DNA of 64,000 bases, taken from contig NW_003200768.1 of the NCBI RefSeq assembly GCF_000006405.1, positions 310,039-374,038 of the forward strand. The letters run 5' to 3'. Of this stretch, positions 1-64,000 are shown one piece after another. The position numbers were made by a program, and so were the translations under genes. The notes beneath the pieces were generated by a model. That model was not told the DNA's origin. It was given only the letters and a program-made list of their open reading frames with translations, and did not search any database. The stretch comes from Perkinsus marinus ATCC 50983 (taxonomy: Eukaryota > Perkinsozoa > Perkinsida > Perkinsidae). Position 1 is the first letter of the stretch, and each line of letters starts with the position of its first letter.

Positions 1-60
1 TAAATAGACAGCTACTCCTAGAAAAATATGAAAACTTGAGTGTGGTGCATCCCTGACAAC

Positions 61-300
61 ATACATTGAAAAACGTTATTTTTTGTGCGAAAAATACCGA
101 GCCTGGGATTCGAACCGGAGATGTTACATGCCGCGCGTCACAGGACTGAACACGACCGACAATCTAACTTCATCAAATTTTAGACTGAAGTTCGCTAAAC
201 CCATGGCGAGCTACGCCATCTCGTCGGGAAGGCCTAGTGTACGCGAACCCTCTGCAGAAGAGCATCACCTGTTTTTGCATGATTTCAGCGTTTTCGAATT
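61..300 (-). repeat. tRNA-like SINE fragment (copy 1)
   Basis: Read on the minus strand, this stretch ends in a B-box-like segment (GGTTCGAATCCC near 108-119). Upstream it has a block around 200-240 that resembles the A-box/anticodon side of a second copy at 17.5 kb. About 80 bases separate the two blocks here and are absent from the other copy. No acceptor stem can be closed, so a functional tRNA is unlikely. A tRNA-derived SINE or degenerate tRNA gene is inferred. Confidence 0.4.
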
Positions 301-1152
301 CGTTACTATTCACTCACGACGATCCCAATAAGAGATTACAACAATAATTTCAATACCGTAAACTCCACTAATCGTCCACCTCCCTAAGCTAGGAGCACCC
401 CATTTCCACTCCACGTGCTGTTCCCAGTTAAATTTATTACCAGTAATCTCTGGCACGCACGAGTTTCTTTCTCTTCAATTTCTTCCTTTCAAAATCGGCA
501 CTATCTTCGCCGTTTTCCGATGGCGTGCCCAACTTGTCCGCGTGCTGACACAAAAAATGTCATTTTCCCTGTGGAATTTACTAAAACTTCAAAGCTAGCT
601 TTGTGCTCAGCGGTCCTTTACGTCACATAACCATTTAAAAAATGGTGAACACCATCAACCTCCTCGCCCTTGCTCACCCATACTGCTAACATTTCGCGAA
701 AATTTTGGAGCTGTACATTACGCGCGATCTAAGGAGTGCTAAATTCTCAACTAGAGCTCAGTGCAGCTAGATTCTCGTACATAGACTAGGCTGTATATAT
801 ATAAACACTCATAGATATTCGTCCTGAGCAAAAAATTCCGATGATGAAAATTCAACTGCACGCAGATGTGCCATACACATAAGGCGGGTACCGACCTCAG
901 CTATTATCTTGTTCACCAGATTCTTGTTACCATCCAAGCCTCTTTCCCGATCCTTAAAGTACCTAGTCGTAATTTTTTTTCGAAAAAATTTTGTTTTTTC
1001 TTTCGCTTTTTCAGTCATAGGACAATCACGTCACTTTGCGTAATAATCTGCACTCCATCCTTTAGGATTTTTTTGCAGCGGCTCGAAAGGATTCGGCAAT
1101 CGCCTTAACTTGGGTATTCGTGGCGCTACTGTACCTATGAACTCCAGTGTGT

Positions 1153-1290
1153 GGGGGAATATATGCTCGCTTTCCTCAGCTGAGCCTGGGAGTTTCCTCA
1201 CTAGTTGTAGGAGTTTATATACGAGATCAATGAGAATTTCCCAAAACTCCCTCAGAATTTTCATATTGTGGTTGACCATACGCATACATC
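1153..1290 (+). repeat. Dispersed intron-associated repeat, copy R1
   Basis: This copy shares an ordered set of short blocks with the copies at 2.9, 14.4, 16.6, 16.8, 17.2, 18.7, 19.9 and 20.8 kb. The blocks are GGAATATATG-CTCGCTTTCCTCAGCTGAG, GAGTTTCCTCACTA, a TTATATACGA-like block, AATTTCCC and AATTTTCATATTGT. The copy lies outside any gene I can recognise. Confidence 0.6.
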
Positions 1291-1542
1291 GTGACATAGT
1301 AAACACGACAATTCAATTCAGTCTAAATTACTCAACGTTTTAAACGGAAATTATAGCACAATATAAACAGTTACTTCTAATACAGGCATGCTTACCTTTT
1401 GCTTCTTGAGCATGCACTAGAGGGCTCTTCCCTCGACGTTCCACTGCCTTCGGTCGGTAATAATGAGGCTTCAACTGTCTATCCTGTAGGGCCGGTACAG
1501 TATCTACTACCTCAACACTGCGTACGGCTGAGCTCAACTACA

Positions 1543-1631
1543 ACTACTACTACTATTGCTACTACTGCTACTACTGCTACTATTGCTACTACTACTACTA
1601 CTATTGCTACTACTACTATTGCTACTACTAT

Positions 1632-1680
<49 letters not shown>

Positions 1681-1699
1681 GCTACTACTACTACTACCA

Positions 1700-1745
<46 letters not shown>

Positions 1746-1751
1746 CACTAT

Positions 1752-1790
<39 letters not shown>

Positions 1791-1796
1791 CACTAT

Positions 1797-1836
<40 letters not shown>
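1543..1836 (+). repeat. ACT/TAC trinucleotide microsatellite
   Basis: Nearly 300 bases of (ACT)n with scattered GCT, ATT and CAC variants. The long Thr-, Leu-, Ser- or Val-only reading frames here are artefacts of the repeat and are not annotated as genes. Confidence 0.95.
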
Positions 1837-2939
1837 GCCCACCTTCATCTCGATACCCCTCGTTTCTAGCAACCTCATCTAGCTCCCTTATAGATGAGCC
1901 CAACGCCAAGCCTTTGGTCGGCATCACCTAATAGGACCTCAGTCGAGTCTGAACTGATAGCGATAAAAGGCTTACTGGGAAATCGCCATCTTGGCGACAG
2001 ACCTCCGGTTTGATATAACGCGGGGCCTTCTTTTTCACCTTCTGGTATTTCTTATTAACCCTACCAGCAAAACGCCGCACTGAAGTCCGATGAGTTATAA
2101 GCTCCCATGGTGAATTTCGGAGTAGTAGTAGGAGGACCATTTATACAAAAAAAATCTTATCAACTTTGCGCATATTCCTCAACGTTTTAACGCGTGCAAA
2201 AACGTCGTATCTTTGGAAAATTTTTCTCGGGTATAATCGTCGTGAATATTTCCGCACGGAGAGTTATTTCATTTATCCATCATGTCTGTATGATTCACCC
2301 TCATACAAAACCCTTTGGAACAGGTAAACGTATATGATCGGGGTAACTACACAGTATCGCCATTTCCCTCAGTTCAACAGTCTGAGACGGCTCGACAGAG
2401 GCAAGCTAAACAGGTGCCCGTAAGGGGCTTTCGAAATGCAATTCCACAAACTTACAATCAATTCTAGAACTACCTCTGAGTTTAAAAATTGAATTATTGA
2501 GCATCTTGATACGCATTAGCACATAAACGTTGAAGGGCCTTCTCAGGCATTGTACCGACTGGACCAGCACGCAGACACTCTGAGCATAGCGCGGTTCCGC
2601 GAGACTAGTCGCGAGCAGAGGTGTCACTCGAACGGTCTGAGGTCTCGCGACCACTCCAATTTCATCTCAGAGGGAATGCGTGGCAAATTGAGTTCGGATA
2701 TGTACAACGAGAAGCTCCTGAGAAACAGCCTCAAACTGCTCGAGAGCTGAGATCAGCAGATCGCGATATGAACCATACTCTACCAAACATTCGAATGTCG
2801 AAAGCGCGACTTTCGAACCGACTCTCGTAAGACTCCCGCATCGCTTTGGCGTTATTCGTGCAAACTACCCTCGACAAATTCTGTTTGTCGCGATGAATAG
2901 AAAAAATTGACAACTTTTCTAAGAGTGAGCCGTTAGGGA
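1837..2939. other. No gene seen
   Basis: Only short overlapping frames (up to 95 codons) with no recognisable motif, domain or convincing splice structure. Confidence 0.5.
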
Positions 2940-3092
2940 ACCCGACCAGTATGAATATGATGATATATGAAAATTCTGAGAAAATTTCGGGACAAAAATC
3001 TTGCTGGGTTCTGTACATTTCTACCCGAATTTTTATAATTAGCGTGGAAACTTCTCAACTCAGCTGAGGAGACCGGACATATATTCCGACGC
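2940..3092 (-). repeat. Dispersed intron-associated repeat, copy R2
   Basis: On the minus strand this reads GGAATATATGTCCG, CTCCTCAGCTGAG, AAGTTTCCACGCTAATTATA, a CGGGTAGAAATGTACAG block and AATTTTCTCAGAATTTTCATAT. The block order matches the other copies. Confidence 0.6.
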
Positions 3093-3287
3093 TGATTCCA
3101 ATACAGCTGAGGAGTTTGTACTCGTTCGTTCCTATTCAGTTCAGCTTTGATCGCTCTGTTGAAGTAACCGACTCGCAATAAAGTTTATATCATCACTCGT
3201 ATGTGTTGGAATCACATAGTCTCAGTGGGTCTCTCGATCAACGTACATATTTAAAGCCATCGATAAACCGAGTTAATCAATTCATTC

Positions 3288-3535
3288 GAGTTTCACCCTA
3301 GTGATATGAAAAACACTAGTGGAAAATATTGCACGACTACTGCATATCGTTGCGAATATCGCGTTTTTCATCGAGCTTCACGTAAAACAGGTGAAACTCC
3401 ATTATTAATCAATTAGTTCAGTGAAGTCTCACCCGTTTTACGTGAAGTGCCGAAATACTCGGTGAAAAACCCGATACTCGCGGTTATATGCAGTAGTCGC
3501 GAGATATGTTTCTCATCTCACTAGGGTGAAACTCC
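3288..3535. repeat. Palindromic foldback element (MITE-like), two inverted arms
   Basis: Two arms of about 120 bases are imperfect reverse complements of each other. The left begins GAGTTTCACCCTAGTGA and the right ends TCACTAGGGTGAAACTC. Internal landmarks recur in both arms: CGACTACTGCATAT, a GCGAATATCG/CGCGAGTATCG block and CACTTCACGTAAAAC. Single arms recur at 17955-18075 and 18255-18380. The palindrome with conserved ends fits a nonautonomous foldback DNA element. No transposase is seen. Confidence 0.75.
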
Positions 3536-3569
3536 ATCCAACAATTCATTTATCGCGATGACATAAGCC

Positions 3570-6090
3570 TTGTACCGACAGTATCATCGAATCACCGTTT
3601 ATGCGATTGTGCTTATCTGCTTCAGAGTGCCTCGACCGTTCCAGCAAGGGAAACTCGAGGGTCGGCGCAGGTCAGTTCTCAGAAAGCTTTGCTCGAGTTG
3701 CAATATTATTCTCTCGAGATATCGCATATCAAAGTTCGACTTCGGTCAATCTAAAGAGCGCAGGAAGAAAAAGACCAACGATGAAGACAATTCGTTCACC
3801 AGTCCATCCACTAGAAAACTGCGAGAAATGCAGTAAACCTCACTTAGTCTCTACACAGGCTTACATCGGCTACAGGCACTTGATGCTGAAGTCCACCCCG
3901 AGATCATGGACACAGGAGTTCCAGAAATGGTACCTTACAGATAAAGAGGATGAATCTATGCACTGCTCTCAGGCGTAACGGTGACACGTCTCGTCGGCAA
4001 GATGACATCCCTCGTATTGTCGTACACAAGGCGCAACCTCAAGATTCCAACTCAGAAGTGACTAGAGCTTCTAGCTGATGAAAAACTCAGTTTCTGTGTC
4101 TTCCTAGCTTTTGCTCGGGGAGAACCAAGGCCGTGTTCCAGTGGCACGATCAACACGAGCTTCCCGACTGAGAACACAATGGTTGAAAGAATCGATGAAA
4201 CTCTATGGAAATGACGAACTCAGTCGCCTTCCATCAGCGCGTATGCTTTCTCGAGATTGTGAAGGTCTCAGCCATGCATCGTCTCAGGCGATTCGCCACT
4301 ACGTGTTAAAGCGCCGACCTCTGCTCGTCCAAGCACGGTGGCGCAATCGTCGAATTCGAACTTCTTTTACGATACCAGAACAGACTGGGTCGCTCGTAAT
4401 CTGAAGTACTCGGTAGGAACAGTTCTCTTGTGGAGAGGATATGATGTTCGACTAGGTTGACCCTCTCCTCTGTCATAGTCGTGACCATTTGAAGAGATTG
4501 AAGTACCTCACTTCTCACAGGCTGAGATATCCCCAAAAGGTGCGCTCATCGACACTACCGACTAAGGGGGAATGAGCATCGATACGACATTTCGGCTGGG
4601 TTGTTGATGCACCGATGAAACTCTCTTTAACGATGTGTTCCCATGTGATTGTCGTTGTCGCTGCATCCAGTTGAGTTGTAGTTGATCGAAAGTACTGACG
4701 ACAGAGAACATGTGTTTTTTGTGGGGACTATGCTCCGGAAGTTGTAGTTCTTTTGAGCCAACTGGTCGACAACTTCGCCGGTCGGTCTCAATATACAGCG
4801 TTGGTGGATAACACTCGCGAAACACATCACAGCGTTTCCCAACGTGAAGTGCGTTGCCCGGAAGAGCTATAGTGCTGAGACATCACAATTCTCTTGATCG
4901 ACCCTTACTGATGCAGTCCTGGCCTATGCGAGTGGTTTTCAGTGCAACCTCTGGTACTGGCTATCGCCGGAGATTCACTGGATATTGGGTTTATTTTATA
5001 GGAGCAAATTGCGCCTTCAACTCCAGTAACGCCTTGAGTATACCTCAAGTAACGCCTTAAGTATATCTTGAGTAACTCTTAAAGTTGCTCATGGACGTGA
5101 GGTGCCTTTAGTGAAGTAGCCTTGTGAAACAGGCCCACTGTTGAGAAACTGACCGACCGGTCGTCAGTAGATTTCTGTAACCCCTCATGGACAGTGTGTC
5201 ACTTTCAGCTGAGGCTTACGTGAATTGTGAACAGGAAGACGATCAAGGGATACTCGATGGTGACGACTCAGTGTCTACGTCATACCACTCCTTTCCCTCT
5301 TCTCCCAGTCCCGACGCCGCCAGATGAAGATGTAATCCCTACACAGTGCCTCGATGATGCTCTGTGCGGTGTCTCTCCTGGTTCATCTACTATGATCAAC
5401 CGAAACTACAACGTTCTTCTGAGGACGGGTCAGGAAGTAAGCATTGATCTCGCATCATTAAGAGCTGACGTTAGGAGGCACACATGAAAAATTATGTGAT
5501 TATAGAGTATCATGAAAAGATGGATCATTCATGGCGGATTTATAGATGTGAACCTCTCCTAAGCACTCGAAATGTTGATGCCCATCAAAGCTCAAGTAGA
5601 GCGTTACATCATCTTTTCTGAACTGTTCTGGAAGTCCCTGAGCTAAGAATAGATTCGATTCCACTCTGTATTTCAGCTCCGCAAGAAGGTATCATATCTC
5701 AACGCAACTGAGTTGGTCCAAATGTGAGTCAACTTCGTTTACAGTGATGTCTACATCTGTACAGCTACCGAGTAACGTCATCGCAGCCCAGTCTACTGAA
5801 GCCCTTGAACGAGAGGCTTGTATTAGAGCCGCGGTCAAAGGGCTACATACGCTTCCGCATTCTACCATTGACAAGGGAAATCCGGACAAGGTCAGGCCGG
5901 CCTCCGTGATTGTGTCATCAGTCTGGTTCGTTTTAGGGTTATCGTCACCATCACGCCTTCTGACATGACTGTTCCTCATGCAATAAGGGAAAGGCTTGTT
6001 TTTGATTTGACATATATTGCATCGTTACCATGATGATAGCAAACCTATGTGTTCGTGCTTTAGTGGTCTCTGGGGAATGTAACGCGACAA
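3570..6090. other. Gene-poor stretch, possibly decayed mobile DNA
   Basis: Short frames on both strands (up to 125 codons at 3601-3978) give no domain I can name. A local 15-20 base repetition of CCTCAAGTAACGCCTTAAGTATA type sits near 5030-5085. A translation near 4900-5010 faintly resembles a retroelement RNase H segment, but not enough to call. Confidence 0.4.
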
Positions 6091-6190
6091 NNNNNNNNNN
6101 NNNNNNNNNNNNNNNNNNNNNNNNNNNNNNNNNNNNNNNNNNNNNNNNNNNNNNNNNNNNNNNNNNNNNNNNNNNNNNNNNNNNNNNNNN
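6091..6190. other. Assembly gap (100 N)
   Basis: Exactly 100 N bases, typical of a scaffold gap of arbitrary size. Confidence 0.98.
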
Positions 6191-7290
6191 GTGGCCTGCA
6201 ACTTCGATGAGCTCTGTCGAGCAATATAACAGACGAGCAACGTAACAAGGACAAATTCAAGCACAAATTCTCAAGTATAGTCTTTTCCTGCACTTGCTGT
6301 GTCTAACGCTCCGTATATGTACAGCTATAGTGTCCTACTGAGATGACCTCTGCATCATCCCTAACCACGTGGCCGTATGCGTGAGTGAGGAGTCTGAAGC
6401 TGTCACCGTGTGCCTGACAGCCTCCTCGTTTGGTCAACGTATATGAGTATTATTAACTAACTATATTTTTCATAGTAACACAGATAAAATATATTATACA
6501 CCCTGTATTCAAAATGTCTTTATTTTTGCCCTGCCTCACAAATATCTATTTGTTGTCCAGCCGAACTTTAGCAACGCAACAGATTAATGAGACAAACTAG
6601 ACCAATGAATACGTTTTCTCATGGTCAACACATCACACTCAATACTGCTCTATGCAATCAATTGTCACGTCAACTTCAACTCTCCAGCTCGAACCGATCG
6701 GTCATCGGTGGAGGCTGCGCTAGGACGCGGTTCAAGAGCTGATCGAAGAGCCTGAGGAAAACCCTATGGACGAACCACGAGCAGCAAACTCATCATACTT
6801 GTTTTTTTCAGGTGCATCAACAGACGCATCAAGATCTTGATGAAGTATGGTATCAGCCATGTCCTTTTGAACTCCGCCGCATAATTTACTGAATGTCGAC
6901 CTTTTGCTCTCTACGTGTATTTGCTGTCGAAGTCTGAAGAAAAAAGTCAACAACGAGCCGCACCTCGACAACACCTATGTTGCTTTTATTCGATTCCACA
7001 TACTTATCGGGATATCGGTAATGCCCCATATTTATAAAATATATATTAAATTATATGGGTTATCGTGGGGCATATTATTATATATAGTAATTGTAGGTTA
7101 TAGCCCCATAATAATATCTAATATTTATATATCCCTTCATTATAATAGATCTATATGAATACTGAAAATATAATATTTAATAATAATATTTAAGTATATG
7201 AATATATACAACTACGGTTAGTGGATGAGAACTTTTTTTTCGTAGAAACTCTCCTTATGCAGTGTTCCACAAAGACAGAAAATTATCTCA
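6191..7290. other. Gene-poor, with AT-rich core at 7020-7220
   Basis: A minus-strand frame at 6732-6974 (80 codons, Ser/Gly-rich end) has no recognised motif. From about 7020 to 7220 the composition becomes strongly AT-rich, with runs of ATAT and TAATAAT, and no coding signal. This is the 3' flank of the CEP164-like gene on the minus strand. Confidence 0.45.
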
Positions 7291-9717
7291 CTATGCTAGG
7301 GCTCGGTTGAGGTCGACCACTTCCCTATCTTTCTCCACCAACAGTCTTCGCTGAGCTGCGTCTTCCTCAGCGAGCACCCTAACCTTTTCTCGACCCTCTG
7401 TTAGGCGGTCTCGAAGCATCTGTACCTCGCTCGTCTGCAACACAGGCGAGATGCCTTCATCAAATGCTGATTATGATCAGCTCACCTGCGTGGCAATAAG
7501 ACTATCCAAATACTCATATTTCGCCTGAACTTCCTCCAACTGTTCAGTGAGCTCCCCAACGATTATTCTATTGCTAGCCGCTTGGGCACTCAGTTGAGCT
7601 TCGGCTTTCTGACGGGCCTGACACACAACATTTCTAATTAAATAATTATATTATAATACATTTCATCCCAATGAGAAATTGAAAATATATAAATGCCAAC
7701 TGCAGAATGGTGTTACACTACTCAGTTTACACTACTAGTGTAAACCGCCGGGTCCTGTACACTTTTTTTGCGATAATAGTGTACTATTTTTCAATCGCCC
7801 ACCTCTTTCTCCCTCTCAAGTGCCTCCATCACCTCCTCTCTGGCCGCTTCGGCTGAGCTGAGTAATTCCGCAGCAGCATCGCGCTCCTCGCGCAGCTTTT
7901 TACGATGTCTTTCAGAATCTGCCAACGTTGCTCGAGAACCAACATTCTGTCCAACCATAGCCGAGGAAGCCATTTCAACCAATAAAACAATCAGTACCAC
8001 ACCCTGACCAACTTCACGATAAAGAGCTGATAACACCGTCAAACAAATGGATTTGATTCCAGGCCTTATCAAGTGGTCTGTATGCATACTATGCGAAAAT
8101 TTAATTTCCGAAATTACCTCCGAGCTCGCTCTCGATCTTCCCCTTCTCCATTTCCATTTTCTCGATCTTCAACCTCAACTCGGCCAGCTCAGCTTGAGCA
8201 GCCTCTGCACTGCGCGGGGGCGGTTCAAAAAGCCTATCAGCGGAGCTCTCCCTGAACGATCAAGTTCGAGCCGAACTCCTCTCCTTCTTCCCACATACTC
8301 AGTAGCAGCTACATCGTCATGATCGGGTACATTCGAATCGATTTCCTTCAGCAGATCGCGAGCTCCTGAAAGTAGACCAATCGCCGCCGCCACACTATCG
8401 GTAAGCCTTAGTCGTATGTGTTAGTACGTCGTGGAGACTACTCAACCAAGCTGAGTAGTAGTGATGTTTTCAATCAGCTTAATTCACTGCTGCCAATTTT
8501 ATCGAAATTCTTCATAGGAGAGAAATTAAAATTATTAATTTTTTTTATTATCGAAACCGACCAAGCCATCCAGGAGTACCTGCTGGACCATCATCAACTC
8601 CCTCCTGATCGTTATCAAACGATCTGAAAATAAATAACGTCTGAAGCAACGAGTATGGCAATCCTCACTTTTCACTGACTATTATCTGTGAAGGCAACCG
8701 AGCAGCAGCCTCCACCACGGGCTCGCCAGGCAGTTCAAGATCAGGTACGATGCGCGCTGGAGAATTCTCTACAGTAAAACGCCATCCCCGGCTCCTCCAC
8801 ATATCACGAATTCACCTGTTGTGCTATGGTTGACCGGACCACCCTTTATAGGCTCAGCACTGACTTGGGCCGAAGACCGCTGATCCGTGGTAGCGAATAG
8901 CCACGACTGTGATACACTAGCCGACTAAACCGAAACACTAGGCTGAAGTAGTGTAGGACCGTGCGAACCGACCAGCTCTTCTCGAGAAATCCTCCCACGT
9001 TTATACTGCTCAACAGCTTGCTGATAATACTGATCATATCTGCGATTAGAATATTGAAGACTACTCTTCAGTGGAGTCCTACGGATGATCCCAAACGCTT
9101 TCCTTCGTCTTCGTGTTGTGGAAAAATACATCACCACTGACCGTCTGGCATTGGACCCAGGGTTGGGGAATCGGGGTTCTCAACGCCTGATCGGCAGAAA
9201 GAGAAAAATACGGAAGGAATACACATCCGCAGAGAAGGATGAATACATAGGAAAAATGGAAAAGAAAAATACATAGAAAACAAGAAAAGGAAAAATACAT
9301 GGAAAAACAAAAAAAGGAAAATACATAGAAAAACGAAAAAAAAGGAAAAATTTATAGAAAAAGAAAAAAAGGAAAAATTTATAGAAAAACAAAAAAAGGA
9401 AAATACATAGAAAAACAAAAAAAAGAAAAATTTAGAGAAAAACAAAAAAAGGAAAATACAGGGCGCATCAGTGGTATTCACCTGTCTGGCTATCCAAAAC
9501 AGGTCACGATCCTTCACGGTGTCCAAACCAAGCCACACAGCATAGTCCTGAATCTCCTGCTTGGTCGGCTCCTCAGGTACCTAAAGTGGATGCTAACAAT
9601 ATGGGGAAAATCGTCGATGCTCACCTGCTGAATTTTCCCCGCGGATACTCCGACGATTTTACCGAGTACAGCAGTCGGGGCTTTGGTCGCTGCAGAGACT
9701 GTTGTCGTCATCAACAC
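7291..9717 (-). CDS. CEP164-like WW-domain and coiled-coil protein (multi-exon)
   Basis: Exons joined by eye on the minus strand: 9717-9625, 9580-9482, 9186-9083, 9039 to about 8973, then further short exons ending in TAG at 7291. GT-AG introns are mostly 45-50 nt and keep frame. Exon 2 reads KQEIQDYAVWLGLD...LFWIARQ. Exon 3 holds a WW domain (PWVQCQTVSGDVFFHN...SVWDHP), continued by YDQYYQQAVEQYKRGRI. This order, a short helix then WW then WDHP-x-D-x-x-Y, is that of the N-terminus of centriolar distal-appendage protein CEP164. Downstream exons around 8255-8125, 7910-7800, 7620-7490 and 7440-7291 are Glu/Lys/Arg-rich coiled coil. A role at the basal body of a flagellated stage is inferred. 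The product is about 400 residues, far shorter than animal CEP164. Middle exon edges are uncertain. Confidence 0.7.
9241..9463. repeat. A-rich tandem repeat inside CEP164-like intron
   Basis: Repeats of about 22-37 bases built on GGAAAATACATAGAAAAACAAAAAA fill most of the intron between the LFWIARQ exon and the WW exon. On the gene's strand this is a T-rich array ending close to the acceptor at 9187. Phe-rich frames here are not genes. Confidence 0.85.
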
Positions 9718-10499
9718 TCCCGAGTCAACTAGAAGCGCATCTCAAGAGTGTTGCGAACCCAAGCAGAGAAATATGCGGCACTTCTGTGGAATTCGACCTC
9801 GCTTAGAATGAGTTGAGATTTCATGATGAAACACCGTGAAAAAATCACATTCGTATGATGGTGGCAATTTAAAAGAATGGATTCCAACAGTAATATGGTC
9901 AACATGGCGCCCTGTGGGAGCTGTGTAACTGCCCACGAGATAGCACAGGGTAGATTAACAATAACCATGCCTTGGGAAACCACGCCCAATAATCTGCTAT
10001 GTGTAGTTATTATGCTCTCAGTCCGAGGCTATCGCATATACGACGTAATATTGTCTCGATCGGCCCGCAACAGAGCGAGCTGAGCAATGTCGAGCTCAGC
10101 GCAGTCAGTGACCGACTACAAGGTGCGCTGTGACAGTCGCGCTCGTCCGAATATTGTGACGTGACAAAAACGTCAAAACAGAAATCGCTTCGCTCCGCTT
10201 GTCCCTTTCCCAAAAACTCTGAGTGTCGCTCGCCCGCTATTATCGATCACCTAATCGATTCGCAAAAGCTCTCAATACCACCCAACCCATCATCAACTAC
10301 TGTAATAATGTAAATGCCATGATGACCACTTTCTGTCAATCCTCCGATTGTTGGTGAGGAAGTAAAATTAACCTCTAAGAAGTACTGAGTAAGTTCATTA
10401 TATAGCCGTATTATAGGCATCTGGGATTGGACACCTCAACCTATCTCATCGTTCACCTACGGCTAGATGGATCCTCTGCTCGCTATACTCTCTTAGCTT
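9718..10499. other. No gene seen
   Basis: Short frames only. A CGCTTCGCTCCGC motif near 10182-10195 recurs elsewhere in the window. The rest has no recognisable feature. Confidence 0.5.
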
Positions 10500-10960
10500 G
10501 CTAATGCTTGTGTGGGTACGTTGCAGTTGGTACATATCTGATTGATCAGAATAGTGATGATAAGCATACTTGGTCCGTGTTCCAGAGTAGCCCATGGCTG
10601 TGAAGAACACTGTATTATCATCTTTCGGGGCTGAATTCAATGTTAGAGGATCGAGTAAATGATGACCAACTCTTAGGACACCTTCAGACCGCAAAGCGGT
10701 ATGAGAACAAATCAAACAAGTTATCCCTGTCTGAAGCTCTTTAAATGGTAATTTCCTAAGTCGATTCATTTGATGATGATACGCATACTTGGTCCGTGTT
10801 CCAGAGTAGCCCACGGCTGTGAAGAATACGGTATTATCATCTTTCGGGTCTGAAATGATCGACTGTTGATTGTTATATGGTACATGATGACCAACTCTTA
10901 GGACACCTTCAGACCGCTAAGCGGTATGAGAACAAATCAAACAAGTTATCCCTGTCTGAA
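10500..10960 (-). repeat. Two-unit tandem duplication with ORF remnant
   Basis: Units at about 10540-10740 and 10772-10960 share two long blocks: GGTCCGTGTTCCAGAGTAGCCC...GTATTATCATCTTTCGGG, and GATGACCAACTCTTAGGACACC...TTATCCCTGTCTGAA. Read on the minus strand, both units encode a similar peptide (TGITCLICSHTA, RSEGVLRVGHH, PKDDNTVFFTA, GYSGTRTKYAYHH). The unit nearer 10960 has an in-frame TAG where the other has TTG. This looks like a decaying coding repeat of unknown family. Confidence 0.6.
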
Positions 10961-11284
10961 TACCAACGATATTCCCTATTCGCTGCTCATTCCGCAGGTT
11001 GATCACTTCATTGCTAGACCTCCATGCAGCGGATGTCAAGTCACCGAATATCCGCTGCGTTAGGTACATTTCCACACATCTGTTTTATCGCTACAAACTA
11101 GCCTCGGTAATAATTTTTAGCGCTTACAAATTCTGTGTAGGATTCGGCACAACTGTGCCGGAATCGTGTCAGAACCAATCGGCGCTATCTAGGCTCTGCT
11201 CTGCTCACTTTCTCCAATGACGGGTTCAACTCTACTCGCAGTCATTTTCAACTCTTCCAGATTGATTGTATGGCAAGTCAATCT

Positions 11285-11575
11285 TGGTGTGGCATAGTTG
11301 CCCCGATCGGAGAACTCCATTGTATCAAGTCAATCTTGGGGTGGCATAGTTGCCCCGGTCGCACAAATTGATGGTAAAAGGCAACCCTGAGGTGGCATAG
11401 CTGCCCCGCCGAAGATATTAAATGGTATCGAGGCGCATCGTGGAATGGAATAGTGGTCCCGGCGGCACAAATTGATTGTATGAAGACAATTTTGAGACAG
11501 CATAGTTACCCGGCAGAAGGAATTTATTTTATTGAGGTTCATCGTGAAATGGCATAGCTGCCCCATTCGCAAAAT
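11285..11575. repeat. Degenerate satellite, about 52-53 bp period
   Basis: The core GTGGCATAGTTGCCCCG recurs at about 11289, 11341 and 11393, with weaker copies near 11446, 11500 and 11549. Flanks such as ACAAATTGAT and GTATGAAG also repeat. The same core heads the cleaner array at 44.2-44.5 kb. Confidence 0.8.
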
Positions 11576-12290
11576 TCGATCTGACTACCAATTAAATAAC
11601 CTTCAAAATGGTGTAATATCAAGAGCTGCATTTCAAGTGCACAAATCGTTGGGGCATGGTAATATCCCAACGCCCATTACAGCGCCACAAGGAAGTCAAT
11701 AGACACCCCATGATGTTACAGTGGCACACATTGCATGTTTGATTAGGGGAGCGTTCCTATACGAATTCCACAGGGACAACTCCCTACTCTATCCCATAGA
11801 ATTAGCGGCTACTCAAATTGAGAGCAGTGGCTCATTACTTGTAGTAAAACACAAGACACGGTTTGTTGACTATTTATGTAACACTCGTTGTAAGGGGGCT
11901 AGAGCTACCCAAAACGATTGACTTCAATTTTCATCACCTTCAATTTTATCAATGATAATAGTGAAGTGACTACTTTTCCACATTCCTGCTGTACATCATG
12001 CCTGTAGCCCTAACGTTTGACGAACTGTTGAACCGTTCAACTATAAATTAGAAGGAATACCCATTATATTGGGCAACGATTCAAACAGCTTTAATAGGGC
12101 TGGCGACATACATAGCTTGAACTAGATATAAGTAGTAGCAGGAGGAGTACCAACCTCAATGATGATGGTCGTCCGGTATATTGGTGTGGGAGTCAAAGAC
12201 AAGAACAACAACAATATAGAGTAAAGAAAATTAAGCACAGATCCCTCGTGCTCTTCGCACTCAGGCAGGCATAAGTAACTTGGGTGGCTC
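11576..12290. other. No gene seen (3' flank of MFS gene)
   Basis: Short frames without motifs. The sequence next to 12291 is probably the 3' untranslated region of the transporter on the minus strand. Confidence 0.5.
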
Positions 12291-13754
12291 TTAAGTCGAA
12301 CCCTCTTCCAGTCGCTTCATAAGAATAGGAGCCAACCTCCAACAGAACAGCATACAAATAGCTCCTGTAGCAGAGATACAGAAACATACGATGAAGGGTA
12401 GCGGCAACCATATATTGAAAAGAGGGCCAGAAATAACAGGACCGAATATACCCGCACCAAGTGTAGCCGAGAGAACGATGGAATTTACGAAACCACGCCG
12501 AGGGGCTGGCGCAATCAGCTTAGCGATCACCGGCACGGACGCATATGCTAACGAATTACCCAAGTTAAGGCAATACGAGAGGAATATTACACCTGTTTCG
12601 TTATCTACAAACGGCAAAGTTATCATAACGGAATGGAAGATCATGCCCAAACATGCTAGCAAGGGCATGGGTACTCCATGACTTGATAATGGCATAAATA
12701 TCACCACTAGACTGAGGAAGGTCGGAATAGCTTGCGAACCCATAATGAGACCAGCGTCACTTTCTGTCATACCAAACTTATTTTCCAACAGCCAAGGGAA
12801 GATAGTGATAATGGACATGTTAGTGTATTGAGTGCAGAACCCAGTGTAAGTGATCATGCTCAATACAACGATAAACATGACAGTCTTCATTATAGGGAAC
12901 GACATCTTACCTTCAGCATTCACAATACCACCGCCAACACTATCATTCTTCTTCGGGTTTCTAAGCCATAGGATACAAACGACAGCCCAAAGGCCAGTCC
13001 ATGCAGCACCGAAGCACGCAGGAGCTCTCCACCACGTGTCACCAAGTGAACCACCAATTATTGGCATTACAGCGCCAATAGCAATCATGATGGACACAAA
13101 GGCCGAGTAGAAAGGCATCTGCGAAGGAGTGGCAATATCTCCCAGGTAGGAGAAGACGACGGGCCTAGTACCAGTCGCCAAACCACCACAGAATCGGAAC
13201 ATAGCATAGGACCAGTAATCCCAAGCACAGGCTAGAAGTATATAAAATACGCAAGCGAACGTATAGCCGATAACAAAGACAATTCTACGGCCGTATCGAT
13301 CGGAAAGCGGCCCGTAGATGAGCGCTGTGATGAACTGTCCGATGGCGTAGAATGTCATCAACATGGAAGCACCCAGGCTGTCGCCTAACCCTCCGTTTCC
13401 AAGGGTTCGGACGACCTGTTGAAATACAGGTGATAGCATAGTGTAACCCATGAAGTCAACAATCACCGATACATAGACGATAACCAGATCAAGTAAGAAG
13501 CGGGGATCCTTCTTGAAGCTAGCCCACCACCCCTCAACTCTTCGAGAAGTGGCTTTCCATACTTTGCTTCGAGTAATCAAGTTGCCTGCATCTGCCTCCT
13601 CAGTGTCCTGGCCGGCGACGTGACCTTTCTTGTCATCGTCATCTCCCTTAGGGGGAAGATCTTGGTCGGCCGATACTGTTGACTGGCTCTTGGTAGCGGC
13701 TTCTTCGAGATCGCACACCGTATGGCAGTCAGCCGAGTTAGGTGATGATGACAT
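12291..13754 (-). CDS. Major facilitator superfamily transporter
   Basis: An uninterrupted 487-codon frame starts with ATG at 13754. Residues 1 to about 95 are hydrophilic, acidic and Lys-rich, predicted cytosolic. About twelve hydrophobic segments follow, split six and six by a loop near residues 265-285 (WLRNPKKNDSVGGG). The loop between TM2 and TM3 carries GPLSDRYGRRIVFVIGY, the MFS signature after TM2. The family moves small solutes with ions or by facilitated diffusion, and the substrate cannot be told from the sequence. No intron is needed. It stands alone between gene-poor stretches. Confidence 0.88.
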   Translation of the reverse strand: MSSSPNSADCHTVCDLEEAATKSQSTVSADQDLPPKGDDDDKKGHVAGQDTEEADAGNLITRSKVWKATSRRVEGWWASFKKDPRFLLDLVIVYVSVIVDFMGYTMLSPVFQQVVRTLGNGGLGDSLGASMLMTFYAIGQFITALIYGPLSDRYGRRIVFVIGYTFACVFYILLACAWDYWSYAMFRFCGGLATGTRPVVFSYLGDIATPSQMPFYSAFVSIMIAIGAVMPIIGGSLGDTWWRAPACFGAAWTGLWAVVCILWLRNPKKNDSVGGGIVNAEGKMSFPIMKTVMFIVVLSMITYTGFCTQYTNMSIITIFPWLLENKFGMTESDAGLIMGSQAIPTFLSLVVIFMPLSSHGVPMPLLACLGMIFHSVMITLPFVDNETGVIFLSYCLNLGNSLAYASVPVIAKLIAPAPRRGFVNSIVLSATLGAGIFGPVISGPLFNIWLPLPFIVCFCISATGAICMLFCWRLAPILMKRLEEGST

Positions 13755-15077
13755 GGTAGTAATTCACAGATGATAACCAGAGAAAACAAGGACAACGAAG
13801 AACTGAAGAAGAACACACCTATTATCAATTCCAACTGAAAACACGACAACAACAAAAACCGACAAAACAACGGCAACAGGAGCACACGAGTATCAGAGAC
13901 GACATAATAATGACGACTTACTATCATCTCCATCACCAATTCTCCCACAGCTGAGGACTTCCCTGATCTTATCCCAACAACCCTCATGACGCCTCGGTAC
14001 GCTCCACCCACCTGAATTGCCCGTCACACAATAATAACGTCTATCAACGCCACAAATTCGTGAGTTTTTCGCGACTAGATCCCTATACGTGAGTATACTA
14101 CGACGAGGTTGGAAAAGTCACTGACGCTAGCTAAAACCCTCCTGGGCCGAGACAGGCTACTAGCATTTTGTGTGCTGCTGTCCCCTTCACGTAAGGAAAC
14201 TCAACTAATTCTAACACAAGTGAAGAGAATGATGCAGAGTAACGACGTATTGGTTGACTTCCATAATAGGAAATTTATGAACAGAAACTTAGTCCATTTT
14301 CCCACGCGAATTCATGCCGCTAGTCCTACTTAACAATAACAACGTTCTGAAGGTACTTCAATTCGTATCGTATAGACCTCCCTATGACAAAATGATAGCC
14401 GCATATGATACTACTGTTGGAGGAATATATGTTCGCTTTCCTCAGCTGAGCTCAGGAGTTTCCTCACTAATTATAGTAATTTATATACGAATTCGGGGAG
14501 AAGTGTACAGCAACCAATGGTCAGAATCCCCCTAAATTTCTTCATATTGTCACCAACTAATGTAGTTGACCATGTGCATATTTTCCTACACTACAATACA
14601 CTATGTCCAGCCAAGCTCGACACGATATCTATAATCATCATTCTCGCAAGTAAAACTAGGTTTATCCAGAAAGCTGACTACACCAACGCACCAATCTACT
14701 GTACGCCTACTATCGAATACACTATTCCTCGCAGTGCTACACAACACGAGAGCTTCCTTTCCACTCTACCACCAAACTCAATAGCATATGAGCTGTGCTT
14801 ACTACTAGTAACACAAGATTCATGGAAAGTCTATTCGTTCACATATGGCACTGGCTGTACTCGGGCCCCTCAATGAACAGCAGAGCAGACGTGCATCACT
14901 CCTACTCAACTCATCAACACCACAAAGGGATTGTGATCCTGGCAGCTCAGCAGTGGATAAAGTGCGAAGACTAAGCAGTAACGTCAACCACACTCAACAG
15001 CAGTGAGCGACTTCATCCCTACTCAACACTTCAATGCGCGTCGATCCCCCCGAATCATGGACACCTCAAAACAGCCT
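13755..15077. other. Upstream flank of MFS gene; repeat R3; no gene seen
   Basis: The frame at 13577-14011 is partly a shadow of the transporter. The rest holds the R3 repeat and short frames without motifs. Confidence 0.5.
14417..14600 (+). repeat. Dispersed intron-associated repeat, copy R3
   Basis: One of the best-preserved copies: GGAGGAATATATGTTCGC, TTTCCTCAGCTGAGCTCAGG, AGTTTCCTCACTAATTATAG, TTTATATACGAATTCGGGG, AAGTGTACAG, TTCTTCATATTGTCACC, GTAGTTGACCATGTGCATAT. It serves as the reference for the family. Confidence 0.75.
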
Positions 15078-15560
15078 AATTACTTCTCCTGCGAGTACAG
15101 CCTCACACCAACACTCTGACTGTTAATACGATGACGTTTCTCAAGTACGTAATTCGCCACCGCCTCGCTGGCAAAAGTACAGAAGCCAAAACCACGCTAT
15201 CACAAACAACTGTTGAATTCAACACCTCCCCAAACTGCGAAAAATGAGCTCTTATATCGTCATCACTAGTATCAGGACGGAGGCCTCGAATAAAAAGCTT
15301 ATTAACATCAATTCCCCCACCATTGTTAACATGTCATCGATTCAACCTAGCCCCCCCTTCCACATGGCCAACCGCAGGTACCATTCCATGTACAAAACGC
15401 TCAGGATCGCTGTTCCCCCAGTCACGGACGAACCACTAGTTGCCTCCTTACTACCATTTACCAACTGCTGTATCAGCTTATCAACATTACTATTCCCCGA
15501 CAGTACAACTTCATCAGTCGGACTCCTCATACTCAAGAATCTCTACAGAATCACAAAATT
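15078..15560 (-). pseudogene. RNA-recognition-motif protein, broken
   Basis: The minus strand encodes KLFIRGLRPDTSDDDIRAHF and SQFGEVLNSTVVCDS, which is an RRM with RNP2 (LFIRGL). RGFGFCTFASEAVANYVLEK (RNP1 RGFGF) follows one frame over, then QSVGVRLYSQEK and TAA at 15080-15078. The shift between CDS and RGFGF equals one missing base. An in-frame TGA also sits just upstream of the RRM (near 15340). Either the gene is decayed or the assembly carries base errors. A 14-nt GT-AG stretch sits exactly at the shift but is too short for a normal intron. RRMs bind single-stranded RNA; the target is unknown. Confidence 0.6.
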
Positions 15561-16278
15561 CTACGCATGTGCTTCAGCGGAGCGAAGCGATTCATGATTA
15601 CCATTTTTCGAGGACAACTCAAAACGCAACATGCAATAACGCATTATCTACCACCTTTCCTGCTACCATCGAGGCATCACATAGTAGCTTGTAATTGATA
15701 ACGGAGATAACATAAAATAATTCTTGCCGATTATCTTTCTACTGCCCGCAACGTTTTCGGCAGATTCGGCAAATGCGACCAATTAAATGAGAGACTACGA
15801 CGATAATAACAACAATAATGAACAACGTTTTGCTCACCCGCCAGTAAGGCATAAACTATACAATACAGAAATGCACCACTAGTAGCCTCATTAATGCATC
15901 AGATAAATAGACGTGCATATCACAATGGCCGCACGTTCACTACTACTATGGTAAGGTTTCTAATACACTCCTCACCTCGACAGAACAGTGAAGAGCTATA
16001 GGACATAAAACTTGTCAAGACATTATATTGTGATATCAACGGAATGCTCAGCTGATCTACCAGCAGGGTGGAGGTCTACCGCATTCCCCATGGGGTCCAT
16101 TTCGACGTAGTTTGCCGCGACAAGCGACTTCGTATCTACAATACGCTCGGAAAAATAAGGTCAATTCGAAAGCACTTACTCCCAACACTAAACGGTACGT
16201 TAGGTACTACTTCCCCCCTGACATCATCACTAGGCTCACCCCAGCTGAAGAAAACCGCGAGAAGTAATTCGCAAACTT
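15561..16278. other. No gene seen
   Basis: 3' flank of the second cathepsin gene. Contains one AGCGGAGCGAAGCGA motif (near 15577) and short frames only. Confidence 0.5.
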
Positions 16279-19200
16279 TCACCAAGTTCTCGCCCACCTG
16301 CATTGTGAGTCGATGAGAAGTGTGCCGAACTTTATTCGCATATACCCATGTTCTCCCCAGAAGCTTCCCCACGAATTACGCATTATCCAATATCTAAAAA
16401 CAAAGTATGATAACAATTATCGCTCCGCGTTGCGCATGCGTACGTGATGAATCATTTTGCAATAACTACGGCGATCAAGAAAACGAACCAACTGCAAGTA
16501 GGTTCTTTAGAAAACAGCGAAATCATTATCAGGAAATCTGATGAATTTTGGCGTGTGAATTCTCAACTGTAGGGCAGCGCAGTGTTGAAGGAATATATCT
16601 TAGCTTTCCTCACAAATCACAGGGGAACATATACAAATCCGGTTAGAAATGTAAAAAAAAACCCAATGAGATTTTTTCAAAATTTTCATATTGTCAGCAA
16701 CACATGTAGTTGATAATGTGCATATTTTCTCACAGTAGACCAGCGAACTCTATACCAAGCCGTAAATCCGAGATCTCAGTATAGTCTCACAGTTTCCTCA
16801 CTAATAATACAAGTTTAAACACAAATTCGGGTAAAAATGTACAAAAACAAATAAAATTTCCCAAAATTCTCTCTAGTTGACCATGTGCATATTTTTCCTC
16901 TATATATCCGAGATCACACTACAGTCTTACTCTTCGTTAGTTTCCGGATCTTTGCCCCACCCAACCAACGACACTTCGTGATTGATTTCCGCATTAGGTT
17001 TATCTTGGTAAAATACACCACCCTCGTAACTATCATCAACTTCAAATTCGGCCGAAACTGCCATTGCTGGCTTCTCACTCATCCATTTCCTTCGTAGCGT
17101 CAACTCCGCACCCCACAGGGCCCCGTTTCCATATCTCGCGTTTGATCTGCTCCACCCCATCCAACCGAGCAAAGTCACCAACGTGCCTGCCAAATTTCCT
17201 CTACTATCCAGTATGTTCGCCTGCCTCAGCTGAACTCAGGAGTCTCCTCCCTAATTGCGGAGCGAGCGAAGCGAGCGGAGCGTATTCTCTCACTTTACTA
17301 ACACTTTGTGCGTGCGTGCGTGCGTGCGTACAAATTATCCAGCTCGATCTAGAGAGGTTATGATCACATGCTATACACCATTCGATAGCTCTCGCTCTGG
17401 GGATACTAGAAAAAATACGAAATTAGGGTTCCGCCCGGACCATGTAGATTTCCGTGCAAAAAACATATTTTTGCAGAAAAACGCCAGGCATGGGAATCGA
17501 ACCCGGATGCCGAGCTCCGCCCCTTCTCCGAGAAGGCCTAGTTATACGAATTCGGCTACAAGTATACCGAAATTTTCTCTGAATTTTCACGTGTATATTT
17601 TCCCACCCTATACCCCAATCCCAACCTTACCACGCCCTATAATTCGCCGTAGCCTTGCATCCATCCGGCCCGTCCGAGCACTCCATACAGCGTGCCTCAG
17701 CTGGACACCACCCTCGGAAATCATCAAAATTAGTCGCGGTGTATGCTCTGCACGAGTCGTGAACCTACTACCATAATTCTCACAAAACGATGTGTGAACT
17801 TCACTCACCGCGCCGTAGGTGTAGAAGAAATCATAAACGCCGTATTTATCACCACCATAACAATCGCCGCCACCACGACAGTTAATAACCTGCATTACGA
17901 TAAATCGATGTGATCCCAGATAGATAACAGCATTTCCTAAAATATTCCTGCATTGGAGTTAACCCGAAATATGAAGAAAACACTAGTGAAAAACATATTT
18001 CACGACTACTGCATACCGCGAGTATCGGACTTCTCATCGAGTAATCTGCCACTTCACGTAAAACGGGTGAAACTCCTATTTTATACAGCAAAAACTGACG
18101 ACCTGTGCGAGCGTCAATGTTATCATTCTCCAGACGAAAACCCATTGTAGTCTATGAACTCCTATTTGTACATGCACCTCTACCACACTAATATTCGATA
18201 TTCCCATATTGTCAACATAGCAATTTTATACAAACTCTATATGAACTATCATTCGAGTTTTACCCGTGATCTGCTAAAAATATTTCACATTCCACTTCGC
18301 GAAAAACTAGTGTATTTTCGGCTGCGAAAACACATTTGCATACCGTATTACGCCACTTCACGTTAAACGAGTGAAACCCCACCACGCAAAATTTCCCAAA
18401 AAATAGAAGTATCATCACATACGTCTACCTGTTGCGGAGATATCGCCTTATTCGGCCACCGCCTGTTGTCCTTAATAGTAAGTCTGTCAGCGAAAGCCGA
18501 TGTCGCTGAGAACGCCACCCTCCAACACGACGCCAGTACAGAAATGTAGCTTACACGCAAATGCCCAGCAACCACCACAATAACTGGGGTTATGCTGATT
18601 TCGGGTAAATGATAAATAATTTTTTCCTCCTACATTACGCCAATCCCACGAGCCTGAAAAAAAACCATCAGCAGTTTCCTCACTAATTATGCAAAATTCC
18701 CAAAAATTTTCTCATAATTTTTGCATATTTTTCCATACTTACGTGGGAGTTCTTCATTGGCTTCGCTCGAGACCTGAATTCCGGGCACTTTCGGGACCTG
18801 TGCATAAACAAGTGCATCCATACACAATACGGTCATGTTCGCCCTACGCAAAGATAACAAGTAGAATTGTCAATGGCTCTCGAGTCGATCGCCTAAAACG
18901 CAAAGTCACCAACCATGGTGGCTCGCAGATTCACTTACTTTAAAATAACCCGTCTCGCATTCACACGATGGGTCTGCACTGCAAACCATAGAGTAGACCG
19001 AACCTGCGCGCGCCCTAAAATTCCACCCAACATCACAAAACTTCTCACATAAGTTCGTAGGCTTTCGAATCGCCTTATATCCGCCTGCCTTATTCGACGG
19101 TTTGCCGTATTCGCGGTGACCCTAAGACAAATTTTCCGGAAAAAAACAAAAAAAAATCCTGAAATTTTACATCAACTACAAAAGGCCTTTCAATGAGATT

Positions 19201-19442
19201 TTGCGGCTCGGGGGACTCCACCGCGGCTTCTTCCTGAGCCGGGGTAGCATCTTCGGGTGTTGCAGCCTGGACAGAAAAAAACATTTTTTTTCGTATATTT
19301 TACGAATTTTCCAAAAAATTCTATGAAAAACGGTGAGAGTGGTAGTAGTCCTTACCCGTTCACCACCCATAGCATGACTACGTCTAGACCTTCTCCTCGT
19401 GCTAGCCGCCGTGCCAACTTCTTGTAATAAATATTCATGCAT
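16279..19442 (-). CDS. Cathepsin Z-like cysteine protease with Cys-rich N-terminal extension (frameshifted)
   Basis: Exons joined in phase: 19442-19356, 19266-19180, 19121-18939, 18797-18743, 18653-18555, 18505-18429, 17889-17809, about 17186-16931, and 16393-16279 (TGA). The protease core is plain: [29 protein letters not shown] (catalytic Cys), [30 protein letters not shown] (catalytic His) and [17 protein letters not shown] (catalytic Asn). These match the peptidase C1A cathepsin Z/X order. The first three exons add an acidic linker and a Cys-rich stretch ([12 protein letters not shown]...[14 protein letters not shown]) not found in classical cathepsin Z. Upstream exons with the true start or signal peptide probably exist near 19.45-19.68 kb. 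One base too many lies near 17080, between DATKEMDE and the His region, and the exon between 17809 and 17186 is not securely found. It could be a pseudogene or carry assembly errors. The intron at 18428-17890 contains two foldback arms. Confidence 0.7.
16588..16905 (+). repeat. Dispersed repeat copies R4 and R5 in cathepsin intron
   Basis: R4 (about 16588-16730) has GGAATATATC, CTTTCCTCAC, AATTTTCATATTGTCAGC and GTTGATAATGTGCATATTTTC. R5 (about 16786-16905) has GTTTCCTCACTAATAATA, CAAATTCGGGTAAAAATGTAC and GTTGACCATGTGCATATTT. Both lie antisense inside the intron 16930-16394 of the second cathepsin gene. Confidence 0.7.
17212..17262 (+). repeat. Dispersed repeat copy R6, partial
   Basis: TATGTTCGCCTGCCTCAGCTG followed by AACTCAGGAGTCTCCTCCCTAATT matches the 5' half of the family. 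A 3'-half-like AATTTTCTCTGAATTTTCACG lies at about 17570-17590, on the far side of the tRNA-like SINE, which suggests later insertion into the repeat. Confidence 0.55.
17482..17570 (-). repeat. tRNA-like SINE (copy 2)
   Basis: The minus strand reads TAGCCGAATTCGTATAACTA, a hairpin CCTTCTCGGAGAAGG, then CCGGGTTCGATTCCCATGCC. These look like the A box, anticodon arm and T arm of a tRNA. The B box (GGTTCGATTCC) is near perfect, but the T stem has mismatches and no acceptor stem forms. A pol III promoter of tRNA origin is inferred. The copy lies inside the second cathepsin gene. Confidence 0.5.
17955..18075. repeat. Foldback-element single arm (copy 2)
   Basis: Runs from GGAGTTAACCCGAAATATGA to CACTTCACGTAAAACGGGTG and AAACTCC, and aligns along its length with the right arm of the 3288-3535 palindrome, including CGACTACTGCATA and CCGCGAGTATCGG. 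It lies inside a cathepsin intron. Confidence 0.75.
18255..18380. repeat. Foldback-element single arm (copy 3, diverged)
   Basis: Starts GAGTTTTACCCGTGAT and ends CACTTCACGTTAAACGAGTG with AAACCCC. The ends match the family, and the interior is more diverged. It lies in the same intron as copy 2, same orientation, about 180 bases away. Confidence 0.65.
18671..18740 (+). repeat. Dispersed repeat copy R7, partial
   Basis: CAGTTTCCTCACTAATTATG, AAAATTCCCAAAAATTTTCTC and TTGCATATTTTTCCATA. The copy occupies nearly the whole short intron between cathepsin exons 18797-18743 and 18653-18555. Confidence 0.6.
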
Positions 19443-19713
19443 TTTGCCCTACACAGAAACACCATACTACTCTACTCTATACGAGACGATCCCCTACATC
19501 AGATCCGCGCAAGGTGAGGTAACCCGGCTCGGGCTTCACCACACCAATTTCAACGTCATCTTTACTATCAACGACGGGCGACGTGTACCTTAGACGTTTT
19601 CACTACCAAGGAAAGCGACTAAGGCAACCTCACTTGACAGACGGGTAAAGCGTCCAGTCCTTCCATGCATCAGAACTGACAATTCCGAGTAAAGCCACAA
19701 AAAGAGGATAATC

Positions 19714-21271
19714 TCACTTCACTGTAGCCCATACACATCCAGCGTTTTCTATGTGACCGTTAGCGGAGCGATGCAATTTTGCCCAACCATGATCACCCCA
19801 GTTCGTACCAAACGCAAAACGGGCGATCCAGTACGGCGTTCCTGAGCATAGACGGAGATATTTGTCCGCTTTCTTCGACTGAGTTCAGGAGTTTCCACGC
19901 TCCAAATTTCGAGTACAAGTGTACAGAAAACAATTAAAATTCCACCAAAATTTTCACACTAATTGCAGAAGTTTACAAACAATTTTGAGTAGAAGTGTGC
20001 AGAAAACAATTAAAAATTTCCCCAAAGTTTCCCCATCATGATCGACACATGTGCATATTTTCTCATATAAACGACCAAATTCCCGTCAAACTCACCATCA
20101 TCATCTACACCCCATCCCGCGACTTCAGCAGCATGGTTGGGTTCAGTGGAGTCGTCCGTAGCCGAGAAGGTCCAAACTGCCCCCGCACGGTAACTGTGAT
20201 AAGGACTGTAATGCTCCACATAGTAGCAACTGGGGCGTACTTCGCGCGGAAAGCCTCATCAACATGCATGTGGCACACTACTGGTCCACGGGCCTTGATT
20301 TCAGATTGAATCTCAGCCTCGCCAGAAACTGTGCCAAATTCATCTACGTGAAATATGTCATATTTTTTCGGTATTTCGCATGAACCATTAGCAGAACACG
20401 TACTACACCTGAAAAAACACACATTTAACAAAATGAAATTTCGCACTCACGAGAGCAATAACCACTTACACAGTAGAACCAAGACAGATATCACCAGTGT
20501 CGTGGCCTCTAGCTGTAAAAGGGGAACACGTTTCATCAGTGATACCTTTTTCCTTAATCTGAACACAAAAATAAAAACAAATTCCGAAAAAACACGAAAA
20601 AAAATTTTTTCCTTACATATCGCATTGCATCAATAACTCCTCCACCTCGGCAACCGTTGCCGATTTCATAACCACATGTTAAAAGCGGTTGAGGCGACAA
20701 GTTGACCTCGGGGAATGCGGCATTTCGTTGAATCTTTATTCGGTCGGATAGGGCATGCACGGTGGCGAACGCCCAGCAGCCGGAGCACGCTCTGAAATAA
20801 TAGGCAAAATGAAAATTTAGGGAAAATTTTGGAAAATTTTGGGAAATTTTGGGAAATTTCCTGTGCACTAAGTCGTGTGTGAACTACTATAATTAGCGAG
20901 GAAAGCGAACATATATTCCTCCAACACTCCTGTGAATTTCCTCTCAAGTGGTGCTACCTTGGATTGGAATAACTACGATCAGTAGTCACCATGTTTTCGC
21001 CATCGACATCTCGCCAGTCCCAACTAGTGGGGAGGTCTTTTGCCTGACAAAACGAATCTTCCTAGTGAGCAGCACGAAAGGCCACAATCGGGCCTAATCC
21101 GTATCTTGTTTGGCGACCTCAAAGATATTCAACGTATCTTACCGAAAACCGCGGCAATGTGGTGTAAACTTCCTCTGTAGTGTTGCGTGCTTTCAAAGCG
21201 CAAGGAGCGATGAAACGCGTCTCAGTGATGTAAAGTAAACTTGACGTGAATGTAAGGATAAACCGCAGCAT
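19714..21271 (-). CDS. Cathepsin Z-like cysteine protease
   Basis: Six exons joined on the minus strand: 21271-21143, 21043-20958, 20791-20617, 20558-20470, 20408-20096, 19841-19714 (TGA). Exon 1 gives a secretory signal (MLRFILTFTSSLLYITETRF) and a short propeptide with one Cys, as in cathepsin Z. Then come LPTSWDWRDVDGENM, CSGCWAFATVHALSDR (catalytic Cys), TCGYEIGNGCRGGG, ITDETCSPF, ARGPVVCHMHVDEAF, NHAAEVAGWG (catalytic His) and TPYWIARFAFGTNWGDHGW (catalytic Asn). About 306 residues. All splice phases agree except that one base is missing inside exon 5 near 20227-20233, so the His region is one frame over. Cathepsin Z enzymes are lysosomal or secreted carboxypeptidases; a digestive or secreted role is inferred. 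Either a sequencing slip or recent inactivation would explain the shift. Confidence 0.82.
19850..20068 (+). repeat. Dispersed repeat copy R8, with internal duplication
   Basis: GGAGATATTTGTCCGCTTTC, TTCGACTGAGTTCAGGAG, then two versions of a GAAGTTTACAAACAATTTTG/AAGTGTGCAGAAAACAATTA block and a final CATGTGCATATTTTCTC. It fills the last intron of the 19714-21271 gene, antisense to it. Confidence 0.7.
20820..20935 (-). repeat. Dispersed repeat copy R9 within intron 2 of cathepsin
   Basis: On the gene's own strand: GGAGGAATATATGTTCGC, TTTCCTCGCTAATTATAG, GTGCACAGGAAATTTCCC and AAATTTTCATTTTG, followed 14 bases later by the TTATTTCAG acceptor. With the donor about 20 bases upstream, the repeat makes up nearly all of the 166-bp intron. 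Confidence 0.7.
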
Positions 21272-21553
21272 TTGATAATTCAGAACTGACAGATGTTGTC
21301 CTACTAGGGGTACAATGATGAAACCGTCCGAGGGGGAAATAACGGGAATAAGGAAGTTGCGCGACCGCCATAGTTGCGCGAAACGCAGTGGAAATCGAAA
21401 GACTATCGCGCGCGCCCAAAAATTACACTCGCGTTACGTCAGAAATTTGCAACTTGCGTAATGTGGAGCTGAAGTGCCGTTATGGTGGCTGATCATCCTG
21501 GATGCATGGTTTTTCGAGGCATTCCCACTTCGTTGGATTTGTCCTTCCACGTA
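21272..21553. other. Upstream flank of cathepsin gene
   Basis: Probable promoter and 5' UTR of the minus-strand cathepsin gene. No element can be named. Confidence 0.4.
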
Positions 21554-21566
21554 AAGTGATCAATCA
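21554..21566. repeat. LINE target-site duplication, 3' copy
   Basis: AAGTGATCAATCA, identical to 26040-26052, immediately next to the (GAATT)n tail of the element. Confidence 0.85.
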
Positions 21567-21607
21567 ATTCAATTCAATTCAATTCAATTCAATTCAATTC
21601 AATTCAA
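21567..21607 (-). repeat. LINE 3' tail microsatellite (AATTC/GAATT)n
   Basis: About eight tandem AATTC units on the plus strand. Simple-repeat tails instead of poly(A) are typical of several LINE clades. Confidence 0.9.
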
Positions 21608-21703
21608 ATCTTATTACCCGGCATTACGAGCAGAGCCCATCGCCGTACACGCGCCCCCACGTACACAGAATGTGGTGGCTAGATCAACTGGGTCACCTTC
21701 ACA

Positions 21704-24700
21704 CTATATCTTACGACCAGAATTGTGAACGAAATCCAAAGTAGTACGAAGCATGTCAGCCGATGAATACAACAACATGAACATTGAATGATCGACAGAC
21801 GTAGCATGTATGCCAGAAAGAAATTCAGGGGTACGCCAAGGGGTCAGAGCAGGGCAAGAAAGTAAGAAATGTTGTATAGAGTCCCGTCCTATACCACACG
21901 AAGGACATAGTACAGGGTGAAAGAGTGGGAGGACACCTAACCTGAGACGGAAAAGCAAGGATTGCTCCACACGGCCAATCGAAGGCAAATGGATTGCATC
22001 TGTGTTCCAAACATATGCTCCTCCGGGAAGTAGACGTTCTACCGGAAGCTTGTGAGCAGTTTGCTCGAAGATTCGTTTTTTCCTCTGAGACAATCTGGTT
22101 AGACAGCTTTCCCATGATTCGAGCACAACAGGTTGTAGTGTTTCGAGTTCAGCTTTGGCTCGTCGGTCCACCTCGTCGTGCAGCAAGAGTCCGACATGAG
22201 CTTTAAGCCAATAACCAGTGATGGTGATAATAGAACCCTGTGGGGGAAGTCGGGGGAGAGTTAGAAGCTGTTGTAAGCATTCCCAAACCGTCTGTCGATT
22301 GTTATGTCGTTGGAGCCAACCGCGGGATAAACCTTTTAATGCTCCCTGGCTATCACTAACGATAAGAAGCTTACCACCCTGTAGAAGAGACTGTCTGCAT
22401 GACGTCAACCTAGCGACATCCTTGATCGCGTGAGACAAGGCAGCTAGCTCTGCTTCGGTAGATGAATGGATAGCTGTTCCGAGTGGTCCTTGTCCTCGAA
22501 TACCTTGCGACACGATTAGGCCGACCTCGTTGGGATAAAATGTCCAAGCATATCCTGCCGAACGGGGCTGCTGTTCTGTAAGGTCATCACGATAGGAGGC
22601 GTCCACAATGAGAATGTGGTATCCCTGTGCAACATAGGAAAGAAGTTTTTGGTAGGATGCAATCCGGTATGCCTGTCGGTCGGCGTTCTGCGGAACCTCG
22701 CTATTCAAGGACAGGTCAAGTGATATAATTCGTCGTGCCTCCCCGAGAGGGAGTGGGGGGTAGAAATGTAGGCGTACCTGAGGAGTGGTAGCAACGTTAG
22801 AATCTATAAGAGGCTGACATGCTAATGACAGATAATGTTGTAATGAATGTAAATGTCTGAGTTGGGGGATCCGTAGATGTTCATCATACCAAGGGACCGG
22901 GTCCACATACTGTTGTTGTGGGAAGAAGAGGAGACCACAGGCTTGGGGGCACCGAGAAATACGAGTGATTAGTTTATCCCAATAGGTGGTAATTAGTGGG
23001 ATTAACTCGGGTACTCCCAGTAACCGTTTAGACATTCCAGCCGAAGTCAAAATGCCGCACCCTAATACTGCCTTCACTGCTCGGGAATACCCCCCCTCTA
23101 TCTTTGACCACCTTGCCGCTGTTACCCCAAAACTCCATGCAGTGCTGCCGTAGGTGAATAGACACTGGACATATTGAATGAAGAGAAGTCGTAGCGATGT
23201 GGTTGGAGTGGCAGAGAGCCGTTTGATAATTCCAACACGACTAGCACAACGACCTCGAATATAATGTATGTGAGCATCCCATGTTAACTTTTGGTCCCAG
23301 ATTACCCCCAGAATTTTTAGTGTTAGCCGTGCTTCAATGTGCACGTTATTAATAATGATTTGGTTTTGCTGGATAGGTGTACGCCTCCTACCGATGAAGT
23401 ATATGAGCCCAATCTTATCTTCTGCCAGGCACATGCCGTTATCCTGGAGCCAAGTCTCAATGAAAGATAGTGCGTGCCTGATTTTGTTGTCCACTTCTTC
23501 CTGGGAGGTTCCCTCAAACCAGATGATTATGTCATCCGCATAGGCGCAGAAACCTGCTATGCGGAGGTGTGGGGGGAGCCGTTCTTTCAGGTTATATAAT
23601 AATATTAAGAGTGGGTTGATATATAGGGCCCAAAGGAGTGGTGATAGTACCGCTCCTTGCGATAAGCCCTCGCGTTGGGTGTGCCATGTAGATCGCTCGC
23701 CGTCTACGTCCACAAAGAACTTTCGACCCCGTAAGAAGCCCCAGATATATCGTGCTATGTGAATGTTGATGTCAGCTTCGAACAAGCGGGTTCGAAGTAC
23801 AGCTAACGTACACGTGTCGTAGGCTTTTCGTAAATCTAAGCTTAGGAGTCCGACGAGCTTTTTCCTTTTGACGAGAGTTCGGACCGAGTGGTGCACGTAG
23901 GCTAGTTCTTCCTCGGTGCTCCGTCCCGGTCTAAAACCAAATTGGTATGGGCTGATCGTCGTTCCATCGCGTGAGGGGAATCTTTCGAATGCCGTCTCCA
24001 CGCGGTATAGTAGCATACTTTCTACTAGTCGCGCGAAGATGTTAGTTATGCAAATTGGTCTATAGTTGGCACACGGTGTAGCAAGGAGAGTACGCGGTTT
24101 TTTCCGGATGAGGATGACTCTCCCGCGGCGCCATTGGTGAGGGACATCTAGTGACAAGAAGGACTTATTGATCAGTTTCAGACATAGCTGATTAGCTTTG
24201 TCTGTTCCCTGTCGGAGTATAGTGATGGACACCTGATCCGGTCCGGGTGCGGTCGAAGTATTTATCTTCCCCAAAGCCCGGTCGAATTCTTCTTGGGTGA
24301 AAGGCTGTGCTTGTTTGGCGTCAAAGGCTTCTTGATGTCCCGCTGTGGCCACTTGGGGGTTAAACAGAGACGCCTTTTTCGTTTTGTGAGTTTTCATAGT
24401 AACGGCACGCTGTCTCCATTGAGCTTTGACTGCCATGGAAAGTCGGCTTTTATATATCTCATCTGACAAGTATGTAGCATATTTCTGGGCCGCCTCTCGT
24501 CCAGCGTGCCCCTCCACGTCTATCCGCTGCCGTCTATCCTGTCCAACTGCCATACTCTTCACTACACGCCACATTTTCCGAGAGTTGGACGAGAGACTCT
24601 GTGTAAAATTTTCCCAAGATTTTTGTTTGGCATGGTGTAGTTCTTGAAGATATTGGTTAACAAGCCGCCTGAATTTAGTTTGTAATTTGTCATAGGGTTT

Positions 24701-25774
24701 TCCCGCGGATTTGCGGTCATTCATAGCACGCCGGACGCGATTTTTACTCAGACGAAGCTTATTTAATGAGTGATTCCAGTAAGAATTATATATTGGGATA
24801 TTACCCCTCGGGATACTGGTTTTTGCAGCCTTTTTATAGCCTTGGGTTAAAGTGGTATATATATGTGCAACCGAGGATTCCCAATCGATTTGGTCTAGAT
24901 TTTTGTCCAGTTCCCTCTGAAATTTACCCCAGTCCGCCTTTTTATAATTCCACCTACTATAATTGGCTCTCTGTCCACTCTGTCGCACAAAGCCAGCGGT
25001 GGTCTTGATCCCGATCTTCTGGGGGAGGTGGTCCGAGGCTGCCAGCGAGTTCTCCAAGAGGTGCCGTGTACAGGATAGGAGCAAATCCTTCGTGACAGCA
25101 GTGATGTCGATACTAGACGTGCCCTGTTGGCCTTGAAAGGTAGGGGGGTCGTGGATGGAGTTGAGAAGTTTGTAATGGGCTTCGCGGAGCCAGGTGTAGA
25201 CTTCTTGGCCTTGGGGGTTGGCGTCGCACTGAGTGGAACCAGACCATGCTGGGTGGTGGCCGTTGACATCGCCTACCACAATACAGTTCGCCGCTGGTAG
25301 TTCTAGTTGTAGTTGTGGTGGGTTGGGTCCTTGATGGGGTCTGATATAGATGTTAACCACCTTGAGGGGGGAGGGCAGTGTTGGCGAGGACAGTTCGACC
25401 CCCAGAGCCGAGTAGCAGTAATTAGTGTCGTGGAGGGGGATGCGGAGGAAGATTTTGTAGTGGAGTGGTCGTCGAATCAGGATGAGTAACCCACTACTCC
25501 GGCGTCCGCGATGGTCATCTGGGTCGTCTTGAGGGAGGTACTCCCCCTCCAAGTGCTCTACACCATAGTTGCGAAATGCTAGTGAATGGTGTGGGCCGTG
25601 GAAGGTCTCTTGAAGGCAGACCACGTCTGGGGAGGATCGACGCAGGTATTGAAGTAGTTCCAGCTTGCTGCCGCATAGTCCATGTATGTTATAGGAGATA
25701 ACCGTCAGGCATAGCTTTCGACGTGCTGGGCGTAGCGGAGGCGCTGGAGGGGTGATAACGGGGAGTCGGGGCAT
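21704..25774 (-). CDS. LINE ORF2-type polyprotein: AP endonuclease, reverse transcriptase, RNase H
   Basis: 1356 codons without a stop, start at 25774. Residues about 20-250 are an APE-type endonuclease: SYNIHG (27-32), QETF, GDVNGHHPAW (169-178), SSIDI (221-225), SDH (248-250). RT spans about 500-790: YRPICITNIFARLVE, PYQFGFRPGRST, LLSLDLRKAYD, GLSQGAVLSPLLW and the catalytic YADD near 746-749. An RNase H domain follows (LIVDASYRD, STEAELAAL, IVSDSQGALKGL, KAHVGLLLHDEVDRRAK), with all acidic residues and the late His present. The C-terminus has a CPSCG...H...C knuckle, as in I/Jockey-like elements. The enzyme nicks target DNA and primes reverse transcription there. No ORF1 is seen upstream. 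Confidence 0.95.
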   Translation of the reverse strand: MPRLPVITPPAPPLRPARRKLCLTVISYNIHGLCGSKLELLQYLRRSSPDVVCLQETFHGPHHSLAFRNYGVEHLEGEYLPQDDPDDHRGRRSSGLLILIRRPLHYKIFLRIPLHDTNYCYSALGVELSSPTLPSPLKVVNIYIRPHQGPNPPQLQLELPAANCIVVGDVNGHHPAWSGSTQCDANPQGQEVYTWLREAHYKLLNSIHDPPTFQGQQGTSSIDITAVTKDLLLSCTRHLLENSLAASDHLPQKIGIKTTAGFVRQSGQRANYSRWNYKKADWGKFQRELDKNLDQIDWESSVAHIYTTLTQGYKKAAKTSIPRGNIPIYNSYWNHSLNKLRLSKNRVRRAMNDRKSAGKPYDKLQTKFRRLVNQYLQELHHAKQKSWENFTQSLSSNSRKMWRVVKSMAVGQDRRQRIDVEGHAGREAAQKYATYLSDEIYKSRLSMAVKAQWRQRAVTMKTHKTKKASLFNPQVATAGHQEAFDAKQAQPFTQEEFDRALGKINTSTAPGPDQVSITILRQGTDKANQLCLKLINKSFLSLDVPHQWRRGRVILIRKKPRTLLATPCANYRPICITNIFARLVESMLLYRVETAFERFPSRDGTTISPYQFGFRPGRSTEEELAYVHHSVRTLVKRKKLVGLLSLDLRKAYDTCTLAVLRTRLFEADINIHIARYIWGFLRGRKFFVDVDGERSTWHTQREGLSQGAVLSPLLWALYINPLLILLYNLKERLPPHLRIAGFCAYADDIIIWFEGTSQEEVDNKIRHALSFIETWLQDNGMCLAEDKIGLIYFIGRRRTPIQQNQIIINNVHIEARLTLKILGVIWDQKLTWDAHIHYIRGRCASRVGIIKRLSATPTTSLRLLFIQYVQCLFTYGSTAWSFGVTAARWSKIEGGYSRAVKAVLGCGILTSAGMSKRLLGVPELIPLITTYWDKLITRISRCPQACGLLFFPQQQYVDPVPWYDEHLRIPQLRHLHSLQHYLSLACQPLIDSNVATTPQVRLHFYPPLPLGEARRIISLDLSLNSEVPQNADRQAYRIASYQKLLSYVAQGYHILIVDASYRDDLTEQQPRSAGYAWTFYPNEVGLIVSQGIRGQGPLGTAIHSSTEAELAALSHAIKDVARLTSCRQSLLQGGKLLIVSDSQGALKGLSRGWLQRHNNRQTVWECLQQLLTLPRLPPQGSIITITGYWLKAHVGLLLHDEVDRRAKAELETLQPVVLESWESCLTRLSQRKKRIFEQTAHKLPVERLLPGGAYVWNTDAIHLPSIGRVEQSLLFRLRLGVLPLFHPVLCPSCGIGRDSIQHFLLSCPALTPWRTPEFLSGIHATSVDHSMFMLLYSSADMLRTTLDFVHNSGRKI

Positions 25775-25971
25775 TCAAAAGTGAGGGAGAAGGAAGGGGG
25801 ATAGTTAACCGACGTAATAGACGAGAGCGAGGAGGGGTGAAATAGTTGATAGAAAATAGAGATCAGTGTATGACGACGAGTACGAGTCAGCGTCGTGTTG
25901 AAGGTGTTAAGCAGTTGATTCTAGCCACTTCTTGGTCACCGCATAGGGGGACGTGCTAGAGTGGTAGGGTT

Positions 25972-26039
25972 GATCTCTACTTGGTGCCGGAGAACCCGGT
26001 CACCCCCACGCGACGCTGACGCGTAGAGATCTATGGGGG
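25972..26039 (-). ncRNA. HDV-like self-cleaving ribozyme at LINE 5' end (predicted)
   Basis: The fold was made by eye on the minus strand from C1 at 26039. P1, 7 bp: 26039-26033 (CCCCCAT) with 26009-26003 (GTGGGGG). P2, 9 bp: 26031-26023 (GATCTCTAC) with 25980-25972 (GTAGAGATC). P3, 3 bp: 26022-26020 with 26012-26010, loop of 7. P4, 4 bp: CCGG 25999-25996 with CCGG 25990-25987. J4/2 ends C-C-A-A before P2, matching the C-N-A-A pattern around the catalytic cytosine (25984). Strand order P1, P2, P3, P1', P4, P2' is the nested double pseudoknot of HDV ribozymes. Predicted cleavage is just 5' of 26039, exactly the target-site-duplication edge. Such ribozymes release the 5' end of R2 and other LINE transcripts. 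Confidence 0.72.
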
Positions 26040-26052
26040 AAGTGATCAATCA
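26040..26052. repeat. LINE target-site duplication, 5' copy
   Basis: AAGTGATCAATCA, identical to 21554-21566, directly abutting the CCCCC start of the element on the minus strand. Confidence 0.85.
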
Positions 26053-27342
26053 TTTCACGCAGTGCGGTGTCATTTGGCTTGTTATGGGATTCTGCGCACA
26101 TTAATGTGTTTGCGTGCTTCCTGAGATCTATAGCTAATGATGGTAGTTCGCCCCGGAAGGCACGTTACCCTTCCCTCTCCTCTTGAGTCACTCCTCTAAG
26201 TCTCCGTAGCTCAGCTACCTCTACAAGCTCATCAGTACTTGTGTTACCCAGTCGTGGATTTTACTATCACATCACACCCTTCCGTTACATCTACTCGAAC
26301 GCCTTCCAGGCTCAAGGGCGAGTCTTCCCAGTGCTGCCTCAAGAGTGTCGATGTCTACGGAGTGAATATTGAGGAACGACAACGATACTAACTATAATAT
26401 AGCTACTATCAATATCATTAACCAATACTCCGTTAATAGCTCCGAAACGGGAGCACGTGTACTTAGCGTTGTGTGTTCGACCTATGCGTGCTAGCGGAGC
26501 GATCGATGCCGTATTTGTGGGAAAATGTCCGACGTGTACCCGAACTGCAGAGGCCATAGGCGTATACATTGTCAATGAACATCTGTATGTTGAGTGATAA
26601 GCCTATTTAATACTTCAGGAATGAGCTCATTATTAATAAAAGCTAACCAGACTAACGCTGGTCATTGAGCCACCTTCCTGAGGAAGTACTCGAGTTGTTA
26701 ATTTCACCACTGCGTGACAGGTTGGATTCACGAGGCTTCTCACAAGAGCCGTCGTGCGCCTATTCGTTCTCGTATCTGGTAATTCTCGCCCAACTTGAAC
26801 GACGCTTCTCTACAGAAGGTAAGTCACCTCAACAACGCTGATGTAACATGATCTCATATCGACTCCTCGTAGACAAGACTGTGTTTTTAATAGCTGCACG
26901 GCAAGCAGCGTGTAAGCTAGCCATTTGTCTTAACACATCGTCATGCTCTTGAAATCGAGTAGTGGGCTCATGGAACTACTAATCCTCTTATGCTTTGGAA
27001 AGATGTAACGTCGGACTTTGTAGCCAGAAGGCTTATGCAATGCCACCATTAGCAGCAGAATTGCGCTACAGTTTCTTATGTGACACGGTCAGAGCCACGA
27101 ACATAGTCAGACTACAACCACTAGGTGACACAACCCAAACGGTTATGTTCGAATCGCAGGAGACAAGTATACACACTCCGCAGCGTGCATCATCAGCGTT
27201 GGTCACAAATCGATAATATTCCGCAGTTCGAGCTATACAGTCGCTATCGGGCATTGCATGTACTATAGGCGACTTTTGAACATAAGAGGTACGATTAACA
27301 GCTTCGCCATTGGCAGTAGTTATCGAATTGTCATATTCCACC
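26053..27342. other. No gene seen; upstream region of aldolase 1
   Basis: Short frames without motifs. The last ~25 bases before the aldolase ATG (TATCGAATTGTCATATTCCACC) are identical before the second aldolase gene, so the duplication included a little upstream DNA. Confidence 0.5.
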
Positions 27343-28428
27343 ATGCCCGCTCGTGAGGTTCTAAAGTATCAGACTGAACTCATTCAGACTGCGAATGCTA
27401 TCTGCACTCCCGGTAAGGGGATCTTGGCTGCTGATGAGTCCACTGGTACCATCAAGAAGCGTTTCGATGCTGCTGGTATCGAGAACACTGAGGAGCATCG
27501 TGCTGCCTACAGATCTCTTCTATTTACTGCACCTGATGCTGGCAAGTACATATCTGGCTCCATTCTATTCGAGGAGACTCTTTTCCAGAAGAATGCTGAA
27601 GGTATCCCGATGGTCGACTTGCTTAAGAAGCAGGGTATTATTCCCGGCATCAAGGTCGATAAGGGACTTGTCCAGCTCGCTGGTACCGATGGTGAGACTG
27701 CCACTCAGGGACTTGATGGTCTTGCTGAGCGTTGCCAGAAGTATTACGAACAGGGTGCTCGCTTCGCCAAGTGGAGAGCTGTTCTGAAGATTGACGAAGC
27801 CAAGCAGATGCCTTCTCAGCTCTCCATCGAGGAGACTGCGCACACTCTTGCTCGTTACGCGTCTATCTGCCAGGCCAACGGTCTTGTTCCTATCGTCGAG
27901 CCCGAGACATTGATGGATGGTGATCATACTATTGAGACTTGTGCCTATTACACTGAAAAGGCTTTATCCGCTTTGTTCAAGGCTCTTAGCGATCAGCATG
28001 TTCTTCTCGAGGGTTGCCTCCTCAAACCTAACATGGTTACTGCTGGTGTTGACTGCCCTGTGCGCCCCACCCCTGAGAAGATCGCTGAATTGACTGTCCG
28101 CACTCTTGCTCGTACTGTCCCTCCGGCTCTTGCAGGAGTTGCCTTCCTTTCTGGTGGTCAGAGCGAGGAGGAGGCTTCCGTCAATCTGTCCGCTATGAAC
28201 GCACTCCCTAACGAGCGTCGCCCATGGTCTCTCACTTTCTCGTTCGGTCGCGCTCTCCAGGCCAGTGCCATCAAGACTTGGTCTGGTAAGGAGGAGAACA
28301 CCAGGGCTGCTCAGGAAGCTTTCCTTGTTCGTGCCAAGGCTAACCATGAGGCCCGTCTCGGCAAATATCATAGTTCTGGTGACAAGTCTGCTGATAAGTC
28401 TCTGTATGTGAAGAACTATGTCTACTAA
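27343..28428 (+). CDS. FBA: Fructose-bisphosphate aldolase, class I
   Basis: 361 codons from [10 protein letters not shown] (an in-frame upstream ATG at 27310 is less likely, since family proteins start near here). Cleaves fructose 1,6-bisphosphate to DHAP and glyceraldehyde 3-phosphate in cytosolic glycolysis. Family residues are present: [50 protein letters not shown] (Schiff-base Lys), [15 protein letters not shown] (C1-phosphate loop), [15 protein letters not shown] and a C-terminal Tyr (NYVY). Intronless, unlike most neighbours. A near-copy lies 1 kb downstream in the same direction. Codon choice favours C- or T-ending codons, as expected for high expression. Confidence 0.95.
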
Positions 28429-29415
28429 ACTGATTCATATTGACAGTTGATTTTCTCAAAGAGTGATATATAATTGTGACTATCAGATTGCTGTTGTAAG
28501 CGCGATACGCGAATGTCCTTACTGTCGTGTTTGAAGTAAAAGTGCATGATGAACACACCTTGAAATTGGTGTTAGTGTGTCTAGGACCACCAATACATCG
28601 CCAATCTTGACAGCTGATACTCGAGATTACTAACTTATCACATGATACTCCCCTTGACTAGTTCTTTAGTGGGCAAACGCTCACCAATGTCACTCAGTGA
28701 TCCTGAAACCTATTTATGTTGATGATTACAACATGAATGGATGTCTCGTATTCGTACTCATCCGGATTGGGATCCATATGGGAGTAAGTGTGTAGCTTCG
28801 ATCATCTGTGAAGACTTAGGAGATATTCAGTATCTTGTTTGTGAAAGAAAATCATTGCCCTATCAAGAATTGGTAATGAGAAAATTGAGAACTCCGTCAC
28901 ACCACCACTCTTGGCGCACATCGATGATGACCGCTGTGGAAGTCTGGAAGTCGTAGGGTATGGCTTGCGTGTGTGTTTACCAGCCAGGCATTAGCGAGGG
29001 GAAATTCGGCAGCTGCTTTTTGAGCGGACTTCCTCTTGAGAGAGCGCTACTTCAACTTCGAATCTATACCATCTAGTTGGAGAAATATAAACTCTAGTTT
29101 CAGTATCAATTTCACGCTAGGACTCGGACCAATTCGTAGAACAATTCTAACAACACAAAATAAGGTGTATTTTACACTGTTGGAGAATCATTTTCGAGGA
29201 ATCTTCTACAGCTGTAGTTTGAGCCACGGTGGGACAGATGTACACAATCCTCAGCAAACATCAGCGCTTGACATAGATCGCTAGTATTAGATTGGCTTAG
29301 TGTTTTCTGGTGTACCAGGTCAACAGTGTTTGGTGGAGTATAGAGGTATTCTGTAATGTCAAAGATGATTTTAGTGGTTCTACTCTCAGTAGTTATCGAA
29401 TTGTCATATTCCACC
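28429..29415. other. Intergenic between the two aldolases
   Basis: No supported gene. A 71-codon frame at 28741-28956 has no motif. Shared sequence resumes only about 25 bases before the second ATG. Confidence 0.5.
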
Positions 29416-30468
29416 ATGCCCGCTCGTGAGGTTCTAAAGTATCAGACTGAACTCATTCAGACTGCGAATACCATCTGCACTCCCGGTAAGGGGATCTTGG
29501 CTGCTGATGAGTCCACTGGTACCATCAAGAAGCGTTTCGATGCTGCTGGTATTGAGAACACTGAGGAGCATCGTGCTGCCTACAGGTCTCTTCTTTTTAC
29601 TGCACCTGATGCTGGCAAGTACATATCTGGCTCCATTCTATTCGAGGAGACTCTTTTCCAGAAGAATGCTGAAGGTATCCCGATGGTCGACTTGCTTAAG
29701 AAGCAGGGTATTATTCCTGGCATCAAGGTCGATAAGGGACTTGTCCAGCTCGCTGGTACCGATGGTGAGACTGCCACTCAGGGACTTGATGGTCTTGCTG
29801 AGCGTTGCCAGAAGTATTACGAACAGGGTGCTCGCTTCGCCAAGTGGAGAGCTGTTCTGAAGATTGACGAAGCCAAGCAGATGCCTTCTCAGCTCTCCAT
29901 CGAGGAGACTGCGCACACTCTTGCTCGTTACGCGACTATCTGCCAGGCCAACGGTCTTGTTCCTATCGTCGAGCCCGAGATATTGACGGACGGTGCTCAC
30001 ACCATTGAGACATCTGCTTACGTCACTGAAAGGGTTCTATCCGCTGTGTTCAAGGCTCTTAACGATCAGCATGTTCTTCTCGAGGGTTGCCTCCTCAAGC
30101 CCAACATGGTTACTGCGGGCGCCGACTGCCCTGTGCGCCCTACCGCTCAGAAGATCGCTGAATTGACTGTCCGCACTCTTGCTCGTACTGTCCGTGGTCA
30201 GAGCGAGGAGGAGGCTTCAGTTAATCTGTCCGCTATGAACCAACTCCCCACGGAGCGTCGCCCATGGGCTCTCACTTTCTCCTACGGTCGTGCTCTTCAG
30301 GCCAGCGCCATCAAGACTTGGTCTGGTAAGGAGGAGAACACCAGGGCTGCCCAGGAAGCTTTCCTCGTGCGTGCCAAGGCTAACTCTGAAGCCCAGCTCG
30401 GAAAGTATCAGGGTTCTGGTGACGAGTCTGCTAAGGAATCCTTGTATGTGAAAAACTATGTTTACTAA
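29416..30468 (+). CDS. Fructose-bisphosphate aldolase paralogue lacking the phosphate-binding loop
   Basis: Same start ([10 protein letters not shown]) and very close in sequence to the upstream gene, in frame to the C-terminal NYVY. Relative to it, 33 bases are missing where copy 1 reads [19 protein letters not shown]; here VRGQSEEE follows directly. Eleven residues are lost: a core beta strand plus the Ser-Gly that binds the C1 phosphate in class I aldolases. The Schiff-base Lys (LLKPNMV), Asp, Glu and C-terminal Tyr remain. Substitutions cluster around residues 195-215 ([20 protein letters not shown]). The reading frame is intact, so it may be expressed, but normal catalysis is doubtful. 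A moonlighting role, a pseudogene in the making, or an assembly deletion are alternatives. Confidence 0.9.
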
Positions 30469-31715
30469 AGTCCTGTTCGACGATCATTATTTCCTCCTAC
30501 AGTGATGAACGATTGTAACTATACTAAGTTACTAGAGTAAGCGTGATTCGCAGAACATGTTGAGATGTGGTGTTAAGAGTGGAGTGGAGATAGGTCATGT
30601 AATTGCTGACTAGGCCTAGTCGGACGGACTGGCGAGCTCAGAGTCGGAAATTCCGACTCGGAATCTCCGACCTAGGTTCAGGCTTCCATTCCAGGCTGTA
30701 CGATGCTATGCATCCAACATTTGATGATCGCTTAGCGTGTCGCTTACGCAACATGAGATAGGCTACAGATATGCGTTGACCAATGGCAGCGACATCACTT
30801 AGTTGGAGAAAGCCGCATATTTCCTAGTAGGAAATTCCTAATCGCGAGTCGTGGAGTTCAACGCCGACTTGTGCATGATATCCACCGACGGTGGACCACC
30901 GTGATCTGAGAGGATGGGCTGACAATAAAGTTCACAGGCGCAGGCTGGAGCAAAACTACTAACGAGGAAAGTCCGAGGAAGCATGAGGGACATCTAGAGC
31001 GTCGCAACAGCAAAATATGGGAGCTGGGGAACTCAGACTCGGAGGCTCAAAGAAGCCCGCATACTCTTGCAGTCTGGAGTTTGGCGATGCCCTCGTGTGA
31101 AAAGTTCTCATCGACTTCACCAATACGCTTGTAAATACACGATCGACATATTGTTTGCTGGGTGCGAAGCTAGCCTGGTTAGATCTAACTGTTCCTCGCT
31201 AGCCGATAACTTGGGAACTACTTCACAAGACGTACCGGCCCTTTGCCTCCTAAGTTATAAGGAGGTTTCCCTTCCTTGAGAGGATCTTACGCTCTCTGAG
31301 TTGTAGGACCAGTATCTCTAAAAAATCGTCCGATGTTGGAACGCTCACCACCCGAGATGAGTATTACTGTGACGTAGAGAGTCAATCACAGCGCTCAGCC
31401 AACAACCAGGTCACCGCACCAAGATGTGAGGTATCAAAAGGGTCGGGCTCCTTGGGACTGGCCAAGAAGATTTGCGAAACGAAACGCGAATATGTATCGC
31501 TTCGCGCACATTATATATCGCTCGCCCCTTGCATGCACGCATTGCTCATGCATGTGCTGCCACCCGCTGAACTTCCTGCTATGATAAGTTTCCGCCAGCG
31601 ACTGCTCGCAATGAGTTCCTGTCGGGGTTGACATATGGCATGTATTTGAGCCTTGATTGTCGGTGTCTATGGTCTTATTACGAGTCACCTAACAGGTCCC
31701 CGTTTTTACCCCACC
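30469..31715. other. No gene seen; upstream region of BiP
   Basis: Short frames only, plus one perfect hairpin listed separately. The last few hundred bases are presumably the BiP promoter. Confidence 0.5.
30641..30659. other. Perfect inverted repeat, 9 bp arms, 1-nt spacer
   Basis: GAGTCGGAA-A-TTCCGACTC, about 170 bases after aldolase 2. It could be a hairpin or a symmetric protein site; function unknown. Confidence 0.5.
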
Positions 31716-33680
31716 ATGAGGTTACCCATCGCAATTTTTGCCTACGTTGTCAGCTTAGTCCTCGGTGCCAAAGAGGAGGAGAAGGTCTCCGGCCCAGTTG
31801 TCGGTATTGATCTCGGTACCACCTACTCATGCGTCGGCATCTACAAGAACGGCCGTGTCGAGATCATCCCCAACGATCAGGGAAATCGAATTACCCCTTC
31901 TTACGTCGCCTTTACTGATGAGGAACGTCTCGTTGGAGAAGCCGCAAAGAACTACGTCGCCATTGACCCGCAAAATACCGTGTTTGATGTCAAGCGACTC
32001 ATCGGTCGTCGCTATTCTGATAAGACCGTTCAACGCGATAAGAAACTGTTGCCTTTCAACATCATCGAAAAGGGCGGCAAGCCTATGATTGAGATCGCCG
32101 TCAAGGGCCAGAAGAAGGCTCTCACTCCTGAGGAGATCTCCGCCATGGTGCTGACGAAGATGAAGGAAGTTGCTGAGAATTACCTCGGTACTGAAGTGAA
32201 GAATGCAGTGATCACAGTCCCGGCCTACTTCAACGATGGTCAGCGTCAAGCTACTAAAGATGCCGGCACCATTGCTGGTCTCAATGTCATGAGAATTATC
32301 AACGAGCCCACAGCTGCTGCCATCGCATATGGGCTTGACAAGAAGTCTGAGAAGAACATCCTTGTGTATGATCTTGGCGGCGGTACCTTCGATGTCTCCC
32401 TGTTGACCATTGATAATGGTGTGTTTGAAGTCGTCGCCACTTCTGGTGATACTCACTTGGGTGGCGAGGATTTCGATCAGCGTGTCATGGACCATTTCAT
32501 CAAGATCTTCCTCAAGAAACATAAGAAGGACCTCCGCTCCGACAAACGGTCTCTGGCCAAACTCCGCAGGGAGGTAGAAAAGGCGAAGAGAGCTTTGTCA
32601 TCTACTCATCAAGCTCGTATCGAGATCGAAGGCATCATAGACGGTATTGATTTCTCTGAGACCCTCTCCAGAGCTCGCTTTGAAGAATTGAACGCTGATC
32701 TGTTCAAGAATACTCTCACTCCGGTGAAGACAGTCTTGGACGATTCTGGCTTGAGCAAGAGTCAAATAGATGAGGTTGTGCTAGTCGGTGGTTCCACTCG
32801 AATTCCCAAGATTCAGTCTCTGATCAAAGACTTCTTCGGTGGAAAGGAGCCCAACCGTGGTATCAACCCTGACGAGGCCGTGGCCTATGGTGCTGCCGTC
32901 CAGGGTGGTATCTTGAAGGGTGAGGGCGGCCAAGATCTTCTATTGTTGGATGTCACTCCTCTATCCCTCGGTATCGAGACTGTCGGAGGCGTTATGACGA
33001 AGATCATCAACCGTAACACTGTCATCCCCACGAAGAAGTCCCAGGTCTTCTCGACCTATCAGGACAACCAACCCGCCGTTAACATTCGGGTCTTCGAGGG
33101 AGAGCGTCCTATGACCAAGGACAATCACGAACTGGGAAACTTCGAGCTCTCTGGCATTCCTCCTGCCCCTAGGGGTCAACCTCAGATCGAGGTCACTTTT
33201 GAGATCGATGCTAATGGCATCATGAATGTTCAAGCTGTTGATAAGGGAACCGGTAAAAAAGAGCATGTCACCATCACTAACGATAAGGGCCGTTTGTCCG
33301 AGGACCAGATTGAGCAGATGATTCGTGATGCCGAGAAGTACGCTGATGAGGATAAGAAGACTAAGGAGAGGCTCGACGCGAAGAACGCCTATGATAACTA
33401 CCTACACTCGATGCGCAGTGCCATCGAGGGCAGTGGTGGCCAACCTGGTCTCGGTGAGAAGATGGACGAGGAGGAGAAGGAGCGAGTCCTCGAGGCTGTC
33501 AAGGACGGTGAGGATTGGATCTCTGTTAACGGCGAGAGCGCTGATGCTGATGAGATCAAGGCCCAACAGAAAGAGACCGAAGGTGTATGTGCTCCTATTA
33601 TCAGTAAGTATTACCAAGCTGGCGGTGGTGGCGAGGATATGGACGACGAGGAAGAGGACGATGCTCCCGATGAGTTGTGA
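31716..33680 (+). CDS. BiP: BiP/GRP78, endoplasmic-reticulum HSP70
   Basis: 654 codons from [20 protein letters not shown], a clean signal peptide. The 21 in-frame residues upstream are not needed. ATPase domain motifs: [64 protein letters not shown]. The linker [15 protein letters not shown] leads to the substrate-binding domain ([20 protein letters not shown]) and lid. BiP folds and retains secretory proteins in the ER with ATP. The C-terminus is acidic and ends APDEL, a variant of the usual K/HDEL retrieval signal. Single exon. The closest paralogues are ER rather than cytosolic HSP70s because of the signal peptide. Confidence 0.96.
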
Positions 33681-33891
33681 GTCTTTTCTGTCCCTCATTT
33701 AGGAAGATGAGCAACATTTGTGATAAAAGTTTTTTCGCACTGGCGACATTTCTGTTGTGTGGTCAAAGGGGGCTTCGAAACGTTCGAACCCTACTTGTAG
33801 GAATAAGTTCGAGAGAAGTTCAGGTCGAACACAGTGGAAACTTGGAAATTGATATATTTATGAAATAGGTCCAGCCTTGTTATCCTGAAAG

Positions 33892-35611
33892 ATGCCTATA
33901 ACACATTCCACTGCTGGGGTCGCTGACACCTTTGCATACAAGCAGGCGCTCGAGCTCGGTACTGGTGTGAATGTGGCAAAAAAGAGCGGCTTCAAAAGTT
34001 GGCTGACTCATTTGAGGCTCCACAGAGCGTTGGTTGTGGCGAAAGAGTCAGAGCTGACTCGAGAGCTGCGGCAGATGCGGCAGGCACATCGCAGGGAGAC
34101 GAGGTTCAATCCGCAGTCTACTGTCGGTATTCTGGACGATACTCATCTTCCCACGTTGGTCGCTACTGAGGGGGCTAGGAAGGCGAGTGAGGAACTGCGA
34201 AAGTAAGAGGCGGTCAGATGAACTCCGCGGTCACTTGGTACGCTCTTTTTCAGAGAATTACACATCACGTACGATCCTATAGTAGAGTCGCCACCTATGA
34301 CGAGAAGATCTGTTGGAACGGCTGAAATACCGCGATTGGATACCGAGCTGGTTGCTGATTGTATCACTAGATCGACCTTTGCCAGTTTGACGAATACTAG
34401 TCTTGACCTCCAATTCTCCGCGGGAAGCTCTGAGCTAGCAGTTGAGAAAACTCCGCGGCTTGTGAAGTGTACTCCTCGCCGACGTTGTTTTCGAAAGCCG
34501 CAAGCGGCGCGCCCAGTGCGTCCCACCACGATAGTGTTGCAATGTGGCGACATCAGCTCCTCAATGGAACCCGAGTCCTCGCTGTTGGCCTATGCCAGTA
34601 CTATGAGTGAGGGATGGGACACTACGTCCTTCCTCGCAGATGCTCCGCTGCCAGTACGAGCTCCCACATCACCATGTTCGAGAAGAATGTCCCCGAGGAG
34701 GTTCAAGCAGAGGGAAGGCACTCTGGTGCAGACAGTGGCCACTGAAGATGCACCGGCTCATGTGAGTCGGCTTGAACCTCAGACGCTCTGTAAGGCTGTG
34801 CTTGAACGAGTATATCGCCGATCATGGAAGGTGAGAGAACATCTTTGAGGTTGCCACGTTCCCATTCGCCCTGCAGATTCCATTGTGAGGGCGTATGTGA
34901 TTGTGTACCGCTTGTCATGCGTTTCAGAAGTCCCTGCATCGACAGTGCCAAGACGAGGTAGCTGACAGCCGTCGTCCGCGAGATCGAAAGTCGGACCGTG
35001 TCGAGGAAGAAGCAGCTGCGAGGGCAATTCAAAAGCATTTCAGATCGTTGAAAATGTCAAAACCTGTTGGAGTCACTGAAGATAAGAGAGTCAAATCGAG
35101 GATGCAGGAGCATTCCGGCTCATCGGAGATGTCGGGAGCTCATGAAGTCATTGACAAGGGTCGAGCTGCAGCGACGATTCAGAGACATTACAGAGCGTAC
35201 AAGATGTGGGAAGTTCCGGAACTCACCGAAGAAGAAATGGCCATAGTGACGATTCAAAAAGTATACAAGTCATTGAGGATGTCGAGAACTCGTGAAATCA
35301 TCGAAGAAGAAGCTGCGACGACGATTCAGAATCACTACAGGTCGTCACGGATGTCGAAAGCTCGTGAAGTCGACGAAAAAGAAAAAGCTGCGACGATAAT
35401 TCAGAAGCGTTACAGGTCGTTACGGATGTCGAAAGCTCGTGAAGTCGACGAAGAAGAGAGAGCTGCGACGATAATTCAGAAGCGTTACAGGTCGTTAAGG
35501 ATGTCGAGAGCTCGTGACGTCAGTGAACAGGAGAGGGCCGCGACGACGATTCAGAGACATTATAGGTCGCTCAAGATGTCCGAAGCTCATGAAGTCACCC
35601 ACGTCTGTTAG
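33892..35611 (+). CDS. Tandem IQ-motif protein (calmodulin-binding)
   Basis: Three exons joined in phase: 33892-34202, 34254-34830, 34928-35611, with GT-AG introns of 51 and 97 bases. About 524 residues. The N-terminal two thirds are basic, Ser/Arg-rich and unrecognised. The C-terminal exon carries at least seven IQ motifs (AIQKHFRSLKM, TIQRHYRAYKM, TIQKVYKSLRM, TIQNHYRSSRM, IIQKRYRSLRM twice, TIQRHYRSLKM). The last three units are near-identical repeats of 25 residues (75 bases) with acidic linkers (AREVDEEER). IQ motifs bind calmodulin or centrin-like light chains. A cytoskeletal or basal-body role is inferred. It ends HVC and TAG. Confidence 0.82.
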
Positions 35612-37839
35612 CCGCTGTTAACTCGTTGTAAGGTGTGCTCGAGTTGCGTTCAAGTAGAAACGGTTTCACTCGCAGACGAGTTGTATAGCCAGCAAAACAT
35701 TCGCCGGTATGGGATTGAGGTCTACCATACCGGGGAATAGGATCACAGCGTATCCCTCGCTAACCGCCCAGGTGAGTGCACTTCTCACGCTGACTTTAAA
35801 GATAAAGACCATCCTCAGTCCTCCGGTGGATCCCACTAAGTGTGGTATGATAGTCTACAGCGCTCCGAAAAATAATTTCGCGATATCAGACTCTTCGCGA
35901 ATTGCAGTTAGACCAGCAGTGAGCTCAGGTGCGGGTGGTGCCACCACCCAACCGTGGTGGTGAAACCCGAGCATATACACACAAGGATGGCTATGAAAAA
36001 CACATCCTTTCTAATAGTGCTTTCTTATTCGGTACACTCGCAATACTCAGAAAATATATATTGCATCAGTAATAATTCACCGTGAAGGGTGCGCAGACAA
36101 TTGAACGAGGTCCACAGTCAGGACAGCATCGCGCTATAAAAACGGAGATGATAACGCAACTACGAGCTGCAGAGTCTCATGGCATGAAGTACACTGAAAC
36201 CAATAGACCTCTTCATCTGCTCAACGAGGGGGTTTCTGACGGAATAGACGGTTACGTTGCGGTCCTCGAGAAGCTTCGCAGAAGAGATGAGCTCGACAAT
36301 GAAAGTGCAATGATCGTGACTTGTCGTGGCGCACCCCGCCACGAAAGCTTGATTCGTCGCGGAAAGGCTCATGCTGGAGTAATGTCGACGGGTGATGAAT
36401 ATTTCGAGGTGGTGAGGAGACACCTTGGACCGTACGCCGCGTGACTTTCCTAACGGGTACATTCTCATACGAGGTCATTGACGAGGTATTTACAAGACGG
36501 TTTGCAACCCACGAGACGTTCTGAGTCTAGAAACTACAACCTCTGAAGTTCAGGCCCTGAACCTCATGAGTTGTTGTTTCCAAATTTGCAAGTGCTAGTC
36601 GCAACGAGCAAGATTAATGATACCCCAATCCACTTCGGCATCACAATTCGTCTACTTTTTCGCGCGTGATGGTGCCTCCTATGTGACCACGCTATTTGGA
36701 TAGGAAATGGATGCAAACTACGATGTGAACCTTAGGACGGCCACGGTGGCAGAATGCTACAGTAGTCATGTTTGTTCCGTACCTCGTGATGCTATCGGTC
36801 TCAGTCCAGCTACCAAAACCGGATGCTGCATGCGCTAATGCATGATCTTGGATGAATACCTTGTCGTCGCGCAACGGACTGTGTGCATTCTTTAGACTCG
36901 GTGATATTGTTGTTGTTCTCGAGTCAAGCATTGACTCAGATCTCATGCGGTTGAGTGTTCGATTCCCGACTGCTCTGAGTGGTATATTCGCTTTCTTGAC
37001 TCTCCAGGAGCTCAAGCTGGTGTCCTCTCTGGCACTAGCGTCGTCTCTTCTTGCTCTGTCTATAGATGCAAGTCTTTTCCGCAATGCCTTGCTGACAGGG
37101 TGAGCTCATTCTAATGGTACCACGAGCCTCGACTAGAGTACTGTGGTTTCCTTTTACTTTTCTTGTGGTGATTAGGAAGAGTGCGGATCAAATAGAATAT
37201 CCTTGGTTACTACCAAGTCGTTGGTGACGCTCAAGATGTATTTGCGGGTTCGCGTGCAATGTGAACTAAGGACGTTATAATGCAAGTATGCAGATAGAAG
37301 TTTCCCAGGCTCTAGAGATTGCTCTCTCATCCAACGTTGTCCACAAGCAATAGGCTGAACTCTAGTTTGAACCAAGCTGTACCAACTCGGTTCCGAATTT
37401 AAGCGAGGGAAGGATGAAAAAGTCGAAAGTGTGAAATGTCACACGGTACCTCCGGAGCTACCTAGGGTTCTTAAGGTGGGGTCCAAAGCGCTCTTATGAA
37501 ATCACCTTACGTGAGGAGATGAACCCCATACGTGCTAATGCATTAGGGTAGGGCTCCTTACCGTCGGACGGTAAGGAGCCCCGGTAACCGTCCTCCTGGA
37601 GGTATTTCTCCACCTTACCCTCACTGTAGCCTCGTAAAAGAGCCCAACCGCCTCAAGGTGCAAAATCGTAAGGTAATTCACAATTTTCGCACCTTATGGA
37701 AGCTTGTGAAGTCTGCCGCAGTTTCTCTATTTTTGGGCGAGCGAGATTGTTTCTGCGCTGGAAGAGTTACTAAGCGCGTAATTTGTTCAGCGCTCGCCAA
37801 ATTAATTTGAGGTTCGTCTGTGTCTCAGCTCGTAGACAG
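35612..37839. other. No secure gene
   Basis: Candidate frames: 36082-36444 plus (120 codons, starting at GTG, motif-free) and 36692-37084 minus (130 codons, Arg/Ser-rich). Neither has homology I recognise. A 14-bp-arm perfect hairpin lies at 37552-37580. The segment near 37700-37839 is the likely 5' region of the four-TM gene. Confidence 0.4.
37552..37580. other. Perfect inverted repeat, 14 bp arms, 1-nt spacer
   Basis: GGCTCCTTACCGTC-G-GACGGTAAGGAGCC. It lies in non-coding DNA about 260 bases before the four-TM gene. Related CTTAC/GTAAGG words recur around it (37495-37680). Confidence 0.6.
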
Positions 37840-39212
37840 ATGACTTCACTGTTGAGGAAACTGAATGACGACCTGATCGATGAGCCCCCTGACCTTCACA
37901 GCAAGTGTTGGCTTCAGGGCCTCGCGGGGTGGCTGGTGGTAAGGACGGGTTTGTGCTCTTCTTACTCACCGAGACGGGACTATGAGTGTTTCTATTTTAG
38001 CACTATACTGGTCGATTCGTTTCCCGAGCCTTGCTTCACGTTTTAGGTTATCGGACTTGTCTACGGAATCGTCTTCAACTGCTTCAGCTGGGCCAGGGCG
38101 TACACACATCCCTTCGCCAAAGTTAACTTCGAGGCTTTCCGAGTACGCTCTTCGAAAACACATTCGAGTATAATCGTTCATCTCAGGACTTTGGCGACTT
38201 CTCCGACGTTGGTATCAAGCCCATAGAGTACGCAAGTTTAGCTGCCGCCCTTCTCTACGTCATGGCCTTCGGTGATGGCTCAACTCGTTTGCGCTCGTTC
38301 GACCGGTCTCTGGGCTCAGCTGTGCTTTTCCGAGCTGTGAACTCCGTCTCCTCGGCCTGGAGACTCCTTCTCGTCAGCTTCAGCAGCATCGCGTTGTTGA
38401 CCCATGCCTTTGGAGCCTGGTCCTTATACAACACAGCTCACTCTCTCGTGATGATGCGTGAGTCGACCTCAAGTCAGCCACTCGGGAGCATGGTCCTTTT
38501 TTAGAAGAACAGAAGAGTGCGGAAATCGGCAGGCTCATCCGGAACTCGTCGTTCAACCTGACCAACGTCACCTCATCCCTACAGTCATTCGCCTGCACTT
38601 GGGAGACCGGTTCCTGCCAGCTGGGCTCAACACGCTTACTCAACTCTGCTTGTTACATGGGAACAGCAACAGGGCAGCTGGTACCCTCCTGCGGTCCCTA
38701 TGTTCAGCATTAGGGTATTCTCTAGGTTGCATGCCCAGCGCTAGCCCTGGATCGGCCCAACGCTACGGGTACCTTCGACGGTGTTCTCGGACAACTGTGC
38801 GGACCTCGAAGTATCTTTGCTGTTAACGACGGGCTCCTCCCTGAGCCTTCAACCCATTGCGTCCAGTGCGATGCTGTTGCCGCTCAGCTCGGTATATTCG
38901 ATGCGGATATCGTAGCTGCTGCCTGTGGCTGTTTGGCGAGTAAGAGTGTGCTATTGATGGTGATTGAACTGAAGTCGTTTCAGGCGTTGGCGACTTCTTT
39001 ACGATCTACGGCTACAACTACTTCTTTACAATGTTCATTATAGGAGTTGTTGGGATCTTCCTCGTTTTTTCTGCAATTATTGTGTACTTGGTCGTGCTCA
39101 GCGTGATGAAGTGAGTACACTTTCACATCTAGTGCGAGATTTCCCTAGAATGTGTTGGGATCGCTTTCGCCGTCTTCTCCCATCGAAAAGAGACAATTTG
39201 GTTTTCCCTTAG
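37840..39212 (+). CDS. Four-transmembrane, tetraspanin-like protein (multi-exon)
   Basis: Begins MTSLLRKLNDDLIDEPP. Exons joined by eye have short GT-AG introns (38-48 nt for two of them). TM1 is about WLVVIGLVYGIVFN, TM2 IEYASLAAALLYVMAF, TM3 WRLLLVSFSSIALLTHAFGA. A large loop follows with N-glycosylation sites (NSS, NVT, NAT) and many Cys (FACTWETGSCQLG, CVQCDAV, ACGCLAS). TM4 is YFFTMFIIGVVGIFLVFSAI. After a 38-nt intron comes a basic tail, KMCWDRFRRLLPSKRDN, with TAG at 39212. Topology matches tetraspanins (short first loop, long Cys-rich second loop), though the CCG motif is not evident. A membrane organiser role is inferred. Confidence 0.65.
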
Positions 39213-41136
39213 GTCGTACGGAGGTTGGCACTTCCACGAATGGTTCCGAGAGGCCTCTGATGTCAGTGAGTTGTCCGGTGAATTCTGAGGTGTCAAAATT
39301 AAATAAATTCTACATGCCCCTGAATGAAATCGTGAATCGGCAGATGTATTATGATGTATGAGATTTATCAGTTCTTCTAACAAGGTGTTGCTGGCTTTGA
39401 CCATGTTATGATTAAACTCGTCAATGTTGAGTTTAGTAGTGTATTTGAAGCGATAACCCTTGTTTCGCGTACTCGGCGTGTGGGCGGCACTAATCTGAGC
39501 GATTGACAGGCTGCCTCACGCCGGAGTTTGAGGTAAATCCTGAGTAGTGTGCGAGCTATGGTCCGGGCCTGTACATATCTCATGTGCCGTTACATATCGA
39601 TCAAATGGATTCGATGCAAGAGCACACGATAAGGGTCATTCCTTACACTGAGTTACCTTGGGCGACCCCGGCCCGTGGCGATCAACTTGGTCTTTTTCTC
39701 GTCCACCGAGAGGATTCTCTGCTGCTTTCCGCTATCGATTCAACGTTCAGAGAGGGGGAAGAATGTCGCTCTTCCACAGAGTGCGGTGCGTGGGCCGAGA
39801 GCGTCCCCGATCGTACCTCATCGCTGGGCCATAGGATATATACTGACTTCCATGGAAGCACCAGATCCCGCCCGATCCTCTTTCTGAGCTCTGAGAAGGG
39901 ATAGAAATGATACAATGCAGATGAGATCGAATGCACCGTGGAGGGTCATTTCAGCCACAGAAAGCACTACAACCTAATAGTAGTGGAGAATCACTTACTT
40001 AAATTGTACTAGGAAGTGATTACATTCCCTCTTGGGGATGATACTGTTCTTCCGCTGTTTCGTTGTCCCGTCAGCGAAAGTAGACTTGAGAATGAAAATG
40101 ATGAACGTGCAGGCAAATTTGAGCGGAGCGAAGCATGTTTCCGAGAGCTCGTTTCGCGCGTCACACCTGAAAATTGTAAGTACGTGATAAGATCTTGGAC
40201 AACATCTTGCTTCCCTAATATTCCAAATGGGTCCTTCCTCTTGAGCGGATACGAATGCGGCTCCTGAGTCGACAAAATCTCCCGACGACGACGGTGAGGA
40301 GGAGGAGGAGAAGGGGCAAACGGCGGCTGAAAAGGCCTTTGGGAGGCGATGGTGGACTTGGTAGTGTTTTGACAAAACACTGTTTTGTTTGTATCACTCG
40401 AAACAGTGTGGTTGTAGTCAGCCTCTTGCCACAGTAGTTACAATGAATATGGGAAGCGGCCGATGTTAGGGTGGCTAGGGTCGAAAAATGACGAGGAGGA
40501 GATTACTACCCGGTAGGAGTTGACGAGAGAGGGGGAGCAGAAGGAAGGAGAAGGCGGGGGAGAAGATATTGTAGTACGGCTGCTGATGGACCCTTATGAA
40601 TCACAGATGAGGATCTCGCCCAGCCGTTGCCATCGATATTCATGCCAAAAGTGAACGGTTACAGCGGGTAAGAGACTGACCGAAGGGGAGGTGACTGCTG
40701 CTAAAGCGGTTGGCGCGAGCAAAGCTAAGGTCCCTAAGACAAGGTTTCATGAGAGTCGCTATGGTAGCAATGCTACCACACGGTGTATTGTTGATCCGCT
40801 TTGCCTAAGTGGGATTGCATCCCAGGTAGAATTGAAGACAACGTATGCGGATGGGGCCCGCGACCAATTTCAGAAGGCGCATAAGGCCGCCGTCGGCGTC
40901 CCGGTTGGACTCTGCGACTGATACCCCGGCGTGGCTGGAGTCGAATGCTGTAATCCTGAGGCTGATAAAGGATACTCAAGTCCGATCAACTCTCAAGCTG
41001 AAAGTGACTACCCCCTTTCTGGCGACTAGGTTCATTGTTGAATTCATGCACGTTTCAACATGATTGATATTGGGCTTTTATCAGAGTTCGACGGAGGGCC
41101 AGCGAGTGGTAGTAGTTCTGTTGTTCCCCTTCCGAA
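39213..41136. other. No secure gene
   Basis: Overlapping frames up to 126 codons on both strands (40009-40380 minus is Pro/Ser-rich). None has a recognisable domain. A short perfect hairpin AGTGTTTTG-A-CAAAACACT lies at 40363-40381. Confidence 0.4.
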
Positions 41137-41406
41137 ATGATCTCAGAGCCGACGAAGGAGCAGCCAGCGAAGACCTCCTCGGTACCGCCACCAGTTGGAG
41201 TTGCTTCCAAAAGCCCAGTGATGCAAGAAGTTGATGATGAGAACTTCCATTCCCAAAGACGAGGGCCTCGCTTCGCCTTCCTATCGCAATTTGATAGGTC
41301 TGCGTCACCGAGACGGTGGCGGTACATCTTATTCTGGGCAGCATTGGTCGTTGCTCTCCTCGTTATCGCGGGTATATCAGTCATTGTACAACTGTATGCT
41401 CGTTGA
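41137..41406 (+). CDS. Small single-TM protein, unknown
   Basis: 89 codons. The N-terminal half is Pro/Ser/Glu-rich and hydrophilic (EQPAKTSSVPPPVGV), then a basic patch (SPRRWRY) and one strong hydrophobic helix (ILFWAALVVALLVIAGISVI) close to the C-terminus. It could be a tail-anchored or single-pass membrane protein. A longer frame on the other strand (41055-41573) has no motif and is probably its shadow. Could be an exon of a larger gene. Confidence 0.4.
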   Translation: MISEPTKEQPAKTSSVPPPVGVASKSPVMQEVDDENFHSQRRGPRFAFLSQFDRSASPRRWRYILFWAALVVALLVIAGISVIVQLYAR

Positions 41407-42681
41407 CTTACTGTCGGTAACCAAGTCGTGTCCAAGGATTTATCGTAATCAGCTTCACGAGCCTTTGTTATTCGCATTCTCTCATGAAGAGTCTTCTCAT
41501 TTCTTCTCTCAAAGGTTGCACTAACCTTTATCCGTCTTAAGCACGGCGTAACATTGGAAACTACTTTCGGCATTCATGTTGATGTAGCGTTTACCTCAGT
41601 CAAACAACCAGAGTCGGAAGGAGTGAACAATGCACCGAAGGGTGTGAATCGTCTTAACAGCCAGTGTATAGTAGTGCTCTGTCAGAGGACATGGCGAAAA
41701 CTATCTCTGCCAGAACAATATCCTACACGGGTTATTGTAGTAGTGAGCAATCACCTTTAGCCCCGTAAAAGCCACTTATGAATTACGACACCTTCAAATT
41801 CGCGCTAGTAAGTATTTACGTCTCGTTCGGCTGGCATCCACAGCACCGATAACTATCACATCCATGGGAAAGGACTTTGAGGGCATCGCATCGGTGTAAT
41901 GTATGCGGCTATTGAGGTGACCCGAGGTCACAGACCTCCGATCCAGGCGGCAGTGTGCTGTCAACGTGACGTCCAATGCTGATCGAATAGTGTCATGTCC
42001 ATCAGGTTGCGAGGACTTGTTAGAGTTCTTATCGGACCGTTCCGTTCGCGCCCTCGGAGGTCTCTTTCATGATGGCTATCATCAGTTTAGCATCGGAACT
42101 GATACTCATGTCGAAGAAAGTCGAATTCGCTGAGTATTGTGAGGCCGATATGGCTTCAGTGTATTGTGGGTGGATCCGATGATACTATTTAACACCGTCT
42201 TTGCCATTTTCGATTCGCTATTGTCGATAAGGTGCCACTCGCGGTACCTGCGCGTTCGATTAACCCTTCCTAAAGTTCGGGTGTATTCTTGAACGGCGTC
42301 TTACTCGTCGAAAGCATTTCCAGAATCGATTTCCGGAAGTTGCTCAATTTAACAGTTTATTTGGGGGCTTTTCGCTCTCAATAGTGATCACTCGGACCAC
42401 GGATCGGTCCTAGCCAAAACCTTCAAGGTCGGCTATGGGGTCAATCAATACGGCGCCGCCTGCCGAAAACCCCTTCATGGTTGGCTTGCACGAGAGCTCA
42501 TGCGTTAGGCTAGCGAATATAAGTTCATCGAGAGGATTTCGAGCTCTCGACGTTACGTCAACAAAACAGTAGTCATCTTGAAATCTTTGGAAAAAAGTTC
42601 TCTGATGGAACGATTGGAATGTCGTTGGCACAAAGCAACTATGAAAAGCTTACTGCGCACTCAAAGGAGAAAATGTTGCGG
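41407..42681. other. No gene seen
   Basis: Short frames without motifs. The right part is the 3' flank of the glycosyltransferase-like gene on the minus strand. Confidence 0.5.
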
Positions 42682-44052
42682 TCAATGGGGAGGAAGAACT
42701 CGCAACCACGTCGTACGGTTACCTAAGGTGGGTGGGTTCGAGGACAAGCTTCTGAATTCAGCTTCAGTTAATCTCACGCTACTAACAGCAAGTACTAAAG
42801 CAAAATCCTTAATGATGGACATGTCCAGATAGGGAGTGAGGTCTAAGGTATCGTATGACCCCTTCCAGTGTTGGAACTTGGAGAACTGATCATCAGAATG
42901 CCAGCAATGCACATGCTTGACCATAATATTCGAAACTTTGTCAGAACTAGTAGCTTGGCCGTCCAAATCGCCGTGACCATCTCCCGACCTAGCAAAATGC
43001 GCTATATGATTCAGCGTTACATGCCCACTGTACATAGTAACAACACCCCAATGCCAATGAGGCCAACCGAGGACTTGTGAACAGCATTTCTCGAACTCCG
43101 AATACTCCTCTGCGATCAGCCATCTTGCAATGGCTACACTCAACCGAGCGGCAGCACGGGTCAACTCGAGGTTGCCAAACCAGGTGCTACCCACATTGGG
43201 ATGATTGAATTTGTTCCGCAGTCCTAATGTTTTGGAAACATACGCCAAGTGGGCAGCACTGTTCGCTACAGTATATCCGCCTTGGCCTACAAGAAGGTTC
43301 ACGTCACTTGGTAGGGTCCAGTTGTAGAAGCCCGGCATCAAGAATACGTCGGTGTCAGTGCGAAGGGCCAAATCATAGGAGTAGCCTTCGTACTCTGCAA
43401 AGCTAAGAATGCTATTCATATAAGTAGAATACCGCCAAAGAGGGTCATCTGGTTGACTCAGCGGTCGACTTCGATCTTCGAGAGGCGTGTAGGGAGTTAC
43501 GACACATCTCGATGGTGTTGACAAGTCACGTCGGATATCTGTCACACAACCGAGGCTGATGGCAAGCTCTGCCCCGTGACCATTAGTGAAAACGACGAGG
43601 TCCGTGCGCAGGTTAGGAGGTTCTTCCGAGATGACGAGCAGCCAGGAGAGGTAGAGGGCTCTGAATTCTCGATTGCGGTCATCTCCGCCGCTATTAGGAA
43701 GGCATATCAATACTGCGCGCGTAGTGGTGGGGCTCATACTCGGCGAGGAGGAATTCAAAGCCTCGAGTACAGTGTCCACCTCATCGGCGTTTTTTCTAAC
43801 ATCGTCCATAAGACGAGCTTGTCCTTGTGGAGTCTTCCAGTAAGCTTCACTGCCAATAGTCTCCCAGAGTGCGTGAGCTGCGCTTTCGTTGGACGAACGC
43901 ACCGATGGCGTACTCAAATTCGGAGTCACCTGGTATCTCAGGAGTGACTGAGCAACTCCAGCACGTTGAGTGTATGGCATATACCACAGACCGATTTGCA
44001 CCCCTATGGCAAGTAAAAGAAGAGCTGCCAGGACAGGGATGATATCCGGCAT
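42682..44052 (-). CDS. Type II membrane glycosyltransferase-like protein (DUF7164-like)
   Basis: 456 codons, single exon, start at 44052. Residues 1-25 (MPDIIPVLAALLLLAIGVQI) form a signal anchor, giving type II Golgi topology. The body has LRTDLVVFTNGHG, LALRTDTDVFLMPGF (a D-x-D metal/nucleotide-sugar motif), LLVGQGGYTV, PNVGSTWFGN, WHWGVVTMYSGH and HVHCWHSDDQFSKF. From memory, the D-x-D followed by NxGSTWxG resembles the DUF7164 family of algal and alveolate proteins, but I could not check this. Donor and acceptor sugars are unknown. Its upstream flank contains a 53-bp satellite. Confidence 0.7.
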   Translation of the reverse strand: MPDIIPVLAALLLLAIGVQIGLWYMPYTQRAGVAQSLLRYQVTPNLSTPSVRSSNESAAHALWETIGSEAYWKTPQGQARLMDDVRKNADEVDTVLEALNSSSPSMSPTTTRAVLICLPNSGGDDRNREFRALYLSWLLVISEEPPNLRTDLVVFTNGHGAELAISLGCVTDIRRDLSTPSRCVVTPYTPLEDRSRPLSQPDDPLWRYSTYMNSILSFAEYEGYSYDLALRTDTDVFLMPGFYNWTLPSDVNLLVGQGGYTVANSAAHLAYVSKTLGLRNKFNHPNVGSTWFGNLELTRAAARLSVAIARWLIAEEYSEFEKCCSQVLGWPHWHWGVVTMYSGHVTLNHIAHFARSGDGHGDLDGQATSSDKVSNIMVKHVHCWHSDDQFSKFQHWKGSYDTLDLTPYLDMSIIKDFALVLAVSSVRLTEAEFRSLSSNPPTLGNRTTWLRVLPPH

Positions 44053-44184
44053 AGTTATTTGAACATGAAATCAATACTGAAACATTAACATCATTTCCAA
44101 GTGTGGCTGGCAAGCTAATTGATCTGATATTTTCGGATGACATAGTCGTGCCGTCCGAAGGATATTGGTGGCACTGAAACATGT

Positions 44185-44500
44185 CTTGCTGTGGCATAGC
44201 TGCCCCACCACTGGTAGGCCATCAAGAGAGGTTGATTATACTGAGGCGTATCTCGGAGTGGCATAGCTGCCCCACCCGAATGAATTGAGTATACTGAAGC
44301 GTATCTCGGAGTGGCATAGCTGCCCCACCCGGACGAATTGAGTATACTGAGGCGTATCTCGGAGTGGCATAGCTGCCCCACCCGAATGAATTGAGTATAC
44401 TGAAGCGTATCTCGGAGTGGCATAGCTGCCCCACCCGGACGAATTGAGTACACTGAGGCGTATCTTGGAGTGGCATAGCTGCCCCACCCGGATGAATCAA
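44185..44500. repeat. 53-bp tandem satellite, five units plus one degenerate
   Basis: The core GTGGCATAGCTGCCCCACC starts at 44258, 44311, 44364, 44417 and 44470, an exact 53-bp spacing, with a diverged start at 44191. Units alternate between CCCGAATGAATTG and CCCGGACGAATTG variants. It lies just upstream of the glycosyltransferase-like gene. The same core occurs at 11.3 kb. Confidence 0.92.
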
Positions 44501-45315
44501 TTATACTACACCATATAGCAGAACCTCAGCGTAGTCCACTCGCACAATCGTATCATCCTCTCACACACGTGTAAACTCGAGATGAGCGTAGAGCGGAACC
44601 TTTAGATTAGCGGGTAGACTAGCTATACCTTGCACGCATACGCAATCGTGTGATTGCGCTGACTCTACAGTGTCGAATCCATACATATCTGCCTCGCATG
44701 AGTATATTGAACTAAGTAGCGAGATAAGTCTCGGAAAGATGTACGGTCGGGTGATCACTAGAAGATCGACACAACTTAAAAATGAGAAGAGAATAAGTAA
44801 TGAACGAAGAACGATGCTGTTGTTGTTAATGACCCTGCAATCATCGTATTTTAATTGAAAAGACAGGTCAATTAACAACAGCGTTGTCAATCGACCTGTA
44901 ATGACAACCCGTCATGATCCTCACGATGTAGAATACACTACCCCGCGATTAACAGCACTGCATGCACACCCGTTTATCGGCACGTATGCGTAGGACAAAA
45001 CTGTGAAGAGAATGGGAAAATCCAAGTGTTCAAGATGAATGAGGTCTACAACAGCATTGGACGCTAGAGACTCGGAAACGCGCTAAACCTAATGAGCTGC
45101 ATACGACAATATACTCTACGAGAGACAACTATTTCGACTCACGACCATTACAGCTTTAACAGCACGTTCTTTCGCCGGAGACTCCTTTGGAAGGACTTGT
45201 TTTTACCCTCAACCTTATCATCCACGTGTCTACCCGGTAGACTCTACCGATTGCTGATAACACTGCCAGATGTAAGCTGCGTTCATGCCGTAGCTCTCGG
45301 ACAATCACAACTCAG
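44501..45315. other. No secure gene; 5' region of nicotinamidase 1
   Basis: A first exon for nicotinamidase 1 should lie here. A frame running from 45092 into the catalytic exon exists but has no convincing signal peptide or homology upstream of 45316. Confidence 0.4.
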
Positions 45316-46392
45316 GACCAACACAGCATTGATAGTCGTGGATGTCCAAAATGACTTCTGCAAGGGTGGCTCCCTAGCAGTCCCGGATGGTGACGCTGTT
45401 GTCGACGTTATCAACAGCCTGAGAGAGAAGTACGAATGATCAGTCTGGTTTTCGAGATGTTGCAGGCTAATCGTTCATGGCTTACAATACTATCATCAGT
45501 TGGCATGTATTGACGTGTACCGTCGAAATCATACAGGAAGTTTATGTGCATGTTTCATGGGGTCGTTCTGTCAGATTATCTCCGGCCACATCATTAGTCT
45601 GCTTAACCCAGGATTGGCATCCTGTAGGCCATGTGAGCTTCCAATCGACACATGCATGCCAAGGGGCTGAGCTATTCAAACCATTCAAGTTACCAGACGG
45701 TACAGAACAGATGATGTGGCCCGATCATTGTGTAGGGAAGTATTACACATAGATGCTTATAAATGCGGTTGGCAATGCAGGTCCAGTGTACGAAGGGTTC
45801 ACAGTTCCACGATCGACTAGTTGTGAAGGGCACTGACAAGCTGATCAAGAAGGGAACTGATCCTAACGTAGGTCTACTTGAATTGCATTTACGGAGTTTC
45901 CTTCGTCATATCCTCACACTGAATGTCATTGATGATGTCGCATTTGCAGATGGATAGCTATTCGGCCTTCTTTGATAACGACAAGGCTCATCACACAGAT
46001 CTGGATCAAATTCTGAAGTAACTTTCACGTTTTCGCGGCATCCCGCTCAGTTCACCCCTTCAGAGCTGCCCAAATAACCCGAGTCATTATAGTCGGCCTT
46101 GCCTTCGACTACTGTGTCGGCTATACAGCCCTTGATGCTGTTGGACTGGGGTACAAAGCCATCGTGGTAGAGGACGCTACAAGGTGGGCCCTGCATCCAT
46201 CAGCCTCCCCCCTCAAACAGTCGCCTCAGACCTGTCGCACCGGACTCTGCTTCTGCTATGCGAAAACGACTACTAGACGCCGGCGTTGAACTGATGAGCT
46301 CCGGGGAGGTAGACGCGCATCCCTGGTCTGTCCTCCATAAGCAATCTTCCTCTGTGCAGGTCGAACGCGCTGCAACTAAAGAGATTGTATAA
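45316..46392 (+). CDS. Nicotinamidase (isochorismatase-like hydrolase), copy 1
   Basis: Exons read by eye: TNTALIVVDVQNDFCKGGSL (catalytic Asp) from 45316. Then LTQDWHPVGHVSF and MMWPDHC (metal-site Asp/His), next CTKGSQFHDRLVVKGTDKLI, then DSYSAFFDNDKAHHTDLDQI. Next is VIIVGLAFDYCVGYTALDA (catalytic Cys), then RLRPVAPDSASAMRKRLLDA, ending at TAA 46392. Introns are short GT-AG. The order matches PNC1-type nicotinamidases, which turn nicotinamide into nicotinate for NAD salvage. The C-terminus is longer than in copy 2 (VELMSSGEVDAHPWSVLHKQ). The first exon is not secure. Introns as well as exons are very similar to copy 2, so the duplication is recent. Confidence 0.82.
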
Positions 46393-48733
46393 TGAGTTGC
46401 TCTCTCTACGCTGTTGATATACGTTCAGTGTGATTTCAAATTTTCACAAGCGGGTGATTTGCGCTGTCAATTTTGAACCCACGAGATGATAACGCCGTTC
46501 GGGGCAATGACGATATTTGAGATCGATCCTGGTGTCGTGGTGCCGTGAATAAATGGACCTTGTCCAAAATCTCAACAGACTTACCTGTTTCTCGTAATCT
46601 ACGGGGATCTAATTGCCACCACTAAGACACTGTCTGCTGATAAGGTAGCAGAAGTAACAACAAAGTATTTTGGTTAGTTGATGATATCGACACCGTCCGC
46701 ACAAGCGTTTTGTGTTGGTCGGCCTTGTTACAGTTGTGAAAAATTATGGATTTCACAAGGGTCTTTCTGGACAGATACGAAGTTGAAAAAGAAGGCTCCA
46801 AAATGCCGCGAATAACTGTACTGTCACCATTCGATTTGAATTCACGACTGATACTGATGTCCCCTTCGGAGCTCATCGAATCGCCTTTTGTCGAATCCTT
46901 CTAGTCCCGTAATTTGGCCACTGACTTCGATCCACATTATTGTTATTTGGGTCAGTGAGCGGGCAGTAGCCAGGAGTCACTCAGTCAGGCATTGAATGTA
47001 TTTAAATTGATGTTTTTCTTTGTGACAAGGCTTAGATCACGACTGTTGTGTTAGCAGTGGGACGAGTCACTAATGATGTACCCACGATAAGGAGAGGAAT
47101 CCAAGTGGGAGTGTATATTTTCAATATTCTACATCTCGATGCATTGTCGTTATGCATCTCAATGAGCTGATTGTCCGCGATGACTATAATTCTCCGGCCC
47201 TCAGCTGCCTCGTCTTCCCTCTGTACTAAAAGGAGCACCCCTGTCAAGCCTCCGTCCACAGGATGTGACATGCTGTCCCATACCATGATGGTATTACCAT
47301 CTCTGAATGGGCTCTAACCTCGAGTTCCTGTACGAGAGATACACTACTAACTCCTATTCCTTCCCACCCATGCGGCCACTATCAACCTGTCAGACGATGG
47401 TGAGTGCCAGAGTTGATACCCAACTAGAGCCTGCTAGAGATTTGTCGATTGAGATAGCAACTCGTTGGATAACATCGAGTAGACCTGCTGCCAGAAAAAT
47501 AAGGGAATCGGCCTCAGTCGGGAAATTTCAGTTGCTGATCAGTGATCAATTCACATACGGTATGTCCCATCAGATACACTATTTTAAACCTCTCTAGAGA
47601 AGCTCGTTAGCTAGCATGTGGCAGAAAAGTTTCCAAGGGCGAATGTTCGCGGTCGGCGAATCGCGGATCTCTCCGCCAAAGGGTATTTTAGTGAGGGGGA
47701 AAGGAGGCGGCTTTCGCGAGCCGTCCGGCTTGAACGAAAACCGCAATATGAGGTTCAATTTAACCGCACTTGACCGCAATTAAGTGTGGAATCCGTTACG
47801 AGAATTGTGTAACTCGAACTTCTCGAGAATATTCAGCAACGATGTATCACACTATGTAAATGGAGTGCATTTGTGTAGCATATTATCGTCCGTATATCAC
47901 TGCCCATATTACCACCTCCTCATACATCATTTTCCATATTGAAAACACGATCAGTATGAACTGAACAACACCAACAACGTTATAACACTTGAGCCATGTA
48001 TCGAACGCAGGCCATCTACAACATTTCACGGTGGAGCGTTGGAGTCTCCAACATGAGATAGAAGCTCCAGGTAAATGGAGCGTGTGCAATCAAAGACACC
48101 AGTTGAATACAAAAATATAAAATTTTTTACGCCAGAGCGTGAGTTCGCATATACCATGGAACACGTCATGGCCATGCATTATTGTAACACTAATAGGCGA
48201 AGCTCTCAGAACCCGATTCATCGAATCAATCTCCTATCTACCGTGAAAGTGCTCCGACGATACTTGTGTGCGCGCCATACGCACGCAGCACCACGTGAAT
48301 TTGAACATTTCAAGTGAAAAGACTATTGTATATGCGTACCACTGTGTAAGCGCATAGTACAAATAAGATGAATGGTGCAAGGAAAACCAGTCTCAGTTCC
48401 TTACACTAGAAGATGAGTCAGAATGCTGGGATCACAGTGGCGCACACAGAGTGACTCAGTTAAAAGAGGTATAATGAGCAACTATAGCATATGACTACAG
48501 CGCATAACAGCTATGCATTGGCGTACTCTTGGAGTGTACGCAGACACAAGGTTCCGTATGCAAGTCGTAGTCGATGCAGCGGCGCTGCCTTCTTCCTCGC
48601 AATTCCCGGCGTGTGACATGATGGATGGTGACGCGAATCCTAACTATGCCACGCTTGTCACGTCCGCTCATATCCTCCTCTCGAAGAAATGCGTAGTCTT
48701 TCCTATTTTCTGATACTTGGCTGAATTCAGTTG
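46393..48733. other. Intergenic between nicotinamidases; no secure gene
   Basis: Short frames (84 codons at 46622-46876 minus, 84 at 47032-47286 minus with a C-terminal hydrophobic stretch, 96 at 47307-47597 plus) have no recognised motif. Confidence 0.45.
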
Positions 48734-49823
48734 ATGATCAGAATGACGATCGCCTTTAAGCTCCTCACTTTGTGCTGTTTAGCTGTCACCCCGTTCTCAA
48801 GCGTGCCCTCGCAGCAAAAGTAAATACACATTCTAACCTATTTCTGTTACAGTGCGTGTGTGAATGGCTGTTGTGATCAGGACCAATACAGCGCTGTTGA
48901 TCATTGATGTCCAGAAGGACTTCTGCAAAGGTGGCTCATTGGCAGTCCCGGATGGTGACGCTGTTGTAGACGTTATTAATGGTCTCAGAGAGAAGTAAAA
49001 ACCACCACACACCAGTTATGGGTGTGGACCCTCGGAATGGGGATGGAAGTCAATAAGATTCCTTCCATTGGGTCGTTTTGTCAGATTATCTCCGGCCACA
49101 TCATTAGTCTGCTTAACCCAGGATTGGCATCCTGTAGGCCATGTGAGCTTCCAATCGACACATGCATGCCAAGGGGCTGAGCTATTCAAACCATTTAAGT
49201 TACCGGACGGTACAGAACAGATGATGTGGCCCGACCATTGTGTAGGAAAGTATTACACATTGATGGTCATGAATGCGGCTGGCAATGCAGGTCCAGTGTA
49301 CGAAGGGTTCCCAGTTCCACGATAGACTCGTTGTGAAGGGCACGGATAAGTTCATCAAGAAGGGAACTAATGTCAGTGTAGGTTACCTTGCTGATTCGCG
49401 TTCCTGTACCATAAACTGTGGTTTATTGGCCCCCCTGAAATTATATCGTCTCTACAGGTCGACAGCTATTCGGGTTTCTTCGACAACAACAGAGTTCACC
49501 ACACGGAGTTGAACGCCATTTTGAAGTAACTTTTACGTTTTCGCGGCATCCCGCTCAGTTCACCCCTTCAGAGCTGCCCAAATAATCCGAGTCATTATAG
49601 TCGGCCTTGCCTTCGACTACTGTGTCGGCTATACAGCCCTTGATGCTGTTGGACTGGGGTACAAAGCCATCGTGGTAGAGGACGCTACAAGGTGGGCCCT
49701 GCATTCGCCAGCCCCCCCTCAAACAGTTGCCTCAGACCTGTCGCACCGGACTCTGCTTCTGCTATGCGAAAACGACTACTAGACGCCGGCGTTGAACTGG
49801 TGCACTCGAAAGACGTTATCTGA
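48734..49823 (+). CDS. Nicotinamidase (isochorismatase-like hydrolase), copy 2, with signal peptide
   Basis: A full gene model joins in phase. Exon 1, 48734-48819, encodes MIRMTIAFKLLTLCCLAVTP, a secretory signal. Exon 2, 48881-48994, holds LLIIDVQKDFCKGGSLAVPD (catalytic Asp). The next exon starts near 49086 with LVCLTQDWHPVGHVSF and ends MMWPDHC. Then come CTKGSQFHDRLVVKG, DSYSGFFDNNRVHHTELNA, and VIIVGLAFDYCVGYTALDA with the catalytic Cys. A last exon, SCLRPVAPDSASAMRKRLLD, ends KDVI and TGA at 49823. About 225 residues before signal cleavage, usual for the family. The signal peptide implies action in the secretory system or outside the cell, odd for an NAD-salvage enzyme; scavenging of host nicotinamide is a speculative reading. 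Confidence 0.86.
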
Positions 49824-50296
49824 GATGAATCATCTCAGACTCATTTGCTCTCCCATAGCAGGTCTACACAGGTTGAACATAGTTGAGCAAGAACATGACA
49901 AGCTCTTCCTCCGACCATGTTTTATCGTCCTTTCCAGTGGCTCTATTAGTTTTTCGATGTATCGGTTCAGAAAGAATTTTCCGGATCGTTCGCAGTGTTG
50001 TGTTATCAAGTCGTGCACTACAATCACACCATCGCTGAGAAAACTGTAGCATTCGCATCATATGCGTCAGTTCGACTAGGAAATAATCGCCTTGCGTTAC
50101 TATTCGTCGTCAGGGTTCGATATTCGAGTATTGCCATATACACCCCTGCACATATTCTTAGCATGTCATTGTAGCTGTTGCGGCTTCACTAGCGTCAGGG
50201 CATTGTGAAGTACCAGTCAGTATAGCATGATTCTTGTCACTATAGTAGAACTCAACAAGAAGTGTTCATCATAGTAAGGATATCACATTGGTCATG

Positions 50297-52267
50297 TTAC
50301 ACAGGTTTCAGCCCGGGCTGCATCTCACACACCCTTATCGTCTTACCAAAATCCTCCGAACTCTCGCCCATTTTCCTCAGCATCCCCACCAAATGTGGCG
50401 TGGGATCGCATAGAACTGCCTCGCACATCATACGAACCGCATCAGTTCTGTCGCTGCTAGTCTCGAGTAACTCTTTAACCCTTGAAGGCATCTCACGCAG
50501 CAAACTTTGCAAAGCTCCCTGCAGCTTCCGCTTCACCGATGCATCCACTGCTAGGACCAGCACATTCGGGTCTCCATGTTCAACTATGGCTTTCGGATAC
50601 CTCCGAATGGCGTCACCGGCCAGGCTCTCGACCTCCTTCGGGAGAGACTCCTGTTGCAACGCGAAAACTGCTGCTGGTGGAAGCTCCGTAAACAGACAGT
50701 TAATTGTATTCAGAGCGCCTTCGACGGAGCTTCTTCTCACGGGTCCGCTTTTTAGAAACAAAATGGCGAGGTCGGCCAAGCCGGCTTCGGCGAGCAAGAC
50801 CGGCACAGATCTTCGACCTTCTTGGGCAGCAGCAGCAGCAGCAGGATGAGATGCCCGGGAAAGAGCTCTCCAGTGCGCGAGCTGTTCCGAGCAAAGATCG
50901 ATGGAAGCTTCGAGGCAACGCTTGAGGTTCACGTCGTGGACAATATCAAGAGGTTCAACCAAGTCGGACATCATAGACACTACTGTCGCAGAGATATCAG
51001 TCCGGTCCAACAACTGATCGGATAGCTCAGGGAGACAGTCCGTTACGATAGCCATCAAAAGGTCGCCGGATCGACTCGCGGTGAGCATACCGCCCATCCC
51101 GGCATTCCTTACCTCGACCTTACGCTCCACGTAAATGATTTTCAAAACCTCATTGAGAAGACTACCAGAGACCCTACACAGCTCAATGGCAGCCGAGTGG
51201 TTCTTTAACCCCATCATATACACTGTCCTGCCCAATTTAGTAGGGATCGCCACCGTACCCTGTCGAACGACGTCTTTCAGACAGGGCGTGACAAGCCTCG
51301 TGTGAGTTTCCAACAAGAGACTACAGCTGGTCATATTCCCCTCACAAACTCTGCCGATCAGCTTCGCCGAAGGTTCGCCTTTGATACCCCCAAGCAACTT
51401 TTCTGCACATTCACACTGAATTTCCGGCGACATGGGAAGCGATAAAGTGAGGAGCTCAAGGTCATCAGCCTCCTGCACCGAACTCAAAATTGCCATCTGT
51501 TCTGATTCGTCCAACTCGCGGCCGAGCAGAGGTGCCACCAACGCTACCACCGTATACCAACTCTCCTTCGTCGCCATTTTAAAAATCCTTTCGGCGAGCA
51601 TCGGCGAAATCACCCGCCGTGCCTCTACCTTTGCAAAAATGAGCTCAAACACATCATGAGTTACTCTAGTTCCGGTCAGGAGATTCGAGATAGTCCCGAG
51701 GAAGGCCATTTCCGCGATGGGGACCGCACCAGAAACACCAAAAATTCGACGCAGCTCCGCACAAACTCGGGCATGATTCGCTTCGCTGAAACTGAGTAGC
51801 CATAGCCTACCCATCTCGCCCGACTCAGCGAGGACCCTTTCGACGACCTCAGGAGACGTACGAGGCTGACCCTCACAAACCACAGGGGAAAATATATTCT
51901 TTCGAGCCTGGACGTATCCAGTGTTGCGATCAATTGTCACGTAGTTCACATCAGTCGCGCTTCCACGAGAGCTACTCGAGCCAGAATTGTCAACTAGCAG
52001 ATCGAACTCTTGCTCTGACCCGTCACTGAAGAACTCGCTGGGGCTAGGGGAAATTTTCTCATCGGGTCTTATCAATTCTACCCCACCTCGGGACAGTATT
52101 ACACTATCTCCTACGAGCTCATCGTGGGCCTTTATATTAGAATGCTCATCTGTTGCAAGCCTGATACATGCCTCGCCTGTGAGGAGAACTCGGCCACCGA
52201 ACTCAGATGATGCTGCTGCTGCTGGATCGACGAGTATGCGGATGACAGTCGCCTGACGCTCCGTCAT
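50297..52267 (-). CDS. Unknown 656-residue helical protein, copy A
   Basis: Single-exon frame from MTERQATVIRILVDPAAA. No domain is recognised. Residues 1-120 are acidic with Ser runs (DNSGSSSSRGS). Residues about 130-656 are almost all helix-forming with Leu/Ala/Glu periodicity (AERIFKMATKESWYTVVALV, LSDQLLDRTDISATVVSMMS), suggesting an alpha-solenoid such as HEAT or armadillo. An Ala run sits near residue 490, one residue longer than in copy B. Differences from copy B are mainly synonymous or conservative, and the indels are whole codons, so the frame is under constraint. Confidence 0.8.
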   Translation of the reverse strand: MTERQATVIRILVDPAAAASSEFGGRVLLTGEACIRLATDEHSNIKAHDELVGDSVILSRGGVELIRPDEKISPSPSEFFSDGSEQEFDLLVDNSGSSSSRGSATDVNYVTIDRNTGYVQARKNIFSPVVCEGQPRTSPEVVERVLAESGEMGRLWLLSFSEANHARVCAELRRIFGVSGAVPIAEMAFLGTISNLLTGTRVTHDVFELIFAKVEARRVISPMLAERIFKMATKESWYTVVALVAPLLGRELDESEQMAILSSVQEADDLELLTLSLPMSPEIQCECAEKLLGGIKGEPSAKLIGRVCEGNMTSCSLLLETHTRLVTPCLKDVVRQGTVAIPTKLGRTVYMMGLKNHSAAIELCRVSGSLLNEVLKIIYVERKVEVRNAGMGGMLTASRSGDLLMAIVTDCLPELSDQLLDRTDISATVVSMMSDLVEPLDIVHDVNLKRCLEASIDLCSEQLAHWRALSRASHPAAAAAAQEGRRSVPVLLAEAGLADLAILFLKSGPVRRSSVEGALNTINCLFTELPPAAVFALQQESLPKEVESLAGDAIRRYPKAIVEHGDPNVLVLAVDASVKRKLQGALQSLLREMPSRVKELLETSSDRTDAVRMMCEAVLCDPTPHLVGMLRKMGESSEDFGKTIRVCEMQPGLKPV

Positions 52268-52531
52268 ATTGAAGGAAAACTGTTATAAAGGGGAAGCGAG
52301 GGTTGATGAAAACGCGAAAACCGCTATGGTTGATCAGTATTGAGAAGGCTTTCGAGATTCAACCCGCATGCTACATAACGAGGGGTGATGAGAGTCGTAT
52401 CTACGGTAGTCGCAAAAAGAAGAAGAAAAGTGACTTTAGATGTGTGGAGAACGATAAAGGACGATTTAATTTCCACTAGGAGAGTAGTGAGAACCGACGA
52501 GACGACCGCTGTCGGACCGACCTTCCTATGT

Positions 52532-52599
52532 GAGTAGCCACACTCCACGTCGTGGAGTGTGGCTACTCGAGTACTGGCTATCGTGGAGTCCACGATAGC
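52532..52599. other. Two adjacent perfect inverted repeats upstream of 656-residue gene
   Basis: An 18-bp-arm palindrome with a 1-nt spacer (52532-52568, arms GAGTAGCCACACTCCACG) is followed 8 bases later by an 11-bp-arm one with a 1-nt spacer (52577-52599, arms GCTATCGTGGA). They lie about 265 bases before the minus-strand ORF start at 52267. Copy B has the same pair with one mismatch in the first. Hairpins in a 5' UTR or promoter sites are possible. Confidence 0.7.
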
Positions 52600-53228
52600 A
52601 GACCAAACCGAGACACAGCTATATATTCAAAAGCAGCATCGTGAAAGGGACTTCGTAAGGGTTATCGCTGATGGCCTGCCTCGACAACTAGCTCCGATGT
52701 GGAAATCGATACTATCTACATGTCTGCAACGAGAAGGGGAGGCCGACAGTAGTGATAGATGCCCATGGGGCCTTCACTTTAGCAGTTGGTGATTATTATA
52801 AAAGTACTACCAGAAATGATGTCGCGTAGGAGTGGAGGCTCATGTGGGGATTATCCAGACATGAGAAAACGCCTCTGCGACGAGGAAACTCCAAAGGTGA
52901 ACTCAACCGAGGTGTTGGGGTAAGTAAAGGAGTAGGGGAGGGGAAGCATTTCCCTGTGTAATGTATCGGATGAAATAACAACTATGCAGAATGTCCTCTG
53001 CCTCTTCGTCAATAGTACAATAAATGATCGCATTTGGTCACCAGCAATAGTCTACTACTTACAACGACAAAAGTTACATAAACTTCACTTCTATTTGTCG
53101 GAATACAGGAACAGCAGTGAAGCGAAGACAAGTAGTACATTGGGGGTAAACTACACCGAAAACCCTTTCAATCGTTGTAGCATTGCCGACTGCCCTCTTG
53201 CAGAAGCTACATGGTATAGTACATATTC

Positions 53229-53753
53229 TTATGCGGAAAAGTCAGAGCCCCCCTCAGAGGAGCTGCCGGCCTCAGTACTCCTTTCCCAGTCACTACTACT
53301 TGAAGTCGACCTATTGCATACGCGTCTTCTACCTGGCTTGAGACGGCTTGGTAGTGGGGGCTCCTCTATCGTATCGAGCTGGAGGCAGGCCAAGACCCCG
53401 AAGGGTATCATCGAAATCTCAGATCGGCAACTTCCGACAGTTTCGGGAATTTGCCGAATTACTCGGGTGGGGTAAGGGCTATCTCGGTAGTAGTAGCATC
53501 CCTCTGTGCCGTGATTAACCCCTTTACTCGAGACTGCCCATTCAGCTTCCCTCCACAGAGCTCTGTCGTGGTCATCTAGACTTAGAAGGATCTGGTCGTG
53601 AAGTCTCTCGGTGATTCGAGTTCGACGAGAGAAATCTCGGCTGCTGTCGATCATGGAAACACTGGGGTGGTCGTAGAGAGGAGTTGTTGCAGGAGAGGTA
53701 AGGCAGTAGGGCGGAGGGGGAGGGGGTGTGGTGACACGGCGGTGACACTGCAT
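53229..53753 (-). CDS. Unknown 174-residue protein, copy A
   Basis: The frame begins MQCHRRVTTPPPPPPYCLTS. The N-terminus is Pro-rich, the middle has LHDQILLSLDDHDRALWREA and SEISMIPFGVLACLQLD, and the C-terminus is Ser-rich. No known family. Compared with copy B, indels are single whole codons (SPYPTRV versus SPYHPTRV; a Ser inserted near the end), which supports real coding. Confidence 0.65.
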   Translation of the reverse strand: MQCHRRVTTPPPPPPYCLTSPATTPLYDHPSVSMIDSSRDFSRRTRITERLHDQILLSLDDHDRALWREAEWAVSSKGVNHGTEGCYYYRDSPYPTRVIRQIPETVGSCRSEISMIPFGVLACLQLDTIEEPPLPSRLKPGRRRVCNRSTSSSSDWERSTEAGSSSEGGSDFSA

Positions 53754-54254
53754 AGTAGGAAAAGGTCAAACTGAGGGAAAGATTTTTTTGTGAATACATG
53801 GCAGAATATACAACGCCCGACGGGAACGTTCATCAACCTTCGAATGGCAGGGTAGCAGAAGCCTCATCGTAAGAGGAGGAACGATGACACTACAGTGTGA
53901 AAGGGAAGATTCGACCGGAGAAATGTCAAGTAGGCGCAGATTGCGTTATTGAGCTACTCCGACAAGTCTTGAGTTTCACTACTCTAGTAATAAAGGGCGT
54001 TGGGAATCTTAGTTGGAAATTCGGAAAAGATAAGACGATACAATTTTCCCTATCTTTAAGGTGCCTCCTAAGGAGCAGTTCCTAAGTTGTCTCTGGGGAC
54101 CCGTGAAGGTCTCCCAAGAGAGCAAGTTCACGGATAGCCGAAAGACAGATGACGGAATTTCAAGAGAAAAGCAAGACGTCAAGTCGTTGCTAAAGCAGTG
54201 ATCCAGTCTGATCACCTTCGGACCACACACCCAAGAACAGAGAAAGTTCCCCAA

Positions 54255-54291
54255 AGTGCTTGAGAATTCCTGTTGGGAACCCTCAAGCACT
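54255..54291. other. Stem-loop in 5' region of DIRS-like element
   Basis: AGTGCTTGAG and CTCAAGCACT pair as a 10-bp stem around a 17-base loop. It may belong to the element's leader. About 60 bases on there is a long pyrimidine tract (54330-54420). Confidence 0.5.
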
Positions 54292-55123
54292 CTTAGTTAG
54301 GCATCAGACGAGCTATCTTGGGTGTGACGGTGTTTATATTTTTTTTTGCCTCTTTCTTTCTTCCTTTCAGTCTTCTTGGTTCTTTCCTTTCATCCCTTTG
54401 CTTCTTTTCTTCAGGTTCATCGAATATCGTGTATGAAGTGGCAGGTTTAAGACTAATTTTTCCATCATTGTGCGGTTTCACTTAATATGTTGTGTTTTAA
54501 GCACTGACTGGGACTTGGTAGGGAACCAACGTGGCCCAGTCATGTGTCGCCCTGAAGTGGCAGGTCGAATATAGGCTGGGCTCGCTATCCCTACAGCACC
54601 GACCTATGGCGTAGGGTCCGAACCATTGGGACGTCAACGAATTGTTGATAACAATATCACATGGTCGACACCATGATTTAGTCACTCCCTCAGTGGCGGG
54701 ATGGTGGGGTAAAGAACGACAAGCGGAAGCTGTCGTGACTCTCGAGGTGGTCTCGAGTAGTAGCCCTGCCGGGATCATCCCGGCGGGATGTTAGTCTCAT
54801 CATGAGACCTGGGTTCTGTGCGTCTCTGTCTCGGGGTTAGACCAAGCTGATACCCAGAGTTGATCGGGCTAGAGTGGCTCTACGAGTTTAGGACGGCCGC
54901 CTCGCGTGGCTGACCACTCGTCGACTTGCCTCCGTGTCCGCTCAATCTCTCGTTGCCCTAGAGATAGTGACTGCGACACTGTATTCTCCATCGAGGCTCG
55001 GTGACCGAGCTGTGGACCTTAGCTTCGCGTGCCAGGCTAGGCAGAAACTCTGCCACAGAATTCAGCTAGACGAGTATTGGGTCATGCTACGATTTACGTG
55101 AGCTGGTCGCAGATTGTTTTTAT

Positions 55124-55993
55124 ATGTCTACCACGCCCAGCACGCCCGACCTCTTCCGCGAAGTTTTCCCCGACTTGGCTGAGAAAGCGTCGACTGTTTG
55201 TGTCGACATGGGTATTAGTACCGTGGGTGTGCTCGAGGCGGCCCTGGAGGACAAGGAGCTGACCGACGAACTATTGAGAAGGTGTGCATATGGGGGACTC
55301 GACGGAGAGTCCGAAACAACCACTATGACGGAGGTAGCCGATGCGAAGTCTGCCAGCTCATCCACCAAAAGTCCCGGTACTGCCAGCGAAGTCGTCGATG
55401 CCAACAAAAACTATGGTGGTGGTGGTGGTGGTGGTGTCGTCGTGGTCGAGAATCTCGACCAGATCTCGACTCGAGATCTTCTCGAAGCTGAAGAAGACAC
55501 GGTTGCTTATCTGAGCCGGTTGCTCTGGTTAGCGAGGTCACGATCGTTCGAGGCAGCAGTCGAGTGTGATAAGGGTTACAGGCTGGCCTTGCCACAAGGG
55601 GTCACCCGCCTGCGGGACACTGACCCTTCTCTCCAAGTCGACTCTGCCTTCGGTACCTATTTAAGATCCGATCAGTCTCACGAGTTGATAGCTGTAGCCT
55701 TGGTTAAACCGGCGATGAGCCAATCTGGCATACCCAGGCCACCTTCGGGCAAGGGTATACGTAGGCAAGGGAGCGCTATGCACTTCGGTGCTGACACTTG
55801 CCGTTTCACTCGCCAATCCTGTCTCTTCGGTAGGGATTGCCGTTATCGTAAACATTTCGGCGACCCCCAATCTAAGCCTTATTGGCAGAACGGTCAAGGT
55901 GGGGAGAAGGACAGTAGCTTCGGGTCTGATAAACGCCCTAGGACTGGGCAGGTGAAGGATGAACCATCAAGGAAGAACCCTAAGAACCAATAG
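55124..55993 (+). CDS. DIRS-like element ORF1 (Gag-like, CCCH finger)
   Basis: 289 codons from MSTTPSTPDLFREVF. The acidic N-terminal half has a poly-Gly/Val stretch near residues 98-109. The C-terminal part has CRFTRQSCLFGRDCRYRKH, a C-x6-C-x5-C-x4-H arrangement similar to CCCH RNA-binding fingers, followed by a basic tail (KRPRTGQVKDEPSRK). Position ahead of RT and the nucleic-acid-binding finger support a capsid/nucleocapsid-like role. The frame is intact although downstream frames are broken. Confidence 0.65.
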   Translation: MSTTPSTPDLFREVFPDLAEKASTVCVDMGISTVGVLEAALEDKELTDELLRRCAYGGLDGESETTTMTEVADAKSASSSTKSPGTASEVVDANKNYGGGGGGGVVVVENLDQISTRDLLEAEEDTVAYLSRLLWLARSRSFEAAVECDKGYRLALPQGVTRLRDTDPSLQVDSAFGTYLRSDQSHELIAVALVKPAMSQSGIPRPPSGKGIRRQGSAMHFGADTCRFTRQSCLFGRDCRYRKHFGDPQSKPYWQNGQGGEKDSSFGSDKRPRTGQVKDEPSRKNPKNQ

Positions 55994-56131
55994 CTGCGGC
56001 ATTGGTTTGGTGCCAATCCAACACTGTTGAAGCTGAGTTTCCGCCATTTTCCGAAGTTTGATTATCATGTAGTCAAAACTGGTCGCTGCTGCGTTGCGTC
56101 GGTGCCGTTCCTAGTGGTCATAACACCATAA

Positions 56132-56674
56132 ATGGGACGGAGGAAACGTCGTTCTCGGAACAACTGTCGTTCAGTTTGGTTCCCACTTAACAAAGAGACT
56201 CTTCTTTGGGAAATGCCACACGTGAGGTCTACCCAAGCGAAGAAACAGCGAGATAGGCGCAGAAAGTTGGGCAGCAAGCCTGAAGATCACCCTTGGGTGA
56301 CGTCGACCCAGGAATTATCAGCCGCAGCGGTGGAGGGAAAGCCTCGAGATGGCTCCGGGTACTCAGGGCAGTGGGACAAGTTCGAGTTTCGAGAATCTGA
56401 GCTGCCATTAATAGAGAGTACTTCTGGGATTCTAATTAAGCACACAGAGAGGTTCTGTGCGGCCCGAAAGGACTTTTTAGATCGTTTCTTCGCCAGCTCT
56501 CGGGAAGAGCAATCCGAGATGAGTGTGGAGTGGAACGCCGATGATGGAGCTTCACTCAATAGTGTGGCCAATGATCTCCTTGAGGACTTGACCACTTTCA
56601 TCTCGGTCGCGAAGGACATCAATAAATCGGAGCTGGGAGAGCTGGCCGCCCCCCCCGTCCACTCTACGCGCTAG
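56132..56674 (+). CDS. DIRS-like element ORF2, unknown or N-terminus of Pol
   Basis: 180 codons, a very basic start (MGRRKRRSRNNCRSVW), then mixed charged sequence (EDLTTFISVAKDINKSELGE). It lies just before the RT frame and may be the upstream part of Pol separated by a frameshift. No motif recognised. Confidence 0.45.
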   Translation: MGRRKRRSRNNCRSVWFPLNKETLLWEMPHVRSTQAKKQRDRRRKLGSKPEDHPWVTSTQELSAAAVEGKPRDGSGYSGQWDKFEFRESELPLIESTSGILIKHTERFCAARKDFLDRFFASSREEQSEMSVEWNADDGASLNSVANDLLEDLTTFISVAKDINKSELGELAAPPVHSTR

Positions 56675-56759
56675 ACTGCAAGAAGAACTCTGCCTCAGTA
56701 CGGCCCCTGGTAAAGGAGCAACGACGGAGTCGCCCGGTGAAGACGCGGATATCTGCCGG

Positions 56760-58534
56760 ATGGTAGCTGAGGGAGCACCAATTGGCCTCTTGATCCCGGT
56801 TCGAGTAAATGCGGAATGGCCAGCAGTCGATACTGACAAGTTTGGCAAACCAAAGAAGGATGAGCCGTCCTTCGTGCGGTGGCCTGGCGAAAAACTCGAG
56901 GAGCTGAGGCTACACGACTGGCCGCAGGGCAGCATTCCTCCAGATATGTATAGGCTGTTCGAAGAGCTCATAGCGAAGGAGCTTCGGCTAGGCCGGTTAT
57001 CAGAGATTAATCCGACGAGTCCAGACTGCAAGGCGTTGTCGAAAGTTCATGTGATGTGGAAAAACGGGAAGGAATTTAAAGCCATCCGACAATTGGACGA
57101 CTTCAGGAGGAGTGGTATCAATATTACCGTACGTACTGGAGCTCTACTCGAAAGCAAAGGCGAAGACGGTACTGTCCGTGGCCTGAAAACAACCCGCTGT
57201 CTCCCTAGGTTCCGGGATGTTTACGATCTATTGGCTAATGTCCCGCGACCAACCCCTAGTATTGGAGATGAGGATAGCCAAGTTTGGTTGTTAGAATGGG
57301 ACATAGTATCAGCGTTCAAATTGATTAGTGCGGAATCGAGCGAACGCGGATTCCTATGCTCTCTGGACCCTCGGGATCCCAGCAAAGCCTTCAAGCACAA
57401 TTGCCTGCCTTTCGGCCTCGTAACATCCCCGAGCGTTTCCGGGAGGCGAGCCTACGCTGTGTAAAACGCCTATTGGACTGTGCATTGCGAATGGCTGCCC
57501 CGGAGATTGTTACTACAGTATTTCGAGCGATCGTATATGTGGATGACTATACGATGGCCACAAGCAAGGCGAGGTTCTGTCTGGTATTCAGCCTGCTCCT
57601 GGAATACACTTGGAATACCTATTGAGCTGACGAAAACCCACGCTTTGAGGAGTGATGGAAGGATACTTGGTTATCGGGTGGATAATATCCACTGGATATC
57701 GGGGAGAATAACGATATCGAACTCAGCGTGCCGGTGACCAAAAGAGATAAGATAATCGCTGTGTTGCTATCCGATCAGCTATGTATACCGCGAGCAACGC
57801 TGGAGACGCTTGTTGGCCGCATAAACTGGTGTACAGGTTGGATTCCCGAAATACGGCCCAAATTGGATAAGCTCTATGAAGTACTGATGGTCCTGAGCCA
57901 GCGACCGTCTCTTCGGAGCGTCAGAATATAACCAACCAGGCGCCTAGAGCTACATAAGTCCGCCGAGACCTTCACTCGCAGTCACAACAAACATAATCCA
58001 TACATTGACTACAAGGATGAGCATCTATTGGTGACCGATGCCTCTGGATGCGGTCTGGGTAGGGACTTCTTTCCACGATGCGATACTCGGAATCTAAGAT
58101 AGTTTTCGATAAATATGGAGGAAAATCCCGAGATTTGGAGGCAGATTTGGTATGAGCGCAGGAATCGGCTCGATGATCAACTTCCTGCCGAGCTGGAACC
58201 AGTGAAGTTCGTCAGCGGTGATAGTAATTTCCTCGAACTACTCGCAGTCTATTATGGCTGCGAGTACATCCGGGCAATATGTGCTCCGTGGGTGACTTAT
58301 ATCAGATGCTTCTCTGACAACACTTGTACGGTGTCAGTACTAAGAAGCTTCAGGTCGCGCTCTATGAGCCTTGCTTCCGTCGTTTGGAGATTCGGCGACT
58401 TCCGTTACCGACTCAATGCTCATCATATTGCCGGGACCTTGAACAGCATAGCTGATGATATCTCTAGGTTAACTCGTGCTTCGTTGGTATCCACCGGTCA
58501 AATGCCGAGGTCGTGGCGGCAGGTGCCACGTTAA
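56760..58534 (+). pseudogene. DIRS-like reverse transcriptase and RNase H, frameshifted
   Basis: RT blocks in order: KEFKAIRQLDDFRRSGIN, WLLEWDIVSAFKLI, FKHNCLPFGLVTSP, then one frame over the catalytic YVDD (AIVYVDDYTMATSK). After another shift come the thumb-like ELTKTHALRSDGRILGY and LVGRINWCTGWIPEIRPKL. RNase H follows: VTDASGCGLG, SNFLELLAVYYG, CFSDNTCTVSVL and HHIAGTLNSIADDISR. The RQLDDFR-SGIN and HHIAGTLN-AD forms are characteristic of DIRS-order pol. Frame breaks near 57430, 57600, 57720 and 57930 mean the copy is not functional. Confidence 0.78.
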
Positions 58535-58734
58535 GTCCTTAAAAAAGCTGTGGCGTTCACTCCTCTTCAAGTCTGTAAGACATCACCTTTGTCAGAAGTT
58601 GTGGCTCACGACTAACGTGGGTTCATAGTGCTCGGTTTCTCGTTTGCGGACCCGACCGAGTTCCTGTCAATTTGAGTGGGCCCAACTAAAGGGATGCCAG
58701 ATTTGTCCGTCATCGTTGGACCGCTACATTCCCC

Positions 58735-59670
58735 ATGTCAGAAAACTCCGCCTTCACGAAGTGGAACGAGATTCAGCCTGCATACGGTTCAGCTGAGGCT
58801 ACTGCTCAGAATTTGGAGCTACTAGGGCTCTCGATAAGTGAGGACACAAGAAGAGGCTACGAAAGGGCAAGAAGAGAGGTCTACGAAATGGGATTGTCCT
58901 CCCCTCTCAACGCTGGTAAAGTTATCCGATACATCAGATGTTTGTTGGATGTAACTGAGCTGAATTCGACCTCGGTACAGAAGCGAATTAAAGCCCTAAG
59001 GACTTTGCAGAAACTGGAAGGCTTTAGCACCATGGAGGCCGCGGATGAAACGCTTATTAAGCAAGCCATGCAGGCTGTTTTACGTATAACTTATACGGTA
59101 TAAGGCCCCAGCGGGATGCCAAGCTCGCTGCCATAATGCTCGAGAGTGCAGTTGAGTTCCTATTTGACTGTCCTGAGGCACAGTTCAAGGACAAACCAGA
59201 GAAAAGCCTTGTACGATCAGCTCTCCTCAGCGGGATATCACCGTGCTTAAGGTCCGGCGAGTTGCTGCGCGTAAGAAGCCAGGATATCACTGAGATACTA
59301 CCTGGGGTCCCTGGGACTCATATTAGAATACACCTCGGTATCACCAAAGTCAACAAGATTGAGTACGTGGAGACCTCGTGTAATGCTTCGAAGGATGTGT
59401 GCGAACAAAGGGGGAAATGGTGCTGCTGCCACACTATGATTAGCCTCTGAGACGCGACGGCCAGGCCACTCAGAATCTTTCACAAAATCTATAAGAAGTC
59501 TACGGCGGAAGTTGAAAGCTTGGCCCAGTTTCTACCGGACTCTATTGGCGAGGTGGACCTTATGCAGTCTCTGAAATTTTCTGGTCATTCCTGCCGTAGA
59601 AGTGGGACAGTATATCACTTGCGTGCCGATGCACCAAGGCCAATTACCAAAGGAATATCGCGGTGGCGCC
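58735..59670 (+). pseudogene. DIRS-like tyrosine recombinase, frameshifted and truncated by gap
   Basis: The N-terminal part resembles the SAM-like core-binding domain (SISEDTRRGYERARREVYEM, LNSTSVQKRIKALRTLQ). The catalytic domain has LLSGISPCLRSGELLRVRSQ (first catalytic Arg). Then, after frame shifts, FSGHSCRRSGTVYHLRADAP carries the H-x-x-R pair. The nucleophilic Tyr should lie about 30 residues further on, beyond 59670. These enzymes insert circular cDNA. Confidence 0.72.
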
Positions 59671-59770
59671 NNNNNNNNNNNNNNNNNNNNNNNNNNNNNN
59701 NNNNNNNNNNNNNNNNNNNNNNNNNNNNNNNNNNNNNNNNNNNNNNNNNNNNNNNNNNNNNNNNNNNNNN
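59671..59770. other. Assembly gap (100 N)
   Basis: Exactly 100 N. Left contig ends inside the recombinase; right contig starts inside copy B of the duplicated block. Confidence 0.98.
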
Positions 59771-59809
59771 AGAAGTGTTCATCATAGTAAGGATATCACA
59801 TTGGTCATG

Positions 59810-61774
59810 TTACACAGGTTTCAGTCCCAGCTGCATCTCACACACCCTTATCGTCTTACCAAAATCCTCCGAACTCTCGCCCATTTTCCTCAACATCCCT
59901 ACTAAAGCTGGTGTGGGATCGCATAGAACTGCCTCGCACATCATACGAACTGCATCAGTTCTGTCGCTGCTAGTCTCGAGTAACTCTTTAACTCTTGAAG
60001 GCATCTCACGCAGCAAACTTTGGAATGCTCCCTGCAGCTTTCGCTTCACCGATGCATCTACTGCTAGGACCAGCACATTCGGGTCTCCATGTTCAACTAT
60101 GGCTTTCGGATACCTCCGAATAGCGTCACCGGCGAGGCTCTCGACATCCCTCGGGAGAGACTCCTGTTGCAACGCGAAAACTGCTGCTGGTGGAAGTTCC
60201 GTAAACAAACAGTTAATTGTATTCAGAGCGCCTTCGACGGAGCTTCCCCTCACGGGTCCGCTTTTTAGAAACAAAATGGCGAGGTCGGCCAAGCCGGCTT
60301 CGGCGAGCAAGACCGGCACAGATCTTCGACCTTCTTGGGCAGCAGCAGCAGCAGGATGAGATGCCCGGGAAAGAGCTCTCCAGTGCGCGAGCTGTTTCGA
60401 GCAAAGATTGATAGAAGCTTCGAGGCAACGCTTGAGGTTCACGTCGTGGACAATATCAAGAGGTTCAACCAAGTCGGACATCATAGACACTACTGTCGCA
60501 GAGATATCAGTCCGACTCAACAACTGATCGGATAGCTCAGGGAGACAGTTCGTTACGATAGCCATCAAAAGGTCGCCGGATCGACTCGCGGTGAGCATAC
60601 CGCCCATCCCGGCATTCCTTACCTCGACCTTACGCTCCACGTAAATGATTTTCAAAACCTCATTGAAAAGGCTACCAGAGACCCTACACAGTTCAATGGC
60701 CACCGCGTGGTTCTTCAACCCCATCATATATACTGTCCTGCCCAATTTAGTAGGGATCGCCGTCGTATCCTGTCGAAGGACGTCTTTCAGACAGGGCGTG
60801 ACAAGCCTCGTGTGAGTTTCCAACAAAAGACTACAGCTGGTCATGTTCCCCTCACAAACTCTGCCGATCAGCTTCCCCGAAGGTTCGCCTTTGATACCCC
60901 CAAGCAACTTATTCGCGCATTCACGCTGGATTTCCGGCGACATGCTCAGCGATAAAGTGAGGAGCTCAAGATTATCAGCCTCCTGCACCGAATTCAAGAT
61001 TTCCGTCTGTTCTGACTCGTCCAACTCGCGGCCAAGCAAAGGTGCCACCAACGCCACCACTGTATACCAACTCTCCTTCGTCGCCATTTTCAAAATTCTT
61101 TCGGCCAGCATCGGCGAAATCACCCGCCGTGCCTCTACCTTCGCAAAAATGAGCTCGAACACATCATGAGTTACTCTAGTTCCGGTCAGGAGATTCGAAA
61201 TAGTCCCGAGGAAGGCCATTTCCGCGATGGGGACCGCACCAGAAACACCAAAAATTCGACGCAGCTCCGCACAAACTCGGGCATGATTCGCTTCGCTGAA
61301 ACTGAGTAGCCATAGCCTACCCATCTCGCCCGACTCAGCGAGGACCCTTTCGACGACCTCAGGAGACGTACGAGGCTGACCCTCACAAACCACAGGGGAA
61401 AATATATTCTTTCGAGCCTGGACGTATCCAGTGTTGCGATCAATTGTCACGTAGTTCACATCAGTCGCGCTTCCACGAGAGCTACTCGGCCCGGAATTGT
61501 CAACTAGCAGATCGAACTCTTGCTCTGACCCGTCACTGAAGAACTCGCTGGGGCTAGGGGAAATTTTCTCATCCGGTCTTATCAATTCTACCCCACCACG
61601 AGAGAGTATTACACTATCTCCTATGAGCTCATCGTGAGCCTTTATATTAGAATGCTCATCTACTGCAAGGCTGATGCATTCCTCGCCTGTGAGGAGAACT
61701 CGGCCACCGAACTCAGATGATGCTGCTGCTGGATCGACGAGTATGCGGATGACAGTCGCCTGACGCTCCGTCAT
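59810..61774 (-). CDS. Unknown 654-residue helical protein, copy B
   Basis: Paralogue or allele of the 50297-52267 protein, colinear over its whole length. Changes include a two-codon shorter Ala content and about two dozen substitutions (for example CIRLATD to CISLAVD, FGKTIRVCEMQPG to MQLG). The central residues about 120-240 are essentially unchanged. Frame fully open. See copy A for predicted structure; function unknown. Confidence 0.8.
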   Translation of the reverse strand: MTERQATVIRILVDPAAASSEFGGRVLLTGEECISLAVDEHSNIKAHDELIGDSVILSRGGVELIRPDEKISPSPSEFFSDGSEQEFDLLVDNSGPSSSRGSATDVNYVTIDRNTGYVQARKNIFSPVVCEGQPRTSPEVVERVLAESGEMGRLWLLSFSEANHARVCAELRRIFGVSGAVPIAEMAFLGTISNLLTGTRVTHDVFELIFAKVEARRVISPMLAERILKMATKESWYTVVALVAPLLGRELDESEQTEILNSVQEADNLELLTLSLSMSPEIQRECANKLLGGIKGEPSGKLIGRVCEGNMTSCSLLLETHTRLVTPCLKDVLRQDTTAIPTKLGRTVYMMGLKNHAVAIELCRVSGSLFNEVLKIIYVERKVEVRNAGMGGMLTASRSGDLLMAIVTNCLPELSDQLLSRTDISATVVSMMSDLVEPLDIVHDVNLKRCLEASINLCSKQLAHWRALSRASHPAAAAAQEGRRSVPVLLAEAGLADLAILFLKSGPVRGSSVEGALNTINCLFTELPPAAVFALQQESLPRDVESLAGDAIRRYPKAIVEHGDPNVLVLAVDASVKRKLQGAFQSLLREMPSRVKELLETSSDRTDAVRMMCEAVLCDPTPALVGMLRKMGESSEDFGKTIRVCEMQLGLKPV

Positions 61775-62038
61775 ATTGGAGAAAAACTGCTATAAAGGTA
61801 AAGCGAGACTGGATGAAAACGCGAAAACCGCTATGGTTGATCAGTAGTGAGAAGGCTTTCGAGATTAAACCCGCATGCTGCATAATGAGGTGTGATGAGA
61901 GCCGTATTCACGGCAGTCGCAAAAAGAAGAAGAAAAGTGACTTTAGATGTGTGGAGACCGATAAAGGATGATTTCATTTCCACTAGGAGAGTAGTGAGAA
62001 CCGACGAGACGACCCCTGTCGGACCGACCTTCCTACGT

Positions 62039-62106
62039 GAGTAGCCACACTCCACGTCGTAGAGTGTGGCTACTCGAGTACTGGCTATCGTGGAGTCCAC
62101 GATAGC
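62039..62106. other. Inverted-repeat pair, copy B
   Basis: Same two hairpins as at 52532-52599. The longer one has one changed base in its right arm (CGTAGAG instead of CGTGGAG), turning one pair into a mismatch; the shorter is perfect. Confidence 0.65.
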
Positions 62107-62738
62107 AGACCAAACCGAGACACAGCTATATATTCAAGAGCAGCATCGTGAAAGGGACTTCGTAAGGGTTATCGCTGATCGCCTGCCTCGACAACTAGCT
62201 CCGATGTGGAAATCGATACTATCTACCTGTCTGCAACGAGAAGGGGAGGCCGACAGCAGTGATAGATGCCCATGGGGCCTTCACTTTAGCAGTTGGTGAT
62301 TATTATAAAAGTACTACCAGAAATCATGTCACGTAGAAGTGGAGGCTCATGTGGGGATTATCCATACATGAGAAAACGCCAACTGCGATGAGAAAACTCC
62401 AAAGGTGAACTCAACCGAGGTGTTGGGGTAAGTAAAGGAGTAGGGGAGGGGAAGCGTTTCCCTTTGCAATGTATCGGATGAAATAACAACTATGCAGAAT
62501 GTCCTCTGCCTCTTCGTCAATGGTACAATAAATAATCGCATTTGGTCAGCAGCAATAGTCTACTACTTACAACGACAAAAGTTACATAAAGTTCACCTAT
62601 TTGTCGGAATACAGGAACAACAGTGAAACGAAGACAAGTAGTACATGGAAGGAAACTACACCGAGGGCACTTTCACTCGGTGTTAATGTGATAAATAGAC
62701 TGTCCTCTTGCAGAAGCTACATGGTATAGTACATATTC

Positions 62739-63269
62739 TTATGCGGAAAAATCAGAGGAGCCCCCCTCAGAGGAGCTGCCGGTCTCAGTACTCCTTTCCC
62801 AGTCACTACTAGTTGAAGTCGACCTAGTGCATACGCGTCTTCTACCTGGCTTGAGACGGCTTGGTAGTGGGGGCTCCTCTATCGTGTCGAGCTGGAGGCA
62901 GGCTAAGACCCCGAAGGGTATCATCGAAATCTCAGATCGGCAACTTCCGACAGTTTCGGGAATTTTACGAATTACTCGGGTGGGGTGGTAAGGGCTATGT
63001 CGGTAGTAGTAGCATCCCTCTGTGCCGTGATTAACCCCTTTACTCGAGACTGCCCATTCAGCTTCCCTCCACAGAGCTCTGTCGTGGTCATCTAGACTTA
63101 GCACGATCTGGTCGTGAAGTCTCTCGGTGATTCGAGTTCGACGAGAGAAATCTCGGCTGCTATCAATCATGGAAACACTGGGGTGGTCGTAGAGAGGAGT
63201 TGTTGCAGGAGAGGTAAGGCAGTAGGGCGGAGGGGGAGGGGGTGTGGTGACACGGCGGTGACACTGCAT
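62739..63269 (-). CDS. Unknown 176-residue protein, copy B
   Basis: Colinear with the 53229-53753 product: MQCHRRVTTPPPPPPYCLTS start, LSLDDHDRALWREAEWAVSS, Ser-rich end. Two single-codon insertions relative to copy A keep the frame. No domain recognised. Confidence 0.65.
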   Translation of the reverse strand: MQCHRRVTTPPPPPPYCLTSPATTPLYDHPSVSMIDSSRDFSRRTRITERLHDQIVLSLDDHDRALWREAEWAVSSKGVNHGTEGCYYYRHSPYHPTRVIRKIPETVGSCRSEISMIPFGVLACLQLDTIEEPPLPSRLKPGRRRVCTRSTSTSSDWERSTETGSSSEGGSSDFSA

Positions 63270-63640
63270 AGTAGGAAAAGGTCAAACTGGGGAAAAGATT
63301 TCCTTGTGGATACAAAACTATACACGTCTGAAATGGCAGAATATACAACGCCCGATGGGAACGTTCATCAACCTTCGAATAGCAGTGTAGCAGAACCCTC
63401 ACCGTGAGAGGAGGAGCGATGGCAGGCACTACAGTGTGAAAGGGAAGATTCGACCGGAGAAATGTCAAGTAGGCGCAGATTGCGTTATTGAACTACTCCG
63501 ACAAGTTTTCAGTTTCACTACTATGGTAATAAAGGGCGTTGGGAATTCTAGTTGGAAATTCGGAAGAGATAAGACGATACAATTTTCCCTATTTTTGAGG
63601 TGCCTCCTAAGGAGCAGTTCTTAAGTTGTCTCTGGGGACC

Positions 63641-64000
63641 CAGTGTGTCGTCGCGTCTTGGGATTTTTTGTCACGCGCCACGAAATTATCACCGTTGTCG
63701 TGGTCATGGTCGATCATCACCAAATTGCCAATTAAATATCCCACTCCTGGTCGCGTGGGTCTAGTGGGGCGGTTCGGTACGAACCGATTCTAGAAGTACC
63801 GATGAGGGAAAGACGCTCAGAGACACAGAGTCTGAGTGACACTCAGTGAGCGTGCCGACAACAGTGCGTGTCTGCACCCTCTATGGTACTTGCTCCCGGG
63901 AGGGGTGGGATTGGAATAAAATACAGAAGATTCTTCAGTCCGTGACCATGTTATGACATAAGAAAGGCGAGGAGGATCCGCTCGCCTCACCGTTACATCT
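63641..64000. other. Unique flank beyond copy B; no gene seen
   Basis: This is the sequence that in copy A's position is replaced by the DIRS-like element. No frame of note. Confidence 0.5.

What the first reader, a model, noticed from the sequence alone, without database searches (positions are those of the whole stretch)
25972..26039. HDV-like self-cleaving ribozyme at the exact 5' end of a LINE
On the minus strand, 68 bases fold by eye into the nested double pseudoknot of HDV ribozymes: P1 7 bp, P2 9 bp, P3 3 bp, P4 4 bp, and a J4/2 reading C-C-A-A before P2. The predicted cleavage site (just before 26039) coincides with the edge of the 13-bp target-site duplication, found independently. 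HDV-like ribozymes are established at the 5' ends of R2 and several other LINEs. An example in this lineage, on an APE/RNase H-type LINE without ORF1, may be undescribed. P1.1 is weak (a U-C in L3 with G-A after P1'), the main uncertainty.
Basis: partly seen in the sequence, partly recalled or inferred. Interest (0 to 1): 0.85.

Follow-up and report, generated by a model that had tools for sequence, protein, structure and literature searches.

The report
Self-cutting RNA starts a Perkinsus retrotransposon
The jumping gene in this window begins, to the base, with an RNA fold of the kind that cuts itself (an HDV-like ribozyme), and related elements in the same genome keep the fold while changing its letters, so it is very probably how these elements free their own front end from longer transcripts.

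Summary
A descriptor of the fold matches the window once, at 26039; 3 of 1500 shuffled windows matched. The host is a Perkinsus. The core motif lies at 40 places in its genome against 1 for a reversed control, including the 5' ends of two intact LINEs only 37-39% identical in protein and a non-autonomous family. Over 28 distinct rows 94.4% of pair cells are standard pairs, against 37-47% in slid registers, with changes on both sides in 16 of 25 pairs; only 5 of 35 rows are free of any non-standard pair. Across 30 unrelated flanks identity falls from 0.91 at +1 to 0.21 at -1. Target-site duplications abut +1 in the five elements tested with both ends in hand. Rfam gives no hit. New member of a known kind (R2, L1Tc); no alveolate report appeared in my open-paper searches.

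The parts
25972..26039 (-). HDV-like ribozyme, 68 nt; predicted cleavage just 5' of 26039
26033..26039 (-). P1 5' strand (pairs with 26003-26009)
   Evidence: C-G to U-A at the second pair in 7 distinct rows
26023..26031 (-). P2 5' strand (pairs with 25972-25980)
   Evidence: all nine pairs change on both sides in some row
26010..26022 (-). P3 hairpin with L3 (26013-26019); L3 C26018-A26017 form P1.1 with 26001-26002
26001..26009 (-). P1 3' strand followed by the P1.1 3' strand (U26002-G26001)
25987..25999 (-). P4 hairpin
   Evidence: all four pairs change on both sides in some row
25981..25986 (-). J4/2 with C25984, the presumed catalytic cytosine
   Evidence: this C is kept in 34 of 35 aligned matches
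25920..25971 (-). partly conserved leader stretch downstream of the ribozyme; a stem-loop in groups B and C, not convincing in this copy
21704..25774 (-). LINE ORF, 1356 aa: APE endonuclease, reverse transcriptase, RNase H-like residues
21567..26039 (-). whole LINE, with a (GAATT)n tail at its 3' end
26040..26052 (-). target-site duplication, 5' copy, TGATTGATCACTT
21554..21566 (-). target-site duplication, 3' copy

Best explanation
It is a self-cleaving ribozyme with the HDV fold that forms the first 68 nt of a LINE in a Perkinsus genome. When the LINE is transcribed, by read-through from a host promoter or from its own, the RNA folds into the nested double pseudoknot. The J4/2 cytosine (C25984) then acts as acid-base catalyst and cuts just 5' of 26039, removing upstream sequence and leaving the exact element RNA with a 5'-OH. 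That RNA is copied by target-primed reverse transcription, so each new copy again starts with the ribozyme, flush with the target-site duplication. Shown here: the fold, its covariation, the uniform 5' ends and the duplications. Inferred: cleavage, the catalytic role of C25984, and release from longer transcripts.
For: Single descriptor match in the window, at the element's 5' end (shuffles). A covariance model made from three group-A sequences with only P2, P3 and P4 as pairs finds LINE families with quite different helix letters (L024, L023, L048; E 2.4e-12 to 8.2e-11) with no non-standard pair in those helices. Covariation over 28 distinct rows, including P1 and P1.1, which the model did not contain as pairs. 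The presumed catalytic C is kept in 34 of 35 rows, the L3 U and the L3 G in 34 of 35 each. 30 unrelated flanks share the same +1. Duplications abut +1 in five of five elements tested. The window copy has all 25 pairs standard.
Against: No Rfam HDV-like model matches. Only 5 of 35 aligned rows (window, L023, L057, L048, L037) have every pair standard. The descriptor misses the closest relatives L002, L003 and L004, each through one or two lesions in P3, P2 or P1, and its loose form also matches two places (in L031 and L040) away from any ribozyme. All nine complete group-D rows have two adjacent U-U in P2; 5 of 8 aligned group-C rows have U-U in P1.1; eight of 34 rows with a P1 5' strand have a P1 mismatch; L031, L071 and L072 have lost P4 or the core, and P2 is damaged in L006, L063 and L044. 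RNAalifold, which cannot draw pseudoknots, prefers an extended P3 hairpin that competes with P1 and P2. P1 covaries at one of seven pairs. The copies fall into about five related groups, so independent events are far fewer than cells. Duplications were not found at 19 other locus tests whose 3' ends were mostly unknown or outside the held sequence.
Confidence: 0.92

Rival explanations
1. The fold is a conserved but non-catalytic RNA structure, for example a binding site for the LINE protein or a translation aid, that merely resembles an HDV ribozyme.
For: LINE 5' regions can have such roles: the abstract start of PMC12222951 in the listing says that the R2Tg protein 'binds a pseudoknotted', where the listing is cut. 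Cleavage was not tested. The many copies with a broken pair are no obstacle to this reading.
Against: What is conserved is the HDV geometry: P1 flush with +1, P1' right after P3', P1.1, and the J4/2 C then N-A-A. A binding site has no reason to place P1 exactly at the element end in 30 unrelated insertions.
Confidence: 0.06
2. The exact 5' end is set by a transcription start at +1 from an internal promoter, and the ribozyme is absent or dispensable.
For: In trypanosomes the corresponding 77 nt is both internal promoter and ribozyme (PMC4035085, passages read). A partly conserved stretch lies downstream of the ribozyme here as well.
Against: A promoter would conserve DNA letters; here helix letters change while pairing is kept. 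The two roles do not exclude each other.
Confidence: 0.05
3. A chance fold in this copy, or a dead relic.
For: 30 of 35 aligned rows have at least one non-standard pair.
Against: 3 of 1500 shuffled windows match; this copy has every pair standard, an open 1356-aa ORF and an exact 13-bp duplication; relatives covary.
Confidence: 0.02

Closest known systems
L1Tc/ingi Pr77 ribozyme of trypanosomatids (L1TcRz; PMC4035085, passages read)
   Same: HDV-like ribozyme within the first 77 nt of a LINE, shared with short non-autonomous partners (NARTc, RIME, SIDER); target-site duplications at the ends; host mRNAs receive a spliced leader.
   Different: Another eukaryotic supergroup (recalled); helix letters not compared here; poly-A tails there, short pentamer tails here; cleavage and promoter activity tested there, not here.
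R2 LINE ribozyme of animals (PMC3774820: abstract, passages, and sections 12 and 18 read)
   Same: HDV-like double pseudoknot at the LINE 5' end; cleavage in Drosophila at the exact 5' junction; conserved L3 G.
   Different: R2 is site-specific in 28S rDNA and co-transcribed with it, and in many species P1 uses rRNA sequence; here the ribozyme lies wholly inside the element, in dispersed APE-type LINEs.
Ribozymes of HDV and other HDV-like ribozymes (fold recalled)
   Same: Nested double pseudoknot with P1, P1.1, P2, P3, P4 and a J4/2 cytosine.
   Different: No match to any Rfam HDV-like model; another biological context.
Further LINE ribozymes of Webb 2009 and Ruminski 2011 (recalled; not read; Ruminski 2011 not held)
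   Same: 5'-end HDV-like ribozymes in several non-LTR clades.
   Different: Metazoan hosts as I recall them; the element here is in Perkinsozoa.

Membership tests
HDV-like self-cleaving ribozyme | Nested double pseudoknot P1, P2, P3, P4 with P1' directly after P3' | tested here: met
HDV-like self-cleaving ribozyme | P1.1 between L3 and the nucleotides just after P1' | tested here: met
   CA/UG in this copy; 88.9% of cells paired, one of two pairs with changes on both sides; U-U in 5 of 8 aligned group-C rows
HDV-like self-cleaving ribozyme | Catalytic cytosine in J4/2, followed by N-A-A | tested here: met
   C25984; C in 34 of 35, first A in 33 of 35, second A in 35 of 35
HDV-like self-cleaving ribozyme | Conserved U and G in L3 that pair with each other | tested here: met
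   U in 34 of 35, G in 34 of 35; their reverse wobble pair is described in PMC3774820 section 12 and is not testable by sequence
HDV-like self-cleaving ribozyme | Mg2+-dependent self-cleavage just 5' of P1 with a 5'-OH product | not testable with these tools
   needs an in vitro assay
HDV-like self-cleaving ribozyme | Match to an Rfam HDV-like covariance model | tested here: not met
   a curated subset, not a defining feature of the fold
LINE 5'-end ribozyme (R2 / L1Tc kind) | Predicted cleavage site coincides with the element's 5' end | tested here: met
LINE 5'-end ribozyme (R2 / L1Tc kind) | Carried by elements encoding a LINE reverse transcriptase | tested here: met
   three intact ORFs with RT and APE
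APE/RNase H LINE without ORF1 | APE, RT and RNase H in one ORF, no upstream ORF | tested here: inconclusive
   APE and RT met; RNase H not found by Pfam even at E 1, but its recalled D-E-D-D residues are invariant in three ORFs; that the 265-nt leader leaves no room for an ORF1 is inference

The most novel reading that the evidence does not exclude
In this alveolate, whose genome carries spliced-leader sequences in quantity, an HDV-like ribozyme plus a partly conserved downstream stem-loop form a transferable ~120-nt 5' module, used by several LINE families and by a non-autonomous family. It lets them cut themselves out of longer transcripts and stay free of the spliced leader. The same solution, a ribozyme leader shared between LINE and short partner in a trans-splicing host, would then exist in trypanosomes and in Perkinsus, far apart in the eukaryotic tree.
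Probability: 0.45. Interest if true: 0.72.

Novelty: new member of a known kind. Interest (0 to 1): 0.6.

Why it matters
It extends LINE 5' ribozymes to the Perkinsozoa, on which my searches found nothing. One genome shows at least four helix-sequence groups of the same ribozyme on autonomous and non-autonomous elements, a natural covariation set that makes the assay easy to design. It also makes a broader question testable: whether ribozymes are how retroelements keep a defined 5' end in hosts that cap mRNAs by spliced-leader trans-splicing.

Tried and rejected
Rfam as an identifier: no HDV-like hit at gathering or relaxed thresholds.

MAFFT alignments of the diverse set (A2, A3) misplace P4 and P2' of group C; they were not used for pair counts. 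The model-guided alignment A7 was used instead; it leans towards P2, P3 and P4, but P1 and P1.1 were not pairs in the model.

Of the 40 pattern places, all are held in loci. 37 sources were given to the counting search: L005, L010 and L049 were left out as 5'-truncated or chimeric. 35 matched; L070 and L074 did not reach the threshold. L007 lacks the P1 5' strand and was dropped from the flank count, leaving 34 rows and 30 unrelated flanks.

Duplication searches that found nothing usable: nine loci, among them the LINE of L003 (only a 9-base match in L018, and a 16-base match in L016 that marks a local duplication of L015/L016), and ten group-D loci, where only ~250 nt of downstream sequence was held and the ~1.2-kb element's 3' end lay outside.

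An idea of tandem ribozymes in L005 was dropped: it is a chimera of a group-D 5' part and a group-A part. L010 has two weak matches about 250 nt apart that I did not resolve.

Viral contigs: no relative of the protein and no pattern match.

Full report
What is there. On the minus strand the LINE runs from 26039 to 21567, with a 265-nt leader, one 1356-aa ORF (25774-21704) and a (GAATT)n tail, and it is bracketed by a perfect 13-bp duplication TGATTGATCACTT. The ORF has APE-type endonuclease and reverse-transcriptase domains. An RNase H region is not found by Pfam even at E 1, but the residues I recall as its D-E-D-D set are invariant in three LINEs of this genome. A neighbouring transporter gene is 80-92% identical to its three best hits, all Perkinsus olseni or P. 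chesapeaki, while hits named for other organisms have E-values of 1e-12 or worse, so the host is a Perkinsus, phylum Perkinsozoa.

The fold. The 68 nt from 26039 to 25972 give P1 (7 bp), P2 (9 bp), P3 (3 bp), P4 (4 bp) and a J4/2 with C25984. A descriptor of the fold matches once on both strands of the window, at 26039; without the P1.1 rule and with only the C of J4/2 required it matches twice. In dinucleotide shuffles the full descriptor matched in 3 of 1500, and in none with P2 of 8 bp or more; the loose form averaged 0.43 matches per shuffle over 150 shuffles. The descriptor was written after seeing the motif, so this is a check on chance, not a blind prediction.

Relatives. DNA search of the same genome finds ten places with the 5' end or part of it, the window included. 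Protein search finds two intact LINEs, L023 and L024, at 39% and 37% identity. Both carry the same fold with other letters, starting 128 and 166 nt before the open frame as listed mechanically from its first TTG. L023 matches the full descriptor; L024 matches only the loose form, because of a U-U in P1.1. Over the 51 loci then held, the full descriptor found L023, L037, L038 and L048 besides the window copy and missed L002, L003 and L004, which have single lesions in P3, P2 or P1; the loose form also matched two unrelated places. A pattern from the P3-L3-P1' core occurs at 40 places with up to 2 mismatches, against 1 for the reversed control pattern. The sequences fall into groups A (this LINE), A' (L068, L073), B (L023 kind), C (L024 kind) and D. 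Group D is a non-autonomous element of about 1.2 kb: two copies are 95% identical over 958 nt, and in the parts fetched (from about 230 nt on) the longest stop-free stretch on the sense strand inside the element is 151 codons. D and B share a (GCGTT)n tail.

Covariation. A covariance model from three group-A sequences, holding only P2, P3 and P4 as pairs, finds groups B and C and aligns 35 matches from 37 sources. On 28 distinct rows 94.4% of pair cells are standard pairs. With the 3' partner slid by 1-3 columns it is 36.7-46.7%, and with shuffled partners 78.6% on average, 0 of 500 reaching the observed value. Changes on both sides occur in 16 of 25 pairs: P2 9 of 9, P4 4 of 4, P3 1 of 3, P1 1 of 7, P1.1 1 of 2. 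That count of pairs (16) and the count of further pair types are not by themselves above the column shuffles (91 and 245 of 500 reach them); the number of such cells (108 against 31.7) and the covariation score are (0 of 500). P1 and P1.1 were not pairs in the model, so they are the less biased test: 95.2% and 88.9% paired. The presumed catalytic C is kept in 34 of 35 rows. Against the reading: only 5 of 35 rows (window, L023, L057, L048, L037) have every pair standard; the nine complete group-D rows all have two U-U in P2; 5 of 8 group-C rows have U-U in P1.1; eight of 34 rows with a P1 5' strand have a P1 mismatch; and L031, L071 and L072 have lost P4 or the core. I read this as decay of old copies plus tolerated mismatches, which is inference. 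RNAalifold, which cannot draw pseudoknots, offers a competing extended P3 hairpin.

The 5' end. Among 34 rows with a P1 5' strand, flanks fall into 30 unrelated sets. Over 95 within-group pairs, identity is 0.21 at -1 and 0.18-0.34 over -20 to -1, but 0.91 at +1 and 0.77-1.00 over +1 to +20. The element therefore starts where the ribozyme starts. In the five elements tested with both ends in hand, the duplication abuts +1: window 13 bp, L023 13, L024 11, L060/L075 12, L064/L076 24-27. In each the tail-proximal few bases of the duplication could also belong to the pentamer tail, most seriously in L024, whose (TTGAG)n tail leaves 7 bases beyond it; in L064 the element's first C also follows the 3' copy, so the boundary there is open by one base. 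In some searches no duplication was found at 19 other loci, whose 3' ends were mostly unknown or outside the held sequence.

Mechanism. The simplest account is that of R2 and L1Tc: the ribozyme cuts the element RNA out of a longer transcript at +1, and target-primed reverse transcription copies that RNA to its end. In Drosophila R2 cleavage is at the precise 5' junction (PMC3774820: abstract, passages, and sections 12 and 18 read). In trypanosomatids the same 77 nt is promoter and ribozyme and is shared by LINEs and their short partners (PMC4035085, passages read). Cleavage here is inferred, not shown.

Spliced leader. P. marinus has 21- and 22-nt spliced leaders, found on its cDNAs (PMC3101222, passages read). 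This genome has 76 sites within one mismatch of 21 nt of the longer form and 31 of the shorter, against none for reversed controls. None of 34 element flanks of up to 60 nt carries it, nor any of 76 loci at one mismatch or fewer. This fits, but does not prove, that the transposed RNA escapes the leader.

Novelty. LINE 5' HDV-like ribozymes are an established kind. Five searches of the open PMC library, seen as listings, returned nothing that by title or abstract start concerns such ribozymes in Perkinsus, dinoflagellates, other protists or alveolates: no paper, one paper on Bacillus anthracis typing, two (phage ribozymes; a review of early evolution), two on Plasmodium genetics. Subscription papers and Repbase are not covered, and two key papers were not held. 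I file it as a new member of a known kind.

Noticed in passing
window 25920-25971 (minus); L023:1383-1434, L024:1323-1374, L048:1336-1389, L052:154-206: A second, partly conserved stretch directly downstream of the ribozyme (ACTC..., then GAG...). It folds into a stem-loop with z -2.8 to -3.9 in groups B and C, -1.7 in D, and only -1.4 and +0.4 in group A. Possible promoter or translation element.
   Followed up: partly
L060 with L075, L064 with L076 (group D): A ~1.2-kb non-autonomous family with its own version of the ribozyme and the (GCGTT)n tail of the group-B LINE, probably mobilised by it.
   Followed up: partly
window ~21600; L023, L024 and L075 3' ends: LINE and non-autonomous 3' ends share a CCGG...AATA motif just before different pentamer tails, (GAATT)n, (GCGTT)n or (TTGAG)n.
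   Followed up: no
L013:516-829: The first ~314 nt of the window LINE, 96% identical, joined to unrelated sequence: a deletion derivative or chimera.
   Followed up: no
L015, L016: Two copies of a 114-nt 5' fragment of the LINE in a locally duplicated region about 3.85 kb apart.
   Followed up: no
L010:1214-1279 and 1465-1527: Two ribozyme-like matches (28 and 22 bits) about 250 nt apart in one locus.
   Followed up: no
window 27310-30468: Two similar neighbouring ORFs that look like class I aldolases (recognised by eye in the ORF list, no domain search): a tandem duplication.
   Followed up: no
G000:C102 (sites 222 to 11554): Five spliced-leader sequences spaced about 2.8 kb apart, like a tandem SL RNA array.
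   Followed up: no
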